DNA of 64,000 bases, taken from NCBI RefSeq assembly GCF_030297155.1, contig NZ_AP028068.1, positions 1,984,001 to 2,048,000 on the forward strand. The letters are read 5' to 3'. Source of the DNA: Vibrio sp. FE10 (lineage in GTDB: Bacteria > Pseudomonadota > Gammaproteobacteria > Enterobacterales > Vibrionaceae). The notes under the pieces are model-generated. The model ran no database searches, had not been told where the DNA came from, and saw only the letters and a list, made by a program, of their open reading frames with translations. Both the position numbers and the translations under genes were made by a program. Below, piece after piece: positions 1-64,000 of the stretch (the first letter of the stretch is position 1; every line of letters starts with the position of its first letter).

Positions 1-3000
1 CCTGACCATTGAAGTTTTCGTTTGGTGCAAAGCTGCATGTACCATCACCATTTACCGTGAAGATACCGTCTTCCCCATCGTAATTGATACCGACAAGCTC
101 GACGTCACCTTCTACGTCTGAAGCATTCACTAGAATCTGAGATTCACTGAACGTTAGAACAGAATCTTCATCAATGGTGTAAGACGTTGGCCCTGCAACA
201 GGTGGATCGTTCACTTCAAGAACGGTAATGCCTGCTGTGGTTTCATCAATTGCACCCTCTTCATCTGCAACAATCACATCAAGGCTGATATCACCACTGA
301 AGTTTTCATTCGGAAGGAAGGTGTAGCTACCGTCGCCGTTATCTTGGAACACACCATCTGTGCCACTGTAGGTCACGCTATCAACCGACACCGCGCCTTC
401 AACATCCGAAGAGTTCGCTAGTAATTGCTCATCAGAAATGGTGATCGCATTGTCTTCATTCACCATGTAAGAGGTAGAACCCGCAACTGGCGGATCGTTC
501 TCAGGCGTCACGCTCACATCAATGTTTGCGCTAACTGTTTCTGTGCCATCAGAGACATCGAAACTGAAGTTCACATCACCATTGAAGTTTTCGTTTGATG
601 CAAAGGTATAAGTACCATCACCATGGTCTGTTAATACACCGTCACCACCTGTGTAGCTGATGCCTTCTACTGTGAGGTCATCGCCATCAATATCGGTGGC
701 ACCGGTAAGCAGGTCCGCGTCAGTGAATTGCAGCGTACCGTCTTCTTCAATGCTGAATTGTTGGTCTTGAGGAACCGGTAAATCATTAACAGGATTAACG
801 GTTAAGTCCGCGGTAGCTTGAACCGTGTCAGTACCATCTGTGATGTTGAATTGGATATCAACGTCACCATTAAAGTTCGCATCAGGAACAATGGTGAAGC
901 TACCGTCATCATTGGCGGTTACTGTCGCGTTGCCATCAACCGTTAGGTCGCTCGCAGTGAGGTCATCGCCCTCAACGTCAGATGCTTGAGACAGCAATTG
1001 TTCTTGGCTCAAGGTAATTGAACCGTCTTCGTTAACGTTGTATGCCAAATCACCCGATACTGGTGCATCGTTAATTGGCAGAACATCGACGTTGATGACC
1101 GTATCAACTTCTGCACCGTCTTCATCACGAATGGTCACATCAAGTTGAACTTGGCCATTAAAGTTTTCATTCGGTGCAAAGCTACAAGTGCCGTCACCAT
1201 TTACAGAGAAGATGCCATCTGGGCCGTCGTAGCTAATGCCGACAAGCTCAACATCTCCTTCGACATCAGAAGCGTTAAGTAGCACTTGTGACTCACTGAA
1301 TGTAAGTACAGAGTCTTCATCAATGGTGTAAGACGTTGGGCCAGCAACTGGCGGATCGTTCACTTCAAGTACGGTGATACCCGCAGTTGTCGCATCGGTC
1401 GCGCCCTCTTCATCAGCAACCACAACATCTAGGGCGATTTCACCATTGAAGTTCTCGTTTGGCGAGAAAGTGTAAGTGCCGTTACCATTAATTTCAAGGA
1501 CACCGTCACTACCAGAGTAAGTCACGCTGTCTATTGATACATCCCCTTCGATATCAGAAGAGTTCGCCAATAGTTGTGCATCAGAAATGGTAATAGAGTT
1601 GTCTTCATTAACCGTGTAAGACGTAGAGCCCGCCACTGGCGGATCGTTCTCTGGAGTCACGCTAACATCAATGTTTGCAGACACCGTATCGGTACCATCA
1701 GACACATCGAAGCTAAAGTTCACGTCGCCATTGAAGTTTTCATTTGGCGCAAAGCTGTATGAGCCGTCACCATGGTCTGTAAGTACCCCATCAGTCCCTT
1801 CGTAACTGATACCTTCAACTGTTAAATCATCACCTTCAATATCGGTTGCGCCTGTAAGCAGGTCTGCATCGGTAAATTGTAGAGTTCCATCTTCTTCAAC
1901 ACTGAATTGTTGATCTTGAGGAACGGGCAAGTCATTGATTGGATTAACGGTTAGGTCAGCAGATGCTTGAACCGTATTCGTACCATCTGAGATATCGAAG
2001 CTGATATCGATGTCACCATTAAAATTCTCATCCGGAGTAATAGTAAAGCTGCCGTCTTCGTTCTGAGTGACTGTTGCGTCACCATCAACCGTTAGGCTAC
2101 TTGCAGTTAGGTCATCGCCTTCCACGTCAGATGCTTGAGAAAGCAGTTGCTCTTGGCTTAGACGGATAGAGCCATCTTCATCGACTGAATAAGCTAAATC
2201 ACCAGAAACTGGCGCGTCATCAACTGCGGTTACGCTTACATCGACGTTCGCTGAAACCGTATCGGTACCGTCAGACACATCGAAGCTGAAGTTTACATCG
2301 CCATTGAAGTTCTCGTTTGGAGCAAAGGTGTAAGTACCATTGCCGTTGTCGGTAAGAATACCGTCACCGCCATCGTAGGTAACCCCTTCAACAGACAGGT
2401 TGTCACCTTCAATGTCTGTCGCGCCGGTTAGCAGGTCAGCATCGGTGAAGATGAGCGTGCCGTCTTCTTCAACACTGAATTGTTGATCTTGAGGAACAGG
2501 CAAATCATTAACTGGGTTAACCGTCAGATCTGCAGAGGCTTGAACCGTGTTGGTACCATCGGAGATATCAAAGCTGATATCGATATCGCCATTGAAGTTC
2601 TCATCTGGCGTGATGGTAAAGCTGCCATCGTCGTTTTGAGTAACGGTCGCATCACCACCAACCGTTAGACCACTAGCAGTTAGATCATCGCCTTCAACAT
2701 CTGATGCTTGAGACAGTAGTTGCTCTTGGCTTAAGCGAATCGAACCGTCTTCATCTACCGAGTAAGCTAAGTCACCCGACACTGGCGCATCATCAACCGC
2801 AGTTACGCTTACATCGATGTTTGCTGAAACCGTGTCAGTACCGTCAGACACATCGAAGCTGAAGTTTACGTCACCATTGAAGTTCTCGTTTGGCGCAAAA
2901 GTGTAAGTACCATTACCGTTGTCGGTAAGAATACCGTCGCCGCCATCGTAGGTAACACCTTCAACAGAGAGGTTATCGCCTTCAATGTCTGTCGCACCTG

Positions 3001-4024
3001 TTAATAGGTCGGCATCGGTGAAAACAAGCGTGCCATCTTCTTCTATTTCAAACGTTTTACCTTCTGGTACCGGTGCGTCATTAATAGGACGAACCGTTAA
3101 ATCAATTGCGCTGCTTATTGTTTCTTGACCGTCACTGATATCAAAAGTTAGATCAAGTTCGCCATTAAAATCTGCAGAAGGAACAACAGTGAAAGTGCCA
3201 TCACCATTATCTTGAACCGTTGCATCTGCGCCAACTTGAACATTTGAAGCAACCAATGCATCGCCATCAACATCACTTGCGTATTCGAGTAATTGTTCTT
3301 GAGTGAATGTTATGGAACCATCTTCATCCATGATGTAAGCCAGGTCTTGTTCAGCTTCTGGTGCATCATTTTCGCTTTCTACTTTGATTTTGAACGTTTC
3401 GCTTACCGTCTCTGAATCAAAGTCGTCTTCTACTTCACTGATGGTCTCTTCGTCAGAAGCTTGAACATCAACGGCGAATGTCTCTTCTACCGTCTGTGAA
3501 TCTAAATCATCACCGACTTGTTGGTCGTCTGACTCAGAAGATGCAGCACTTGGAGCTGCAGACGTACGTGCAGCTTGGCCTTGCTCTTCGTTACCTTCAG
3601 CGCTCGAAGCACCTCCAGAACCTGCGGCATTTTCGCCACCGACAGCTTGAGCGCCAGCACCCGCTCCGCCGCCACTACCAGCTGCATTATCTGAGCCGGC
3701 TTCAGAAGCCGCACCGCCAACTACATTGGATTGGGCTGCATCTGAGTCTCCATCGCTTTCTGGTGTCTCTTCTTGAACAGCCGCACCAGAAGCCGATGCT
3801 TCTTCCGCATTACCTGCACCACTTGGATTGTCTTCCAACGCTTGGTTAACTTCGTCTGCTGCATCCGTATTTTCAGCACCCGTCGCTACCGTCGACGCAA
3901 TCGTGTTCTGTTGATTTTGTTGATTCTGCTGTTGGGAGGGCGTACCCGCGTCGTTCGTGTCCGTCTGTTCTACCGCGTCATTGAGATCTTCATTTTGGTT
4001 GTTTTGGTTATTTTCGCCTGCCAT
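1..4024 (-). CDS. Giant tandem-95/cadherin-like repeat adhesin, N-terminal part (runs off the window)
   Basis: The reading frame is open from an ATG at 4024 to the left edge (about 1340 codons, no stop), so only the N-terminal part is present. The first ~200 residues are low-complexity and acidic, rich in Asn, Gln, Glu, Ala, Gly and Ser, with two NAAGSGG stretches and no Sec signal peptide. Then come twelve visible cadherin-like (tandem-95) units of about 95-96 residues. Each carries an ND(A/L/P)PV junction, an EDG or EDN turn, D(V/I)EGD, NGDGTYTF and PNENFNG motifs. Proteins of this kind are Ca2+-stiffened surface adhesins exported by type I secretion, and a secretion operon is divergently encoded next door. 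The C-terminal secretion signal and any ligand domains lie outside the window. The family is clear; ligand and full length are unknown. Confidence 0.9.
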   Translation of the reverse strand, partial: MAGENNQNNQNEDLNDAVEQTDTNDAGTPSQQQNQQNQQNTIASTVATGAENTDAADEVNQALEDNPSGAGNAEEASASGAAVQEETPESDGDSDAAQSNVVGGAASEAGSDNAAGSGGGAGAGAQAVGGENAAGSGGASSAEGNEEQGQAARTSAAPSAASSESDDQQVGDDLDSQTVEETFAVDVQASDEETISEVEDDFDSETVSETFKIKVESENDAPEAEQDLAYIMDEDGSITFTQEQLLEYASDVDGDALVASNVQVGADATVQDNGDGTFTVVPSADFNGELDLTFDISDGQETISSAIDLTVRPINDAPVPEGKTFEIEEDGTLVFTDADLLTGATDIEGDNLSVEGVTYDGGDGILTDNGNGTYTFAPNENFNGDVNFSFDVSDGTDTVSANIDVSVTAVDDAPVSGDLAYSVDEDGSIRLSQEQLLSQASDVEGDDLTASGLTVGGDATVTQNDDGSFTITPDENFNGDIDISFDISDGTNTVQASADLTVNPVNDLPVPQDQQFSVEEDGTLIFTDADLLTGATDIEGDNLSVEGVTYDGGDGILTDNGNGTYTFAPNENFNGDVNFSFDVSDGTDTVSANVDVSVTAVDDAPVSGDLAYSVDEDGSIRLSQEQLLSQASDVEGDDLTASSLTVDGDATVTQNEDGSFTITPDENFNGDIDISFDISDGTNTVQASADLTVNPINDLPVPQDQQFSVEEDGTLQFTDADLLTGATDIEGDDLTVEGISYEGTDGVLTDHGDGSYSFAPNENFNGDVNFSFDVSDGTDTVSANIDVSVTPENDPPVAGSTSYTVNEDNSITISDAQLLANSSDIEGDVSIDSVTYSGSDGVLEINGNGTYTFSPNENFNGEIALDVVVADEEGATDATTAGITVLEVNDPPVAGPTSYTIDEDSVLTFSESQVLLNASDVEGDVELVGISYDGPDGIFSVNGDGTCSFAPNENFNGQVQLDVTIRDEDGAEVDTVINVDVLPINDAPVSGDLAYNVNEDGSITLSQEQLLSQASDVEGDDLTASDLTVDGNATVTANDDGSFTIVPDANFNGDVDIQFNITDGTDTVQATADLTVNPVNDLPVPQDQQFSIEEDGTLQFTDADLLTGATDIDGDDLTVEGISYTGGDGVLTDHGDGTYTFASNENFNGDVNFSFDVSDGTETVSANIDVSVTPENDPPVAGSTSYMVNEDNAITISDEQLLANSSDVEGAVSVDSVTYSGTDGVFQDNGDGSYTFLPNENFSGDISLDVIVADEEGAIDETTAGITVLEVNDPPVAGPTSYTIDEDSVLTFSESQILVNASDVEGDVELVGINYDGEDGIFTVNGDGTCSFAPNENFNGQ
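11..3400 (-). repeat. Tandem ~288-bp units within the adhesin gene, with higher-order duplication
   Basis: The gaagtt-like codons of the PNENFNG motif recur at about 11, 309, 584, 872, 1160, 1448, 1733, 2021, 2306, 2594, 2879 and 3167, mostly 285 or 288 bp apart. The units are of four sequence types. Four consecutive types (A-B-C-D, from position 11) recur about 1149 bp further on. The C-D pair then recurs twice more at 573-bp spacing. This indicates duplication of whole multi-unit blocks, not only of single units. Confidence 0.85.
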
Positions 4025-4210
4025 TACAGCCTCCGTTGCTACTAGCTAACTGATCGTATTTAGAGGCATTAAAGGACACCATTTTGGAAAACCAAGTTTT
4101 TATACAACTTTTTTCATATTTTTGTTTTTATACATAAAGAATCAAAAAAAATTTGAAAACTGCCTTTAAAGATCCTTAGTTATTGTGATTAAAGCAATTA
4201 AGGCAGTGGA
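4025..4210. promoter_or_regulatory. Divergent regulatory region between adhesin and secretion operon
   Basis: This 186-bp AT-rich spacer must hold promoters for both the adhesin (minus) and the secretion operon (plus). The 11-mer GTTTTTATACA occurs twice in it, at 4096-4106 and 4124-4134 (28 bp apart), and once more at 47614-47624 upstream of the multihaem cytochrome gene. A purine-rich stretch about 7 bp before the ATG at 4211 can act as ribosome binding site. I cannot assign -35/-10 boxes with confidence. Confidence 0.45.
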
Positions 4211-4573
4211 ATGATGATAGACATGACGAATTTGTTGCGTTCAATCGACAACGACCACAAGGGGCTGCAATTGCTGTTAGGAGACTTTTATAAGGACTTT
4301 TCGGACGCACCAATGAACATAGAGACACTTCATAAAGGGAATCGTTTTGACGAACTCAACAACTACTCTAAAAAATTGAAGACTATCTTAACGTTGTTAT
4401 GTGACCAAGACCTGCCGCCAAAAATGGCCAAGCTAGAACATTTGAGCAAACACGAGTTCCCTGCTCCAGAAGCGCTTTTAGAGGATGTAAAAACTGAACT
4501 ACAAAACGTCAATCGACAAATCAATCACTTGCTGGATATTAAGGAAGTGGTCGATGACAAGTCATCGAGGTAG
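4211..4573 (+). CDS. Small HPt-like protein lacking the phosphorylatable histidine
   Basis: 120-residue, mainly helical, soluble protein, first gene of the secretion operon; the next gene starts 3 bp after its stop. The pattern LLLGDFYKDF, then FDELNNYSKKLKT, then a late helix ending near LQNVNRQINHLL resembles a histidine-phosphotransfer (HPt) four-helix bundle. In HPt domains the core is A-H-x-L-K-G. Here the matching residues are S53-K54-K55-L56-K57-T58, so the phospho-accepting His is Lys. If the homology holds, it cannot relay phosphate and may instead bind a receiver domain such as that of the kinase-like protein two genes downstream. Translation could also start at the second ATG (4214). 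The HPt assignment comes from reading the pattern by eye and is moderate. Confidence 0.6.
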   Translation: MMIDMTNLLRSIDNDHKGLQLLLGDFYKDFSDAPMNIETLHKGNRFDELNNYSKKLKTILTLLCDQDLPPKMAKLEHLSKHEFPAPEALLEDVKTELQNVNRQINHLLDIKEVVDDKSSR

Positions 4574-4576
4574 GTC

Positions 4577-5926
4577 ATGAGTAATAACCAAATAGAGCAC
4601 CACCTCAGAAAAGCACTCGTTTCTAATAACGAGGCTTCGAAGGTGACGGCAGATGACACCATCGTACTTGCAAGTGCCATGACCAGCGTTCATAAAACCT
4701 TGCTCATCATATTCCTACTCGCTTTGGTCGCGATCGCCGTTGCGTCACAGGCGCGCATCGACATTGTCGTTTCTGTGCGTGGTGAGCTGCTGTTGGAATC
4801 TGACGTCGAGAAGGTTCAACACTTAGAAGGCGGCATTTTAGAAGAGCTGTTAGTCAGAAAGGGGGAAGTTGTGTATGAAGGTCAACCTATTGCGCGAATC
4901 CGCTCACTCGACCGCAACACCCAACTCGATACCGTGAACACCGAAATCATTCAGTTGGAACTCGACAAGATTCGTTATGAAAGCTTGCGCGACATGATCG
5001 AACCAAACTTTGCTTCTTACATCGAAAAGTTTCCAGAACAAGTTCAGGTCAATATGAATACGTGGCAACAAGAGTTTTCGAAAAACCGCTCCAACGAAGA
5101 GCTCATCACCCACGATATCAAACACAAAAATTCGCTTATTAACTCAATGTTTAAACGTCGTAAAAGTTCAGAGAACCAACTCTCACTCATTCGTAAACAA
5201 CTCAACATCAAAAACACGCTGTATAAAGAAGAGATGGCGTCCTATGTAGACGTTCTCAATATGAAAGTACAAGAGTCCAATATGGTTCGTGAGATTGAAA
5301 ACCTTGATGAGTCGGTCATGAACGAACGTTTCCAACTCGACAAACTCGAGAAACAACATCGAGATTTGGTTGAAAACCGTAACTCCGAGTACCAAGCGCA
5401 AATCATTCAGGCCAATAAAGATCTCAAACTGAAACGGATCCTTCAACCACAACATTCTGACAAGGTTGATCGCCTGATCGTCTACTCGCCAGTGGATGGT
5501 GTGGTCGACAAATTACACTTCAACTTCCGCTCTGCGGTAATACCACCCGGCGAGAGCATCGCTGATATTGCACCAATCAATAACTCCCTACACGGTGAAG
5601 CGAAGATCCCGCGTAAAGACATGGGGTTTGTTGAAATTGGCCAAGCGGTGAAAGTAAAAATGGATACCTATAACTTCGCAAAATATGGATTTGTTGAGGG
5701 AACCATCGCCTCAATCAGCCGTTCATCCTATGAGGAAGAAGATGCTGAATTCTATTTGGCAGAGATTGAAATTGACCGAAACTTTCTTGAACGAGGAGGC
5801 ACTCAATACAAGCTATCACCTTATATGGAATTTACCGCAGATGTAAAAACAGGCTCACGTCGCGTGATCGAATACGCAGCGAAACCTGTGATGTCAGCGA
5901 TCGAAGATGCATTCGATGAGAGGTAA
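4577..5926 (+). CDS. HlyD-family membrane fusion protein of type I secretion
   Basis: 449-residue periplasmic adaptor that would link the inner-membrane ABC transporter to the TolC-like channel. It has a cytoplasmic N-terminus of ~35 residues and one membrane segment (about residues 38-58). The first lipoyl half-motif follows (VQHLEGGILEELLVRKGEVV), then a long alpha-helical hairpin (about 100-290), the second lipoyl half (DRLIVYSPVDGVVDKL), and a C-terminal beta-barrel with the family-typical GFVEIGQAVKVKMD segment. Length and order match LapC/HlyD-type adaptors. It sits 3 bp after the HPt-like gene and 3 bp before the kinase-like gene, so translation is probably coupled. Confidence 0.93.
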   Translation: MSNNQIEHHLRKALVSNNEASKVTADDTIVLASAMTSVHKTLLIIFLLALVAIAVASQARIDIVVSVRGELLLESDVEKVQHLEGGILEELLVRKGEVVYEGQPIARIRSLDRNTQLDTVNTEIIQLELDKIRYESLRDMIEPNFASYIEKFPEQVQVNMNTWQQEFSKNRSNEELITHDIKHKNSLINSMFKRRKSSENQLSLIRKQLNIKNTLYKEEMASYVDVLNMKVQESNMVREIENLDESVMNERFQLDKLEKQHRDLVENRNSEYQAQIIQANKDLKLKRILQPQHSDKVDRLIVYSPVDGVVDKLHFNFRSAVIPPGESIADIAPINNSLHGEAKIPRKDMGFVEIGQAVKVKMDTYNFAKYGFVEGTIASISRSSYEEEDAEFYLAEIEIDRNFLERGGTQYKLSPYMEFTADVKTGSRRVIEYAAKPVMSAIEDAFDER

Positions 5927-5929
5927 TCA

Positions 5930-8161
5930 ATGAGCGGAAAACCTTCTTACAACATTTCCGTACCAGCTCTGCGTCTGAGCATCTTGTTTAGCGTGGTTCT
6001 GGCTGCGTTCGCTTTCTATTTATACTTTTCTTGGTCAAAAGTAGATTCGGTTGCGCAAGTGCAAAGCGCCCCACTTCTGATACAAGCCCAAAAGCTCAAT
6101 CAGACCATAGAATTTGATATTCAAACCTTGCAGCACTGCTTAAAAGCCAACAACTGCAGTACCCGTGACTTTAACCTGTCTACTTTGAAGAATGAGATTG
6201 ATGAATTCCGCTCTTTAGCCTCTTTGAACAAAACCGAATTCAGTTTGGTTGGTGCGACCGAATACACCCAACTTGAATTAGCTATGAATCGCTTTTCCGA
6301 CAGCGCTAAAACACGCAATGACATACTCGACTTATACCTATCGCTGACGAACAACTACCTACAGATGGATGACAACTATCGCACCATGTTTAACAACCAT
6401 GCGAGCGACTTAATGTCAGAGAAAAATGAGTTCTTTGTCTGGTTGTTTATGGTGGTCGTGATATTGGCCGTGATTGCCGTTTTTTCTAACTCAGTTGCCA
6501 TGTTGAAACTGAAGAAATCCAGCTCTAACGAGCGAGAAATCGACTATGAGTTTGATGCCCTGTATCAAGAGCTAAAGGAACTCGATTTACAAAGACTCGA
6601 AGAGCTTCTTAATGAAGTGAGCATCAACCCCAAACAACGCCAAATCTACTCTCACCTCAAGTTGATCTTCAGTAAATTGGAAGACCAAAAGCGCAATAAC
6701 GACCTCTACAAACAACTATACGCACTGATTGGCTACGAGATACGCGGAATCACCAACACCATCAACGGTGGTGTCCAATATCTGGTTCAAGAAACCGATG
6801 AAAACGGCGTATTGATGGCGAAGGATATTACCTCTGCATGTAGTACCTTGTCTGAGTTAGCAGAAAACTATAACCGTTTGATTTCACAGGGTACGGAAAG
6901 TAAGTCGAAGGAGTTCTCTCTACTGAACGTGTTGTCTGAATTGATGATTCATATCAGCGCCAAAGTTCAGAGAAACGAAGGTCAACTTGACTGCTTTATC
7001 TCTGACAACTTGCCGAACCGTGTGGAGGGCCAATCCACCAGCTTATTCTGGATCTTGTTCCTGCAGCTTTCTAACGCAATCCAGCTTAAATCAAACAAGA
7101 AGTTATTCGTGACGATAGAGTCTGGCGCGGCTTCGGATATGGAAAATACGCGTGTCACCATCAATCTCAACTTCCTTTCAACGTTGGATGTCTCTGTAGC
7201 TAAGCTCAATAAGCTCCATTGGAGCGATCATAAACACCATACTGCTAACACAGACGACTTAGCGAAAAGCGTATTAAAAGATTACGGGTATTACGAAAGT
7301 CACTGGTTCCAATCGGGTACACAAGAACGTTTTCAGATTGAGCTTGATCTTAAGGCGAAGAATTTCCATACAGAGAAAACTCGGTTCGACGGCAAACGTT
7401 TACTGCTGTGTGCCAATACTCAAGTTCGTATCGATGTAATGAAGAAAATGCTCAGCAACTTGGGGCTTGATATCACCGAAATTCGCACTGCCAATGAGTT
7501 ATTTTCGGCGGCAAAAACCTTCGGTGAGTACGATGCCATCATGTTGACCGACACCTTTGAACCCAACAAATTACCGTCACTGAGTAAAACAGTAAAATCT
7601 CAACTTAAGAGTCACCCAAATACCAAGCTATTGTTGTCAGTAACCAATACTCAGCATGCACAAGAGTGTCACAGCTTCGTCGATAAGATCATCAACTCCC
7701 CTGCGATTCCTTATGAGTTCATCCCTAACTTGCTCACCATTATGGAAGCAGAAGCATCAGAGGAACAGATGGAGAACAGTTCGTTCCTTATCGTAGAAGA
7801 TGACCGAGTTCAGCAAATCTTACTTAAACGAATTCTGACCAAACAAGAGTATGAACCAGACACGGTTGGCGATGGTGCCGACGCAGTGGAGCACTTCATG
7901 AATAAACGTTCTGACATCATCTTCATGGACTGCATCATGCCAGGTATGGGCGGCATAGAAGCGACCAAACGCATTCGCCAGTTTGAACAAGAAAACGAGA
8001 AAAACCCTTGCACCATCATAGGTGCAACCGCATTGACCAGCAGTAACGAACACCAGGCTTGTATTGAAGCCGGAATGGATTACGTGATCAGCAAACCTTA
8101 CAAAAGCGACCAAATCATTAAGGTGATCAACAAGTATGTGGCGGTACAGAAACTTAACTAG
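5930..8161 (+). CDS. Degenerate hybrid sensor kinase with C-terminal receiver, embedded in the secretion operon
   Basis: 743-residue inner-membrane protein with one membrane segment at about 12-32, a periplasmic region and a second segment near 165-185. The cytoplasmic part resembles a hybrid kinase, but the H-box reads LIGYEIRG (about residue 268), with Tyr where HisKA has the phosphorylated His. An N-box-like QLSNAIQL is visible, yet the G-boxes are not recognisable. A first receiver-like region (about 486-600) has LTDTF where the phospho-Asp loop should be. The last receiver (about 624-743) is intact: acidic EDD, phospho-Asp in IIFMDCIMP, Thr in GATAL and Lys in SKP. It therefore looks like a pseudokinase whose receiver could be phosphorylated by another kinase. 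Its end overlaps the TolC gene by 26 bp. Its presence inside a secretion operon is unusual. Confidence 0.75.
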   Translation: MSGKPSYNISVPALRLSILFSVVLAAFAFYLYFSWSKVDSVAQVQSAPLLIQAQKLNQTIEFDIQTLQHCLKANNCSTRDFNLSTLKNEIDEFRSLASLNKTEFSLVGATEYTQLELAMNRFSDSAKTRNDILDLYLSLTNNYLQMDDNYRTMFNNHASDLMSEKNEFFVWLFMVVVILAVIAVFSNSVAMLKLKKSSSNEREIDYEFDALYQELKELDLQRLEELLNEVSINPKQRQIYSHLKLIFSKLEDQKRNNDLYKQLYALIGYEIRGITNTINGGVQYLVQETDENGVLMAKDITSACSTLSELAENYNRLISQGTESKSKEFSLLNVLSELMIHISAKVQRNEGQLDCFISDNLPNRVEGQSTSLFWILFLQLSNAIQLKSNKKLFVTIESGAASDMENTRVTINLNFLSTLDVSVAKLNKLHWSDHKHHTANTDDLAKSVLKDYGYYESHWFQSGTQERFQIELDLKAKNFHTEKTRFDGKRLLLCANTQVRIDVMKKMLSNLGLDITEIRTANELFSAAKTFGEYDAIMLTDTFEPNKLPSLSKTVKSQLKSHPNTKLLLSVTNTQHAQECHSFVDKIINSPAIPYEFIPNLLTIMEAEASEEQMENSSFLIVEDDRVQQILLKRILTKQEYEPDTVGDGADAVEHFMNKRSDIIFMDCIMPGMGGIEATKRIRQFEQENEKNPCTIIGATALTSSNEHQACIEAGMDYVISKPYKSDQIIKVINKYVAVQKLN

Positions 8162-9560
8162 CAGCATTATGGCTGCGCTTGTATTCAGCACAACACCTTC
8201 AGCATCGGCAACGACCCTGCTTGAGGCAGTAGAACTCGGCCTGCAAAACAGCCTGTCCCTTCGCGCCAGTGATAAAGGTGTGGAAGAGAACGAATACAAC
8301 ATTGGGATCAGCCGCTCTAAATTTCTTCCTTCGCTTAATGGCGCTGCCGATACCACATGGAATGAAAACGAAACCTTGTTATCGAGTGTGCCTGATGAAA
8401 CCTCAAGCTATAACTCAAATAGCTACAGCCTTTCCCTTTCGCAATCGGTATTCAACCTAGGCGATATTTTCAAATACGGAACGGCAAAGCTCGACTTCAA
8501 TATCGAAGAGATTAAACACGAGAATAAAATCCAAAGCACCATCTCTGAAATTGGCTCACAGTACTTTGAGTATTTGAAAAACAACGCACAGATAAAAGCG
8601 ACCAAGGTCGAACTTAAATCGTCTGAGACGCGTGAACATCAGATGCGACGAAACGTAGAGTTAGGCAACACAGCCGCTAGTGAACTGTACGAAGTTATCG
8701 CTCAGAAAGAAGGAGTCTCGAATCGATTAAGAACCTTACAGAAAGACCGTAGAGTCATTCTCAACGGGCTATCGATTCAGATTCAATACCCTATCACTCC
8801 GTCGCAAGATATATACGAAAGCGTGCCATTAAAAGAGATTAGCGAAAGTGAACAGCGCTCAATCATGGATCAAGCATTAAAGCTCAACAACGACTTGTTA
8901 GTGGCGAAAAAAAACGTCGAGAGAAGCCGGAGAAGCTTAAAAGAGAGTGGTACAAACTTCTTACCTACCGTGTCGCTTTCAGCCAGTTATCGTCACGATG
9001 ACGCCAATAACTACGATAAAACCGACATCACTGCGACAGGCGAAAGTAACTCTACCAGTGTTGGCTTGAATCTAGCCTTGCCTATTTTGTCTGGTGGTTC
9101 TGATTATTACGGATATCAAAAATCATCGACAGCGATTGAACGTACCGAGCTGCTTTATCAAGATTCGCTTTACGCCACACGCAACAGCGTGAACACATCT
9201 GTGCTCAACATTAATGATTTCTCGCAATCTATCAGCAGTTACGAAAACATCATTCGCGCCAACTACGCCTCGTACAAAGGTATCCAAAGGGCTTACCAAT
9301 TAGGCACGCGTACGATCACCGATTTATTGGCCGCCGAAAGTAAACTGTTCAGCGCCTTAAGAGACTATGAAAGCGCACGATACGACTACATCATCGAAAC
9401 CATCAAGCTTGAGCAAGTTAAGGGCGTACTCTCGATTCAGTCAATTCAGAGCATCATGCAATTAATGAGTGATATTGAAGGGCGAAACAATCAAGAACTC
9501 GTGCCGAAACACCTTCTCTCAACGGAGTCGTTGAAAACAGGAGGTCGCAATGCAAACTGA
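8136..9560 (+). CDS. TolC-family outer-membrane channel protein for type I secretion
   Basis: 474 residues with an N-terminal signal peptide ending near SASA-TT (about residue 25). Two OEP-type repeats follow, with the typical LLEAVELGLQNSLSLRA start, long coiled-coil helices and beta-strand segments (YSLSLSQSVF; VGLNLALPILSGG). The final helix includes AYQLGTRTITDLLAAES, a strongly conserved TolC/LapE pattern. It would form the trimeric exit channel for the adhesin. The ATG at 8136 overlaps the kinase-like gene; starting at the later ATG (8169) would remove the basic n-region, so 8136 is preferred. A GGAGG site inside its 3' end serves the next gene, which it overlaps by 11 bp. Confidence 0.92.
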   Translation: MWRYRNLTSSIMAALVFSTTPSASATTLLEAVELGLQNSLSLRASDKGVEENEYNIGISRSKFLPSLNGAADTTWNENETLLSSVPDETSSYNSNSYSLSLSQSVFNLGDIFKYGTAKLDFNIEEIKHENKIQSTISEIGSQYFEYLKNNAQIKATKVELKSSETREHQMRRNVELGNTAASELYEVIAQKEGVSNRLRTLQKDRRVILNGLSIQIQYPITPSQDIYESVPLKEISESEQRSIMDQALKLNNDLLVAKKNVERSRRSLKESGTNFLPTVSLSASYRHDDANNYDKTDITATGESNSTSVGLNLALPILSGGSDYYGYQKSSTAIERTELLYQDSLYATRNSVNTSVLNINDFSQSISSYENIIRANYASYKGIQRAYQLGTRTITDLLAAESKLFSALRDYESARYDYIIETIKLEQVKGVLSIQSIQSIMQLMSDIEGRNNQELVPKHLLSTESLKTGGRNAN

Positions 9561-11136
9561 GCAATTTTCTCAAAAGATCAATATGGCAGATAAGTGTTAT
9601 CTGACTTTCTCTACGATAATTTCCACCCTGTTTGGCTTGGTACTGCCCTTCTCTATTCTGATCATTTTTGACCGAGTGTTACCCAACCAAGCACAAGATA
9701 CGTTGTTCTTATTGTTCGCGATTATCTTGATTTCCATCTTCCTTGACTACCACCTGAAAAATCAGGAAGAGAAGATATCTTCCGTCATCATGAGGCAGTT
9801 TGAGACCAACTTAACCAACAAGGTGTTTCAATCCATCTGTTTGGCTGAAATCTCTAAATTCCGCCGTTTAGAACCGGGGGAATACTTAGAACGAATCTCA
9901 ACCATTCCGGAGTTGAAAACCTTCTTTGGCGGAGAATCGGTTCGAGCCCTTATAAATCTTGCTGTCAGCGTGATAACCATCCTGATTATTGGCCTTATCA
10001 ACATATGGGCTGGCGTGACGCTTCTGATTGCCTCGCTCATCTTAGCCATTTTCGCTTGGAGCCTTTCTAAACAAAAGATTGGCAGCTTACAAAACAAGTC
10101 AGACATAGAAGGCTTAACCACTTCTAAAATTATCGAGATCATCTCTAGCCCGCTGGATATCAAAGCGCGAAATATGGAATACCGCGTTGAAAGCCTGATG
10201 ACACAAATGGTGGAAGAGCGTGAAGTGGAGAACATCAAATACGAACAGATTGAATCGAACTTCGGCTTGATCTTGGCGCTCATCCAACAGCTTTCCATTG
10301 CTTGCGTTGTTGTAGTACTAGCAACCGCCGTTATCAACATGGAATCAAGCCAAGGCATCATGGCCGCGATCATCATGCTGACCAACCGTTACTTCGCGCC
10401 CTACCAACAAGTGATGCGTACCGCGAGCCGTTGGGAATTAAACAAACTCCATATACAGCGTATTGCCGAGCTTCTTGAACTGGCAGCGTCTGTTGAACAT
10501 CAACATGAGACAACGGAAGTAGAACGTATTTCTGTCAAATACTCTGAAAAGCAGCGTATCGAATTCGAACTCGGACAAGCCTATTTACTGACCGGGAAAA
10601 GTGGCACAGGCAAGACCCATCTCGCCAATTGTATTACGCGGCAGAACAGCGATAACAAACTGGACATCATGATTAATGACACGCCTCTGGATGACGTGAA
10701 CTACAACGTTTGGCGTAACAGCGTGCTGATGGTCGATAAGACAAGTTCATTCGTGGAAGGGACCATTATTGATAATCTAACTTGTTTTCGACCAAGCCTG
10801 AATAACACGGCTTTCGCCTTATGTGAAACCATGAACATCAAGGCACAGATTGATGGGTTGCCTGCTGGTTTCTATACCGAACTGAAAGGACACATGCGTA
10901 ATCCATTCTCTCGCCAAGTTGGGTATGCTCTGTTATTAGTCCGTGCCCTGCTCGCCAGTAAACGCGTATTGATATTCGACGACATAGACTGCGTCTTCGA
11001 TGAAGAATTTGCACGCGTCGTTCTCACTAGCACCGCCTATCGTGCCAATGACAAGATCTTAATCATCGCCAGCAATAAAATGGACAAACTCAACCACCGC
11101 CTCAAACGTGTCAAGCTTACGGGAGGTGACCAATGA
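9550..11136 (+). CDS. Type I secretion ABC half-transporter with degenerate ATPase motifs (first subunit)
   Basis: 528 residues: a membrane domain with about six segments (residues 15-300), then a nucleotide-binding domain. Walker A is intact (GKSGTGKT, about 347-355). Walker B reads LIFDDID, with Asp where the catalytic Glu belongs; the LSGGQ signature is replaced by NPFSRQ; and the switch His is Ser (IIASNK). It has no N-terminal C39-like domain. The next gene encodes a second, different half-transporter, so the pair probably forms a heterodimer, as in the RtxB/RtxE system of V. cholerae. This subunit probably binds but hydrolyses ATP poorly. Start ATG 9550 is preceded by GGAGG. Confidence 0.88.
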   Translation: MQTEQFSQKINMADKCYLTFSTIISTLFGLVLPFSILIIFDRVLPNQAQDTLFLLFAIILISIFLDYHLKNQEEKISSVIMRQFETNLTNKVFQSICLAEISKFRRLEPGEYLERISTIPELKTFFGGESVRALINLAVSVITILIIGLINIWAGVTLLIASLILAIFAWSLSKQKIGSLQNKSDIEGLTTSKIIEIISSPLDIKARNMEYRVESLMTQMVEEREVENIKYEQIESNFGLILALIQQLSIACVVVVLATAVINMESSQGIMAAIIMLTNRYFAPYQQVMRTASRWELNKLHIQRIAELLELAASVEHQHETTEVERISVKYSEKQRIEFELGQAYLLTGKSGTGKTHLANCITRQNSDNKLDIMINDTPLDDVNYNVWRNSVLMVDKTSSFVEGTIIDNLTCFRPSLNNTAFALCETMNIKAQIDGLPAGFYTELKGHMRNPFSRQVGYALLLVRALLASKRVLIFDDIDCVFDEEFARVVLTSTAYRANDKILIIASNKMDKLNHRLKRVKLTGGDQ

Positions 11137-13271
11137 GTATCCTAGTTGACTTCAACAATGTGCCGCAGCGTGTATTGGATTTTGAATCAAGTGGTTATGA
11201 TGAACGCTACGGTCAGTCACCGCTGATTCGTGGCTTAGCCTACACCTTGATAGCACTCGAATGGGAAGGCACGCCTTCTATACTCAGTGACGCTTTTATT
11301 CCTAAGCCAAAAGACAGCGACAGTTTTACTGCGACCATAGAGCGTCTTGGATACCGCTGTGATGTGACCAAGCTAAAGACTCTCGAGAATATCGATCAGT
11401 ACCCTCACCCATGCTTTATTGAGATAGAGAACCTTAGCGCCATTTTCTTAGGTACTAAGGATGGAAAGTTACTCCTGTTTGATTACACGAACAACAACAC
11501 CATTGAATACCCAATGTGTAAAAAGCCCTGTTTGCTGATTTCGATTAGCGAATATTCTCGTCTATTCCGCGAACCACCGCCGGAATCGCAAGACAGAAGC
11601 AATTGGATAAAATACGCTTTCTATCGTTACAACAATGAACTTAAAAGCCTGATCATTCTCAGCTTCGTCATCAGTATTCTCGGTGCATTGCAGCCATTCT
11701 TTATTATGAGTGTGTATAACTTCGCGCTCACTTCGAGTTCTCAAGCCACACTCTATTGGTTAACCTTATTTGCCATTATTGTTGGCTTCTCGGAGTATTT
11801 CTTCAAAAAGATGCGGGTCAACATCATTGCCACGTCCGGTAAAGATCTCGCCGTGCACATCTCGCAAGCCGTAATATCGAAACTTCTCTGGCTACCTTAT
11901 GCGATGACATCAACCGCTGGGGTTTCGTCGCAGTTGGCTCGTTTGAAAGATATCGATACCTTCCGACGCTTAGTGACCGCAGAATCAACGCTTAGCTATT
12001 TTGATATGCCATTTGTGATTGTATTTATCATCGCGATTGCCCTGATGTCGGGTACGGCAGCGCTTGTAGTGATGGGTGGCTTAATCTTGATGTTGGTGTT
12101 CTGTGTGTATTCTCGCTATATCTACTCGCAAGCCACATCCAAAAGCTCGCGCGCCAATGCGATGGTCTCGTATCAATGGAATGAAATCCTTCGTGGTATC
12201 AAAACTATCCAAGGCCTGCCTTTACTTCGTGTCGTTCAATCTCGATTCAGTGCTTCACATATGCAAAGCACCAGTGATGCCGAGAACGTTGCCGTGACTA
12301 ACAGTAAGATTCAGGCCGCTGGCGGCAGTTTGATTCAGGTAATTGGTACCGCAAGTATCGTGACCGCAGTAATCGGCGTAATGGAAGGGACTTCTGATGC
12401 TGGTGCAATGCTCGCGACAGTGATATTGGTTTGGAAGGCGTTAGGTCCGATCATGGGTATCTACAACTCAATTTCTAAATTCCAGTCGATTAAGGCTTCA
12501 TCAGCACAGATCAATAACTTAATGTCGATGAATGACGATAAACTGACCTTAGAGAAGAGCCCGCCTATTCGCTTGTTCCAAGGTAGTATTGTTGGCAGTG
12601 GTGTCAGTCATCGTTACACAGGAGCAGCAACCGGCTTAACTAACTTGGGGTTCAAAATACCACCCAGTGCAAAAGTGGTCATTTGTGGCCCTACGGGCTG
12701 CGGAAAAACCACCTTAATTTCAATCATTGCTGGGCTAGAAGACCGCTATCAAGGCGCAGTTTCTGTCGATGGTTACAACATTAAACAGTTCAATAGCTAC
12801 CGTTATCGCACCTCAATTAACTACATCCCTTTTAACCTGCATATTTTTGAAGGCTCACTAGAAACCAACTTCATTCTGCATAACGGACTCATTCCAACAG
12901 AGAAGATGCAAGAGATGGTGAGCTTCTTCGAACTGGACGAATGGCTACCAGAAGGCTTAGCCACTCAATTGAGTGTCGATAAGTGCAAAGGTCTTCCAAA
13001 TGGAATTCAGCAAAAACTTCGTTTGGCCCTTGGCTTAGGTAACTGTGAGCAATCTCTGATAATCATTGATGAGCCCTTCAACGGTGCCGAGCAGGAAAAC
13101 GCGCAATACTTTAACCGTTTGTTCAGCGATAAGTTGCTGAATAAGACAGTCATTTTTTCGACCAATGATCCCGGCTTAATCGCCACATCCAACATGAGTT
13201 TGGTTCTAGAGCCAGATGGAAACTTGAAATATTTTGGCTTAACAGACAAATACTTAAACAGTTTGAGCTAA
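11133..13271 (+). CDS. Type I secretion ABC half-transporter with C39-like domain (second subunit)
   Basis: 712 residues. An N-terminal C39-peptidase-like domain (about 10-125) lacks the catalytic Cys: the usual DCG region reads YGQSPLIRG. It is therefore a substrate-docking, not a cleaving, domain. A six-segment membrane domain spans about 165-450. The nucleotide-binding domain has Walker A GPTGCGKTT (about 519-527) and Walker B LIIIDEPF with the catalytic Glu present. The signature is altered (GLPNGIQQ in place of LSGGQ) and the switch His is Thr (IFSTND). It overlaps the previous gene by 4 bp (ATGA), with a strong GGGAGGTGA site, implying coupled translation. With the HlyD and TolC proteins it would export the adjacent adhesin. 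Confidence 0.9.
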   Translation: MSILVDFNNVPQRVLDFESSGYDERYGQSPLIRGLAYTLIALEWEGTPSILSDAFIPKPKDSDSFTATIERLGYRCDVTKLKTLENIDQYPHPCFIEIENLSAIFLGTKDGKLLLFDYTNNNTIEYPMCKKPCLLISISEYSRLFREPPPESQDRSNWIKYAFYRYNNELKSLIILSFVISILGALQPFFIMSVYNFALTSSSQATLYWLTLFAIIVGFSEYFFKKMRVNIIATSGKDLAVHISQAVISKLLWLPYAMTSTAGVSSQLARLKDIDTFRRLVTAESTLSYFDMPFVIVFIIAIALMSGTAALVVMGGLILMLVFCVYSRYIYSQATSKSSRANAMVSYQWNEILRGIKTIQGLPLLRVVQSRFSASHMQSTSDAENVAVTNSKIQAAGGSLIQVIGTASIVTAVIGVMEGTSDAGAMLATVILVWKALGPIMGIYNSISKFQSIKASSAQINNLMSMNDDKLTLEKSPPIRLFQGSIVGSGVSHRYTGAATGLTNLGFKIPPSAKVVICGPTGCGKTTLISIIAGLEDRYQGAVSVDGYNIKQFNSYRYRTSINYIPFNLHIFEGSLETNFILHNGLIPTEKMQEMVSFFELDEWLPEGLATQLSVDKCKGLPNGIQQKLRLALGLGNCEQSLIIIDEPFNGAEQENAQYFNRLFSDKLLNKTVIFSTNDPGLIATSNMSLVLEPDGNLKYFGLTDKYLNSLS

Positions 13272-13378
13272 ATCATAACGCTTACTCACAATTCGTCATT
13301 TCGCGAGATGGATGTAATTGACAAAACCATAAGTGAGAGAGATGATTCGATCCAATACCACAGGTAACAAGGAAACAA

Positions 13379-13753
13379 ATGTACACATTCGTTGCAGACA
13401 AGCTTGATGTAGCTTACTTATCCGCAATTCCTGAAAACCATCAACTTCAGGACTGCGATGTTCCTGAAGAGGAGATCGAACTTCGAGAGATCGTTGAGGT
13501 TTGGTATGAGTGTGCCTTTCTCCCTGCTTTCAATCTTCAGAAAATCAATATCGAGAACAAAGCTGAGCTAACCGTCGTACAAACCCATGTTTTGAGCAAC
13601 GATACAAATACGCTCGCTTTCCTACTCAAAAACAGAGTGTACCGCGCTGCATTGAACAGAATGCTCGGTGTTTGGGCGTTAGAACCCTCGGCAAAAACCG
13701 TGTTAGAGCAACTCCTATTTGAACTAAGTCTCGATAAAAATCGTCCTCATTAA
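13379..13753 (+). CDS. Hypothetical acidic 124-residue protein after the secretion operon
   Basis: I do not recognise this protein. It is soluble, with no signal peptide or membrane segment. The N-terminal half is acidic (CDVPEEEIELREIVEVWYE); the C-terminal half looks helical (NRVYRAALNRMLGVWALEPS). An AAGGAA ribosome binding site lies about 6 bp before ATG 13379. The 107-bp gap from the last transporter gene leaves open whether it belongs to the operon or has its own promoter. Its position suggests a role with secretion or with the following kinase, but nothing in the sequence proves it. Confidence 0.6.
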   Translation: MYTFVADKLDVAYLSAIPENHQLQDCDVPEEEIELREIVEVWYECAFLPAFNLQKINIENKAELTVVQTHVLSNDTNTLAFLLKNRVYRAALNRMLGVWALEPSAKTVLEQLLFELSLDKNRPH

Positions 13754-13930
13754 GTCGACTTTTAAGTCATTCATCAATAAGCATAAAAATCAAACCGACT
13801 GACAAACGCTATAAATTGCTAGTGATACAACATATTTCAAAATAAGCTCTGGAATCACAAGAACTTATACCCCTCCCACACTTCCATCAAATTTACAGTT
13901 TCAAAGTTTCAAAATCGCAATTTTTATTCT

Positions 13931-13952
13931 ACTGTTTTTATATAAAAACAGT
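13931..13952. promoter_or_regulatory. 22-bp perfect palindrome just upstream of the hybrid kinase start
   Basis: ACTGTTTTTAT at 13931-13941 is followed directly by its exact reverse complement at 13942-13952, ending 3 bp before ATG 13956. It could be a dimeric regulator site or, in mRNA, a hairpin shielding the start region. The half-site GTTTTTAT resembles the 11-mers at 4096, 4124 and 47614. Confidence 0.5.
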
Positions 13953-13955
13953 TGG

Positions 13956-16900
13956 ATGGATCCTTATATGGCGATTACGGTCTGGAATAACCTTTCAGTC
14001 AAACATAAACTCTTTGGCTTAGTTCTACTTCCCATTTCTTTACTACTCTTCCTTGCAGGCAGGCAGGCGTATTTCTTAACCACTCAATTGACAGATTTCG
14101 AGAGAACCAGTCAGTTATCGGTGTATCTCGAAGATATTTCGGTGTTATATCGAAGCTCATTTGCCTCCAATCCAGAAGAGTTTACCCAACAAAGTAATCA
14201 AGTCAGCGCAGAATTGAAAACACTCTCCCCAAGTATTTTCCTAGGCGCTTCCAATAGCATTAATCAGCTGGTTTCTGACTTTAACGAAGCCACCCTCTCT
14301 ACGATGGAAGCAACAGACAGCTACGACAAGTTGGATGCTCTTGAATGGCAAAGTGACTTGTTCAAACAGCTACTCCTAGAAATTGAAAAAGTCCCATTCG
14401 AAAACACCAAGCGCGAAATTCAACAACACCTTACCGCGTTACAACAGCTTGAATGGCTGATGTTCTGGTCAAACGAAGAGTTCAAACTGGGCACTTCACT
14501 TATCGAAATCTTCCAAAATAGCCAAGAATACGACCCAGAACTTGCAGAGCAAATTGCAACCTTGAGTCAAAGACAGCAACTGTTTTTAGAACGCTTCGTA
14601 TCTTTGAATGCCAACGAGCATCAAGTGTCTTTAATGGTCGAAGTGTTCAGAAGTGATGTGTTCGCACAAAGCCAAGAAATCAGAAGTGCCCTGCTCGACT
14701 TAACGGCTATCAGCCAACTCACTCCGCAAGAGATTTCAGTGGGGCTTGAAGCAATGAGCGCCAGACTTAACTTGCTGCAAAATCTTGGTGGTGTGATCAA
14801 ACAAGAATTCCAACAAGAAGTTGGACAAGCTATCTCTGATGCTCAAATGCAACGAACGCTATTCATCTCTATCGTTGCCTTGCTTGCGACAATTGTTATG
14901 GGATTAACCCTAAGCTTGGCACGACAAGTCACCAACAACCTGAATTTGGTGTTGGCTTTCTTGAAAAGCGAAAATGATGAAACCCGCCCTTCTTTGGACA
15001 AACTGATTCAAGGCAAAGATGAACTCAGCTTATTTGCACAGCAAGTAGAACGACTCACCATCGAACGAGAACACGCAAAAGAGAAATTAACCTTAGCCGT
15101 AGAAGACGCAGAGAAAGCCAAAGACCACGCAATACAAGCCAGTAAAGCGAAGAGTAGCTTCTTGGCGAACATGTCTCATGAAATTCGAACGCCGTTAAAT
15201 GGTGTAATTGGTATCTCAGAGATTCTTTCAGACACACCACTAACACCCACTCAAAGAGATTACGTTGATACTATCGAAACCTCTTCTCAACTGCTTCTGA
15301 GCTTGATAAACGACATACTAGACTTCTCTAAGATCGAATCAGGGATGCTATTGATCAATCCTCATTCCGCTTCCATTCGAGAGTCTATCTACGACATCGC
15401 TTCAATCGTCGCACCCAAAGCGAAAGAGCAAAAAATCACAATTAACGTCGACATTAGCTCAGACACTCCAGCAAGAGTGATGATCGATGACCACCGATTA
15501 AGACAGATCTTGATGAACTTCATGTCCAACGCCGTGAAGTTTACCGCTGAAGGTGGTGTGACCTTAACTATCAAGACCCTCAACAGAACAGAGAATAACG
15601 TTACCATTCGATTTGCCGTTCAAGACAGCGGTATTGGTATTGATAAACAGCAACAGAAACAGATATTCGAACCTTTCGCTCAAGAAGATGATTCAACAAC
15701 AAGACAGTTCGGTGGTACCGGATTGGGCTTAGCGATCAGTACTCAATTAGTCGAATTAATGGGCGGTCAGATTCAATTGGACTCAGTCAAAGGTGAAGGC
15801 AGTTGTTTCTATTTCGAACTCGATTTACCTATTGACTTAAACGTGCCAAAACCAAGCCAGGCGACTGCCGATATCTACATCCTTGGCGGAGACAACGAGT
15901 TATCACAACGCATTGAAGGAGACCTCAACTTCTATGGCTTGCAAGTCGCGCAAATAACCAATGATGCCTCGGTCATTACTGATAAGTTTGCAACACAGCC
16001 ACACAGTAAACCGATCACCGTCATTTTTGCCGAAGATAGTGCTTTCCATGCAAGCGACTACACGAATGATTTAAATCGTTTACATGATAACGGCATTACG
16101 ATTTGTCTAATTCGCTCATTCCTAAGTGACCCAGCAGACATAGGTAATTGTATTACCGCACAAGTCTCACAGCCACTTCTGGGTTCACGTTTAATCAAAG
16201 CGGTAGAGTTGTGTGACACTCAAGGTTTAGCCGAGCTATCGGAAAGCAAACAAGAAGCTGCGCCGACCCAACAAAAAATCCTGATTGTTGAAGACAACAA
16301 GATCAATCAGAAAATAGCTGGCCTACACGTTGGTAAAAGTGGGTTTGAGTTTGAATTTGCGAATAACGGTCAAGAAGCTGTCGACATGTTCAGCGCCAAC
16401 CCACACTACGCAGCAATCTTGATGGATTGCATGATGCCTGTGATGGATGGCTTTGCCGCAACAGAGAACATCAGGCGTGTAGAAAAAGAGACCAAATCCA
16501 CGCGCCGTATCCCTATCATCGCCCTCACAGCCAGTGTGATTGACGATGATATCCAGAAATGTTTTGACGTCGGTATGGATGATTACGTTCCAAAGCCGTT
16601 CAAATTTGAAATGTTGAAAGAGAAAGTGCTAGCCGCGGTTGAAGCAATGCCATTACCCGCAACTGACAGTGGGTCACCTGCCCCAACCACATCAACGGTT
16701 ACCCCAATTCACACCGCAAACTCCAGTTCGACTACGAAGACTGGCACTTCAAATACGCCTACAGCCAACGTTAAACAAACGCTACCGGAAGCACCCGAGC
16801 AAAATACAGTGCCGAGTAAATCAGAAAGGATCCTTCTCGTTGAAGACAACAGAGTAAACCAAAAAGTCGCTTCGGTCATGTTAACTAAAGGAGGCTATGC

Positions 16901-17195
16901 CTTTGAGATTGCGGATAACGGACAAATCGCTGTGGATATGTACCAAAACGACAGCAGCTTCGACATCATTTTAATGGACTGCATGATGCCCGTGATGGAT
17001 GGTTTCACGGCGACCAGGGAGATAAGAGAACACGAGAAAAACTTAGGCTTAAATAAAACTCCGATCATCGCGTTAACCGCCAGCGTTATCGACGACGACA
17101 TTCAAAGGTGCTTCGATTCCGGCATGGATGGGTATGTGGCGAAGCCCGTTAGAAAAGAAAAACTCTTCCATCAAATTGAAAGTGCGACCTGCTAG
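13956..17195 (+). CDS. Hybrid sensor histidine kinase with two C-terminal receivers
   Basis: 1079-residue inner-membrane sensor. A first membrane segment (about 18-40) precedes a helical ~260-residue periplasmic domain of NIT-like appearance; a second segment lies near 302-325. A coiled coil leads into HisKA with an intact H-box (FLANMSHEIRTPLNG, about 405), then HATPase_c with N-box (MNFMSNAVKFT), DSGIGI and GGTGLGL. A degenerate receiver-like stretch (about 640-760) is followed by two complete receivers (about 773-895 and 950-1075). Each has EDN, LMDCMMP, ALTAS and KP, and they are joined by a Thr/Ser/Pro-rich linker. The second ATG (13968) is an alternative start. Genes for a PstS-like protein and a porin follow within 10 bp and 1 bp, so this is probably a ligand-sensing operon. 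Confidence 0.92.
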   Translation: MDPYMAITVWNNLSVKHKLFGLVLLPISLLLFLAGRQAYFLTTQLTDFERTSQLSVYLEDISVLYRSSFASNPEEFTQQSNQVSAELKTLSPSIFLGASNSINQLVSDFNEATLSTMEATDSYDKLDALEWQSDLFKQLLLEIEKVPFENTKREIQQHLTALQQLEWLMFWSNEEFKLGTSLIEIFQNSQEYDPELAEQIATLSQRQQLFLERFVSLNANEHQVSLMVEVFRSDVFAQSQEIRSALLDLTAISQLTPQEISVGLEAMSARLNLLQNLGGVIKQEFQQEVGQAISDAQMQRTLFISIVALLATIVMGLTLSLARQVTNNLNLVLAFLKSENDETRPSLDKLIQGKDELSLFAQQVERLTIEREHAKEKLTLAVEDAEKAKDHAIQASKAKSSFLANMSHEIRTPLNGVIGISEILSDTPLTPTQRDYVDTIETSSQLLLSLINDILDFSKIESGMLLINPHSASIRESIYDIASIVAPKAKEQKITINVDISSDTPARVMIDDHRLRQILMNFMSNAVKFTAEGGVTLTIKTLNRTENNVTIRFAVQDSGIGIDKQQQKQIFEPFAQEDDSTTRQFGGTGLGLAISTQLVELMGGQIQLDSVKGEGSCFYFELDLPIDLNVPKPSQATADIYILGGDNELSQRIEGDLNFYGLQVAQITNDASVITDKFATQPHSKPITVIFAEDSAFHASDYTNDLNRLHDNGITICLIRSFLSDPADIGNCITAQVSQPLLGSRLIKAVELCDTQGLAELSESKQEAAPTQQKILIVEDNKINQKIAGLHVGKSGFEFEFANNGQEAVDMFSANPHYAAILMDCMMPVMDGFAATENIRRVEKETKSTRRIPIIALTASVIDDDIQKCFDVGMDDYVPKPFKFEMLKEKVLAAVEAMPLPATDSGSPAPTTSTVTPIHTANSSSTTKTGTSNTPTANVKQTLPEAPEQNTVPSKSERILLVEDNRVNQKVASVMLTKGGYAFEIADNGQIAVDMYQNDSSFDIILMDCMMPVMDGFTATREIREHEKNLGLNKTPIIALTASVIDDDIQRCFDSGMDGYVAKPVRKEKLFHQIESATC

Positions 17196-17204
17196 GAGAA
17201 ACCA

Positions 17205-17681
17205 ATGGATTGGCTCAGAACAATAAAAACTGCCCAACGCAGTAGTGTCATACCAGCAGTGATCGGACTGCTCGGGAGCTTACTACTCTTTAACCCTGCT
17301 TATGCTGCTGAGGAGTACGCAATATTCTCTTTAGATTCTGGATTTGAAGCGATATCGATAAACAAAGCGAGAAAATTATACAGAGGGAAAACCAAACGCC
17401 TCAATGGCAAGCGTGTAGAACTGTCTGATTGGCCTGAAAACAGCGCTGAACGAGAGAGCTTTTATCAGCTTTTACTGGGGAAAAACGCCGCTCAAATGAA
17501 TGCACACTGGGCTGGACTGTCTTTCTCAGGGAAAGCACGTTATCCACGGGAGATCAAAGCTGCCTCAACAGACAGTTTGGTTGACTGGCTTGATGACAAG
17601 CCCAACCGTATCGGCTACTCCCCACTCTCTTCAGTTCCTGAAAATGCCAACGTTCTCTACGTTATAAGCTCGGAGAAATAA
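17205..17681 (+). CDS. PstS-like (phosphate-binding-type) small periplasmic protein
   Basis: 158 residues with a signal peptide (cleavage near PAYA-AEEY). It matches the short PBP-like family seen next to signalling genes: the first strand, a LYRGKTKRLNGK loop, NAAQMNAHWAGLSFSGKARYP, and a final GYSPLSSVPE segment. It is far shorter than true PstS (~320 residues) and there is no ABC permease here, so a sensing accessory role is more likely than transport. It starts 9 bp after the kinase stop with a GGAG site, and the porin gene follows 1 bp after it. A divergent homologue lies at 18840-19250. Confidence 0.8.
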   Translation: MDWLRTIKTAQRSSVIPAVIGLLGSLLLFNPAYAAEEYAIFSLDSGFEAISINKARKLYRGKTKRLNGKRVELSDWPENSAERESFYQLLLGKNAAQMNAHWAGLSFSGKARYPREIKAASTDSLVDWLDDKPNRIGYSPLSSVPENANVLYVISSEK

Positions 17682-17682
17682 C

Positions 17683-18750
17683 ATGAAAAAAATAATTACG
17701 TCAGTGCTATGTGCTTCATTCGCCTCTCCAGCCTTCGCCATCATTGAGCTTACCGATAATTTATCCTTAAGCGGTTTTGGTTCAACGTCTTGGGCAACGT
17801 CAGATAACGACAACCCATTAATTATTAACCGCGGCTTTACCGATGAGAACTGCTACGACTGTGATACCACATTTGGTGTTCAACTCGACTACTTCTACAA
17901 CTCATTTAAAGCATCGGTACAAGTTGTTAAAGCGCCACAGTTTGATTGGAGTGACCCACAGCTTGAATGGGCTTACCTTGGCTATGAGTTCAATGACTTT
18001 GATGTCAGTATCGGTCGATTGAGACTGCCACTGTTTCTTGCTTCTGAATACTACTATGTCGGCCAAGCCTACATGACCGCTAGGCCACCTACAGAGGTGT
18101 ATAACGCTGTACTGGGTATTACTGCTTTCAATGGTATTAAAGTGAGTTGGACTCACGATGTTAGTGACGAAGCGACGCTATTGCTTACTCCATTCTTAGG
18201 TATCAAAGACAACAATGAAGTCGACTTCAATTCGAGTACAGAACTGGAATTTGAAACCAATCGAATGTTCGGGGCTAACCTCCAGTTAAGCGGAGAAAAT
18301 TATCGTTGGAACTTATCCTTCTTAGATTCAAACTTTGATCAGACGGTTAAGATTAAGAACGTTGGATCTCTTCCAAAACAAGACAACCAACACATTCAAC
18401 TTTGGTCATTAGGTGCTGAATACGAATTTGGTCAAGCAATACTGGCCAGTGAAGGACAAACAAGTGACTTCTCGTCATCAATGTACGCGAGTTTAGGCTA
18501 TCGACTCAATACGTTTACTCCGTACGTCGTTTACGGTGCAGAGTTTGATTCACACGAACACCTAACAGGAAACAGCTACCTAATCGGCGTGGACTATGAT
18601 GTGTTACCGAACGTTTCCATCAATGGTGAAGTGCAATACTTTGAAGCTCGTAAAACAAACGGTGCCTTTGTAGAAGATTTTAACGCACGGACAGGCTTTG
18701 ATGATAAAGATGCCGTGCTATACACCATCATGTTGAGTTTCGTTTTCTAA
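17683..18750 (+). CDS. Outer-membrane porin-like beta-barrel protein
   Basis: 355 residues with a signal peptide (cleavage near AFA-IIEL). The rest is alternating beta-strand sequence: LSLSGFGSTSW at the start, paired aromatic/glycine strands, RLRLPLF, and a C-terminal YTIMLSFVF ending in Phe as outer-membrane barrels do. It is the last gene of the kinase / PstS-like / porin operon, 1 bp after the preceding stop, and is followed by a terminator. It is related to the porin at 19260-20396: both share the RISGFG/SLSGFG N-terminus and the GxLRLPLF.S.YY/YT segment. Substrate is unknown. Confidence 0.8.
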   Translation: MKKIITSVLCASFASPAFAIIELTDNLSLSGFGSTSWATSDNDNPLIINRGFTDENCYDCDTTFGVQLDYFYNSFKASVQVVKAPQFDWSDPQLEWAYLGYEFNDFDVSIGRLRLPLFLASEYYYVGQAYMTARPPTEVYNAVLGITAFNGIKVSWTHDVSDEATLLLTPFLGIKDNNEVDFNSSTELEFETNRMFGANLQLSGENYRWNLSFLDSNFDQTVKIKNVGSLPKQDNQHIQLWSLGAEYEFGQAILASEGQTSDFSSSMYASLGYRLNTFTPYVVYGAEFDSHEHLTGNSYLIGVDYDVLPNVSINGEVQYFEARKTNGAFVEDFNARTGFDDKDAVLYTIMLSFVF

Positions 18751-18781
18751 CCTAGAATTGAACAATCGTCATGAAAAAAAC

Positions 18782-18817
18782 AAAGCCCAAGATAGTCACT
18801 CTACCTTGGGCTTTTTT
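18782..18817. terminator. Bidirectional terminator between the two mirrored modules
   Basis: AAAGCCCAAG (18782-18791) pairs with CTTGGGCTTT (18805-18814), with TAG/CTA extending the stem inside one mismatch. T-runs follow on the plus strand and A-runs precede on the other side, so it can end both converging operons. Confidence 0.85.
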
Positions 18818-18839
18818 ATGATAGACAAGTAACAGCCGA

Positions 18840-19250
18840 TTAGTACTTAAATAAAACCTTCACATCACCTGTCACTGACGCTTCATCAACATATCCAATA
18901 GCGTTAGTTTTAGACGCTACAGTTGTAATTGCTGCATTATAGTCAGATACCTGAATAGGAGCCTCAGCTTTACCTGTAAAGACGAGTCGTGACCAAGCTG
19001 ATTGAAGCTGTGATTCACTGCGCCCTGTCGCTACCTCGTGAAAGGCTAGTCGCCCTTCAGAACCATCAGCCAGTTCGACTATTTGGGCTTTCGTACCATT
19101 TGATAGCTTGCTCTTTTTACCCATAAAGAGTTTTTTAACATCAGATTTTGATAATGAATCAACACCTGCATTGTTACCAATAACGACCATTCCAGCAGAA
19201 GCATTAAATGAAAGAACCGCTATGGTTATTGCTGTCAGTAAACTTTTCAT
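18840..19250 (-). CDS. PstS-like small periplasmic protein (mirror module)
   Basis: 136 residues with a signal peptide (cleavage near NASA-GMVV). It shows the same family layout as the protein at 17205: GNNAGVDSLSKSDVKKLF, MGKKSKLSNG, a central SQLQSAWSRLVFTGKAEAP, and a final AIGYVDEASV. There is an excellent AAGGAGG site before ATG 19250, 9 bp after the porin stop. The gene order (chemoreceptor, porin, PstS-like protein) is the mirror of the kinase module. It probably delivers a ligand signal to the chemoreceptor or supports the porin; phosphate binding is not proven. Confidence 0.8.
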   Translation of the reverse strand: MKSLLTAITIAVLSFNASAGMVVIGNNAGVDSLSKSDVKKLFMGKKSKLSNGTKAQIVELADGSEGRLAFHEVATGRSESQLQSAWSRLVFTGKAEAPIQVSDYNAAITTVASKTNAIGYVDEASVTGDVKVLFKY

Positions 19251-19259
19251 GTTGCCTCC

Positions 19260-20396
19260 TTAAAATACGAAATCAAGACGTGCTGAATAAACAATAGAAC
19301 TGTCTTCAAGGTAGTTACCGGTCGCAACATATGGATTTGCAGTTGTTTCAACATTGCTTTGGAAACCGCCACTTGTGTCGCGGTAATCTACGTAGGTAAC
19401 ATCCGCTTTTAAAGACATGTTCTTAGCGAAATCCCAGCGGCTACCAACAGAGTAAGAAAGACGTTCATAATTCATTGACTCCTTCACAGCCGTGCTCATC
19501 ATGTTCTCACGTTCTTCGTTATCTGTTGTTTCAACCCAACTTACAGAAACATAAGGCGTAAATTCAGTAATACGGTAACCAACCAAGCCAGATACCGATT
19601 GATAATCATAAAATTGACCTTCTAATTGAACGTCAGCGGCTTCTACATTAACCAGTAAGTCACCGTTGTCATATTGAGCACCAAAAGAGATAAACTGGCC
19701 ATCTTGGCTATCTAAAATCGCGCCTAGTTGACAGTACGGATCTTGCGAACTTTGAAAGTCGCAAGATGGGTTAGATTCGGCAACGAAATATGAACCACGG
19801 AAGGTAAAGTCATCTACATTCCAGTTGGCGCTAATACCAAACAACTTATCCAGTTTAACTTCACCAACAATTGAGTCGTCTTCATCAATAGTACCAATAC
19901 CGACCACAGGCTGAAGAAGAATACTTGAATCTTCAAGCTCAATCGGAATCAATAAATCAGCCCCCGTATAGCCCTTTAAAACAATGTTTTCATACAATTC
20001 TTGAGAAGGTCTGATCATAGGATATGCATAACCAAGATCTGTGTAGTCTGAATAGAAGAACAGAGGTAGACGCAGTTTACCCGCACGGGCAGTAAATGAA
20101 TCAAAATCATAAGAGGCGTAAGCCATTTCAATTTTTGGCTCATAGTCATAGCGGCTATTTGCAACAATTTGCGTCACGAACTTCGCTCGCTCGTTAACTT
20201 GGAAATCGAACTGCAAGCCCGCTAATGTTTCTTGTTCCCAATCCAATTTTTCGTCCGTATAGCCGGCATAACCGATTGCGTTATCTGATTTACCGATACC
20301 TACAGATCCAAACCCGCTAATACGAAGATTATCCATATTTGCAGCATTTGCTCCAAACGCCATACTTACTAGGGCAGCAACCACTGTCTTCTTCAT
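19260..20396 (-). CDS. Outer-membrane porin-like beta-barrel protein (mirror module)
   Basis: About 378 residues. The start is placed at ATG 20396 (MKKTVVAALV) because TTGGAG lies just upstream; an in-frame TTG at 20408 is part of that site. The signal peptide is cleaved near GANA-ANMD. Beta-strand repeats run through the protein and end in YSARLDFVF, with the terminal Phe of barrel proteins. It is homologous to the porin at 17683-18750 (NLRISGFGSVG start; AGKLRLPLFFYSDYTDLGYAYP). One Cys pair in a loop (CDFQ...DPYC) may form a disulfide. Substrate is unknown. Confidence 0.82.
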   Translation of the reverse strand: MKKTVVAALVSMAFGANAANMDNLRISGFGSVGIGKSDNAIGYAGYTDEKLDWEQETLAGLQFDFQVNERAKFVTQIVANSRYDYEPKIEMAYASYDFDSFTARAGKLRLPLFFYSDYTDLGYAYPMIRPSQELYENIVLKGYTGADLLIPIELEDSSILLQPVVGIGTIDEDDSIVGEVKLDKLFGISANWNVDDFTFRGSYFVAESNPSCDFQSSQDPYCQLGAILDSQDGQFISFGAQYDNGDLLVNVEAADVQLEGQFYDYQSVSGLVGYRITEFTPYVSVSWVETTDNEERENMMSTAVKESMNYERLSYSVGSRWDFAKNMSLKADVTYVDYRDTSGGFQSNVETTANPYVATGNYLEDSSIVYSARLDFVF

Positions 20397-22000
20397 AACT
20401 AACTCCAATTTGTTATGTTATTTTCTTGTTTTTATGTAATGAACCCAGATCTTGGGCATGCTCCCGCCCTCCTTTAGACATAGTCTGAAAGAGAGAAGGA
20501 ATAATTCGTGAGGGCTTAACTAACCTTAAAGTGGCCAGTTAATGTTGATATGTTACGAGTGACTTCCTGAATGTCATGAGCAACTGCGTCGACTTGTTGA
20601 ACGCTGTTGCTTGTACCTTCTGCCATTTTTCTAATTTCTTCGACAAAAGTTTCTATACGAGTTGAAGTTTGTTCCTGCTCTTCAGTTGCAGCGGCAATAC
20701 TTTCGTTTCGCTGACTGATTTCAGTTATCTCGGAAGTGATTTTTTGTAGCGAGTTTTCAGCAACCAGTGACTTTTCAACGCAGGTTTCAGCTTTCATCAC
20801 GCTATCCGAAATGATCGTAGAGGCTGTTTTAGCTTGCTCTTGTAACTGCAAAAGTACAGATTGGATTTCTTGTGTCGACGTTTGTGTTCTTGATGCTAAC
20901 GTTCTAACTTCATCAGCAACAACAGCAAAACCACGACCTTGCTCACCAGCACGTGCCGCTTCGATTGCAGCATTTAGTGCCAGTAGATTTGTTTGCTCAG
21001 CAATAGCGCTTATCGCCTCTAAGATAGATCCGGCACTTTGAGTCTTGTCATTCAACTGCTTAACCACTTGTGAAGCATTGCCTACATCTTGCGTCAGTTC
21101 TTGCACGGCTAAAATGGTACTTTTAACCTGCTGCTCTCCTAGTGTCGCCTGCTCACTGGCACTCGAAGCAGAAGTCGAAGCATCATTCGCGTTCGTTGCG
21201 ATCTCTCTGGCAGCAACAAACAACTGATTTAATGAACTAGATACTTCTTCAATAGAAAGATGTTGTTTGGTCGAAAGTTCGTTAGTGACCTGACTAGAGC
21301 TCACTAAAGCGCTAGAAATAGTGTCCAATTGAGTGACGTTCTCGATTGTATGCGTCACGTTTTGTTGTAGATGAGAAACAAAGCTATTGAATGATTCAAC
21401 TAGAGGTTTTAGTTCGTCGTTTTTCTCGTGTTGTAAGCGAACCGTTAAATCACCATCCCCTTCCGCAATATCGCGCATTTTGTCACTGATGTTTGCTAAA
21501 TCTAGCCGTATACCTTTTACAACAAACCATCCAAAGATACACATAGCAAGCATGGCTAATGCACCTGAAATACTCATGATCTGGTTAGCTGTTTTGTTAT
21601 TCGATTCTAACTCTTGCACTGCGTTCTCAAACTCTGACTGACGAGCCGACGAAAACTCACTCATCCCCGTTGTAAGTTCGTCTAAGATTGCAGTGCTTTG
21701 CTTCGCGAGACGACCCGCCTCACTAAGGCTAATCTCTTCGTCGATCATGCCTTGCGCGATACGATAAGCCAGATCGAAATATTGATTGGTTTGATTTTGC
21801 AAAAGTGCGGATGAACCCTGTAAAGATGGGTTCAATGAAATTTGAATATTGAAGTTGCTTTGGATCGCAGCAAGAGTTTGCTTATTCATCTCCAAAATCT
21901 CTTCATCACCGAGAGTCACTGCTAAATTAAAACGCTCTGCTAATTGAGAGATTAAAACACTATTCAACGAAGCAGAATTCATGACAGGATAAGTCACTTG

Positions 22001-22006
22001 GTCAAT
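22001..22006. repeat. Target-site duplication, left copy (GTCAAT)
   Basis: GTCAAT directly abuts the left IS end and is repeated at 24579-24584. It derives from codons of the interrupted chemoreceptor gene. Confidence 0.93.
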
Positions 22007-22104
22007 TGCGTATTTCGGCTGATGTGACCCCTAGTTTCGTTTTTAATCGACCACCTTTTTAAGCCTCTCTTTTCTCTTCCTTAGTTTTACTCCAAGTGGT
22101 CGAT

Positions 22105-22827
22105 TTAAGCCAGTTTTCTCATTGATTCCCCTCGTAACTCGATTCTATGACTTTGATGAACCAACCTATCTAAGATCGCATCAGCGATCGTCGAGTTGTC
22201 GATCATCTCGTGCCATTCTTTTACAGGTAGTTGGCTGATAATGATTGTACTGCACTCTTGGTATCTATCTTCTAGCACTTCGAGAAGATTACTTGCATGC
22301 TCTTGGCTGAGTTTTTCCATTCCCCAGTCATCGATAACCAACAGTTTTTTCTTAGACAAGCTCAGTAGCAGCTTTTGATAGCTGCCATCAAGGCGGCTAC
22401 TACTCAGGTCATCAAGTAAACGATTTAGGCGATAATAACGACTTGGGCAGTGTTGCTCACACGCCTGCTCGGCGAGCGCACAAGCAACATAGGTTTTACC
22501 TGCACCTGTTGCACCTGTAATCAGGACATTCTGTCGCTTTTGTAAATAAGTGCCTGATAATAACTCTCCCATCATTGCTCTTTTTAAGCCTCGTTCTGGG
22601 CGGTAGTCCAGTTGATTACCGCTAGCGCTTAGGCGCAGCTTGGCTTGCCGTTTAAGTCGTTGGATTTTGGTTTGATCTCGGTTCACTATCTCATGATCAA
22701 GGATGAGTCCTAACCTTTCTTCAAAGCCAAGTTCAGCATAGGTCGCGGGGTGTATCCTTTGCTGTTCCAGTGCATCAGAAGCATGACTTAGGCGTAGTGA
22801 TTTTAACTGTTGGATTATTGCGTCCAT
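22105..22827 (-). CDS. istB: IstB transposition helper ATPase (IS21 family)
   Basis: About 240 residues, AAA+ DnaA/DnaC-like ATPase that selects target DNA and stimulates IstA. Walker A is ITGATGAGKTY and Walker B is LLVIDDWGM; the N-terminal helix MDAIIQQLKSLRLSHA and C-terminal SHRIELRGESMR are typical of IstB. The start is set at ATG 22827 because AGGAGAAAC lies just upstream, overlapping the istA stop codon. The frame is open further upstream to 22866, but that extension lies inside istA. Translation is probably coupled to istA. Confidence 0.95.
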   Translation of the reverse strand: MDAIIQQLKSLRLSHASDALEQQRIHPATYAELGFEERLGLILDHEIVNRDQTKIQRLKRQAKLRLSASGNQLDYRPERGLKRAMMGELLSGTYLQKRQNVLITGATGAGKTYVACALAEQACEQHCPSRYYRLNRLLDDLSSSRLDGSYQKLLLSLSKKKLLVIDDWGMEKLSQEHASNLLEVLEDRYQECSTIIISQLPVKEWHEMIDNSTIADAILDRLVHQSHRIELRGESMRKLA

Positions 22828-22837
22828 ATTGTTTCTC

Positions 22838-24370
22838 CTAGTGGTAGTAGTTGGAACCACGAACATTAGTGTGTTTAAGGTTTGGGGTATCAGTGGAAGG
22901 CTGAGAGAGAGTGCCTTCTCGATGGTTCTTCAATAAGTTTTTGACGAAGCCAAGGTATGGCTTCTCTGTCACTAAGGCATCTCGGCAAGCTTGTTCTAAC
23001 CGTGCGTCTGAGTGCTTTTTGGCAAGACTTAGTAACCCAAAGCAACTTCTAAAGGCCAATGCTTCATGCTCTGGGCGTTTGAGCAACATCTGAGTCAGTT
23101 CACCTGTGGCTGGCCCAATAGATTTTCCCCAACGGATAAAACGCTCGGGTGTCCATGATTGGTATTGATGGTTGCTTGGCATATGCTCGTAAACGGTAGA
23201 GAGACCATATTCTTTTTGGCTTGTGCAGTGGTGAGCAACAATGCTCCCTTTGTGGTAGATACGTATTATTTGATGCGTTGCTTCAAGCTCAACTTGTTGC
23301 CCAACAAGTTGGTGCGGCACAGAGTAGAAGTGCTTTTTATATTGAATGTGATAATCAGGGGAGACGGTTGCTCGTTTAGTTTCGATATACACATATGGTT
23401 GCGATGGCAGTGGTTTTAACGCTGGACGGTCAACTTTGTTGAACAAGTCATGTCGATTGACACCAAGCTGTTTCATCTCTCGTTGGTTTAAGTCATGCAT
23501 CAGCTTTCGGATAGCCAGGTTCAGCTCAGCCATTGTATAGAACACTTGGTGGCGAAGGCGCATCATTATCCAGCGCTCTACGATGAGAACTGCGTTCTCA
23601 GCTTTGGCTTTATCTTTAGGCTTGTAGGGCCTGGCTGGCATCACAGCAACGCCGTAATGTTGTGCCAGTTTTCGGTAGCTCTCATTGAGGATAGGGCTAT
23701 GACAGTCTGCTTTCGTTACAGCAGATTTCAGATTATCAGGTACAAGTAGATTCGGAGCACCACCAAAGTGATTAAAGGTATTCACATGAGCCATGAGGAA
23801 GTGTTCAAGCCCTTGGCTCTCACTCGCCTCGACATAGGTGTAATTTGACGCTCCTAAAGTGGCGACAAATACCTGAGCATGTCGGCATTCTCCTGTATCT
23901 GGATTCACAACAGGGATCGTTGGGCCACAGTAGTCAATGAAGAGCTTGTCACCAGCATGGTGAAGTTGGCGCATACTGCGTTTTTGTGTCTTTAGCCAAC
24001 GTCTATACAGTTCGCAGAACTGTGTATAGCCATAGGCTTTGTCTTGATGCTGATGACAATACTCTTCCCAAAGCAAAGCTTTAGTCATCCCTTTACGCTT
24101 CAATTCTAAGTAGCAGAGAGTGAAATCAGGCATCACTTTATGCTGAGAAGATGAGCGACCATCAAACAAAGCTTGGGTGACTTGATTTTCATGATGAGTC
24201 TCTTCCAGTGGCCACGTGAGGCCACTGGATTTAAATCGGGATAGATGCTGGGATACAGTGGAATGAGCAATATTGAGGCAAGCGGCGATCTGTCGATTAG
24301 AAAGATTGCACTCGTATCGGAGGCGTAAGATTTCCTTAATTTTATTCATTGGCATTCTCTTTTTCGGCAT
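22838..24370 (-). CDS. istA: IstA transposase (IS21 family)
   Basis: 510 residues. An N-terminal helix-turn-helix (LRLRYECNLSNRQIAACLNI) is followed by an rve integrase core with the DDE triad at KLFIDYCGPT (D), LLVPDNLKSA (D) and DKAKAENAVLIVERWI (E). A C-terminal beta domain follows. Length is normal for the family and the frame is uninterrupted, so the enzyme is probably functional. It precedes istB on the same strand. Confidence 0.95.
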   Translation of the reverse strand: MPKKRMPMNKIKEILRLRYECNLSNRQIAACLNIAHSTVSQHLSRFKSSGLTWPLEETHHENQVTQALFDGRSSSQHKVMPDFTLCYLELKRKGMTKALLWEEYCHQHQDKAYGYTQFCELYRRWLKTQKRSMRQLHHAGDKLFIDYCGPTIPVVNPDTGECRHAQVFVATLGASNYTYVEASESQGLEHFLMAHVNTFNHFGGAPNLLVPDNLKSAVTKADCHSPILNESYRKLAQHYGVAVMPARPYKPKDKAKAENAVLIVERWIMMRLRHQVFYTMAELNLAIRKLMHDLNQREMKQLGVNRHDLFNKVDRPALKPLPSQPYVYIETKRATVSPDYHIQYKKHFYSVPHQLVGQQVELEATHQIIRIYHKGSIVAHHCTSQKEYGLSTVYEHMPSNHQYQSWTPERFIRWGKSIGPATGELTQMLLKRPEHEALAFRSCFGLLSLAKKHSDARLEQACRDALVTEKPYLGFVKNLLKNHREGTLSQPSTDTPNLKHTNVRGSNYYH

Positions 24371-24439
24371 GATTTATCCTTAGTGCTCTCAACATGAAAG
24401 ACTCAGGTTAAACCTATTGATTTAAAAGAGAAAAGAGGT

Positions 24440-24578
24440 TTATTTCGGTAAATCGACCATCGATTTCGGAAACACACCGAAAAGTGGATGATTAAAACCG
24501 AAATGAGTGGTTGGTTAAAAACGGATTTGGTGGTCGATTAAAACCGAAATAGGCGGTCGGCTAGCTCCGAAATATGCA
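24440..24578. repeat. Multiple transposase-binding repeats at the istA end of the IS
   Basis: Related ~20-bp units such as GTGGATGATTAAAACCGAAA, GTGGTTGGTTAAAAACGGA and GTGGTCGATTAAAACCGAAA occur in tandem before the right end. Matching units (AATCGACCACC near 22047 and GTGGTCGATTTAAG near 22097) lie at the left end. IS21 elements carry such internal repeats as IstA binding sites. Confidence 0.75.
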
Positions 24579-24584
24579 GTCAAT
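24579..24584. repeat. Target-site duplication, right copy (GTCAAT)
   Basis: Identical to 22001-22006. The flanks joined through a single copy give continuous chemoreceptor sequence. Confidence 0.93.
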
Positions 24585-24707
24585 TCGATTAACCTGCTTT
24601 GTATTGTTAGTTAATGTATCCCCTCCAACAAATAGAATACTAATAAACCCGACTAACGAAACTAAACATAACGCTAGAATTCTATTCTTGATCGATAGTG
24701 TAAACAT

Positions 24708-25179
24708 AAGCTTTCCTTGCTAAACAGTATGATAAACTGCACTAATTATTCGAACAATAACAGATCTGACCAGTATATCAATCTGTTACGCCAAAAATAG
24801 TGACAGAAATGTTAATATTATTTATAAACTGTTATATCAGAAAAATAACCATATAAATCAACATGTATAAATAACCATTTTATTAAAAGCCCCTAGTCAT
24901 CAAAATATCGGCCCTCTATTTAAAATATAGTTCTGCGGTTTTTGTCCTCATTTTTATTATTTAAGAGCAGACCTATCGTCACGCTTAAATCGATATAAAG
25001 AAGCCAAACCCCTGCTTACATTCAACTTGGTAATAAATTAACGTCGCAGAGTGATCTACAATTTAATGGTTCTGTCAGAGCCGTCAGCATTGTGTAAAAA
25101 GGCTGCAAACTCACGAACTTCACCGCCCTTACTCGGTCAATCTTAGAGCGAATAAACAGATACCTTAAACGGAGAACGC
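24708..25179. other. Intergenic region between chemoreceptor 5' end and gamma-glutamyltransferase
   Basis: This 472-bp AT-rich region must contain the promoters of the chemoreceptor module (minus) and ggt (plus). A ribosome binding site (CGGAGAACGC) precedes ATG 25180. I see no gene, strong palindrome or terminator here. Confidence 0.5.
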
Positions 25180-26910
25180 ATGCGAATAGCTACTTTATCT
25201 TTAAGTTTGGTTTCAGCGGTCGGTTTCGCGGCTGAGCCAAATCCTTTTCCAATTACGCCAGATGAAAGTGGCGAAGAGTTTATGGTAAGTGCGACTAACC
25301 CATATGTAAGCAGTACTGGGTATTCGATACTCAAAAAAGGCGGCAACGCCATTGATGCGATGGTTGCGATGCAGATGACCATGTCGGTCGTAGAACCAGA
25401 TATGACTGGGATCGGCGGCGGCACTTTTGCGCTGTTTTATCAAAAAGACAAAGACCAATTTCTTGCTCTTGATGGACGGGATGAAGCGCCCTCAAGTGCG
25501 ACTCCAGATATGTTCATGGAAGGTGGTAAGGCACTCAGTCGAAATGAGATTTTAGGGCCAAGATCTGTCGCAGTACCGGGTACGCTTCGTTTGCTCTATA
25601 GCGCACATCAAGAATACGGAAAACTGCCATGGTCTGAGTTGGTTCAGCCTGCGATTGAGCTTGCCAGTAAAGGTTATGCGATGAACAGCTACACCTATGA
25701 CATCGTGGTTCGTGAGCAAGAACGATTGATTGAAGATCCAGAGATCAAAGCGCTCTATTGGAATAACGACGAGATTAAACCAACAGGCACTTTGATGAAG
25801 AACCCAGAACTTGCCAACACACTGACCAATATTGCTCAGCAAGGTGACAAATACCTTTATGGTGGTGAGTTTGGTAAGCATATCGTTGAAACGGTCAACA
25901 ACCGTATCGACTCAGACCACGCTAAGCTGTCTATCGAAGACTTTGAGCAGTACCACGTTAAACAGCGTGATGTCATTGAAAGCGACTATCGAGGCAATAA
26001 GATTGTGTCGTTTGGCTACCCTGCCTCTGGTGGCGTGATGGTCGCTCAAAGTCTTGAAATGCTAGAAGCCTATGATTTAGCAGACATGTCCAAAACCGAT
26101 GTGGAACCTTGGCGATTAATGACGGAAGCAATGCGAATCGCAAAAGCCGACCGAATCGCTTATGCGGGTGATCCTGATTACGTTGAAGCCCCTGTGAATG
26201 CCCTGCTCGACAAATCCTACATCGATGAACGACGCAAACTGATCCCTGAAAGTGGCATTGCTCAAAACAACCCTAAAGCGGGGAAAGTCACCGATACCGA
26301 ATACGCACAGTATCAAGGCTTTGAGAGTCAAGATACCGGACACATTTCCATTATCGACAAAGACGGAAACGCGATTGCAATGACAAGTACTGTCGGCACA
26401 GGCATGGGTTCAGGAGTAATGGTCGATGGTGTGATTCTTAATGCCCAAATGGCCAACTTCTCCACCAAGCCCACCATAAACGGTAAACCGACACAAAACG
26501 CTATCGAAGCAGGCAAACGTCCTCGCTCTGCGATTACGCCGTTAATGGTGATCGACAAAAAAGACGACCTGCGCTTAGTGGTCGGGTCTCCGGGTAGTTC
26601 GCAAATCCCAGGTTACGTGTTGAAAACCGTGGTTGGCGTTCTCGATTGGGATCTCTCCGCACAAGAAGCAATTGACCTGCCGAACATTCAGTACGGCACT
26701 AAAATTGATCGAACCAAACCTTATGACCCAACAGGTTTATTAGTTGAGAAGAAGACTTACGCTGAAATGCTTGTCCCAGAATTTATGCAGCTTGGTTATC
26801 CAGTGCATGTGATCCCAGTGGTCAGCGGTTTGAATGCCATTGAAATCAAAGATGGCAAGATCCATGGCGCAACAGACAGACGTCGCGCATCTACCTCAAT
26901 GGGCGAATGA
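25180..26910 (+). CDS. ggt: Gamma-glutamyltransferase
   Basis: 576-residue periplasmic enzyme that cleaves or transfers the gamma-glutamyl group of glutathione and related peptides. It is made as a precursor that self-cleaves before a catalytic Thr. Visible are a signal peptide (cleavage near GFAA-EPNP), the N-terminal core (GGNAIDAMVAMQ, GIGGGTFALFY), the processing site SQDTGHISIIDKDGNAIAMT with the nucleophile Thr near residue 387, and the downstream GSGVMVDGVILNAQMANFS and GSPGSSQIPGYVL glycine loop. Length is usual for the family. It is a single gene with its own upstream region and a terminator after it. Confidence 0.93.
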   Translation: MRIATLSLSLVSAVGFAAEPNPFPITPDESGEEFMVSATNPYVSSTGYSILKKGGNAIDAMVAMQMTMSVVEPDMTGIGGGTFALFYQKDKDQFLALDGRDEAPSSATPDMFMEGGKALSRNEILGPRSVAVPGTLRLLYSAHQEYGKLPWSELVQPAIELASKGYAMNSYTYDIVVREQERLIEDPEIKALYWNNDEIKPTGTLMKNPELANTLTNIAQQGDKYLYGGEFGKHIVETVNNRIDSDHAKLSIEDFEQYHVKQRDVIESDYRGNKIVSFGYPASGGVMVAQSLEMLEAYDLADMSKTDVEPWRLMTEAMRIAKADRIAYAGDPDYVEAPVNALLDKSYIDERRKLIPESGIAQNNPKAGKVTDTEYAQYQGFESQDTGHISIIDKDGNAIAMTSTVGTGMGSGVMVDGVILNAQMANFSTKPTINGKPTQNAIEAGKRPRSAITPLMVIDKKDDLRLVVGSPGSSQIPGYVLKTVVGVLDWDLSAQEAIDLPNIQYGTKIDRTKPYDPTGLLVEKKTYAEMLVPEFMQLGYPVHVIPVVSGLNAIEIKDGKIHGATDRRRASTSMGE

Positions 26911-27035
26911 TTTAACTAAATGGGTGAGCGAACAAGCTCACCCACTTTAGACACCTCTAGCTTACTTCTTATTCTAAAACACATTCCAAACAGAACTCTA
27001 TGACCCGTCTTGGTATGAGTCGACACTAAATGTAA

Positions 27036-27066
27036 AAAAGCCAGTCGAACATTTCGACTGGCTTTT
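27036..27066. terminator. Bidirectional terminator between ggt and the HEAT/TPR gene
   Basis: AAAAGCCAGTCGAA (27036-27049) and TTCGACTGGCTTTT (27053-27066) form a perfect 14-bp stem with a 3-nt loop. A- and T-runs on either side allow use from both strands. Confidence 0.88.
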
Positions 27067-27099
27067 CATTAGCGGCTTCGCTATTTACTCATACAAGGA

Positions 27100-28176
27100 T
27101 TATGAGCTTGGTGCTACTCGCTTCTCTTTCAGCTGATCAATTACGTAACCCGGTGCCACTTTTGAAAGCTCTGCCAAGCATTCATCCGTTTTTTCATTAC
27201 CGTAACGTACGTAGATGTCACATACTGCGTATAGCTGCTCTGGTGAACCAGAGATCAAATACGCTTTCTCGAAAGATTTAGTCGACTTGTCGATATTCAA
27301 CTCTTCTTGCAATACTCCATTTAAGTACCAATAGTAGCTGTTATCTTTCGCAAGTTCTGCTGCTACTTCAATCTCATTAGCCGCAGCACTCTTGTCTTCA
27401 AGACGAACCAGTGTCAAAGATTTAGAATAATGCATCGCTGCATTGTCTGGCACGTTCTTCAAACCGCGAGCTAGCACTTCCACCGCTTGTTGGTCTTTGC
27501 TCTGTGATCGGAAGTTATCAGCATAGCTCAGCCAAACTTGTGGCTCTTTGGGATGAGTTTTGATGAGCTCTAGATAAACCGTTTCCGCCTTATCCCACTC
27601 GTTGTGCCAACGAAGCACATCAGCAAACAACAGTTGAAACTTTTCAGATTCTTGCGTTTCCAAGAAGCTAATCAACTCTTGTACTGGTGGTTCAATTTGT
27701 GCTTTTTGTTGGTCATCTAGAACATTAAAGTCACGAATCAAATTTGACGTTGCCGTGTGACGAACCATGGTATCGCTGTCTTTTAACAGTGGTGACACCA
27801 ATGCCCAACGATGCTCAAGTTGGTAAGGTTCAGAACCAATCACCGCCGCTTCACGAACTTCAGGGTTTTGATCTTTTAAGCCCCTAGCAACCGCCACCAG
27901 CGCATTCTGGCTTGGGTATTTCGCAAGTTCTTGCAATGCACCAGTACGGTTCTCGATCGATTGATTCTGATCTTGTGCCATGTAAGACAGCTGTTGAATG
28001 CGGGTTTGAGTGTCCGTCATTTCAAGTACTTGATTGATATTTTGCGCTGGCGCATCAACGGTTTCTTGAACGCCATTGGCTGCCATCGCAGACGTTGAAA
28101 TCAATGCGGACGTTGAAATAAATGCGGACGTTGAAATAAATAAAGCAACCGCAGTCGCTAAAGTCTTCTTGATCAT
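27100..28176 (-). CDS. Periplasmic HEAT/TPR-repeat protein, haem-free paralogue of the cytochrome C-terminal half
   Basis: 358 residues with a signal peptide containing repeated (F/L)ISTSA units, cleaved near AMA-ANGV. Residues ~50-170 form HEAT-like helical pairs (ALVAVARGLKDQNPEVREAAV); residues ~185-340 form TPR units (VWLSYADNFRSQSKDQQAVEVL). It has no CxxCH. The whole mature region aligns by eye with the C-terminal half of the multihaem cytochrome at 45222-47603, including the ending LSKVAP..xIxQLK. It is encoded ~90 bp downstream of the sulfatase-maturase gene on the same strand. A scaffold or chaperone role with sulfatases or phosphatases is a guess from context. Confidence 0.75.
   Translation of the reverse strand: MIKKTLATAVALFISTSAFISTSALISTSAMAANGVQETVDAPAQNINQVLEMTDTQTRIQQLSYMAQDQNQSIENRTGALQELAKYPSQNALVAVARGLKDQNPEVREAAVIGSEPYQLEHRWALVSPLLKDSDTMVRHTATSNLIRDFNVLDDQQKAQIEPPVQELISFLETQESEKFQLLFADVLRWHNEWDKAETVYLELIKTHPKEPQVWLSYADNFRSQSKDQQAVEVLARGLKNVPDNAAMHYSKSLTLVRLEDKSAAANEIEVAAELAKDNSYYWYLNGVLQEELNIDKSTKSFEKAYLISGSPEQLYAVCDIYVRYGNEKTDECLAELSKVAPGYVIDQLKEKRVAPSS
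28088..28141. repeat. Three 18-bp tandem units within the signal peptide coding region
   Basis: Units at 28088-28105, 28106-28123 and 28124-28141 (GCGGACGTTGAAATAAAT; the first differs at two bases) encode the repeated ISTSA peptide of the signal sequence. The unit length is a multiple of three, so copy-number change would keep the frame. Confidence 0.9.
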
Positions 28177-28269
28177 AGTATTACCTTAAGCTGGAGAACT
28201 TAGCCTGTCCCTAGACTCATATCTGATTAAATTTTGTTAGGATCGATAACTCTGAACCTAGAACTTGAC

Positions 28270-29601
28270 TTAAAACTTGGTCTCGAACGTAGCTTGTTGC
28301 GCCTGTTCTGCTCGACGAGCCATCATGACCGAATCACTGAATTTACCATGAGCAACTGGGTGCCCCATCGCTCGAGCGACGTAAGCCATCGACTTATCAA
28401 CGTGAGAAAAGAACTTGTGCCAACCCGCACATAAGTAGTTCAGACCCGGCTCACCGGCACGAGTTTTGATAAAGCGGTTTTTAGGGCACTCGCCATGACA
28501 AGCAAACTTGTAGTCACATTGCTGACATTGACTGGTCAATGTGCGTGATTTAGCGAAACCAAATTTTTGTTGTGGCGCGCTGTACGCCAAGTCATCAAGT
28601 TTATCGTGGTGGATATTGCCAATTTTATATTCTGGGTAGACATAGTGGTCACACGAGAACACGTCACCGTTAGGCTCCATTGCTAGGCCTTTGCCACATA
28701 TCTCGTTCAAAGTGCAAAGCGGGTTCGGGCGACCAATCCACGTTTCTAAGCTCGCTTCAAAATACTGAACGAACACTTTACCGATATCGTTCTTTGCCCA
28801 CTCGTCAAACACAGCAATCAGGAAATTACCCCAAGCCAAATCCGACACACACCAAGATTCCATGATTGAATCTTTATGGCCAGGGATCAGACGCTTGTCA
28901 CCTTGCTTAAGTTGCTCACTCACTTGAGACGTTTGTGGCGCAACCGTTCTAAAGGTTTTCTGTTCAACGATAGGAATAAACTGCATTTGTGGAGACTTCA
29001 CCACATCACGTAGGAAACGATACACCTCTAATGCATTTTGGCTGGTGAGGTTATTTACGCAGGTTAGCGTTGCGAATTTGACTTGGTGTTTGTGCAGCAA
29101 CTCTGCAGCAGCCATCACTTGTTTAAATGTGCCACGACCTGCTCTGTTGACACGATACGCGTTGTGCAGCATTTCAGGGCCATCAATACTCAAACCGATC
29201 AGGAAGTTATTCTTTGCTAAGAAGCGACCCCAATCATCATTCAGCAGTGTGCCGTTGGTTTGTAGATCGTTTGAAATCAAAACACCTTCAGGCTGATACT
29301 TTTTCTGTAGCTCAACCACACGTTCGAAATACGCTAAACCCAGCATGGTCGGTTCACCGCCCTGCCATGAGAAGATGATTTCAGGGGTATTTTGACCTTC
29401 GATGTATTGTCGGATGTAAGTCTCTAACGTCTCATCATCCATTCTTGGAGAACTGCCTTTCTTGTACTCCAACAAATCTTGCTTACTTAGGTAATAACAA
29501 TATTTACAGTCAATGTTACACGCTGCGCCAATCGGTTTAGCCATAACATGCAAGCGCTTAGACGCTTTACCGTTATATTGTGGACCTTGAGTAATGTGCA
29601 T
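28270..29601 (-). CDS. Anaerobic sulfatase-maturating enzyme (radical SAM/SPASM, anSME)
   Basis: 443-residue cytoplasmic radical SAM enzyme that oxidises the active-site Cys (or Ser) of sulfatases to formylglycine without oxygen. The radical SAM cluster motif is CNIDCKYCYY (CxxxCxxC) near residue 33, followed by GGEPTMLGL. The C-terminal SPASM cysteines appear as CTLNEICGKG, FSCDHYV, CQQCDYKFAC and HGECPKNRF. Length fits anSME (~370-450). Two arylsulfatases with the CTAGR target motif are encoded at 47812 and 49705 and are the obvious substrates. It is divergent from the FGE-fold lipoprotein gene, with a palindrome (29663-29679) between them. Confidence 0.92.
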   Translation of the reverse strand: MHITQGPQYNGKASKRLHVMAKPIGAACNIDCKYCYYLSKQDLLEYKKGSSPRMDDETLETYIRQYIEGQNTPEIIFSWQGGEPTMLGLAYFERVVELQKKYQPEGVLISNDLQTNGTLLNDDWGRFLAKNNFLIGLSIDGPEMLHNAYRVNRAGRGTFKQVMAAAELLHKHQVKFATLTCVNNLTSQNALEVYRFLRDVVKSPQMQFIPIVEQKTFRTVAPQTSQVSEQLKQGDKRLIPGHKDSIMESWCVSDLAWGNFLIAVFDEWAKNDIGKVFVQYFEASLETWIGRPNPLCTLNEICGKGLAMEPNGDVFSCDHYVYPEYKIGNIHHDKLDDLAYSAPQQKFGFAKSRTLTSQCQQCDYKFACHGECPKNRFIKTRAGEPGLNYLCAGWHKFFSHVDKSMAYVARAMGHPVAHGKFSDSVMMARRAEQAQQATFETKF

Positions 29602-29662
29602 GATTTACCTACCTATCTTATTATCTTGTTCCCATCATAATTCCTAATAAAGTCAGTGGCAT

Positions 29663-29679
29663 GTTATACCCTTTATAAC
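29663..29679. promoter_or_regulatory. Palindrome GTTATA-N5-TATAAC between anSME and lipoprotein genes
   Basis: GTTATA at 29663-29668 and TATAAC at 29674-29679 are exact inverted repeats around CCCTT. Similar arrangements lie upstream of moxR (45187) and of the second sulfatase (49605). Probable operator of a shared regulator; identity unknown. Confidence 0.45.
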
Positions 29680-29738
29680 CAATAGGAATGACCTTAAACG
29701 TTAGAATCACGGCCTATTTCGAACATTTGAGGCACGTG

Positions 29739-30527
29739 ATGAAATTTTTCAATTACAAACATTTAGCAGCAGTTAGCAGCGTCACCATGACTATTTTCTT
29801 GAGCGGCTGTGCAAGCGTGCCTACACACCCTATTGCCCAACAAATCGACCAAGAGATGGTGTTGGTTGAAGGCGGCACATTCACCATGGGTTCAAACAGC
29901 CCAGAAGCAAGCAAAGCAGAACGACCTGCGCGAGATATAACTGTAGATAGTTTCTACATTGCGAAGTTTGAGGTGACTCAAGAATTGTTCGAATCGGTGA
30001 TGGGGTCATCTCTCAGTTATTTCCAAAACCCGCAAGTTCCGGTCAATAACCTAAGTTGGCAACAGGCGAACTATTTCGTTGAACAGTTGAATGAACTAAC
30101 GGGCGAAGAATACCGCCTGCCGACTGAAGCTGAATGGGAATTTGCAGCAAAGGGTGGCAACAAAAGCAAAGGCTATACTTACAGTGGTTCCAACAACTTA
30201 GATGATGTTGCGTGGTACTCAGCAAATTCAAAAAATAGCGCGCATCCTGTCGGGCTAAAGAAGCCAAATGAACTAGGCTTATATGACATGACAGGAAACG
30301 TTGGTGAGTTTGTCATTGATGCTTTCGATGACACCTTCTACAGATTCGGTCCAACAGACAACCCAAACAATGCTAAACACAGTGACGTTGGTTTATCACA
30401 CAAATCAGTGCGCGGTGGCAGCTTTGCTTATGACGAAGATGAATCTGAAAGTTACCGTCGTGATTTCGCAAGCCAATCGATCACTATGTCAGACATGGGT
30501 CTGCGCTTAGTCAAAGATGCGGACTAA
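29739..30527 (+). CDS. FGE-sulfatase-fold lipoprotein without the catalytic cysteines
   Basis: About 262 residues. Start ATG 29739 has AGGCACGTG upstream and gives a clean lipoprotein signal ending in LSGC; an earlier ATG at 29688 would add 17 unlikely residues. The rest is a formylglycine-generating-enzyme (SUMF1/PvdO) domain: MVLVEGGTFTMGS, FYIAKFEVTQELF, YRLPTEAEWEFAAKGG, GLYDMTGNVGEF, SVRGGSF and MGLRLV. True FGE has two active-site Cys just after RGGS; here that segment reads AYDEDESESYRRDF with no Cys, so sulfatase activation by this protein is unlikely. It could be a binding or structural member of the fold. It is divergent from the anSME gene. Confidence 0.85.
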   Translation: MKFFNYKHLAAVSSVTMTIFLSGCASVPTHPIAQQIDQEMVLVEGGTFTMGSNSPEASKAERPARDITVDSFYIAKFEVTQELFESVMGSSLSYFQNPQVPVNNLSWQQANYFVEQLNELTGEEYRLPTEAEWEFAAKGGNKSKGYTYSGSNNLDDVAWYSANSKNSAHPVGLKKPNELGLYDMTGNVGEFVIDAFDDTFYRFGPTDNPNNAKHSDVGLSHKSVRGGSFAYDEDESESYRRDFASQSITMSDMGLRLVKDAD

Positions 30528-30608
30528 ACCACTAACTTGTTATCGACTATTAATATTAAAAACATGATTGCGCCATCCAAACATTAGAAATCTGACCAAA
30601 CGTTAAAA

Positions 30609-30646
30609 CACTGATCAAGTATTAGCTCACTGATCAAGTAGTAGGA
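30609..30646. repeat. 19-bp direct repeat with TGATCA cores upstream of the phosphatase gene
   Basis: CACTGATCAAGTATTAG at 30609 and CACTGATCAAGTAGTAG at 30628 are spaced 19 bp apart, 30-70 bp before ATG 30677. This could be a regulator-binding pair or a short tandem duplication. Confidence 0.4.
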
Positions 30647-30676
30647 TCATGCGGCCACACTGAATAAGGACACTCT

Positions 30677-32359
30677 ATGCAATACACCAAGCTTTCAGGA
30701 CTTACACTCGCGTTACTCTGTGCCTTTCCTGCATCAGCAGCAGAGAAGCCAGATCTAGTCCTTCAAATCACGGTAGATGGCCTGCGTGCAGACCTTATCG
30801 AGCGGTATAAGCACAACTTCGGCGACGGTGGTTTTCGTTACTTAATGGATGACGGTACCTACTACACCAATGCGAACTACCAGCACGGCAACACAGAAAC
30901 CATTGTCGGTCATGTGTCGCTAGCAACGGGCGCTCCACCGAGTGTTCACGGCATGGTAGGGAATGTTTGGTATGACCGTAGTGAAAAGCGTTTGGTGTAT
31001 AACGTAGAAGACGGCAACTACAAAATGCTGACTTCAGGCGCGGGTGTCGATAAAGCAACCGAGATCGATCCAACGCAAAAGACAGCACAAGGTGATGGTC
31101 GCTCTCCAGAGCCAATACTGGCCACCACCTTTGGTGACGAACTGATGATTTCCAATAGCGGAAAATCGAAAGTCTTCGGCGTATCGGTAAAAGACCGTGG
31201 CGCGATCTCCCTTGCTGGACACAGTGGCAAAGCGTTCTGGTTCTCGAAGGCACAGTCTGAATTTGTCACCAGTAACTATTACTACGACGAATACCCAGCT
31301 TGGGTATCTCGTTGGAATGAAAAAGAAATTGCTGCTCAATACTCTAAACAGAAATGGGATCTTTCCTTACCACGTGAGCAGTACACCCTGCAAGAACACA
31401 ACATGGACCACAAGGTTAAGCTAGGTAATTTCCAACGCACCTTCCCTCACCCTTACGGCCCTGCGAGCTATAAGTATTACAGCACAACACTAACTGTAAG
31501 CCCAGCTGGTGATGAAATCACCGAAAACTTTGCAAGCACGTTGTTAATGCAAGAGAAGCTTGGACAAGGTGACGCGACGGATTACCTATCGGTTAGTTTC
31601 TCATCAAATGACTATGTAATTCACCTCTACGGCCCTGAAAGCCTAGAAACCGAAGACAACTTAATCCGCCTCGACAAAACGATCGCTAAACTTCTTAAAA
31701 CCGTGGATAACCACATCGGGCTAGAGAACACGTTAATTGTACTGTCTGCCGACCATGGTGTTCCTGAATCTTCACCTGCGGCAAATGCTTTAGGTTTCAG
31801 TCAAGCTCAGTACTTCGACAAAGACGCGCTGCTATCGAGCGGTGTAGAGAAACGACTGAAAGATGATTTTGGCTTAACCAAAGACGCAATTCGCTTATAT
31901 GCACAGCCTTACATCTATCTGAATCACGATTTGATCGCCGAGAAGAAACTGGATCTCGCGAAAGTTCAAGAAGCGATTGCGGATGAGATAGCAAAAGTGA
32001 AAGGCGTTGCGTTTGCTGTATCAAGCAGTGATATCGCGGCAAACCGAGTACCAGATACTCACGTGATGCAGCTCATCAAGAACAACTACCACCCTGCTCG
32101 TTCTGGCGATGTGTATGTGGTATTTGCTCCACGTAGCTACATTAACGACATGGAAGGCCTTCAAATTGCCTCGACTCATGGTTCACCTTGGAAATACGAC
32201 ACGCACGTGCCGGTTATCTTCGCGGGCTATGATGTGGATGCTAAAAAGGTTTCTCGTCCAATCACGCCATACGACATTGCACCAACGCTTTCCAACAAAC
32301 TGGGTATCACTCAACCAAGTGGGTCTATTGGTCAGGTTTTAGAAGAAATTACTGACTAA
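30677..32359 (+). CDS. Alkaline phosphatase superfamily protein (PafA-like phosphatase/phosphodiesterase)
   Basis: 560-residue periplasmic hydrolase with a signal peptide (cleavage near ASA-AEKP). The metal-site Asp is in LQITVDGLRAD; the nucleophile is Thr in YQHGNTETIVGH, followed by SLATGAPPSVHGMVGN, the pattern of PafA-type monoesterases. Further metal ligands are in LDKTIAKLL, VLSADHG and STHGSPWKYDTHVP. The Thr nucleophile means it does not need formylglycine and is not an anSME client. An AAGGA site lies ~8 bp before the start. It ends before a strong terminator. Monoesterase versus diesterase specificity cannot be decided from sequence. Confidence 0.88.
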   Translation: MQYTKLSGLTLALLCAFPASAAEKPDLVLQITVDGLRADLIERYKHNFGDGGFRYLMDDGTYYTNANYQHGNTETIVGHVSLATGAPPSVHGMVGNVWYDRSEKRLVYNVEDGNYKMLTSGAGVDKATEIDPTQKTAQGDGRSPEPILATTFGDELMISNSGKSKVFGVSVKDRGAISLAGHSGKAFWFSKAQSEFVTSNYYYDEYPAWVSRWNEKEIAAQYSKQKWDLSLPREQYTLQEHNMDHKVKLGNFQRTFPHPYGPASYKYYSTTLTVSPAGDEITENFASTLLMQEKLGQGDATDYLSVSFSSNDYVIHLYGPESLETEDNLIRLDKTIAKLLKTVDNHIGLENTLIVLSADHGVPESSPAANALGFSQAQYFDKDALLSSGVEKRLKDDFGLTKDAIRLYAQPYIYLNHDLIAEKKLDLAKVQEAIADEIAKVKGVAFAVSSSDIAANRVPDTHVMQLIKNNYHPARSGDVYVVFAPRSYINDMEGLQIASTHGSPWKYDTHVPVIFAGYDVDAKKVSRPITPYDIAPTLSNKLGITQPSGSIGQVLEEITD

Positions 32360-32409
32360 TCACAGCTACTCAGGTTTGAACCAAACGTGCTCATAGAGTA
32401 TCAACCATA

Positions 32410-32453
32410 AAAAGAGCCGCTTATTCTGATTAAACTGAATAAGCGGCTCTTTT
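32410..32453. terminator. Bidirectional terminator between phosphatase and LuxP-like genes
   Basis: AAAGAGCCGCTTATTC (32411-32426) pairs perfectly with GAATAAGCGGCTCTTT (32437-32452), a 16-bp stem with a 10-nt loop and A/T runs outside. Confidence 0.9.
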
Positions 32454-32481
32454 GTGAAATGCTAGATAGATTAAAGCGTGC

Positions 32482-33576
32482 TTAGTTCTTACCCGAGTAA
32501 CGAAACGCTTCTCTGGTTAACTGATTCAATTCCTCATCAGTCATTTTGTTGTGCACAACATTAATGCGCCCCAAATAAACCAACGGAACTTCCGCTTCTC
32601 TCTCTTCCAAATGAAACTTGATGGCTTCAGCCGTTGCCACGCCAAGATCATCACTCATTCGCATGGGTGTCGCGTCCAATTCGTCTGAACGAATCTTTTC
32701 TATCTCTTTGGCTGTTCCGCCCCACCCCGTGACATAGATTTGCGATAACATACCGGCTTTACCCAATGCATCTACAGCGCCCATGGTCATCGCTGTATTG
32801 GCATTGTGAATCATGGTCACTTCAGGGAAATTGCCGAGCACCAAACGAATCCCATCAGCTCCACCAATTTTTTGATACTGCCCAAAGTGCTCATACACGG
32901 TTAGCCAGTCACCTTTTTCCTCTACGCAATCAATGAAACCTTGCGAGCGTTGAGTATCGGTGATGCCAGGAATCCCTCTATTAGCAGAAAACTCGACTTC
33001 ACTCCCTAACTCTTCCAACACATGGTGACACAGCACTTTCGCGCCCATCGCACTTGAGAAATCGAACCAACTGTCTGGTTGGTGTTTCCATTGTTCATTC
33101 GGGGTGTGAAAAGCCCAAATAAAGGTTTTGAACTCTGTTGAAGCAGACAGTTTTTGAATATTTTCGGCTTGCATTCCAAGTTCAGAAGGACCAAAAATCA
33201 CGAAGTCATAGGGCGTCTCTGAGCTCAGAACTTGATCGGTGTATTGGGTCTGTAATGAGTGTTCAATTTGTCTCGAAGTAAACTCTCTGATCTCGAATGG
33301 CAGCTCCAACGCAATCAATCTTTTCTTCAATGCGGTGTAATTTCTTATCCAAAAGTCAGAAATATCTGCACTTGGGTAAATTAGTGCAATTCTCACTGGG
33401 TTTTCGAGAGAGCTAGCCTCCAAGACGATTGGCTCTCCACTTACAGTCTCTTGAAATTTATCCAGTTTTATCAAATCGGCGTCAGACCTTATGCCATCAG
33501 CGTTCACGTACAAAGGAAGCGTAAAACAAGCGGTTAGCAGGGTTGGTAAAATGTTTTTATAAATCTGACCCATCAT
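32482..33576 (-). CDS. LuxP-like periplasmic binding protein (AI-2-binding-protein paralogue)
   Basis: About 364 residues; start set at ATG 33576 (an in-frame TTG lies upstream). It has a signal peptide then a type I periplasmic-binding fold. It resembles V. harveyi LuxP along its length: ALIYPSADISDFWIRN, VTGWGGTAKE, PMRMSDDLGVATAEAIK and the ending EAFRYSGKN. Of the AI-2 contacts I recall for LuxP, Ser79, Trp82, Arg215, Thr266, Trp289 and Arg310 appear kept, whereas Gln77 aligns with Asp and Asn159 is not conserved. The ligand may therefore be related to but different from AI-2. There is no luxQ beside it; it is divergent from a second binding protein plus a GGDEF-EAL gene, which may be its signalling partner. 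Confidence 0.82.
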   Translation of the reverse strand: MMGQIYKNILPTLLTACFTLPLYVNADGIRSDADLIKLDKFQETVSGEPIVLEASSLENPVRIALIYPSADISDFWIRNYTALKKRLIALELPFEIREFTSRQIEHSLQTQYTDQVLSSETPYDFVIFGPSELGMQAENIQKLSASTEFKTFIWAFHTPNEQWKHQPDSWFDFSSAMGAKVLCHHVLEELGSEVEFSANRGIPGITDTQRSQGFIDCVEEKGDWLTVYEHFGQYQKIGGADGIRLVLGNFPEVTMIHNANTAMTMGAVDALGKAGMLSQIYVTGWGGTAKEIEKIRSDELDATPMRMSDDLGVATAEAIKFHLEEREAEVPLVYLGRINVVHNKMTDEELNQLTREAFRYSGKN

Positions 33577-33657
33577 AACTGTTACCAAATGTTTGAATGT
33601 TTATTAACAATATTATAAATATATACCGACAATGATTTAAAGCACTTTATAGAATTC

Positions 33658-34776
33658 ATGAATAAGATAATTAATTTTGCGAGTTTGTTGCTTGCTACCA
33701 CCTGCTACTCAAACAGTTTTGCAGGTAATCCAGAAGACGATTTCTTCCTATACGCTGAAGAAAAAGTAATGAGAGCGGTGTCCAGTCAACGAACTTGGGG
33801 AGGGCCAACACAAGGGCCTGCTGTGCGTCATGAAAAGAGTGTTATCTTCGTCGCGTCAGACCTACGTAATGGTGGCGTGTATGGCGTAGGGAAAGGCATA
33901 TCTGAAGCCATTTCTCACATCAATTGGCACCTTAGGTTCATCGATGGTTTGGGTTCAGAAGTGCGCCAAGGTGCGGCGATCAGAAAAGCGATTGGCTTTG
34001 AGCCCGATGCCATTGTTCTCGGTGGGATTGATGCCGTCCGACACAAAGACATATTAAAACAAGCCGAAAGTCTCGGGATTGTTGTCATTGGGTGGCATGT
34101 GACTGAATTGGCGGGTGGAAACCCAGATATTGGCTTATACACCAATATTACCACCGACCCTCTCGATGTGGCCGAAATAGCGGCCCTACTCGCGATCGTT
34201 AACTCAAATGGTCGAGCCAAAACCGTGGTGTTCACCGACCCTAATTATGAAATAGCGATGATCAAAGCCAACGCTATGGTCAACACGATTAAACGTTGTA
34301 AAACATGTCAGGTTCTAGAACTGAACTACCTGCCATTAGAAAAAATCGCCGAACAAATGCCCGCGACATTAAAAGCGCTAGAAAAGAAATACGACGAAAA
34401 AATCACGCACATGCTTGCAATCAACGACCTATACATTGATTACGCTATCCCTTCTCTCGAGTCCAATCTCGAAGAATACAGATTGATTCCACAAAACATT
34501 TCCGCTGGCGACGGAAGCAAAGCCGCATACAAAAGAATTAATAGTGGTCAGTTCCAACTGGCAACCGTCCCAGAGCCCCTGTATTTACAAGGTTGGCAAA
34601 TTGTCGACGAACTCAATCGAGCCTTTAACAATATGCCACCGAGTGGCTACTCTACGCCTGTTCATCTCGTCACGCCAGATAATGTCGAAGAGCTCATAAG
34701 CCAAGAAGACAAAGGTATTTACGACCCTAAAAACGGCTACCGTGAAGCGTATCTGAGAATTTGGAAGCCACAATGA
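33658..34776 (+). CDS. Sugar-binding-type periplasmic protein, partner of the GGDEF-EAL sensor
   Basis: 372 residues with a signal peptide (cleavage near SFA-GNPE). It has a type I periplasmic-binding (RbsB/TorT-like) fold: KSVIFVASDLRNGGVYGVGKG, EPDAIVLGGIDAV, LGIVVIGWHV, THMLAINDLYIDYA and ISAGDGSKAA. No ABC permease or ATPase genes are nearby. The GGDEF-EAL gene overlaps its stop codon by 4 bp (ATGA), so the two are translationally coupled. This matches known pairs such as LuxP-LuxQ and NspS-MbaA, where a binding protein controls a membrane sensor. Ligand unknown. Confidence 0.85.
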   Translation: MNKIINFASLLLATTCYSNSFAGNPEDDFFLYAEEKVMRAVSSQRTWGGPTQGPAVRHEKSVIFVASDLRNGGVYGVGKGISEAISHINWHLRFIDGLGSEVRQGAAIRKAIGFEPDAIVLGGIDAVRHKDILKQAESLGIVVIGWHVTELAGGNPDIGLYTNITTDPLDVAEIAALLAIVNSNGRAKTVVFTDPNYEIAMIKANAMVNTIKRCKTCQVLELNYLPLEKIAEQMPATLKALEKKYDEKITHMLAINDLYIDYAIPSLESNLEEYRLIPQNISAGDGSKAAYKRINSGQFQLATVPEPLYLQGWQIVDELNRAFNNMPPSGYSTPVHLVTPDNVEELISQEDKGIYDPKNGYREAYLRIWKPQ

Positions 34777-37247
34777 AATTACGTCAGATAAACATCACCC
34801 AACGACTCATTATTTCGAACCTTTTATCGTTATTGATCGTGAGCCTCGCCGTCATCATGGTGATTAGGTCGCTCTATTACGTCGAATCGACACTCAAAAC
34901 CGAAACCTCTACACACGTTTCAGAGTTGATAGTGAACTCCGAAATCAGTCGTCGAGTGTTCACTTTGACGTCTCGAGTAAAGTTACTCGAACAAACCTTT
35001 TTATTCAGTGAAACCACGCTGTCAGAAGAGGCATTTAACGTCGATTTCCAGCTTCAGCGACTGAGAGATTTGTCGACCAATGAAGGATTTTCGCAAAAAA
35101 TTGATGCCTTTATTAACAACTTCCACCGATTCTTGGGCAGCTCACTGGCACTGAATAGAATTTTTAAACAGACCAATAAAATTGATGCGACCTTGGCCGA
35201 TCAACTCAACCAACTCGAATTTGCTATCGCCGACAGTAAACTTAGACACCTAGATAAACCTGATTTCATTCGTTATAACAACGAGTTAGATCTCATCAAC
35301 ATGTTGCGCGAGTCTTTTCTTACCTCGGGGAAAATGGTCGGTGATATTCACAGTCGTATCACCCCAGAAACAGAAAAAGTACTGCTTATCGAAGTCGAAA
35401 AAGAACTCGATATTTTCTTACTTCACCTAGAAAACGTTGATATTGAAACTGCCGCTGTCATCGCAGAGAAAAAACGCATCAACCGCACTGTTAAACGATA
35501 CAACGCCGCCTTAAAACGCATTAGAGCTAACTTAGAGCAGCGTTGGTTAGTAATGGCGTCACTCTTAGAAGCACAAAGCGACTTGTTGGAAATGGTAGAA
35601 AACACCGAGTCACGCGTTCAAATTCAAGCCTTAGAACTAACCGATCAACTTGAAAAAGAGATCGGTTTATCTAGGTTGAACGCCATTGTTATGAGCTTTT
35701 TCGCTATTGTATTGTCGATGCTGTTAGTTAACCACGTGGTTAGACACCACATCAGACAGCCCCTCAACGCGCTAAGACATGGCTTCGACCGTTTAGAATC
35801 CGGTAGCCTCAAGCACCCGATCAACTTAGGCAGAAATGACGAATGGTCCCACTTAGAAAAAGCCTATAACAACATGGCATCAAGGTTGTCTGAAGCCTAT
35901 TTGGATCTCACAGAGGAGAAGAAGAACTTCGACTTCCTCGCCCACCACGATCCACTGACCAACTTAGCGAATCGACTATTAGCCACCAAGCAGTTAGACA
36001 AAGAAATTGAACGTTCGAGCGAGAACAACGTACCTTTCTTATTGTTTTATCTCGATATTGACGAATTTAAGACCATCAATGACTCGTTAGGCCACGCACC
36101 AGGCGACAACCTATTGGTCAATGTCTCTGACATCCTAAGTAACCTAGTCGGAGATAAAGGCTTTGTTGCTCGAATGGGTGGAGATGAGTTTTTGGTTATG
36201 TACTCGAACGTTGGTTTAGATGAGGGCGAACCAATCGCCGACCGCTTAAACCAAGCATTGAGAAAACCTTATTACATTGATGACAACTCTATCTTTGTAT
36301 CAGCCAGTATCGGCGTATGTGAATATCCGACTCACGGTTTGGATCGTGAAACCTTAATTCGAAACGCGGATACCGCCATGTATCACGCCAAGCGCAATGG
36401 TAGAGATCAATACAGAGTTTATGCTGACGAAATGACCCATGCGGTCAATGACTTAATCGAAACCAATATGGGGCTTCATCAAGCGATCGCCAATGACGAA
36501 CTGGAAGTCTACTTCCAACCTAAGGTGGATTTGAACTCGCAAGACATCATTGGAGCCGAAGCTTTGATTCGATGGAGACATCCCAAGTTAGGGCTACTGC
36601 CACCGGTTGATTTTCTTGAAGTCGCCGAGAGAAGTGACTTGATCATCGACATTGATAAGTGGGTGTTTAAGAAAGTCGCCAACCTGATCACCGAATGGCA
36701 ACGCGTGGGTATAGACCTGCAAGGTGTGATTTTCTCTATCAACTTCTCTGCGCGAATGTTCTATATGAATGACCTTGCTGAGCAGTTGCAAGTGATACTC
36801 GACGAAACAGATTGCAAACCACATCAGCTGCTTCTTGAAATCACTGAAAGAGACATGATGCGAGATTTCGAAACCTGTTCAAGAACCATAGAGGTACTTC
36901 ATTCTAAGGGCTATAAGATTGCAATTGATGATTTTGGGACTGGTTATTCTTCACTGTCAGTGTTGAAGAATTTGTCCGCTGATTGCGTCAAACTCGATCG
37001 AAGCTTTATCGAGGACATTAACTCGTCAAAGGTCGATTACGAGATCACTTGCGCGGTACTCAAACTCGCGCAAATATTGGATTTCTCAGTGATAGCTGAA
37101 GGTTTGGAAACCCAAAACCACGTTGAGACGCTGCGCCAGATAGGCTGCAAGTACGCTCAAGGCTATTTCTTTGCGCGACCTTTACCGGTTAATGATTGGG
37201 TATCTTACTTCTTGCTCAACTCAGAACAGAGGCAAAAAGAGGCATAA
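34773..37247 (+). CDS. Membrane GGDEF-EAL protein with periplasmic sensor domain
   Basis: 824 residues from ATG 34773, which overlaps the preceding stop; an in-frame TTG at 34761 is less likely. Membrane segments near 14-34 and 304-326 enclose a ~270-residue helical periplasmic domain. HAMP follows (LRHGFDRLESGSLKHPI), then GGDEF (ARMGGDEFLVMY, with HHDPLTNLANR upstream), then EAL (GAEALIRWRHP, DDFGTGYSSLS, KLDRSFI, EGLETQNH). Both catalytic signatures are intact, so cyclic-di-GMP synthesis and breakdown are both possible. The resemblance to MbaA plus the coupled binding-protein gene suggest ligand control of c-di-GMP. Confidence 0.93.
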   Translation: MKLRQINITQRLIISNLLSLLIVSLAVIMVIRSLYYVESTLKTETSTHVSELIVNSEISRRVFTLTSRVKLLEQTFLFSETTLSEEAFNVDFQLQRLRDLSTNEGFSQKIDAFINNFHRFLGSSLALNRIFKQTNKIDATLADQLNQLEFAIADSKLRHLDKPDFIRYNNELDLINMLRESFLTSGKMVGDIHSRITPETEKVLLIEVEKELDIFLLHLENVDIETAAVIAEKKRINRTVKRYNAALKRIRANLEQRWLVMASLLEAQSDLLEMVENTESRVQIQALELTDQLEKEIGLSRLNAIVMSFFAIVLSMLLVNHVVRHHIRQPLNALRHGFDRLESGSLKHPINLGRNDEWSHLEKAYNNMASRLSEAYLDLTEEKKNFDFLAHHDPLTNLANRLLATKQLDKEIERSSENNVPFLLFYLDIDEFKTINDSLGHAPGDNLLVNVSDILSNLVGDKGFVARMGGDEFLVMYSNVGLDEGEPIADRLNQALRKPYYIDDNSIFVSASIGVCEYPTHGLDRETLIRNADTAMYHAKRNGRDQYRVYADEMTHAVNDLIETNMGLHQAIANDELEVYFQPKVDLNSQDIIGAEALIRWRHPKLGLLPPVDFLEVAERSDLIIDIDKWVFKKVANLITEWQRVGIDLQGVIFSINFSARMFYMNDLAEQLQVILDETDCKPHQLLLEITERDMMRDFETCSRTIEVLHSKGYKIAIDDFGTGYSSLSVLKNLSADCVKLDRSFIEDINSSKVDYEITCAVLKLAQILDFSVIAEGLETQNHVETLRQIGCKYAQGYFFARPLPVNDWVSYFLLNSEQRQKEA

Positions 37248-37314
37248 CAGCTGTTAGCTTCATAACAGATCTTAGCTGCATAACAGGTCTTAGCTGCATA
37301 ACAGGTCTTAGCGG
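37243..37314 (+). repeat. Four 18-bp tandem units starting at the stop codon of the GGDEF-EAL gene
   Basis: Units CATAACAG(C/A/G)T(G/C)TTAGCT(T/G) lie at 37243-37260, 37261-37278, 37279-37296 and 37297-37314 (CATAACAGGTCTTAGCGG). The first contains the gene's own TAA, so each copy repeats an in-frame stop. Confidence 0.9.
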
Positions 37315-37439
37315 CATAAATGACTACATTGGGTAAGAAGCCTTGCCGAAAAACCGCTGCCTCAGCTCAGGGTATGGGATATTGGCTTTCTTTCCATTTA
37401 GAATCGCGCGAATGCCGCCAATAGCGGTGTCCCCTTAGG

Positions 37440-38345
37440 CTAACTGGATGTGTCCTTTGCTGCCGCTTTAATTTTAGCGCGCAGCCATTTATGGCTTGGC
37501 TCGTTAGTACGGCTTGGATGCCAGATCATACACATATCGAGATCTTCCAGTTCGAATGGTAATGGCAGTGTTTTTACATCGTACTTTTCAGCAAAACAAC
37601 GTACTGATGAAACGGGTAACACACCGATGTAATCAGAACCGTCAATAACAGGGAGCATCTCAACAACACCCGCAGCACGATAGACTATTCTACGTTTCTC
37701 GAGGTCACTGTAGTGTTCAGAGCTCAATAAGCTTTTACGTGCATGCCAACGAGAAACAACCACATGCTCAAGTGATAGGAACTGTTCCATATCGATTGTA
37801 TCGCCAACCGTAGGATGGTCTTTGCGACAAACCACCACTAACTCTTCTCTAGAAATTACCTCATGCTTAAGCATGGTTCTTCCTTTTGGCGTCATATCGA
37901 CAATAACATCGTGTCTTTGAAGCCTTAAATCAGACTCGTAATCTTCCGTAAATAGAGGGTGAACCTCTAGTGCGATACCCGGTGCAACTTGGCTGATTAA
38001 CTGCATAACTCTTGGCATCATTTCATAGCTCGCCGCCGAGACGCAGGCAATTGAAAACACGCGGCCTGAAGTTTTAGGATCGAAGTCTCTTGATGCGGAT
38101 AAAGTAGAAGTAAAGTTTTTAAGCGCAGCGGCCATTGCAGGATAGATATCAATAGCGAATGTGGTTGGCTCTACGCCAGATGTGGTTCGATGAAACAGTG
38201 GCTCGTCATAGATATCTCGCAACCTTGCAAGCGCTTTGCTCACAGCTGGTTGGCTTATATCCATACGATTAGCAGCTCTTGATAAGTTCTGCTCTTCATA
38301 AATTGCGACAAATATAGGAATTAAATTGAGTTCGGTACTTTTCAT
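37440..38345 (-). CDS. LysR-family transcriptional regulator
   Basis: 301 residues. The N-terminal winged helix-turn-helix reads LIPIFVAIYEEQNLSRAANR and MDISQPAVSKALARLRD, then EPLFHRT. The substrate-binding domain runs from about 90 to 295 (FSIACVSAASYEMMPRV; HDVIVDMTPKG; VVVCRKDHPT). It belongs to the NodD/LeuO-like part of the family. It lies downstream of the bat operon on the same strand but behind a hairpin, so it is probably transcribed separately. Targets are not identifiable here; the neighbouring bat, cytochrome and sulfatase genes are candidates. Confidence 0.9.
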   Translation of the reverse strand: MKSTELNLIPIFVAIYEEQNLSRAANRMDISQPAVSKALARLRDIYDEPLFHRTTSGVEPTTFAIDIYPAMAAALKNFTSTLSASRDFDPKTSGRVFSIACVSAASYEMMPRVMQLISQVAPGIALEVHPLFTEDYESDLRLQRHDVIVDMTPKGRTMLKHEVISREELVVVCRKDHPTVGDTIDMEQFLSLEHVVVSRWHARKSLLSSEHYSDLEKRRIVYRAAGVVEMLPVIDGSDYIGVLPVSSVRCFAEKYDVKTLPLPFELEDLDMCMIWHPSRTNEPSHKWLRAKIKAAAKDTSS

Positions 38346-38363
38346 ACAGTTCCATATTAAAGA

Positions 38364-38392
38364 GGCAGGTTCCCTATAGTAGAGAACCTGCC
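38364..38392 (-). terminator. Hairpin between bat operon and LysR gene
   Basis: GGCAGGTTC (38364-38372) pairs with GAACCTGCC (38384-38392). On the minus strand a weak T-rich tract (TTTAATA) follows, so it may end the bat operon, though the U-tract is poor. Confidence 0.6.
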
Positions 38393-38423
38393 GATTTTGT
38401 TCGATGCGAATAACTAAAGTTTG

Positions 38424-39803
38424 CTACTTAGTTCTATCTTTTAAGTCTGGCAAGGCTTTAGGAATTTTCAAGCGTTCAAAAATCGAACGAGAATTGCTTG
38501 AGTTTGACTTGTCACTGGGTAAGTTACGTAACCCTCTCCACAAACGAGTAAATAGGCTTTTATCTTCATGCCCTTGTTGGAAGGATTTACTGTCTTCTAT
38601 CCAACGTTTCTCTCCATTCAATTTACCAAGTTGCGCTTTACCCAGTTCTAGCTGAGTAGTCTGAGTTCGCAACTCACGATAGATAAAGGTTCTCAATGCA
38701 GACCAGTTACCTTGCTTAAGCAAACGACGTAATACCAACCAACTTGGCGTCGGGCGGTTTTTATAATAGCGCTTCAAGGAAACAACGAATGCAATACACA
38801 ATACCAGTGCCAAACCAACGCCAATAAAGATAGACAGGTAAGCTTTGATAAAGGATTGTAGTGTGTGTTTTGCTTCAAACACTTCGCCTTTTATCACAAC
38901 GCTTTCAAGACGCTGATTTTTGCTGTCCCACCATTGGAATGAAAATTCTGGCAAAGTGAATTCACCACCTTGCTGAATCACATAAACCGTCTCTTCAACT
39001 CGGCTAGAACGGTAGTCACCACGTTCTTGTGTGTCATCCAAACGATTAGGCTGAGGGTAAGCCTGATATTGCTGAGTCGATTCATTGGTCAACACATTTG
39101 GCAGTAAAACCGACAAGCTGTCTTTCGCTTTGATCGTCACTGTTCGTGTAACCGCATCACCCACCTTTAAGTCTTCGCTTGAGCGCTGCCATTGCTGTTC
39201 AACATCCACGTCTGTCGCAGAGAACCAAGGAGACTCGTCGCTTAATAAACCAGAAGGTAGTGAGGCTTCAAACTTAATCGGCTGCGTGTAAAGCGTGCCG
39301 CCAACGTTTGATCCATCAGGAGCAGACACTTGAACACGAACAGGTACCGTCGGAATCACAAACTCGCCCGATGTCATCGGATAGAGCGTCACTTCCCAAC
39401 GCTGGCGTGACCATGTCGTACCATCCACTCGTTCAGTGTAGTTTGTCGCCAGTTGGTTACGCTGCTTAGCAATGACATTAGGGATTTCGATGCTGCCAAT
39501 TCGCGTGCCACCGGTTAGCCAACGCGGAGTTGCCACCTCAATGGTCAGAATCACTTGCTCATTAACGCTGACTTTGGCTGGTGTAATTTTATCTCCTGAC
39601 TTTGGCTTTTCTCCAACCCAAGCGATCAGCTCGACATCACCACTCTTCTGCAGATCATAGATATCGGCCGCAGAAGCAAGAGTAGGTAAAACAGTGCTAA
39701 TTAATAGAACCATCGATACAAGCAAGGTCTTGGTTAGTTTAAAGGACTCTGAGCGCCCTACCTTTGATTGAACCGCTGCAAGAGCTAAATCAACTCGACT
39801 CAT
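38424..39803 (-). CDS. batD: BatD-family protein
   Basis: 459 residues with an N-terminal membrane/signal segment (TLLVSMVLLISTVLPTLASA), then beta-rich domains typical of BatD (VSVNEQVILTIEV; WEVTLYPMTSGEFVIPTVPVRVQ; QYQAYPQPNR). A membrane segment lies near 345-367 and a basic cytoplasmic tail follows. In MoxR-linked operons BatD is thought to act with the VWA proteins BatA/BatB in an envelope complex; its biochemical role is not established. It overlaps batB by 4 bp (ATGA) and is the last gene of the operon. Confidence 0.88.
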   Translation of the reverse strand: MSRVDLALAAVQSKVGRSESFKLTKTLLVSMVLLISTVLPTLASAADIYDLQKSGDVELIAWVGEKPKSGDKITPAKVSVNEQVILTIEVATPRWLTGGTRIGSIEIPNVIAKQRNQLATNYTERVDGTTWSRQRWEVTLYPMTSGEFVIPTVPVRVQVSAPDGSNVGGTLYTQPIKFEASLPSGLLSDESPWFSATDVDVEQQWQRSSEDLKVGDAVTRTVTIKAKDSLSVLLPNVLTNESTQQYQAYPQPNRLDDTQERGDYRSSRVEETVYVIQQGGEFTLPEFSFQWWDSKNQRLESVVIKGEVFEAKHTLQSFIKAYLSIFIGVGLALVLCIAFVVSLKRYYKNRPTPSWLVLRRLLKQGNWSALRTFIYRELRTQTTQLELGKAQLGKLNGEKRWIEDSKSFQQGHEDKSLFTRLWRGLRNLPSDKSNSSNSRSIFERLKIPKALPDLKDRTK

Positions 39804-41542
39804 TGTGTTTGCTCCTGTTTTGGTGCCTGTTCTTGTTTTGACGACGGCTCCTGTTGTGATGTCTGTTCGACCGAAGGCGCAGGATCTCTTAACTGAATCT
39901 GAAATTTCGACTTTAAGAAAAACTTAGGATCCGCTTCTACTCGCTTCAACCACTTGTCGGCAAGCTCTTGGCTACCCAAAATCTCATTGGCGTTAAGTGT
40001 TTCCTTAAGCATTAATTCAGCTACCGTTTCTTCTTCTGCACCATCACCCGTGCGCGGCTGGTCGTCCTCCAGCTCCAAAGATTCCTCAGGACCATCGGTG
40101 GTACCTGATTGGCTTTCACTGGTGCGATTAACCTCTTCGACAATACCACTCAGAACCGCTAAATTATTTTCTATATCGGCTTTTAATTCTGGAGACAAAT
40201 CGGGCTTCTCACTCAATGATTTGAGTAGATCGCGAGCAGCAAGGTACTCACGCTGTCGAGCTAATGCACTGGCTGCGTTATACAAACCATAATCGGTTTT
40301 GGTTTGCAAAAAGGCACTGTGAGCTAACTTAAAATCACGAGCATAGTAATAAGCCGCGCCCTTTCGCATTGGATCCTTAAAATGCTTGGCGGCTTCAAGG
40401 TATTCCTTTTGATTCAATAAACGTTGCCCTTGTTGATCAGGCGTCAGCCATAAATCCCACCACCATTGAGCTGTTTTATCCCAAACAGTCACGGACTCTT
40501 CAACCACTGGCTTGTCAGCAGTTAAACTGACCGTTTTCGCCAAAGTATGCGGAGAATACACGCTGCTTGTAATCAAAACACCAACCACACACCATTGAAC
40601 CAACCACCCTTTTCTAAACCACAACAGCATGATAATCACCATTGGAATAAGAAGGCCGTATCCCATGTCTTTCCAAGGCATTGAAGACTCACCGTTAAGT
40701 TGCATGTTTCTTTCAACCGCTTTGTTGAGTTGTTGGATATCGGAATTATCAACGGTCACTTCGATAAGTCGCCCACCCGTCTTGCTCGCTAGGCTACGCA
40801 ATGAATCGAGATCGACTGGATTATCGCTCACCACATTGCTATTTCCTGCCGCCAGAATGAGCAACTGATACGGGTTGTCGTTAAAGAAGCTTTCGAACGC
40901 CCTGATGGTACTTGGGTTAACACCATCTGATACCAACAACACTGACGAACCTAACTCACCAGACAATTGTTGGTTGATGAGTGGCAACGCTTCTTCTGCA
41001 GACTTACCTGATACCGGCATGATATCGGGTGTAATCGCCGCTAGAAACGGTTCGAATACCTTACTGTCTTGAGTCACAGGCATCGCAACGTGGGCACTGC
41101 CCGCATAAACAACCAAACCCGTGTTACCGCCTTTGCGCGCTGCGAGTAAGTCTCTAATTTTCTGTTTAGAGCGTTCTAAGCGACTCGGTGGTAAATCTTT
41201 AGCCAGCATCGACTCACTGTTATCAAGTACCACTAACATCGACGCTTTGTCTTCACCAAAAGGCGAAGCTTCACGTTGCCATGTTGGGCCCGAACAGATA
41301 ATGATGGCGATGGTCACAATAACCATCAGTAACTTCAGTGGTAATTGCTTGCGCCAACCGGTTTCCCCAATGGTCAATGCATCGCGTAAATGTGCAGGAA
41401 GGATGTCTTTCCACGTTGGCTTAGTCTCTTCTCTCCAACGAACCCATAACAGGAAGAACATCGGAATAAAGGCCAACAACCACAATGGTCGAATAAAGTG
41501 AAACTGGGTAAAGAACTGTTGCAACATGAGAGAATCAGGCAT
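39800..41542 (-). CDS. batB: BatB-like VWA-domain protein with TPR region
   Basis: 580 residues. Two N-terminal membrane segments precede a von Willebrand A domain with an intact MIDAS motif (VVLDNSESM, DxSxS) and LLVSDGVNPS; a third segment lies near 308-345. A TPR-like section follows (AAKHFKDPMRKGAAYYYARDF). The acidic C-terminus ends in a Gln/Glu/Lys-rich tail with repeated KQEQ. The VWA and TPR parts, usually separate as BatB and BatC, are fused here. It overlaps batA by 8 bp and batD by 4 bp. Confidence 0.88.
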   Translation of the reverse strand: MPDSLMLQQFFTQFHFIRPLWLLAFIPMFFLLWVRWREETKPTWKDILPAHLRDALTIGETGWRKQLPLKLLMVIVTIAIIICSGPTWQREASPFGEDKASMLVVLDNSESMLAKDLPPSRLERSKQKIRDLLAARKGGNTGLVVYAGSAHVAMPVTQDSKVFEPFLAAITPDIMPVSGKSAEEALPLINQQLSGELGSSVLLVSDGVNPSTIRAFESFFNDNPYQLLILAAGNSNVVSDNPVDLDSLRSLASKTGGRLIEVTVDNSDIQQLNKAVERNMQLNGESSMPWKDMGYGLLIPMVIIMLLWFRKGWLVQWCVVGVLITSSVYSPHTLAKTVSLTADKPVVEESVTVWDKTAQWWWDLWLTPDQQGQRLLNQKEYLEAAKHFKDPMRKGAAYYYARDFKLAHSAFLQTKTDYGLYNAASALARQREYLAARDLLKSLSEKPDLSPELKADIENNLAVLSGIVEEVNRTSESQSGTTDGPEESLELEDDQPRTGDGAEEETVAELMLKETLNANEILGSQELADKWLKRVEADPKFFLKSKFQIQLRDPAPSVEQTSQQEPSSKQEQAPKQEQTQ

Positions 41543-42614
41543 TGTTCTCTCCTTTCAAATTTTTCTTTGAAGAAACCAAAAGCGATCTTCTACGGATTGT
41601 CGCCAAGCTAAACGCAGTCAAATACATCACAACGACAATCGCCATCAAGTAATGGTGTAACCCCTGTTTAGGACGATAAGTCGTACTCTCATACAACTGA
41701 GGCTCTAGCTCACCGATTTGAGCGTAGGCTTTAGTCAGTTCATCGCGGTTGAGAGCTTCAAAAGCTTCACCACCAGACTCTTGCGCCACCCGCTTGATGG
41801 TTTCCATATCCAAAGCCACTTCTCCCACGGTTTGCGGATCACCCATGGCGATAACGTGAATACGAACGCCTTTCGCCTTGGCTACTTTGGCGGCATCGAT
41901 AGGTTCTACAAAGCTTCCAGTGTCATTACCATCGGTTAGCACAATCACAACTTTCTCTTTCGCGTTCGCATCAATACTTGAATCTTGAACCGCTGCACTC
42001 TGCTTCTCACTCTGTTCAAACACCTTGATCGCAAGGCCAATTGCATCGCCTAAGTGCGTACTCTGTCCTGCCATCGCCACGTCGGTTTGATTGAGTAGCT
42101 CAAGCCACACCTCTTGGTCGGCTGTAAATGGCGTCTGCACAAACGCAGCGTCACCAAACAGAATCAAGCCTAATCGGTCACCCTTTCGTGTTTTGGCAAA
42201 ATCAGCCAGCACGTCCTTGGTTGCGTCTAAACGAGAGATTTTATCGCCTTGTTGAGAAGTGAAATCTTGTTCAGCCATTGAGCCAGACAAATCAACCACC
42301 ACCATCACATCACGGCCTAATTGTTCACGAACTTGTGGCTCACCTAAGATGGTTGGTTTCGCTAACGCACAAACCACGAGTACCCAAGTGATAATCAGCG
42401 TGGTGCGTTGCCACCAGCTTGGTGTTAATTGGCTTGCTCCTTCTGAAGGTGCTTCACCAATCGCTTCAACCAGTTCACTGAAAAATGGCACTTTGATAGC
42501 CATTTGTTTGGTTCGATAAGCAGGTACGGCGAAGTATACAAGTAAAGGCAAAGGTAGTGCGATAAACCACAGTGGGTGCGCGAATTCAAAGCTAGCAGAT
42601 AAACTATCAAACAT
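41535..42614 (-). CDS. batA: BatA-like VWA-domain membrane protein
   Basis: 359 residues from ATG 42614, chosen for the GAGGGGC site upstream; the frame runs open to 42662 but that part lies within the previous gene. Membrane segments are near 12-30, 60-80 and at the C-terminus (HHYLMAIVVVMYLTAFSLATI). The VWA domain has MIDAS VVVDLSGSMAEQ and IVLTDGNDTGSF. It overlaps the DUF4381 gene by 8 bp. VWA domains bind metal and protein partners, and the MoxR ATPase of the same operon probably remodels them. Confidence 0.9.
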   Translation of the reverse strand: MFDSLSASFEFAHPLWFIALPLPLLVYFAVPAYRTKQMAIKVPFFSELVEAIGEAPSEGASQLTPSWWQRTTLIITWVLVVCALAKPTILGEPQVREQLGRDVMVVVDLSGSMAEQDFTSQQGDKISRLDATKDVLADFAKTRKGDRLGLILFGDAAFVQTPFTADQEVWLELLNQTDVAMAGQSTHLGDAIGLAIKVFEQSEKQSAAVQDSSIDANAKEKVVIVLTDGNDTGSFVEPIDAAKVAKAKGVRIHVIAMGDPQTVGEVALDMETIKRVAQESGGEAFEALNRDELTKAYAQIGELEPQLYESTTYRPKQGLHHYLMAIVVVMYLTAFSLATIRRRSLLVSSKKNLKGENNA

Positions 42615-43167
42615 TATCTTGCCCCTCTGGTTTCGCTTGTAACTCTGGTTTTGTTTGTACATCGGGTTTATGAAGTTTTAGCCACATCATCGCGGTTTGA
42701 ATCACCTCTAAACGCTGTTCAAAAGTCAAACGCACCTTAGGGTCAATTAGGCTTTGCATCCATAACCCCGATACTTCATCGGCAAAGAAAGCATTGCTGT
42801 TTGCACTCGTGCTAGCACTAACAGGCAGGTAAGCGTTCAAGCGGTTTATATAGGCTTGACCAAACAACTTGGCATTACCGCTGTCTAGATAACGAAGCAC
42901 CACTTTGAGCACCTTGAAGGTTCGCTCGGTTGAATTTTTGTCTCGCGCATCCAATAGCACGAGCTCTTTAAGCGCTTCTTTGCGATAACGATTATTCCAC
43001 CATCTTAGCGCCAAGCGATAAGTCAGATAGAAAGCAACCAATAGCAAGACCACGCCGAGGATCTTCCAGCCGATCGTTTGAGGAACCCAGCTCACGCTGT
43101 CGGGAATCGTGACATCATGCAGTTCGCGAAGGATATAAGTGCTAGGAGGCGTATGTTCAACGGCCAT
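42607..43167 (-). CDS. DUF4381 membrane protein of the MoxR/Bat operon
   Basis: 186 residues, one membrane segment near 33-55 (IGWKILGVVLLLVAFYLTYRLAL), N-terminus LRELHDVTIPDSVSWVPQTIGW as in DUF4381, then a basic helical cytoplasmic domain (NNRYRKEALKEL). The Pro/Lys/Glu tail ends in repeated QTKPELQAKPE-like sequence. It starts 1 bp from the end of the DUF58 gene. The molecular function of the family is unknown; the context is always MoxR-VWA operons. Confidence 0.85.
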   Translation of the reverse strand: MAVEHTPPSTYILRELHDVTIPDSVSWVPQTIGWKILGVVLLLVAFYLTYRLALRWWNNRYRKEALKELVLLDARDKNSTERTFKVLKVVLRYLDSGNAKLFGQAYINRLNAYLPVSASTSANSNAFFADEVSGLWMQSLIDPKVRLTFEQRLEVIQTAMMWLKLHKPDVQTKPELQAKPEGQDNV

Positions 43168-44130
43168 TTAGCGCCCTCCTACTAGTTTTTGAAGTTGTGA
43201 AATATGATTACCAGACGTGTCTAATTCAATATATGGGAGATTTTTCATCGCCATTAATTTAGCAAGAGATTGTTTTTGGAGCGCCGCTTTTTGAGCAAGG
43301 CTCTCGCTCGCAAGATTGACCTTAGATTGACTATCAAGATTGAGCTGAAAACGACCATCACCCACCACCCAGTTTGCGCTCGCAAGGTCTTGAGGCAATG
43401 ATTGTTCTAATGGGTCAGTCACCATAATCGCTAGGATGTCATTGTGTTGTTGAAGCTGCTTGAGTCGGTCAAGGTGTTGTTCTTGGCAGTCACGCCAATC
43501 ACTAATAAAAATTAAGGTCGACTGCTTGAGTCTCATTCGTTTTATCAGTTCAATCCACTGGCTAAATCCAACTCCCTCGCTGTCACTCACACTCACATCT
43601 AAGCTTTGATTAGCCTTGGTAAGATGCTTTAACTGAGCTAATAAATCAGATTGAGAACGCTGCGCTTTGGTATGAAAGAGCTTTTGATGTGAGGCTAAAA
43701 CAAAGCCGACACGGTCACCATCTTTTAGCACTCGCCATCCACACAATGCTGCGACTTCGGCCGCCACAACGGATTTCATGGTGTTTTGAGAAGCAAAGAA
43801 CATCGAGCTGCGCTGATCGACACAGATAATCACATTACGGTCTTTCTCTTCGGTATAGCTGCGAACATGAGGCTTACCCGTTCGCATCGTAACTTTCCAA
43901 TCGAGGTTACGGATATCATCACCCAATTGGTAATGACGTAATTCCTCGAAGTTCAGACCACGGCCACGGAACAGAGAATTATGTCTCCCCGACAGTACAC
44001 TGCCCGCCTTAAGATGAGGCAACAGAGAAAACGACTCAGCTTGAGCCTGTATTCGCACTAACCTTGAGTAATCACAGTATAATCGTGGATCAAGGCCTTG
44101 CGGCTTGGGAGCTTGTGTTGGCTTCGCCAT
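43168..44130 (-). CDS. DUF58 (VWA-like) protein of the MoxR/Bat operon
   Basis: 320 residues, no membrane segment. The DUF58 core is clear: GRGLNFEELRHYQLGDDIRN, then LDWKVTMRTGKPHVRSYTEE and IICVDQRSSMFF, a VWA-like metal site (D-x-R-S-S instead of DxSxS), and LIFISDWRDC. Such proteins are the usual partners of MoxR ATPases. It is spaced 12 bp from moxR and abuts the DUF4381 gene. Confidence 0.9.
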   Translation of the reverse strand: MAKPTQAPKPQGLDPRLYCDYSRLVRIQAQAESFSLLPHLKAGSVLSGRHNSLFRGRGLNFEELRHYQLGDDIRNLDWKVTMRTGKPHVRSYTEEKDRNVIICVDQRSSMFFASQNTMKSVVAAEVAALCGWRVLKDGDRVGFVLASHQKLFHTKAQRSQSDLLAQLKHLTKANQSLDVSVSDSEGVGFSQWIELIKRMRLKQSTLIFISDWRDCQEQHLDRLKQLQQHNDILAIMVTDPLEQSLPQDLASANWVVGDGRFQLNLDSQSKVNLASESLAQKAALQKQSLAKLMAMKNLPYIELDTSGNHISQLQKLVGGR

Positions 44131-44142
44131 GACGCCCCCTAG

Positions 44143-45126
44143 TTATCCGATCTCAACATTATCAAGCAGTTCTTCAACCACTCTTTGATGGTCAACACCA
44201 TCGGCCAATGCGTCATAAGACAATGAGAATCGATGACCTAATACGGTAGGTAGCATTGCACGCACATCATCTAACGTGACGTGGTCACGCCCTTGTAGCC
44301 AAGCATAAGCGCGAGCACATTTATCCAATGAGATTGACGCGCGTGGGCTTGAACCAATCTCAATCCATCTAGACAAGTTTGATTCTGGGTAACGCTCTGG
44401 CTTACGAGTCGCCATCACCAAGGCCACAATGTAGTTTTCGACTAAATCGGAAACCGCAATATCAGGAAGTTGGCGACGAGCTTCAAGTACCAATTCAGGT
44501 TCGATGTGTTGCGGTGTGACTAGCTCTGAACTCGTCTCACTGCCAAGTTCTTCGCTGCGCACCAATCGAATGATGTCACGCTCTGCTTCGTCTTCTGGGT
44601 AGTCGACCGTTACTTTCATGATGAAACGGTCCATTTGCGCCTCAGGTAGCGGATACGTGCCCTCTTGTTCAACCGGGTTTTGAGTCGCTAACACCATGAA
44701 CAAGTCTGGAAGGATATGAGTTTGACCACCTACGGTTATCGTCCCTTCCGCCATCGCTTCAAGTAGAGCCGCTTGCACCTTCGCAGGGGCACGGTTCACT
44801 TCATCGGCCAGAACAATGCTATTGAAAATAGGACCCGGTTGGAAATGCAGTTGAGGCTTACCATCTAGCTCTTGATACACTTCAGTACCCGTTACATCTG
44901 ATGGCAGGAGATCGGGCGTAAACTGAATACGGCCAAAGCTTGTATTCAATAAATTCGCCAACGACTTCACCGAGCGTGTTTTCGCTGTGCCGGGAAGCCC
45001 TTCTAGAAGCACATGGCCATTGGTCAATAATCCGATTACCAGAGCCCGAACGACGTGGCTCTGACCGATAACACTTTTCTCTGTCTGTTCAATCAGTTGG
45101 TTTATTGCTTGTTGCGCATGGTTCAT
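44143..45126 (-). CDS. moxR: MoxR-family AAA+ ATPase
   Basis: 327 residues. Walker A is LLEGLPGTAKTRSV (near residue 40), Walker B is VLADEVNRAP, sensor 1 is FMVLATQNPVEQEGTYPLPEAQMDRF, and a C-terminal lid contains GSSPRASISLDKCARAYA. MoxR proteins act as chaperone-like ATPases that help assemble or load cofactors into partners, together with VWA proteins. It is the first gene of the six-gene bat operon, with AGGGAAGACCT before ATG 45126 and a palindrome (45177-45191) about 50 bp upstream. Confidence 0.95.
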   Translation of the reverse strand: MNHAQQAINQLIEQTEKSVIGQSHVVRALVIGLLTNGHVLLEGLPGTAKTRSVKSLANLLNTSFGRIQFTPDLLPSDVTGTEVYQELDGKPQLHFQPGPIFNSIVLADEVNRAPAKVQAALLEAMAEGTITVGGQTHILPDLFMVLATQNPVEQEGTYPLPEAQMDRFIMKVTVDYPEDEAERDIIRLVRSEELGSETSSELVTPQHIEPELVLEARRQLPDIAVSDLVENYIVALVMATRKPERYPESNLSRWIEIGSSPRASISLDKCARAYAWLQGRDHVTLDDVRAMLPTVLGHRFSLSYDALADGVDHQRVVEELLDNVEIG

Positions 45127-45176
45127 AGGTCTTCCCTTAATTCAATCTGGCTGCGTACATCCTACTCACAAGCCCC

Positions 45177-45203
45177 ATAACTATTAGTTATAAGCACCAT
45201 AGC
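45177..45203. promoter_or_regulatory. Palindromic site upstream of moxR
   Basis: ATAACTA-T-TAGTTAT (45177-45191) is a perfect inverted repeat. It continues as GTTATA-AGCAC-CATAGC (45187-45203), which resembles the sites at 29663 and 49605. It lies in the 95-bp gap between cytochrome and moxR and is a probable operator. Confidence 0.5.
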
Positions 45204-45221
45204 CACGTCAATTCTGGTACT

Positions 45222-47603
45222 TTATTTCAGCATTGCTTTCAATTGGTTAATCGCCTCCGGTGGCGCGACTTTACTCAATGACGAAATACATTTTTCAAAC
45301 GCTTTTGCTGCGCCCGGTTTCTGGTAATTTCGGGCCAAAATCTCACACTGTGCGTACAAGTGTTGTGGATTGCGGCTGAATTGGTAAGCCTTGTTCAATG
45401 ACTTACTCGCGGCAAGAACATCAGACTTCTCTAAAGCCAAGCCGTACACATACCAATATTGTGGGTCAGTTTGCGCCGTTTCAGCGGCTTGTTTTAGGTA
45501 GTCGGTTGCTTGCTTGTAATCTTTGACTCGCAGCATGGATAACCCTGCGCTGTATGGCAACACACTCGATTTAGGTTGAGCTTGAATGCCTTGCTTCAAT
45601 GTCGACAGCGCTTTTGCTTCGTTACCTTTCGCTCGATACAAATCAGCCAAGTTGGCATAACTGTTCTCGAAGTAAGGCTCAATATCGATAGCGCCTAGAT
45701 AAAACTCAATCGCTTTGTCGTGCTCACCTAAATCTCGGTAAACGTTACCTAGGTTTGTGCGGCCAAATCCTCTGTCAGCATTAAATTGTTGTATCTCAAT
45801 GTACTCTTCCAGCGCTGGCTTGATTTGATCTTTCTGCAGCGGGTTCATCTCTCCCCAGTAACGCACAAGCGCGCCTGCAGTTTCTGAACGAATCGACAAT
45901 ACAGGATCTTCCAATAGTGGCTCTAGAATCTGCCAACGATCAGTGAATGGGAAACCAGACGAGCCTTGTACAACACCCAACCGAATCATCTCATCTTCGT
46001 GTTTTACCGCTCTTGCTAATGAGATAAGTGTGTTCTTACCCGTATTACCACCCAAACGTTCTAAGCTCGAAGCGCGAATGATATTGCTTAAGCTTGAATC
46101 CTGAGCTGAATACGCCAATGCATCCTCTGCACCTCTGTGCCCTATTGAATCCGCGTAAAAGGCGACAGCAAAGTGTTGCTGGTTACGATACTTAGAATCT
46201 GGGAACCATTGACCGATTTGTTTATCAGCCCACTGGTCGGTTTGATCTTCATGACAGCTGGTACAGACGTTCGGTGTTTTAATGTGTTGGCTGATATCAG
46301 GGCGTGGGATATGCCAACTGTGGTCACGCCTTGGGTCAACTTCCATGTACGTCGTTTCAGGCATGTGGCAAGTGGTACATTGTGAAGCTTCGGTATTTGC
46401 TTCATGGAATGTGTGTTTTTCAGGTGTGTATTCAGAGGCAATGTGACATTGGCTACACACAGCTTCTTCAGCAATTTTCAGTTCTGCGGTATGGGGATCG
46501 TGACAGTTAGTACACGTGACGCCTTTCTCTGCCATCACTGATTGTAAAAAGGACCCGTAAACGTAATCTTCATCGTAGATTTGACCATCGTTGTGGTAAA
46601 GCTCAGGAGTAATCAAGCTCAGACGATACTTATCAAAAAATGACCCGTTTACGTGATCACCCGTTTCATTCAACTGAGTACGTCGACTGTGGCATTGAGC
46701 ACAGGTTTGAACTTGATTGGTATGGATGATGTCTTTTGGTTGAAGGGTTGAGTTGCCCTCTTGGTAGATCCACTCTTTCACCGACTTCGACAAGTCACGG
46801 TCAAAACCGTAATGCGCCGAGACATGGACATCTTTTCCACCGTTGGCTGCGGCTTGCTGGTTATTTGCTAGCTTGGCCTGCTCAACGTGCTCACTCGCAG
46901 GGCCATGACACGCCTCACAACCAACATTAATCTCAGACCAAGTGGTATTGTAAGTATTGCTTGCGCTGTCGTAGTTCTTTTCTAGATTTGTTGAATGGCA
47001 GTCTGCACACATGAAGTTCCAGTTTTGACCGCTGTTGGTCCAGTAGAATTCATCGGTGTTGGTGGTATCAGGATAGAGATGAAACCAGCGTTGGCCGCCT
47101 TCGTCCTCAGTGCGAGAATCCCAAGCGAAAGGAATCAACTGTACGCGTCCGTCTTCAAACTCAACCATGTACTGCTGCAGAGGCTCAAAGGCAAAGGTAT
47201 AACTGATTTTGTAATCTTTGAATTGTCCGTCGGGCCCTTCGATGTTGACCCAAAACTCATCACCCTTGCGAAAAAAACGGTTGGGCTTTCCTTTATGAGT
47301 TACGGTTTGATCGTTGAAGTCGCCCAAAACGGACTCTTCGGTCGCATGCTTCATCGCCATATCATGATGAGAGCCTTGCCACGCTTCCACTTCTTCGCTG
47401 TGGCAGTCAATACAAGCGTCAGAGCCGACATATTTAGCTTGAGAGCTAGCAGGCAAAGCTTCTGATCCGGCTGATAAAGCCTGTTCATTGGCATAGCCGT
47501 TGAAACTGAGTGTCGACAACATAGGTAAAGACAACATTGCGGATAATACTGCAACTCGCTGGTGTTTCAATCCGTTCACTAGTGAGCACAACCATGCAGA
47601 CAT
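45222..47603 (-). CDS. Eight-haem c-type cytochrome with HEAT/TPR C-terminal half
   Basis: 793 residues, exported (hydrophobic N-terminus to about residue 38). Eight CxxCH haem motifs are present: CIDCH, CADCH, CEACH, CAQCH, CTNCH, CSQCH, CTTCH and CTSCH, all within about residues 60-445. This is the arrangement of cytochrome c554-type multihaem proteins. The rest (about 460-793) is HEAT-like (VLSIRSETAGALVRYWG) then TPR (NVYRDLGEHDKAIEFYLGAI and following). This half is homologous to the haem-free protein at 27100-28176. It is encoded between a sulfatase gene and the moxR operon on one strand. It may transfer electrons or act as a haem-bearing scaffold; reaction unknown. Confidence 0.88.
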   Translation of the reverse strand: MSAWLCSLVNGLKHQRVAVLSAMLSLPMLSTLSFNGYANEQALSAGSEALPASSQAKYVGSDACIDCHSEEVEAWQGSHHDMAMKHATEESVLGDFNDQTVTHKGKPNRFFRKGDEFWVNIEGPDGQFKDYKISYTFAFEPLQQYMVEFEDGRVQLIPFAWDSRTEDEGGQRWFHLYPDTTNTDEFYWTNSGQNWNFMCADCHSTNLEKNYDSASNTYNTTWSEINVGCEACHGPASEHVEQAKLANNQQAAANGGKDVHVSAHYGFDRDLSKSVKEWIYQEGNSTLQPKDIIHTNQVQTCAQCHSRRTQLNETGDHVNGSFFDKYRLSLITPELYHNDGQIYDEDYVYGSFLQSVMAEKGVTCTNCHDPHTAELKIAEEAVCSQCHIASEYTPEKHTFHEANTEASQCTTCHMPETTYMEVDPRRDHSWHIPRPDISQHIKTPNVCTSCHEDQTDQWADKQIGQWFPDSKYRNQQHFAVAFYADSIGHRGAEDALAYSAQDSSLSNIIRASSLERLGGNTGKNTLISLARAVKHEDEMIRLGVVQGSSGFPFTDRWQILEPLLEDPVLSIRSETAGALVRYWGEMNPLQKDQIKPALEEYIEIQQFNADRGFGRTNLGNVYRDLGEHDKAIEFYLGAIDIEPYFENSYANLADLYRAKGNEAKALSTLKQGIQAQPKSSVLPYSAGLSMLRVKDYKQATDYLKQAAETAQTDPQYWYVYGLALEKSDVLAASKSLNKAYQFSRNPQHLYAQCEILARNYQKPGAAKAFEKCISSLSKVAPPEAINQLKAMLK

Positions 47604-47740
47604 AACATTCCTTGTTTTTATACATCCTTATGCTTAATAAGGTAGACGTAAAAACAACGAAATTACAATTATTTAGTGGCAGTTAGCTCGATAGTTGTGA
47701 TTCATATTCACGACTGGTATTTACTCACCGATATGCGCAT

Positions 47741-47767
47741 AAAAAAAAGAGCTCCTAGGAGCTCTTT
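47741..47767 (-). terminator. Terminator of the first sulfatase gene
   Basis: AAAGAGCTCCT-AGGAGCTCTTT (47746-47767) is a perfect 22-bp palindrome. The A-run at 47741-47748 reads as a U-tract on the minus strand. It separates the sulfatase from the cytochrome gene. Confidence 0.82.
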
Positions 47768-47811
47768 GTGTTTTCAGTTTCATCAAGCTATCAGTTTCAA
47801 TAAACCAAAGC

Positions 47812-49359
47812 TTACTTGTTATGGTTCTCTTGAAGTTTCTCCATTACCTGATCCAAGCTAAAGCTTGCTGCTTTTTGGCGTGGTGGGTATTCAGCAAATG
47901 TTTCTAAGAATTTGCCCACATACGCTTGTGCAGGAACGAACATATAAGCATGGTCTAGCAACCAGTCATAATAGGTATTCGACGTAATATCTGCGTTTTC
48001 GTATGGGTCCATACGCAAGTTAAACAGCTTAGGAAGACGTAACGTCACGAACGGTTCTGACCAAATCTGCATCGTACCCGTTGCACGCTGCTCCATGAAC
48101 ACCGCTTTCCATTGGTTGTAACGAAGCGCCGCTAAATCACCGTCATCAGTAAAGTAGAAGATCTCGTGACGACGACCTTTTTCTTCTTCACCGGTTAGGT
48201 AAGGCAGGAAGTTATAACCATCTAGGTGGACCTTGAACGTTTTGTCACCCGCAGTATGACCTTTCAGCAGTTTCTCTTTGATTTGATCATCACCAGCGGC
48301 TGCAACGAAGGTCGGCATCCAGTCCATGTGGTGCATAATTTCGTTAGAGACACTGCCCGGTTCAATCTTACCCGGCCAACGAACCATTGCTGGCACACGG
48401 TATGCGCCTTCCCAGTTGGTATTTTTCTCACCACGGAACGGCGTTGTACCGGCATCAGGCCAAGAGTTCATGTGTGGACCATTATCTGTTGAGTAGAAAA
48501 CAATCGTGTTGTCTTTGATACCCAACTCATCCACTTGCTTCAATAGTTGGCCAACGTGTCGATCGTGCTCAACCATACCATCGGCGTAGTTACCAACGCC
48601 TGTTACACCTTTACTGTCCGCTTTCACGTGCGTTCTAAAGTGCATACGTGTTGCGTTCCACCAAACGAAGAAGGGCTTGTCGGCTTTCACCGCACGATCC
48701 ATGAAATCGAGTGCCGCATCGAGTGTTTCTTCATCAACGGTTTCCATACGCTTACGCGTTAGTGGGCCCGTATCTTCAATCTTGCCATCAGCAAATGATT
48801 TGATTACACCACGCGGGCCAAATTTCTTACGGAACTCTGGGTCGGTTGGGTAATCTTCATTTTCTGGTTCTTCCTCAGCATTCAGGTGGTAAAGGTTGCC
48901 AAAAAATTCGTCAAACCCGTGCGCTGTTGGAAGGAATTCATCTTTATCGCCGAGGTGGTTTTTACCAAATTGACCGGTCATGTAACCCATCGGTTTAAGC
49001 ATTTCAGCAATGGTTGCATCTTCTGCTTGAAGGCCAATATCGGCGCCCGGCAAGCCTACTTTACTCAAACCGGTTCTAAGTACACTTTGACCCGTAATGA
49101 ACGTAGAGCGACCTGCGGTACAAGATTGCTCTGCGTAGTAATCCGTAAACATCATGCCTTCTTTGGCGATGCTATCAATGTTCGGAGTTTGATACCCCAT
49201 TAAGCCAAAGGTGTACGCACTGACATTAGATTGACCAATGTCATCACCCCAAATGACGAGAATATTCGGTTTTTCTGCTGCGAATGTGGTGGTGGAAGCC
49301 GCCATCATCGCAGTGCCCAAAATCGCTAATCGACGTTTGACGCCATATTTCGCTGTCAT
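47812..49359 (-). CDS. Periplasmic arylsulfatase, Cys-type
   Basis: 515 residues from ATG 49359 (GAGGTTTCT upstream; an ATG at 49386 gives an unlikely extension). Signal peptide cleaved near TFA-AEKP. Alkaline-phosphatase-fold sulfatase: NILVIWGDDIG (metal Asp pair), QSCTAGRSTFITG with Cys as formylglycine precursor (C-T-A-G-R), GKNHLGD and FYSTDNGPH. It hydrolyses sulfate esters after Cys is converted to formylglycine, here most likely by the anSME at 28270, as no catalytic FGE is seen. It is divergent from, and roughly half identical by eye to, the next sulfatase. Natural substrate unknown (algal polysaccharide or small aryl sulfates possible). Confidence 0.93.
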   Translation of the reverse strand: MTAKYGVKRRLAILGTAMMAASTTTFAAEKPNILVIWGDDIGQSNVSAYTFGLMGYQTPNIDSIAKEGMMFTDYYAEQSCTAGRSTFITGQSVLRTGLSKVGLPGADIGLQAEDATIAEMLKPMGYMTGQFGKNHLGDKDEFLPTAHGFDEFFGNLYHLNAEEEPENEDYPTDPEFRKKFGPRGVIKSFADGKIEDTGPLTRKRMETVDEETLDAALDFMDRAVKADKPFFVWWNATRMHFRTHVKADSKGVTGVGNYADGMVEHDRHVGQLLKQVDELGIKDNTIVFYSTDNGPHMNSWPDAGTTPFRGEKNTNWEGAYRVPAMVRWPGKIEPGSVSNEIMHHMDWMPTFVAAAGDDQIKEKLLKGHTAGDKTFKVHLDGYNFLPYLTGEEEKGRRHEIFYFTDDGDLAALRYNQWKAVFMEQRATGTMQIWSEPFVTLRLPKLFNLRMDPYENADITSNTYYDWLLDHAYMFVPAQAYVGKFLETFAEYPPRQKAASFSLDQVMEKLQENHNK

Positions 49360-49704
49360 AGAAACCTCTTCGTTAGTTATTTGCATCCTGCCCTACTACC
49401 TATAGTCCATTTTTTACGCATTCGCGAGATTCACTAACTTATTAATCTTTTTGTCATTTTTCTATTTTCGATAACCCGCAAATGACCGATAAATTTACGT
49501 AAGCAAACATGACTAGGATCACACATACAAATTGAAGGGACATTTCACTCATTAGAACTAAATCATTTAGAATCATTAAGTTAGCACCTACCCATAACAT
49601 TTAGTTATAACCACTATAAAAAGACAGCATCCATTTTTGAGATTAATGTGCGCTCATCGATGTGTTGTTCTAACGCATTAATCTTAAAAGTAAATGGAGT
49701 CCTT
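49360..49704. promoter_or_regulatory. Divergent promoter region between the two sulfatase genes
   Basis: This 345-bp AT-rich spacer holds, at 49595-49621, ATAAC-N5-GTTATA-ACCAC-TATAAA, closely like the site before moxR and the palindrome at 29663. A GGAGTCC ribosome binding site lies ~7 bp before ATG 49705. No gene is visible. Confidence 0.5.
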
Positions 49705-51267
49705 ATGGGTACTAAAATTAATAAACTAGCATTAGGTGTTGGCTTATTAGCAGCTTCTTCAGCGGCAACAGCAGCAGAAAAACCAAACATTCTTGCTATC
49801 TGGGGTGATGACATTGGTGTGTTTAACATCAGTGCTTACAACAACGGTATGATGGGTTACGAAACACCTAACATCGACCGTATTGCTAACGAAGGCGCAC
49901 TGTTTACCGATCACTACGGTCAACAGTCTTGTACTGCAGGTCGTGCTGCATTCCTAACAGGTCAAGAACCATTCCGTACTGGTCTTCTGACTATCGGTAT
50001 GCCAGGTTCAGACCATGGTATTCCAGATTGGGCTCCAACTATCGCTGACCTTCTTAAAGAACAGGGCTACATGACTGCTCAGTTCGGTAAGAACCACATG
50101 GGTGACCAAGACAAACACCTTCCAACGAACCACGGCTTTGACCAGTTCTTCGGTAACCTATACCACCTAAACGCGGAAGAAGAGCCAGAGACATACTACT
50201 ACCCTAAAGACCCTGAGTTCCGTAAGAACTTCGGTCCTCGTGGTGTAATCAAGTCGACTTCTGACGGTAAAATTGAAGATACAGGCCCTATGACGCGTAA
50301 GCGTATGGAGCATGCTGATGAAGAGTTCCTAGAAGAATCTCTTGCGTTCATGGAAAAAGCAGTGAAAGCTGACAAACCATTCTTCATCTGGCACAACACA
50401 ACACGTATGCACGTGTGGACTCGTCTACAAGAAAAATACCAAGGTAAATCAGGTATCAGCATCTACGCAGATGGCATGCTAGAGCACGATGACCAAGTGG
50501 GTATCCTTCTAGACAAGCTTGATGAGCTTAAAATCGCAGACAACACAATCGTAATCTACTCTACCGATAACGGTGCAGAGACAGTATCTTGGCCTGATGG
50601 CGGTGCTACTTACTTCCACGGTGAGAAAGGTACAACTTACGAAGGTGGTATGCGTGTTCCTCAGCTAGTTCGCTGGCCTGGCACTATCAAACCGGGAACT
50701 AAGATCAACGACATCATGAGTCACCAAGACTGGATCCCGACTCTACTAGCAGCTGCTGGTGATGATAAAGTGGTTGAGAAGCTAGCTTCTGATAAAGGCG
50801 CGTCTTACAACGGTAAGAACTGGCGTGTACACCTAGATGGTTACAACTTCCTACCTTTCTTCGAAGGTAAAGAAGAGAAAGGCCCTCGTGATAGCATGCT
50901 TTACTTCTCTGCTAACGCTGAGCTAAATGCGGTACGTTGGAATGACTTCAAGATCTCATTCGCAGTTATGGATGGTAACATCACCAACGCTGTTCGCTTC
51001 CAACCAAACTGGCCTCAAGTAGTACATCTACGTGCAGACCCGTTCGAAAAAGCACCACACGAATCTGGCATGTACCTACGTTGGATGGCAGACAACATGT
51101 GGCTATTCGTACCTGTAGGCGGCAAAGTACAAGAGTTCATGAACACGCTACCTGACTACCCTATGCAGCAAAGCCAAGTGTTGAACCCTGGTAACTTCAA
51201 CCAGAATGCTTACATGCTTCAAGGTAAACTTAAGCAACTAGAAGCAGCGGCGGCACAAGCTAAGTAA
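49705..51267 (+). CDS. Periplasmic arylsulfatase, Cys-type (second paralogue)
   Basis: 520 residues from ATG 49705 (GGAG upstream; an ATG at 49648 would add 19 non-signal residues). Signal peptide cleaved near ATA-AEKP. Sulfatase motifs: NILAIWGDDIG, QQSCTAGRAAFLTG (formylglycine Cys), GKNHMGDQDKH and IYSTDNGAE. It shares long identical blocks with the neighbouring sulfatase, such as FGNLYHLNAEEEPE and FGPRGVIKS. Codon choice is strongly biased to GGT, CGT, CTA and AAC-type codons, more than in its neighbours, which suggests high expression when induced. It is followed by a strong terminator. Confidence 0.93.
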   Translation: MGTKINKLALGVGLLAASSAATAAEKPNILAIWGDDIGVFNISAYNNGMMGYETPNIDRIANEGALFTDHYGQQSCTAGRAAFLTGQEPFRTGLLTIGMPGSDHGIPDWAPTIADLLKEQGYMTAQFGKNHMGDQDKHLPTNHGFDQFFGNLYHLNAEEEPETYYYPKDPEFRKNFGPRGVIKSTSDGKIEDTGPMTRKRMEHADEEFLEESLAFMEKAVKADKPFFIWHNTTRMHVWTRLQEKYQGKSGISIYADGMLEHDDQVGILLDKLDELKIADNTIVIYSTDNGAETVSWPDGGATYFHGEKGTTYEGGMRVPQLVRWPGTIKPGTKINDIMSHQDWIPTLLAAAGDDKVVEKLASDKGASYNGKNWRVHLDGYNFLPFFEGKEEKGPRDSMLYFSANAELNAVRWNDFKISFAVMDGNITNAVRFQPNWPQVVHLRADPFEKAPHESGMYLRWMADNMWLFVPVGGKVQEFMNTLPDYPMQQSQVLNPGNFNQNAYMLQGKLKQLEAAAAQAK

Positions 51268-51307
51268 TCATTACTTTATGCTAAACAGTCACTGACTAGA
51301 TTGAAGC

Positions 51308-51345
51308 AAAGCCGTGATAGCCATTTCGCTATCACGGCTTTTTTG
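51308..51345 (+). terminator. Terminator of the second sulfatase gene
   Basis: AAAGCCGTGATAGC (51308-51321) pairs with GCTATCACGGCTTT (51328-51341), followed by a T-run. Confidence 0.92.
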
Positions 51346-51355
51346 CATCTACTAA

Positions 51356-51409
51356 CTATTAAGTCTGTATTAGCTATTAAGACTGTATTAGTTATTAAGT
51401 CTAAAAACT
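51356..51409. repeat. 18-bp tandem repeat downstream of the sulfatase gene
   Basis: CTATTAAGTCTGTATTAG at 51356 and CTATTAAGACTGTATTAG at 51374 are followed by a decayed third unit at 51392. The rest of the 427-bp gap 51268-51694 shows only a weak, unconvincing 63-codon frame (51448-51639). Confidence 0.8.
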
Positions 51410-51694
51410 GATTTCTGAAATACCCCTGATTTGAATCGCACACATGATTGAAACACCGCGTTCGTTACAATAAATTTCCTGCTCAGTCATGCCTCGCTGA
51501 TGAACACCAAATCCCAAGCCTTAAGTTTCAACCTTTGGTCACCTTCCTCATAGAACGAAGTTCTAACCCCTACGCTTGCAAGATTTCGATTATGAAACTA
51601 GATTTATATTTATGTACTTATCGTTCACAGAGTAAGTGAGCTCAGAAGGATTTTGAGCTGACAAAATGGTCTAAATTCAGATGGAACTAATGCG

Positions 51695-52801
51695 ATGAAA
51701 ACTCCATATTTGGTAGGAATCGGCATTGCTGTAACGTGTATTTCAATCGCAGCCTTAGTTTATGATGCTGCATCGTTCGACACTCACCATTACCATGATG
51801 AGGAAAACAAAACACCCCCTTCCTTAACTAGCGAGCATTCACACAAAAACACGAGCGCTAACACAGGTATCAGCAACAACACAGGCATTAGCAACACAGG
51901 CGTCAGTTCTTCTAGTTTGCAAATTTTCCCAATTCCCGATTCCACAGAAATTGACCACAAACTCGCAAGAATCGGGTGGGCACTGTTCAAAGATCCTAAC
52001 CTCTCCTCAAATCAAAGCGTCAGCTGTGAAAGTTGTCATAGCTTACAAACGAATGGAGCAGAAGTGATTCCTGTCTCTATTGGCGTCAATGGCGCTGGAA
52101 TGCGAAATTCACTCACGGTCTTTAACGCTGTCTTTAACTATCGATTCTTTTGGGATGGACGAGTGAACAACCTTGCTGACCAAATTGATGGCCCGGTGCA
52201 CAACGTCGATGAGATGGATTCCAACTGGGAACTCATTACCAATTACGTCTCCCAGTCGGATGACTATATCGATATGTTCCAAGCAGAACAGATACCCATT
52301 GATACTGCGTCGATAAAGGCCGTTTTAATTGAATTCATGCAAGGGCTAACCACCCCAAATGCGCCATTTGATCAGTATTTACGTGGTGACACGAATGCCC
52401 TTTCTGAAACCGCACAACGCGGGTGGGAAACCTTTCAAGAAGAAGGCTGTATCCGTTGTCATCAAGGCACCAATATTGGTGGAGGCATGGTGATGCGATT
52501 CGGATATTTTGGGTTATCAAAGACAGGAGCAGAACGAAGTGAAGATCAAGGCCGCTTTATGTTTACTGCTCAACCTCAAGATAAACATCTGTTTCGTGTC
52601 GCGAGCCTTAGGAATGTTGCGATTACGGCCCCCTATTTTCACGATGGACAGACCGCTACGTTAGAAGAGGCGATTAAGATTATGGGAGAGAGCCAGTTAG
52701 GAAAAACATTTGAACAACAAACCATTAGCGACATCAAAGTGTTTCTCGAATCTCTCACCGGTAACCGCCCTCAAATGTTAGTGGAGTTTGAAAATGAATA
52801 G
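51695..52801 (+). CDS. Dihaem cytochrome c peroxidase-like (MauG/CcpA family) protein
   Basis: 368 residues. The N-terminal hydrophobic segment (about 6-24) is a signal or anchor, then a His-rich stretch and a Ser/Thr/Asn-rich linker with repeated NTGISN. Two haem motifs are visible, CESCH (near 110) and CIRCH (near 252), with family landmarks SVGVNGAGMRNS-like (here SIGVNGAGMRNS), FFWDGR, LRNVAITAPYFHDG and TLEEAI. It lies in the periplasm and could reduce H2O2 or act as a redox or haem-based sensor. The following kinase gene overlaps its 3' end by 8 bp, so the two are translated together; a sensor role is an inference from that. Confidence 0.9.
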   Translation: MKTPYLVGIGIAVTCISIAALVYDAASFDTHHYHDEENKTPPSLTSEHSHKNTSANTGISNNTGISNTGVSSSSLQIFPIPDSTEIDHKLARIGWALFKDPNLSSNQSVSCESCHSLQTNGAEVIPVSIGVNGAGMRNSLTVFNAVFNYRFFWDGRVNNLADQIDGPVHNVDEMDSNWELITNYVSQSDDYIDMFQAEQIPIDTASIKAVLIEFMQGLTTPNAPFDQYLRGDTNALSETAQRGWETFQEEGCIRCHQGTNIGGGMVMRFGYFGLSKTGAERSEDQGRFMFTAQPQDKHLFRVASLRNVAITAPYFHDGQTATLEEAIKIMGESQLGKTFEQQTISDIKVFLESLTGNRPQMLVEFENE

Positions 52802-55190
52802 AATACGGCTCATATTCTTACTCTTTCTGGCTTTATTCGCTGGCTTAATCAGTTTGCTGACTCTCACCTATTTTGAGCATGAGAAGATCGCCAAATACGG
52901 AGGGGTAGCTCGAGAATTAGGGCATGAAGTGCTTGAGATGCGGGACCAAATCACCAGTAATGCCATTGCAGGGATCTCTAACCCCTATCAGCTTTCAGCA
53001 AGCCTCGTGAACTTAGAAAAAGAACTGCAGAAACTCAAACAGAGCTATCAAAATACCAACATCCACTCCTCTTTATTTAGTGGGTTACCTACCGAACAAT
53101 TACTCGATAATTTTTACCTGTCTTCGATGTCCAACATTGATACATTGGATAACCTTGTCGGTTTAAGTGTTGCACGTCAGTTCATCCTTCAATCTCTTAC
53201 CAAGCGACTGATGGAAAGCGATTCTTTATCATCGACATCGAGGATTAAAAGCGATCTTCTTGCTAGCATACTTCAAGTTGAAGCCGACCTTCCTCTGCAA
53301 GAAGAAGATTCAGATTTAGCACAACTGACGACCACATTTACTGAGCTACATTTACAGCAAGGGGAGTTATTGTCAGGGATTCTCTCCGTTAAAAGCATGG
53401 AATACCTTGAACACGTTGAGCATGAGTTCACGAACCTACAAGATCAACTTAAAGGGCTTATTATTAAGCTTTTAGGGATACTTTCCATTCTGATCTTCGC
53501 ATTCTCGTTTTCCATTTTTATCCTGCGAATCTTTGAGTTAAAACGCAACAACCTAGCCTATCAGCAAGCCGCGGATACTGCGCAAAAAGCCAATGAAGCC
53601 AAGTCTTTGTTCCTCGCCACTATGAGCCACGAGTTAAGAACGCCAATGAATGGTGTACTCGGTATTGCCCAGATCATCAAAGATGATTCACAAGAAGCGG
53701 ATACCCGTAAGCAAGCACAGGTGATCATTGATTCTGGCCAACACTTAGTCACAATTCTTAATGACATTTTGGACTTTTCTAAGGTCGAACAAGGGAAAAT
53801 GGAGTTGGAATACAGCCCGTTCTCAGTCCGTGATGTTGTCACCCACCTCGATAAAACACTCACTCCTCTTGCGGCTGACAAAGGCGTCACTTTTGCGATA
53901 AAAGATAACATCCCATCGAATATTCAATTAATCGGCGACCCGGCTCGTACCCGTCAAATACTCTTCAACCTCGCGGGGAACGCGGTCAAATTCACGGAAT
54001 CAAGAAAAGTCGAGGTTCAATTCGAGATTGCCAAAACCACCCCACCAAGCGTGAATATTTTAATCACGGATACCGGTATTGGGATTGCAGAAGACAAGAT
54101 CGACCATATATTCACAGCCTTTGAACAAGCCGAGCTTTCAACAACACGTAAGTTTGGCGGAACAGGTTTAGGCCTATCGATTGTGAAACAATTGGTCGAG
54201 CTGATGGGCGGAAACATTGTAGTGACTAGCCAACTGAATGTCGGGACTCAGTTCTCATTGTCTTTACCACTCGAAATAAAAGAGCTTGCAACAACAATAG
54301 AGGAAAAAGTCGAAAGCAAGGCCAATATGGCTCTCGAAGACTTCACCGTCTTACTCGTTGAAGATAACAAGATAAATGCCATGGTTATCAGAAAATTCTG
54401 TGAATCCCTCAACTTATCGGTAGAGAACGCTTACGATGGATTACAAGCACTCGACAAGTTAGCCTCTAACCAATATGACTTGATCATCATGGACAACCAC
54501 ATGCCGAACATGAGCGGTATTGAAGCGATACAAAAAATTCGTAACGAGCTCAAGCTAACGACAGTGGTCTTCGCCTGTACTGCGGATGTCTTCAAAGAAG
54601 CACATGATGAGTTCCTTGTATCTGGAGCCGATTTCGTTCTCACTAAACCCCTGCAAAAGAACAGCTTACAAAATGCCATCAACGAATTTCACGAGCAGTT
54701 CGAGATACACAGAAATCAGATAGCTCGAGCAAGCAGTAATAGCGCCCGTCATCACGACAACAATATCACCGTGTTAACTCGTTACCCCAAAAACAAGCTA
54801 CCCATTACTGAAGAAGAGATATCTAGGAGTCAATTACTCGTTGGAAACGAGCTTGAAAATGAAGATAAGCTCGAGTGTTTAGAATCGCTGGTGAGTGACT
54901 TAGAAAGCCAAATTGACGCACTGATAGAGATATTTTCAACAGCTAAGCCTGACGATTTACGCAGTACGTTACATGCAGTAAAAGGCACGGCCACTGAATT
55001 CCAAATGACAGAGGTACTTGAGCTTGCGGGGTCAGCAGAATATACGACCGAACAACATCTCATGCCAGAGGCAGAGTTACTTCAACAGCTGATCAATCGA
55101 TTGATGGTGAACAGCCACCAAGCTACGCGTCTAATACACAAACTCCATCAGCAATCTAAACCACAAGAAATGAAGCATCGAAATAACTAA
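52794..55190 (+). CDS. Hybrid sensor histidine kinase with receiver and HPt domains
   Basis: 798 residues from ATG 52794 (overlapping the dihaem gene by 8 bp; an in-frame TTG at 52788 is less likely). Membrane segments near 5-25 and 225-245 enclose a ~200-residue helical periplasmic domain. HisKA H-box is FLATMSHELRTPMNG; HATPase_c has NLAGNAVKF, DTGIGIAE and GGTGLGLS. The receiver has VEDN, IIMDNHMP and TKP. The C-terminal HPt has an intact TLHAVKGTATEFQM with the phospho-His. A complete ArcB/TorS-type phosphorelay protein, but no response regulator lies nearby. Its periplasmic domain may read the state of the co-encoded dihaem protein. Confidence 0.93.
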   Translation: MNRIRLIFLLFLALFAGLISLLTLTYFEHEKIAKYGGVARELGHEVLEMRDQITSNAIAGISNPYQLSASLVNLEKELQKLKQSYQNTNIHSSLFSGLPTEQLLDNFYLSSMSNIDTLDNLVGLSVARQFILQSLTKRLMESDSLSSTSRIKSDLLASILQVEADLPLQEEDSDLAQLTTTFTELHLQQGELLSGILSVKSMEYLEHVEHEFTNLQDQLKGLIIKLLGILSILIFAFSFSIFILRIFELKRNNLAYQQAADTAQKANEAKSLFLATMSHELRTPMNGVLGIAQIIKDDSQEADTRKQAQVIIDSGQHLVTILNDILDFSKVEQGKMELEYSPFSVRDVVTHLDKTLTPLAADKGVTFAIKDNIPSNIQLIGDPARTRQILFNLAGNAVKFTESRKVEVQFEIAKTTPPSVNILITDTGIGIAEDKIDHIFTAFEQAELSTTRKFGGTGLGLSIVKQLVELMGGNIVVTSQLNVGTQFSLSLPLEIKELATTIEEKVESKANMALEDFTVLLVEDNKINAMVIRKFCESLNLSVENAYDGLQALDKLASNQYDLIIMDNHMPNMSGIEAIQKIRNELKLTTVVFACTADVFKEAHDEFLVSGADFVLTKPLQKNSLQNAINEFHEQFEIHRNQIARASSNSARHHDNNITVLTRYPKNKLPITEEEISRSQLLVGNELENEDKLECLESLVSDLESQIDALIEIFSTAKPDDLRSTLHAVKGTATEFQMTEVLELAGSAEYTTEQHLMPEAELLQQLINRLMVNSHQATRLIHKLHQQSKPQEMKHRNN

Positions 55191-55358
55191 GCTAGCTATA
55201 ACGCATACAACCTTATAGTTTGCGTGAATAAGCACCAATTACGCTTTCAAGATCTGCCCTTACGTTAAGTTTCGGTGAATTTTACCAAATCGAGACAAGG
55301 CAACTTGAAATACTTCGTTCTGCATGAGATTGTAAAAATATCTCACTAAAATAACTGT

Positions 55359-56018
55359 ATGATTATGAAAACATTACAATCCATTGCGCTGCTTTCCACA
55401 ATTATCGTAGCACCACACGTGTTAGCTGACGTGACAATTGAAGTTCCTTCTAGCGTAGATGTCTTAGCGGTTAATGAAGCTAAGCCAGATCTTGACGGTA
55501 GTCTTTTCTCTTCTCACAAAACGCTAACCGTTCCAGACGGCCAAAACCAAATCGTATTCCAATATCAACTGGCTTTTGATAAAGGTAACGACCGTGAGTT
55601 TGTTGATAGCGACGCTATTATCGCAACTTTTAGCGCTACTGACGCCGCATTGACGTTTGATATGCCTAAATACCGTAATACAGCTGAAGCGAAGAAAGGT
55701 TTTGAAAACCTAGATTGGAAATTGGTTGATGAAGACCAAAATGCAATCAGTGTTAAGCAAGACAAGCTAGTGAAAGATGGGATGCAGATTGGTCGTAAAT
55801 TCCCTCAAGAAGCGAAAGAGTACAACAAGAAAGGCGGCATTGCAGCGCTCGCTATGGGGACAGCAGCAGGCGCAACAGCGGCCGTTGTTCAACCAGTAAC
55901 GCTACCAGCAAAGATCGACGCAAACGCGGCGAATACTGCTGAAGAAATGCTTTATTTTTGGTACGACAAAGCTGACGCTGAGACTAAACAAAAATTCAAA
56001 GATTACGTGAACAAGTAG
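55359..56018 (+). CDS. DUF2057 (YccT-like) exported protein
   Basis: 219 residues with a signal peptide (cleavage near VLA-DVTI). It has the DUF2057 pattern: SSVDVLAVNEAKPDLDGSLF, a beta-rich domain (QNQIVFQYQLAF), a Gly/Ala-rich stretch (AALAMGTAAGATAAVV), and a C-terminal helix with AEEMLYFWYDKAD. Start may be ATG 55359 or 55365; the ribosome site is weak for both. It is a single gene with a terminator directly after it. The E. coli relative has been linked to curli control, but its role here is unknown. Confidence 0.85.
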   Translation: MIMKTLQSIALLSTIIVAPHVLADVTIEVPSSVDVLAVNEAKPDLDGSLFSSHKTLTVPDGQNQIVFQYQLAFDKGNDREFVDSDAIIATFSATDAALTFDMPKYRNTAEAKKGFENLDWKLVDEDQNAISVKQDKLVKDGMQIGRKFPQEAKEYNKKGGIAALAMGTAAGATAAVVQPVTLPAKIDANAANTAEEMLYFWYDKADAETKQKFKDYVNK

Positions 56019-56042
56019 ATCGATTTATCGCTCGTTCAAACT

Positions 56043-56074
56043 AAAAAAGCTGGCACATCATGGCCAGCTTTTTT
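56043..56074 (+). terminator. Terminator of the DUF2057 gene
   Basis: AAAAAAGCTGGC (56043-56054) pairs with GCCAGCTTTTTT (56063-56074), an ideal 12-bp stem with T-run. Confidence 0.92.
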
Positions 56075-56128
56075 GTGTCTATTTTTATGGATCAGCTTCT
56101 GTGAACAAGCGTCTGTGAATCAGTTTTT

Positions 56129-56176
56129 ATGAATAAGCTTCTAGACATATGATCCCATGCATAGAAGCTTATTCAT
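56129..56176. repeat. 15-bp perfect inverted repeat 3' of a small gene
   Basis: ATGAATAAGCTTCTA (56129-56143) and TAGAAGCTTATTCAT (56162-56176) flank an 18-nt loop. There is no U-tract in either direction. It follows a run of imperfect ~14-bp repeats (CTTCTGTGAA-like, 56091-56133). It could stabilise the 3' end of the small gene's mRNA. Confidence 0.6.
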
Positions 56177-56187
56177 TAGCGTTCGCG

Positions 56188-56346
56188 CTAAACATGTTCG
56201 GCAGTGAACACTTCTCCATCAATTTTGATAGGCCAACCCAATAGTTCATATTCAGCAGCCAGTAAATGTGCACAACGGCTCGATACTCTGGTTCTAATCC
56301 AGTCACCTATCCCACAGACTTTGTACTCCAAAACGGCCATTTTCAT
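56188..56346 (-). CDS. Small 52-residue protein, hypothetical
   Basis: ATG 56346 is preceded by GGAGTGAG at normal spacing, and the frame stops at TAG 56188-56190. The product has two Cys (KVCGIGDW and SSRCAHLL), a WIRTRVSSR basic part and an ending LLGWPIKIDGEVFTAEHV. It looks like a genuine soluble small protein: a good ribosome site and a balanced composition. I do not recognise it. It lies 184 bp downstream of the Crp/Fnr-type gene on the same strand and could be a target or partner of it. Confidence 0.6.
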   Translation of the reverse strand: MKMAVLEYKVCGIGDWIRTRVSSRCAHLLAAEYELLGWPIKIDGEVFTAEHV

Positions 56347-56530
56347 AACATCTCACTCCACTTAAATTTATAAATACAGAGTGCAAGTTATAGAGATAGT
56401 GGAAGCATGTATGTTCCAAAAGGAACACAGCACTGCAGTTTACTCATAAAGTTGTACATGTTCTGTCCTCAATCATCAAACTGAGGTTTAACTGACTAAG
56501 ATGATTGAAATGACTGAAATCATTAGACGA

Positions 56531-57247
56531 TTAGGACTTTATATCTTCGACGGGGTTTCGCATCATCAAGTTCATTGGCGAAATACGCGCGTAAAGCCCT
56601 TTTACATCCGAGATGAACACTTTGCCTCTTTGAATGGTCACCAAACCTGCTTGTTCAATGCCTTTCAGTACTTCATTTAACCTCGACCTTGAGATCCCCG
56701 TAATCGTGCTCAATTGAGTCTGTGACACATTGATACTGACCGTTGCGCCCGTTACGTTGGTTTGACGAGCTGCGAGCTCTAAGAGTACATAGATGGTTTT
56801 CTGTTCTTTCTCATGAATCGATGAGAGGTAAGCCTGCATCCAAATAGATTGTGCTCTGGTTCCACAATGAAGCAGCCACTTGAAGACCATACACTGCTCT
56901 TCTGCCAGTTCTAACACCTTCTCAGCAGGAAAAAGTACCATAGTGATGGGTTCGACTTCTTCTGCGACGGCAAATAGGTTGTATTCGGCATGAATTGTCA
57001 AAGCGCCCATCCAATCGCCTTTACCTATCACACCACCAGAAAGGCTCTTCATGTTCTCAGTAGAAAAGCAGACCCCTGCAGAGCCGCTGAGAATATAAAA
57101 AACACCTGGCAGGTTTTGAAATTTTTGTGTGATCTCTAGGCTATGAATTCCTGTCTTGTAAACAGCAATCTCAACCAGACTGTCGATCAAGTCTTGTGGC
57201 AAATCACACGGCCACTGTATTTGTTCACTGATTGTTGGTTCTAGCAA
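56531..57247 (-). CDS. Crp/Fnr-family transcriptional regulator
   Basis: 238 residues. The N-terminal cyclic-nucleotide-binding-type beta-roll (GVFYILSGSAGVCFS; GVIGKGDWMGALTIH) is followed by a dimer helix (CGTRAQSIWMQAYLSSIHEKEQ) and a winged helix-turn-helix (VSQTQLSTITGISRSRLNEVLKGIEQAGLV). The Fnr-type N-terminal Cys cluster is absent, so it is not an iron-sulfur Fnr. Translation probably starts at TTG 57247, since a strong GGAGGAGG stands just upstream. The ligand is unknown. Confidence 0.85.
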   Translation of the reverse strand: MLEPTISEQIQWPCDLPQDLIDSLVEIAVYKTGIHSLEITQKFQNLPGVFYILSGSAGVCFSTENMKSLSGGVIGKGDWMGALTIHAEYNLFAVAEEVEPITMVLFPAEKVLELAEEQCMVFKWLLHCGTRAQSIWMQAYLSSIHEKEQKTIYVLLELAARQTNVTGATVSINVSQTQLSTITGISRSRLNEVLKGIEQAGLVTIQRGKVFISDVKGLYARISPMNLMMRNPVEDIKS

Positions 57248-57583
57248 CGGTTTATTCCTCCTCCGACAATCGCTGTATAAGGTAAACGCTGTATCTCCAG
57301 ATCATTAGATCTCTTTTAAATGTAGTTCATCATTTCGGAGGCAAGAGGTTTTTATTCAGATAAAATCATATATCTTAGTAGCTTAAGTCATTTACTTAGT
57401 TGGCGAATCATAGGTAGGAGAAACAAAAAACGACCAACAATGGCTGGTCGTTTATATTTTTGTGAAGGGTAAAGGGTAAATTGCAGAAGACCGGAGGCTG
57501 TAAGCTAACTTTTAATAACCTGCCTGCTAATTACCTCTCTATTAGAAAGCTAACTGTTAGCTACCTCATCTATGCAGAACTAA
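57248..57583. other. Intergenic region with terminator, upstream of the Crp/Fnr gene
   Basis: AAACGACCA (57428-57436) and TGGTCGTTT (57445-57453) form a terminator-like hairpin serving the adenine deaminase gene or reading both ways. The remainder is AT-rich with short imperfect repeats (GCTAACT...AGCTA near 57500-57580); no gene seen. Confidence 0.6.
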
Positions 57584-58597
57584 CTAGAGATCACCTGCTT
57601 GATCAAGGTACGCTTGAACCACACCTCGATACTGCTGCTTCAGTGATTCTTCGATAAAGCTAGCTTCAATGGCATTCAAAGTAAACTGCGCCAACTCTCG
57701 CTTCGTCATCTCATGAGCTAGGCTCACAGCGTTGAAGTTATCCGACATGTAGCCACCAAAGTAAGCGGGGTCATCTGAATTTATTGTCACAGCAACGCCT
57801 TTTCTCAGCAGTTCGACAATGTTGTGCTCTTCCATTACATCGAACACACGCAATTTAATGTTAGACAATGGACACACAGTCAGCGGCATTTTGGTTTCAA
57901 TTAATTCGGCTATCAAAGCGTCATCTGTCATGCACTGCACACCATGGTCTACTCGGCTTACACTGAGCATTTCAATGGCATCCACGATGTTTTGAGCAGG
58001 TCCTTCTTCTCCTGCATGAGCCACAGTCAGAAAGCCCGCTTGTTTTGCTTGTTGGAATACACGCTTAAACTTCTCTGGCGGGTGGCCGAGTTCTGAGGAG
58101 TCTAATCCAACCCCAACGATTTTATCTTGATGCTTGAGCACATCAGCGAACGTTTGGATTGCGCTCTCTTCAGACAGGTGACGCAAGAAGCAGGCAATAA
58201 TTTGAGACGTAATACCTAGCTCTTTTCGACCGCATTCAAGCGCACGATGAATGCCGTTAATGGCCGTGTCGAATGCAATACCACGATCCGTATGAGTCTG
58301 AGGATCAAAGAAAATCTCTGTATGAATAACATTATCCGCTTTACAACGCTCTAAGTACGCCCATGTTAAATCATAGTAATCTTGTTCAGTGCGCAGCGCA
58401 TCAGCACCTTGATAATAGATATCGAGAAACGACTGCAAATCGTCGAATTCGTATGCGCGTCTTAGTTGCTCTGGGGATGAATAAGGCAGTTCAATGCCGT
58501 TGCGTTGAGCCAGTTGGAAAAGTAACTCGGGTTCGAGTGAGCCTTCAATGTGTAAATGCAGCTCTACTTTTGGAAGACCTTGAATAAATGCGTTCAT
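57584..58597 (-). CDS. Adenine deaminase (adenosine deaminase-like family)
   Basis: 337 residues, a zinc amidohydrolase that converts adenine to hypoxanthine for purine salvage. Zinc ligands appear in VELHLHIEGSL (HxH), TVAHAGEEG, and SDDPAYFGG (Asp); DHGVQCM supplies the catalytic His. The segment GVGLDSSELGHPPEKF is characteristic of adenine deaminases (Aah1 type), whereas adenosine deaminases usually have a Gly-Asp pair there. I therefore prefer adenine over adenosine as substrate. AGGTGAAAT precedes ATG 58597. A single gene. Confidence 0.85.
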   Translation of the reverse strand: MNAFIQGLPKVELHLHIEGSLEPELLFQLAQRNGIELPYSSPEQLRRAYEFDDLQSFLDIYYQGADALRTEQDYYDLTWAYLERCKADNVIHTEIFFDPQTHTDRGIAFDTAINGIHRALECGRKELGITSQIIACFLRHLSEESAIQTFADVLKHQDKIVGVGLDSSELGHPPEKFKRVFQQAKQAGFLTVAHAGEEGPAQNIVDAIEMLSVSRVDHGVQCMTDDALIAELIETKMPLTVCPLSNIKLRVFDVMEEHNIVELLRKGVAVTINSDDPAYFGGYMSDNFNAVSLAHEMTKRELAQFTLNAIEASFIEESLKQQYRGVVQAYLDQAGDL

Positions 58598-58944
58598 ATT
58601 TCACCTACTATGGATTTTAGGTGTGCACTTACTCTGAATAATAGACAGGATGTTTTTTGAACGCCATTACAAAGAGTAAGAACACAATTGTGATCTAAAC
58701 CCTTCGTAATCAGCACTTTGCGGGAGCTGGTAGAGACCCCCAAACCATATCATTGGGGTTATACGAAGCAAACGGTTGCTACTATACAGCGTTCAGTCGG
58801 AATTTCACTAACCATTTACTCAATAAGCTAATAAGAGTTTGGCACACGAGAGCGAGTTTATTCAGAACAACATTCGACTCTTGGGTTGACACGCTTAGGT
58901 TGACACACTTAAGTTATTACCACTATTTTTGTCTTAAACAACCA
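58598..58944. other. Intergenic region between adenine deaminase and LuxR-type regulator
   Basis: This 347-bp region holds both promoters. A short direct repeat (GGTTGACACGCTTA / GGTTGACACACTTA, near 58884-58911) lies ~35 bp before the regulator start. The regulator's frame is open upstream to 58753 but lacks a good start there. No riboswitch-like fold was recognised. Confidence 0.4.
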
Positions 58945-59739
58945 ATGACGGTCAATATGATAGATAACCAATTCGATAGCTTTGAAGATTTGCTTTCCCA
59001 CCAAACCAACATTTTGACCGCTTGCCAACCCAAAGATTTCGATAGCACTTTTTCCTTACTAGCAAGAGAAGCGCTCGCTTGGTTTAAGCTCGACAGGCTT
59101 ACCCTATTTCCAAACTCTATGATTCTTTTGGACACAGGCAAGAGTATTTCCGTATCAAAAACAGACACTCCGCCGCTTGAAATGGAACGCTTTCTAAAAG
59201 GTAACTATCTTGATTACCTTAAGCTTTTGCGTTCAAAAGAGTGTTGGCAACTATTCCCAGAAGAGACACTTGAGAACCACAAGATAGACCCGTTACGTGT
59301 ACTTTACGAAGAAGGTGCGAATTGGCATGGGATTGTGAGCCTTTCATTATTTGGACAACAATGGGGCGCTATCGGCTTCTCACGCTTCAACCGCTACGAC
59401 ACGCCTATTGAAACGACGGACATGACGCGAATCAAGCTGCTCAGTGATATTTGGCTCTGCTTTTGGCAACACTCTAAAATGACGCGCAGTGTAACCAGTG
59501 ACGAAGCCGACAATATTAACGAAAGCGAAAAGCTGTTATTGCTGACCAAAAAGCAATGTACGGTTCTGACTCAACTGGCCCAAGGTTATACGGCAAAACA
59601 ATGTGCCGAGATTCTGTTTCTGAGCCCACGAACGATTGAATCCCACAAATACCGCATGTTAGATATTTTAGAACTCGATAATCACACTGAACTGATTCAA
59701 TTTGCACTGCGCAACGGTTTTGGGATCGACAATAAGTAG
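58945..59739 (+). CDS. LuxR-type HTH regulator with N-terminal sensory domain
   Basis: 264 residues from ATG 58945; ATG 58957 is possible, and the longer frame from 58753 opens only with TTG. The N-terminal ~170 residues resemble a GAF-type domain (DSTFSLLAREALAWFKLDRLTLFPNS; WHGIVSLSLFGQQWGAIGFSRF). The C-terminal LuxR DNA-binding domain is clear: LTKKQCTVLTQLAQGYTAKQ and LFLSPRTIESHKYRMLDIL. It is not a typical acyl-homoserine-lactone receptor by its N-terminus. Ligand and targets are unknown. Confidence 0.85.
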   Translation: MTVNMIDNQFDSFEDLLSHQTNILTACQPKDFDSTFSLLAREALAWFKLDRLTLFPNSMILLDTGKSISVSKTDTPPLEMERFLKGNYLDYLKLLRSKECWQLFPEETLENHKIDPLRVLYEEGANWHGIVSLSLFGQQWGAIGFSRFNRYDTPIETTDMTRIKLLSDIWLCFWQHSKMTRSVTSDEADNINESEKLLLLTKKQCTVLTQLAQGYTAKQCAEILFLSPRTIESHKYRMLDILELDNHTELIQFALRNGFGIDNK

Positions 59740-59807
59740 CCCTATCATCAAAAGTAATCCTGTCATTCAACATGCCTTCCCAATCAATATAACGTCTCAG
59801 ATAACAT

Positions 59808-59839
59808 AAAGCCCCAAACAACGAACTGTTTAGGGCTTT
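59808..59839. terminator. Bidirectional terminator between LuxR-type and GNAT genes
   Basis: AAAGCCCCAAACA (59808-59820) pairs with TGTTTAGGGCTTT (59827-59839) with one mismatch, loop of 6. Confidence 0.8.
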
Positions 59840-59889
59840 GAGCTATTGCTATTGCATTCGCTATTTCAAACCGGACGGGTCACTAATAA

Positions 59890-60384
59890 TCAAAGGTAGT
59901 CAGGTCTAATTCTCGACATCATCAACATATCAATGTATTTCCCGCCTTTGAATGTGCTCAGCCTTTTGGTGCCTTCTAATTGAAAACCGACGCCTTCATA
60001 AAGAGCAATCGCACCGTGATTATCGGCATGAACCTCTAACTCAAGTCGAACAAGATTGAGCCAGTTATCGGCTTGGTTGATTGCTTCTTGCATTAAGGTC
60101 TTACCGACCCCTTTGCCGTGCATATCCGGATTAATCGCTATCGCAAGGCCAGCGCAATGCCTGTCTCTTACCTTCGTCGTCATAAATAAAGTAATGTGGC
60201 CGACGACTTTGCCAGACACTTCCGCAACTAAAGTAAAATGGTCTGAGTGACCAAAAAGTCGCTCCACTTGGTCAGAGCTAAGGAAAGGCTTTTGAGAAGT
60301 ATTCTCTAATACTGACGAGTGTCGATAAATATCAAAAATATCTTGGTTGTCGGTGGATTCAAGATGTCTAATTTGTATTTCCAA
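59890..60384 (-). CDS. GNAT-family N-acetyltransferase (YhhY-like)
   Basis: 164 residues, one complete GNAT domain: IRHLESTDNQDIFDIYRH start, AGLAIAINPDMHGKGVGKTLMQEAI (acetyl-CoA loop Q/H-x-x-G-x-G), and LELEVHADNHGAIALYEGVGFQLEGT. The pattern DNWLNLVRLELEV and the ending are close to E. coli YhhY, an amino-acid acetyltransferase, so a similar small-molecule substrate is possible. A single gene with a terminator after it. Confidence 0.88.
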   Translation of the reverse strand: MEIQIRHLESTDNQDIFDIYRHSSVLENTSQKPFLSSDQVERLFGHSDHFTLVAEVSGKVVGHITLFMTTKVRDRHCAGLAIAINPDMHGKGVGKTLMQEAINQADNWLNLVRLELEVHADNHGAIALYEGVGFQLEGTKRLSTFKGGKYIDMLMMSRIRPDYL

Positions 60385-60546
60385 AGCGCTTCCTTATTAT
60401 CTGATCCTAGATTTAAACTATTTTTCATATTACGGATAGCAGCGAGCACCTACAACCTTAAAGATTATAAGTGCTCGAAATAATTAAACAGATAATAAAA
60501 ATTAACTAAATCCTAGCTTTAGATAACCATTCACAATGCCTAACCC

Positions 60547-61539
60547 TTAGAATTTATAGTCGACACCAACGCTCGCGAGTACCTGTTCGGAACTATAAAA
60601 GTCGATATTGGAATCAATCGTTCTTAAACCCAGTAAGGTGATAAACGACCAATCTTCATAGCCCATCAAGCCACCAAATTCATAAGCTAAAAATGCACCG
60701 TATTCGTTCTCTTCTCGAGTTTTTCCATAAATAGGATTCGCTTCATCGTACTGACGATCACTGGCATCCAATGTGACAACAAAGCCATGACGACCGATTC
60801 TCTTCGCGTAATTCAATTCAATACCGTAGCTGTCAAAGCTGAGTGCACCGCCTTCTGCATCTGAATTGAAATACACCATAGAAGGTACTAACAAACCTGA
60901 TTGGTTTGGCAATATAAAGCGGTAGCCAGCTTTGGCATACAGATAGGTTCTTTCCCTATCTAAAAGCGCTATTTCTTCACCAGTTAATCCCGCTGAGTTT
61001 TGTGAGCCCGACAACTCATCATCCACATCAGATTGACCAATCGCGAAATCTGTTTGGAAAGCGGTTCCTCCGATATTAGTCAGTTGCAGTCGTCCAACAT
61101 TACCCTTCACATCGGTTTCGTTTCGATTAACACCAACGGCATAAGGATCAGACCAGGCTTTACCAGAAATAAGCGTCGGTAACACAGAGAAATCCAAGAT
61201 GGTCCCGCCTGAGAGTTGATGTCGATAACCAATCTCAAACGCAATGGTACCCGTTGCAATATCCTCTCGCGTCGTACCGGCATAAACTTGATGAGTCAGG
61301 GATTCACCAAAGGTATATTGAACGGTTCCAAGAAAACCCAGTAACCCTTGGTTCTCGCTATCTCCTTCCATGGTATTGCTTGTTTGGTTCGAATTTTGTT
61401 CGGTACTCAAATTGCTGCTATCTGAGTAGAAACCGGCCAAAACACTGAAGTTACCGCTGAAACCTTCACTCGGGGCAAGGCCACTATAAGCAGGCATTGA
61501 AGCAAATGCCGAAAACACCACTGGTAAAACAAACCTCAT
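60547..61539 (-). CDS. Outer-membrane beta-barrel protein, DUF2860-like
   Basis: About 330 residues; ATG 61539 is preferred, with GGATG upstream and a clean signal peptide (cleavage near AYS-GLAP), over in-frame starts at 61551 and 61566. The mature protein is beta-rich and glycine/aromatic-rich (SGNFSVLAGFYSDSSNL; YLYAKAGYRFILP; FGAFLAYEF-like strands), ending VGVDYKF with a terminal Phe. It looks like a Vibrio DUF2860 outer-membrane protein; substrate or function unknown. Confidence 0.75.
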   Translation of the reverse strand: MRFVLPVVFSAFASMPAYSGLAPSEGFSGNFSVLAGFYSDSSNLSTEQNSNQTSNTMEGDSENQGLLGFLGTVQYTFGESLTHQVYAGTTREDIATGTIAFEIGYRHQLSGGTILDFSVLPTLISGKAWSDPYAVGVNRNETDVKGNVGRLQLTNIGGTAFQTDFAIGQSDVDDELSGSQNSAGLTGEEIALLDRERTYLYAKAGYRFILPNQSGLLVPSMVYFNSDAEGGALSFDSYGIELNYAKRIGRHGFVVTLDASDRQYDEANPIYGKTREENEYGAFLAYEFGGLMGYEDWSFITLLGLRTIDSNIDFYSSEQVLASVGVDYKF

Positions 61540-61742
61540 ATTCACATCCATTATTTGAATAATCACCCGTTAACTATAAGTATAAAAACAGAATTATAAC
61601 AAGTATTTAACCATGCAGATTTATCCTTCCGGTGACTTTGGTTGTCGAAGTAAGCGACTTAAGACAGCAATAAGTTGATCTATCGCTTTTGAGCTTTCGT
61701 AATACATCTCGGAAATCACAGACAAACTCAAAGGACTACAAT

Positions 61743-62240
61743 ATGTTTAATCATTTAAGCAAAACTCTGTCAGTACTGGTTGCAATTCTTCTTTTCACGG
61801 CTTTTGCTCACGCTAACCATCACGGTATGAAAAAAGACATCGTCGATGTGGCCGCTGAAAACGGCTCGTTCACAACCTTAGTGGCGGCGGTAAAAGCGGC
61901 AGGCTTAGTGGATACACTGAAAGGCGACGGCCCTTTCACTGTGTTTGCACCGACTGATGAGGCTTTCGCTGCATTGCCAGAGGGAACGGTCGACATGCTG
62001 TTGAAGCCAGAGAATAAAGACAAGTTAGTCGCAGTACTAACCTATCATGTAGTACCCGGGAAAATAATGGCAGCTGAAGTAATGAAACTGAACAGTGCAG
62101 TGACAGTTCAAGGTGAAGCAGTAATGATTGGAATAGATCACGGCAGCGTGATGATTAACAAAGCCAAGGTCGTAATGCCAGATGTAGAAGCAAGCAATGG
62201 TGTTATCCATGTGATTGATACTGTGTTGCTACCAAAGTAA
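61743..62240 (+). CDS. Secreted fasciclin (FAS1) domain protein
   Basis: 165 residues from ATG 61743 (AGGAC upstream). Signal peptide cleaved near AHA-NHHG. One FAS1 domain fills the rest: [60 protein letters not shown], and the final [18 protein letters not shown]1 domains mediate adhesion in many organisms; the role of single-domain bacterial versions is poorly defined. A terminator follows. Confidence 0.93.
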
Positions 62241-62280
62241 CCAACAGCTGAAGTTAGTAATAAGCCTTCAAAAATTATCT

Positions 62281-62308
62281 AAAGGGTGTGAGTAGATCAC
62301 ACCCTTTT
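62281..62308 (+). terminator. Terminator of the fasciclin gene
   Basis: AAAGGGTGTGA (62281-62291) pairs with TCACACCCTTT (62297-62307), T-run after. Confidence 0.88.
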
Positions 62309-62369
62309 CGTGTTCAGAGCCAGTTGAATTTCATAATCAAAGAAGGCGAACTTTCTGTAACGAGTAAAC

Positions 62370-62666
62370 TTAGACAAACAAGCGTCCAAATATCAGAAAT
62401 GCCGCCATCGACACAACCTTGGTAAATACCACCACCCAGATGCAATCACCAATACTTGAATGCGTTGCCTTCCCGAGTAGAAAGACAAACAGAATTAGTC
62501 CTAGAGCCCAACCCACTGTTGGAATCAATGACACCAAAGCCACGATAACGGCAATAGTAAGAAGAGATTTAAAATCCGCCACGACGAACGACATTTTTGA
62601 GGCAATATACATACAACATGCCGTGATTAATGCGTCCATTACAAACGCCAAAGCTTCAATTCCCAC
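62370..62666 (-). CDS. Small integral membrane protein, hypothetical
   Basis: 98 residues with about three membrane segments (ALAFVMDALITACCMYIA; LLTIAVIVALVSLIPTVGWALGLILFVFLL; VVFTKVVSMAAFLIF). Not recognised. A single gene; role unknown. Confidence 0.6.
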   Translation of the reverse strand: MGIEALAFVMDALITACCMYIASKMSFVVADFKSLLTIAVIVALVSLIPTVGWALGLILFVFLLGKATHSSIGDCIWVVVFTKVVSMAAFLIFGRLFV

Positions 62667-62863
62667 TTGGATTCCTTAAGTAAACTAAATCAGCTTGCAT
62701 ACTATATGTAACCCGGAAAAAGTTCTTAAGAGCGCGGTAAAAAAGCCACCAACAGATGTCGCATATTTGAGAATCATGAGAAATAAAAACTGATCATTGA
62801 CGTCAGTTATTTCTTTGGTTTTTCAAAGCCTTTGGTTAATGTTTTGGGACGAGGTGCATTCGT

Positions 62864-63064
62864 TTATTGATAGGAATCGGAGACATCTTTCTCTTCTCGA
62901 CTGATACACAGCAGATACAGATTGATAACGACAGAAAAGAAAGAAATAACGACAACAAAGAGCGGAAATAACCCTTCGTAGCCGAACTTCAAAGCCAACA
63001 CCCCTGCCGCCAACGAGAAAGAGGAAATTAAGACGAGGATCTTATTACTAAGTACAATATTCAT
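62864..63064 (-). CDS. Small two-segment membrane protein, hypothetical
   Basis: 66 residues from ATG 63064, chosen for the AAGGAGTG site at good spacing. Two membrane segments (KILVLISSFSLAAGVLALKF; LFPLFVVVISFFSVVINLYLL) are followed by a charged tail (SREEKDVSDSYQ). Not recognised. Confidence 0.6.
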   Translation of the reverse strand: MNIVLSNKILVLISSFSLAAGVLALKFGYEGLFPLFVVVISFFSVVINLYLLCISREEKDVSDSYQ

Positions 63065-63200
63065 GAGAAACACTCCTTGTTTTCACTACCTATTAGATTA
63101 GGACAAATTAGCTTGTACACAATTTGAACTCCTCAACAATATCAATAGATCCGCATAAGTAATCCTCAAAAAGGATGATTAATACTTCTTTGTTTATCAC

Positions 63201-63668
63201 TTATACCGTGACTTTCTCCATCACGTAATTCGTCAGTTTCACACCACGCATTTCGACTTCCTGCTCATTGACTACCGTGAAGCCAAGGTGCTCATAGAAA
63301 GGTCTAGCGGTAATGCTCACCTCTGAAAAGTATCGAGAGACACCACGAATTCGACCAATCTCGAATACATGTTCCATCAAAGCTCTTCCGACGCCTTTAC
63401 CTTGATATTCATGATGGCAGAAGAAATGGTCAATCAAACCACTCGGCTGAAGATCGGTATAACCAATAACGCGACCGTCTAACTCAGCCACAAAAGGTTG
63501 TATCCGATGCATACATTTTTGCCAAAGCTCAGAGTCAAAATCACTTGGCGCCCAAGCCTCGACTTGTTCTTGAGAATAGTCACGAACGTTAATGTTACGA
63601 ACGGTATAAAAGTAGATCTCCCATAGCGCTTTGCTATCACTAGGTTGATAATTTCTAATTCTAACCAC
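63201..63668 (-). CDS. GNAT-family N-acetyltransferase
   Basis: 155 residues. Start is GTG 63668 with AAAGGGGGGTGTC upstream. One GNAT domain: MVRIRNYQPSDSKALWEIYF, FVAELDGRVIGYTDLQP, FFCHHEYQGKGVGRALMEHVF (acetyl-CoA loop) and ARPFYEHLGFTVV. Substrate cannot be predicted. The downstream end abuts a gap of ~130 bp with no clear terminator. Confidence 0.88.
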   Translation of the reverse strand: MVRIRNYQPSDSKALWEIYFYTVRNINVRDYSQEQVEAWAPSDFDSELWQKCMHRIQPFVAELDGRVIGYTDLQPSGLIDHFFCHHEYQGKGVGRALMEHVFEIGRIRGVSRYFSEVSITARPFYEHLGFTVVNEQEVEMRGVKLTNYVMEKVTV

Positions 63669-63722
63669 GACACCCCCCTTTCATATCTTGTTGATTGTCC
63701 ATCTTACTGTTTACTAACGATG

Positions 63723-64000
63723 CTAGCGATAAAACACGGCGAGCCAAATAGTTACGACGTCTTTGTCCGTTCCAAGAACCTTGTGCTTTTCTCTCGCAGC
63801 AATGTTGATGTAATCCCCTTTTGACAGAGTAACGACACGACCATCTTCAAACTCAATAACACCTTGCCCTTCTAGCACCATGACCCATTCGTTTTCATCT
63901 TGGTCATACCAACCTTGTTCCGGAGAACTGTGCCCATGAGATAAAATTCTTTCAATCCGCACGTTCTCAGTAGAGATAAGGTCGTTGAATATTTCGTTGG
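63723..64000 (-). CDS. Cupin-domain protein (5' end outside the window)
   Basis: The frame is open from the right edge to a stop at 63723 (about 91 residues visible), so the N-terminus is missing. A GTG at 63962 is inside the frame but is unlikely to be the start. Cupin motifs are visible: GQGVIEFEDGRVVTLSKGDYINI and AAREKHKVLGTDKDVVTIWLAVFY. It is a small single-domain cupin; ligand unknown. Confidence 0.75.
   Translation of the reverse strand, partial: NEIFNDLISTENVRIERILSHGHSSPEQGWYDQDENEWVMVLEGQGVIEFEDGRVVTLSKGDYINIAAREKHKVLGTDKDVVTIWLAVFYR

Follow-up and report, generated by a model that had tools for sequence, protein, structure and literature searches.

Introduction

Descriptions of type I secretion usually, to our knowledge, name three parts, none of them a subunit dedicated to signalling. 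LapD, which is linked to such a system, is a degenerate enzyme, the plant protein AHP6 carries an Asn at the phospho-His position, and the hybrid kinase ShkA has the HPt protein ShpA as its partner. RetS and GacS of Pseudomonas act by a kinase-kinase contact mechanism and are not known to lie in a secretion operon. According to PMC3032545, LapD is a receptor of the inner membrane through which a cytoplasmic signal reaches the surface adhesin of a type I secretion system (T1SS). AHP6 was described in PMC3572949 as a pseudo-HPt which inhibits cytokinin signalling, and the linker between the receivers of ShkA carries a DDR motif (PMC7010744). For DivL of Caulobacter, PMC4211667 reports a Tyr at the phospho-His position and a kinase core that senses a phosphorylated receiver, DivL binding the separate regulator DivK~P; moreover, the Y550H variant can autophosphorylate when stimulated, so that its ATP site can work.

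Here we analyse a window of 64,000 nucleotides from the marine Vibrio sp. FE10 in which a T1SS operon includes a pseudo hybrid histidine kinase, hereafter PHK, and a pseudo-HPt. Like DivL, the PHK has a Tyr at the phospho-His position, and the likeness consists only of this substitution and its proposed use; in contrast to DivL, the PHK lacks the ATP boxes, has receivers of its own and is encoded in a secretion operon. LapD reads c-di-GMP and leads to adhesin cleavage, whereas the PHK would take its input from a phosphorelay, and its gene is part of the exporter operon itself. The pseudo-HPt differs from AHP6 in that the substituting residue is Lys, Arg or Tyr, the protein is bacterial and its gene adjoins a T1SS; inhibition is described for AHP6. 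A search of open-licence literature brought up no report of a T1SS operon that encodes a pseudo-histidine-kinase, which is not proof of absence. The accessible parts of PMC6134601, PMC6420764 and PMC12369385 do not mention a T1SS of the PHK type, and that of PMC12153261 describes a different T1SS.

Organization of the operon

The genes of the locus are as follows.

2..4024, minus strand: N-terminal part of a giant repeat protein; the gene continues past the window's left end
4211..4573, plus strand: pseudo-HPt of 120 aa with a predicted HPt fold and, in place of the phospho-His, Lys54 (codon 4370-4372)
4577..5926, plus strand: HlyD-type periplasmic adaptor (TIGR01843, 295 bits)
5930..8161, plus strand: PHK, 743 aa, between hlyD and tolC
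8136..9560, plus strand: TolC-type outer membrane channel, whose start overlaps the PHK end by 26 bases
9550..11136, plus strand: ABC1, one half transporter of an ABC exporter encoded by two genes
11133..13271, plus strand: ABC2, the other half transporter, extended at its N terminus
13379..13753, plus strand: 124-aa protein whose relatives adjoin the second HPt (see below) and an RpoS-like sigma factor
13956..17195, plus strand: intact hybrid histidine kinase with HisKA, HATPase_c and two receivers, no HPt

A HlyD adaptor, a TolC channel and an ABC exporter are thus encoded in one operon that adjoins a giant repeat protein, as is characteristic of a type I secretion system. The TolC-type protein scored above the Pfam OEP cut-off and under that of TIGR01844. 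At full length the repeat protein, which we take to be a giant adhesin with repeated cadherin-like units, has 6981 aa (G000:C2:1967079-1988024).

The position of the PHK between hlyD and tolC, pointed out in a preliminary description of this DNA, is a property of the family: 46 of 48 loci keep the order hlyD-PHK-tolC-ABC1-ABC2, and in the remaining two the contig stops too early to show it. Among 247 sampled Vibrionaceae genomes, profile matches were obtained for ABC1 in 58 and for the PHK in 57, and in the 58th ABC1 genome (G097) a divergent PHK adjoins hlyD. Both genes therefore occur in the same 58 genomes, one with this divergent PHK and one with both genes broken. This co-occurrence rules out the PHK as an optional passenger and supports it as a regular component of one T1SS subtype. 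A wider search with the PHK profile at E<=1e-60 gave matches in 15 of 394 genomes of the order; among 369 genomes drawn from the class the window's own was the sole match.

The PHK as a pseudo-histidine-kinase

The PHK comprises the following segments.

5954..6514, plus strand: two hydrophobic segments, about residues 9-36 and 165-195 (hydropathy, structure model, conservation)
6692..6895, plus strand: DHp-like segment, residues 255-322; Tyr269 (codon 6734-6736) replaces the His
6908..7369, plus strand: CA-like segment, residues 327-480, without a G1 or G2 box
7391..7747, plus strand: receiver 1, degenerate, residues 488-606 (structure model and alignment)
7775..8149, plus strand: receiver 2, intact, residues 616-740 (Pfam PF00072, 84 bits)

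The stretch between the hydrophobic segments is presumed to be periplasmic and helical, and Cys70, Cys76, Lys101 and Gly108 are conserved in it. The active site of receiver 2 consists of Asp624, Asp625, Asp667 (codon 7928-7930), Thr700 and Lys722. In the structure model the whole-model pTM was 0.46 and the DHp was of low confidence (block pLDDT 60-72 over residues 261-330). VIA-align with the whole PHK returned receiver domains only in its list, which has no bearing on the other domains.

The Tyr in place of the H-box His and the combination of one degenerate with one intact receiver had been noted for this strain and hold family-wide. At the H-box position 54 of the 56 other PHK rows with a residue there have Tyr, one has Phe and one, a single divergent PHK (L117), has His; the PHK is accordingly not a simple mutant of His-bearing homologues. 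A smaller alignment gave Tyr269 in 41 of 41 rows. Neither DxGxG nor GxGLG was found in the CA regions of 59 PHK rows, and the kinase at 13956 has both. The three Asp of receiver 2 are kept in 57 of 57 rows, and Thr or Ser at position 700 as well as Lys722 are also retained. The H-box and receiver counts omit the window row and its copy L001, and the row set contains near-copies, L116 being a duplicate of L051. From these residues, the PHK is confirmed as a pseudo-histidine-kinase which is predicted neither to make phosphate nor to pass it on via a His while having a complete receiver. Phosphorylation of receiver 2 would be possible only from outside the PHK. The DHp and receiver 2 are the best-conserved domains (mean majority fraction 0.69 and 0.71 versus 0.27-0.53 elsewhere, scored on 25 rows below 70% identity out of 51), as expected of a docking pair.

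It is quite improbable, in our view, that the PHK is a phosphorylation-independent structural subunit, held by the exporter for assembly, with a receiver that is merely a fold. Its linkage to the transporter and a kinase core devoid of key residues would agree with this, but the receiver-2 active site would then hardly be expected to be retained, nor a His-bearing HPt to be the first operon gene in several other genera.

In domain order (DHp, CA, degenerate receiver 1, intact receiver 2) the PHK resembles hybrid kinases of the ShkA and RcsC type, although ShkA is an active kinase. ShkA was the top Foldseek match to the PHK model (E 1.6e-19, 498 columns, TM 0.28/0.41, rmsd 18.2), a match of domain order and not of a rigid whole. 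As judged on the linker motif, a ShkA-like c-di-GMP site in receiver 1 was rejected, since the DDR motif is absent from the linker between receivers 1 and 2 of the window PHK.

The Foldseek matches also included the kinase region of RetS and the DHp complex of RetS with GacS. RetS is similar in that, according to the structure titles, a hybrid kinase region is in contact with another kinase, GacS. By analogy, the PHK might be a sensor and scaffold only: its periplasmic part would sense the assembled or working secretion complex and the protein would tune a hybrid kinase via mixed dimers, with receiver 2 as a phosphate sink for that kinase. A hybrid-kinase gene indeed lies 3' of the operon in the V. 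splendidus group, in A. fischeri-type loci and in a few others. Nevertheless, we consider this explanation unlikely, as the V. harveyi loci and most of the Photobacterium loci examined have no such gene next to the operon, and the PHK is conserved there all the same.

HPt proteins inside and outside the operon

The preliminary description had reported an HPt-like protein with Lys at the phospho-His position, and the 120-aa protein does have the helical-bundle fold of an HPt in the predicted structure and Lys54 instead of the acceptor His of the H-x-L-K-G motif. It had no match above the cut-off of Pfam Hpt (PF01627), a cut-off that was passed by seven of seven tested operon homologues with His and by none of three His-less copies. 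Open reading frames outside 95-160 aa, including pieces in G085, were left out of the operon and distal HPt set. In 56 distinct operon copies the acceptor residue was Lys in 29, His in 25, Arg in one and Tyr in one. The His copies come from Photobacterium, Shewanella, Psychromonas, Thaumasiovibrio, part of Aliivibrio and one Oleiphilaceae MAG, and the Lys54 form is confined to one Vibrio group (V. splendidus and V. harveyi group). With 25 of 56 copies bearing His, the wider arrangement is an ordinary HPt beside a receiver-bearing pseudokinase. A matched dead pair, as first proposed, is therefore not the general state. That His-bearing homologues would reduce the HPt to a simple mutant was borne out only as far as such homologues exist: the Lys, Arg and Tyr copies (31 distinct sequences) form one group in the tree (99/89), and the 14 sequences tested are under purifying selection. 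Since both substitutions are conserved among relatives, a strain-specific mutation was rejected.

The Vibrio operon HPt could instead be a functionless, decaying relic. In keeping with this, the V. mediterranei-type and A. fischeri-type loci lack an HPt gene in front of hlyD, one genome (G149) has a fragment with a stop at this position, and the median dN/dS of the pseudo-HPt (0.083; 44 usable of 91 pairs) is higher than that of the PHK (0.034) and HlyD (0.010). However, a median of 0.083 itself speaks against decay, and the reading frame is open in 29 of 29 genomes of the V. splendidus and V. harveyi group, which makes a relic improbable.

The window's Vibrio has a related, His-bearing HPt at G000:C2:1964609-1964962, about 23 kb from the operon. 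Such a second standalone HPt was present in all 29 sampled genomes with the pseudo-HPt and in all ten without an intact operon HPt, with His in every case, and in only one of 18 genomes whose operon copy keeps the His. This complementary pattern was obtained from related genomes using two different E-value thresholds, and the counts exclude matches inside long proteins. Removal of a truncated copy of the window genome's distal HPt reduced the distal rows from 27 to 26, and three of seven distal HPts tested were under the Pfam Hpt cut-off. Of 21 genomes tried that lack the PHK, 8 nevertheless have the second HPt, which must therefore serve other partners too. Because a second His-bearing HPt is encoded in the same genome, the PHK would more likely be externally phosphorylated than phosphorylation-independent, the two options originally offered.

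Discussion

On balance we cautiously favour a PHK that reads a phosphorelay of kinase, HPt and receiver 2, like a DivL fused to its own receiver, with the pseudo-HPt as a retained, probably competing paralogue. We infer the phosphotransfer steps and the sequence of events, and likewise the signalling direction and any effect on secretion, as follows. A membrane-bound hybrid histidine kinase would have lost its kinase residues and become a dedicated part of one T1SS subtype that exports a giant adhesin. Phosphate would originate from a hybrid kinase, the kinase at 13956 being a candidate source, and pass to a His-bearing HPt, which would be the product of the operon's first gene in Photobacterium, Shewanella, Psychromonas, Thaumasiovibrio and part of Aliivibrio; in the window's Vibrio the distal HPt would take this role. 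Asp667 of receiver 2 would accept the phosphate, and the phosphorylated receiver would probably be recognized by the conserved Tyr-DHp of the PHK itself, much as DivK~P is by DivL. The resulting change would then be relayed either across the membrane, to the periplasmic portion next to HlyD, or to a partner kinase. As for the operon HPt of the V. splendidus and V. harveyi group, its His may have been lost in genomes each of which encodes a related His-bearing HPt elsewhere. The simplest reason for its retention would be that it binds the receiver in competition, without transferring phosphate.

A more specific and rather doubtful version is that the PHK is a single-chain inside-out phospho-reader, in which receiver 2, once phosphorylated by an HPt, would dock on the Tyr-DHp and move the periplasmic part, so that the type I exporter is opened or closed at HlyD; the pseudo-HPt would be the built-in antagonist. 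If true, a secretion machine would be gated directly by a phosphorelay, without transcription.

The loss of the kinase residues alongside an intact receiver suggests that a signalling relay located elsewhere in the cell either reads the exporter or controls it. At a single position of the operon, members of one gene family occur with His, in a conserved form lacking it, as a fragment or not at all, which makes the role of a bacterial pseudo-HPt directly testable. Moreover, the presence of the PHK in all 58 sampled genomes with this exporter subtype suggests that export of the giant adhesin, and hence attachment, is tuned by a phosphorelay.

Organization of the operon and the adhesin gene

In the 6.0 Mb genome carrying the window, the secretion locus is arranged as follows:

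leftwards from 4024, (-): giant adhesin gene, 6981 aa
rightwards from 4211, (+): tight operon encoding a 120-aa protein, HlyD, the pseudo hybrid histidine kinase PHK (743 aa), TolC and two ABC half transporters
3' of the operon, in this order: 124-aa protein, intact hybrid kinase, 158-aa protein, porin-like protein

Three bases separate hlyD from the PHK gene, and tolC starts 26 bases inside the latter. In the translation of the two-gene ABC exporter (9550-13271) the signature of ABC1 appears degenerate (RNPFSRQ) and its Walker B is apparently followed by DD where DE is usual. The 158-aa protein, which with the porin-like protein occupies 17205-18750, has no family match. Of 47 loci, 43 have a divergent ORF of at least 350 aa upstream of the operon, although the start of this ORF is unlike the adhesin in L048 and L050. 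Adhesin N-termini have a short motif in common, LN-x-A-V-E (e.g. DLNDAVEQTDTNDAG; window 3930-4024 (-) and loci L005-L055), which is present in 38 of the 46 loci where a long ORF is read from the minus strand, and also in the divergent locus L099. It is possibly a recognition or processing site.

PHK belongs to one exporter subtype

PHK matches were found in 57 of 247 Vibrionaceae genomes (E<=1e-50) and ABC1 matches in 58 (E<=1e-45). All 57 genomes with PHK are also ABC1 carriers, including G011, in which both genes are broken, and the 58th ABC1 genome (G097) encodes a divergent PHK adjoining hlyD in a rearranged operon, ABC1-ABC2-hlyD-PHK. Among 247 genomes of the order ABC1 was matched in five, all of which carry PHK. 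With broken genes counted as one, the order hlyD-PHK-tolC-ABC1-ABC2 occurs in 46 of 48 loci, the other two being contigs that end early. The divergent Psychromonas MAG locus L117 has the order hlyD-PHK-ABC1-ABC2, with no tolC match between PHK and ABC1.

A protein search with PHK, in which scoring covered the 7997 candidates sharing most words, returned 40 family members, a few of them short, with identities down to 32% (Vibrio, Aliivibrio, Photobacterium, Shewanella and Thaumasiovibrio). A genome scan added further loci, among them Psychromonas, an Oleiphilaceae MAG and a Micavibrio MAG. In G147, a genome of the same species as the window, PHK is 99% identical and occupies the contig position of the V. 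lentus locus L005, which makes V. lentus the probable species. Tyr269, which occupies the H-box, and the Asp residues of receiver 2 are invariant in all 41 rows of the protein-search set. In the wider set, 56 rows have a residue at the H-box position (divergent rows included, the window left out, two further rows gapped): Tyr in 54, Phe in one (Oleiphilaceae, L048) and His in one (L117), while all three Asp of receiver 2 are kept in 57 of 57 rows. No other PHK relative seen has an H-box His like that of the L117 protein (L117:4321-6645 (-)), whose kinase core was not recognised by Pfam. The preliminary description was right in observing a pseudokinase within the type I secretion operon, and this pseudokinase is conserved.

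Pfam detected the C-terminal receiver of PHK, and a HEF_HK stretch scored slightly below the cut-off. Neither ATP box was found in the CA region of any of 59 rows; both are present in the neighbouring hybrid kinase. In receiver 1 no acidic pair is fixed. Two hydrophobic stretches flank a helical part that contains two conserved Cys. The structure was predicted with moderate confidence (pLDDT 80, pTM 0.46; DHp weak). The best PDB match in Foldseek was full-length ShkA, a DHp-CA-pseudoreceiver-receiver kinase, over 498 columns, though the rmsd of 18.2 indicates that the two are not superposable as one rigid body; kinase regions of RetS, ZraS and GacS were also listed. PHK appears able to receive phosphate, but can neither generate it nor pass it on via a His. 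DHp and receiver 2 are the most conserved parts of PHK, and this conservation suggests docking, either between the two or with a partner common to both.

The operon HPt and its His-bearing relatives

The preliminary description had also suggested that both His-less proteins could form a switch gating adhesin secretion. This interpretation was half right: the pseudokinase is conserved, but absence of the His from the operon HPt is confined to one Vibrio group. In a protein tree (few columns, bootstrap unsettled, midpoint root) the 31 pseudo-HPts form one group (99/89) with a long stem, nested in a larger group that also holds distal HPts of Vibrio (97/97). In Aliivibrio, two distal HPts cluster with the operon HPts of A. 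sifiae, which fits a relocation in that genus. The median pairwise dN/dS of the pseudo-HPts is 0.083 (14 sequences, 44 of 91 pairs usable), so they are constrained, though less than HlyD (0.010) and PHK (0.034; 7 of 28 pairs usable each).

A further standalone HPt of the same family was found in each of the 29 pseudo-HPt genomes sampled (the window's own, G100 and G190 at E<=1e-4, and 26 others at E<=1e-18) and in 10 of 10 genomes with PHK but without an intact operon HPt (E<=1e-4). The sequence was read in all 39 genomes and has the His in each. Where the operon HPt has its His, a second HPt was found in only one of 18 genomes (G101). These counts leave out G085 (genus Photobacterium; operon HPt in two separate pieces, L108, and no other standalone HPt), G097 (no standalone HPt), G519 (contigs too short) and G011 (entire operon decayed, L118; His-HPt elsewhere in the genome). 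An HPt remnant containing a stop lies at G149:C2:875391-875531. Four of seven distal HPts tested passed the Pfam Hpt cut-off. The second HPt of the genome carrying the window has the following setting:

G000:C2:1963032-1966860: cluster at the adhesin gene's far end (L162, L163), comprising genes for a 534-aa receiver protein, the His-HPt, an RpoS-like sigma factor and a member of the 124-aa family
G000:C2:1964609-1964962: second HPt, past that end of the adhesin gene

Similar clusters occur in other genomes, several including an EAL protein and a hybrid kinase. The second HPt is also present in 8 of 21 PHK-negative genomes tried, the 21 being those that showed among the matches listed, and therefore occurs apart from PHK as well. 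The same-species genome G147 has, on a short contig, a third standalone His-HPt of the family (L225, G147:C105:7700-8300). Proteins of a family of ~120 aa (window 13379-13753; L163:2507-2860; L153-L157) repeatedly stand beside the RpoS-like sigma factor and the His-HPt; the family has no Pfam or NCBIfam match and could act on the sigma factor. Locus L151, of A. fischeri type, has EAL, sigma factor and divergent kinase genes in the order of pdeV, rpoQ and VF_A1016 in PMC12369385, where pdeV and VF_A1016 inhibit biofilm; judged by arrangement only, the L151 genes are putative counterparts of these.

A possible inside-out reader

A His-bearing HPt relative remains in each pseudo-HPt genome read. 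For DivL, which has the same Tyr as PHK, a phosphorylated receiver is the sensed input, and the authors of that work considered that cytosolic signals might reach the periplasm through membrane-bound kinases (PMC4211667). Given the conservation pattern of PHK and the DivL precedent, we favour a reading in which a kinase-HPt relay would feed phosphate to PHK, PHK would act as an inside-out reader of this relay for the exporter, and the pseudo-HPt would be a competing binder.
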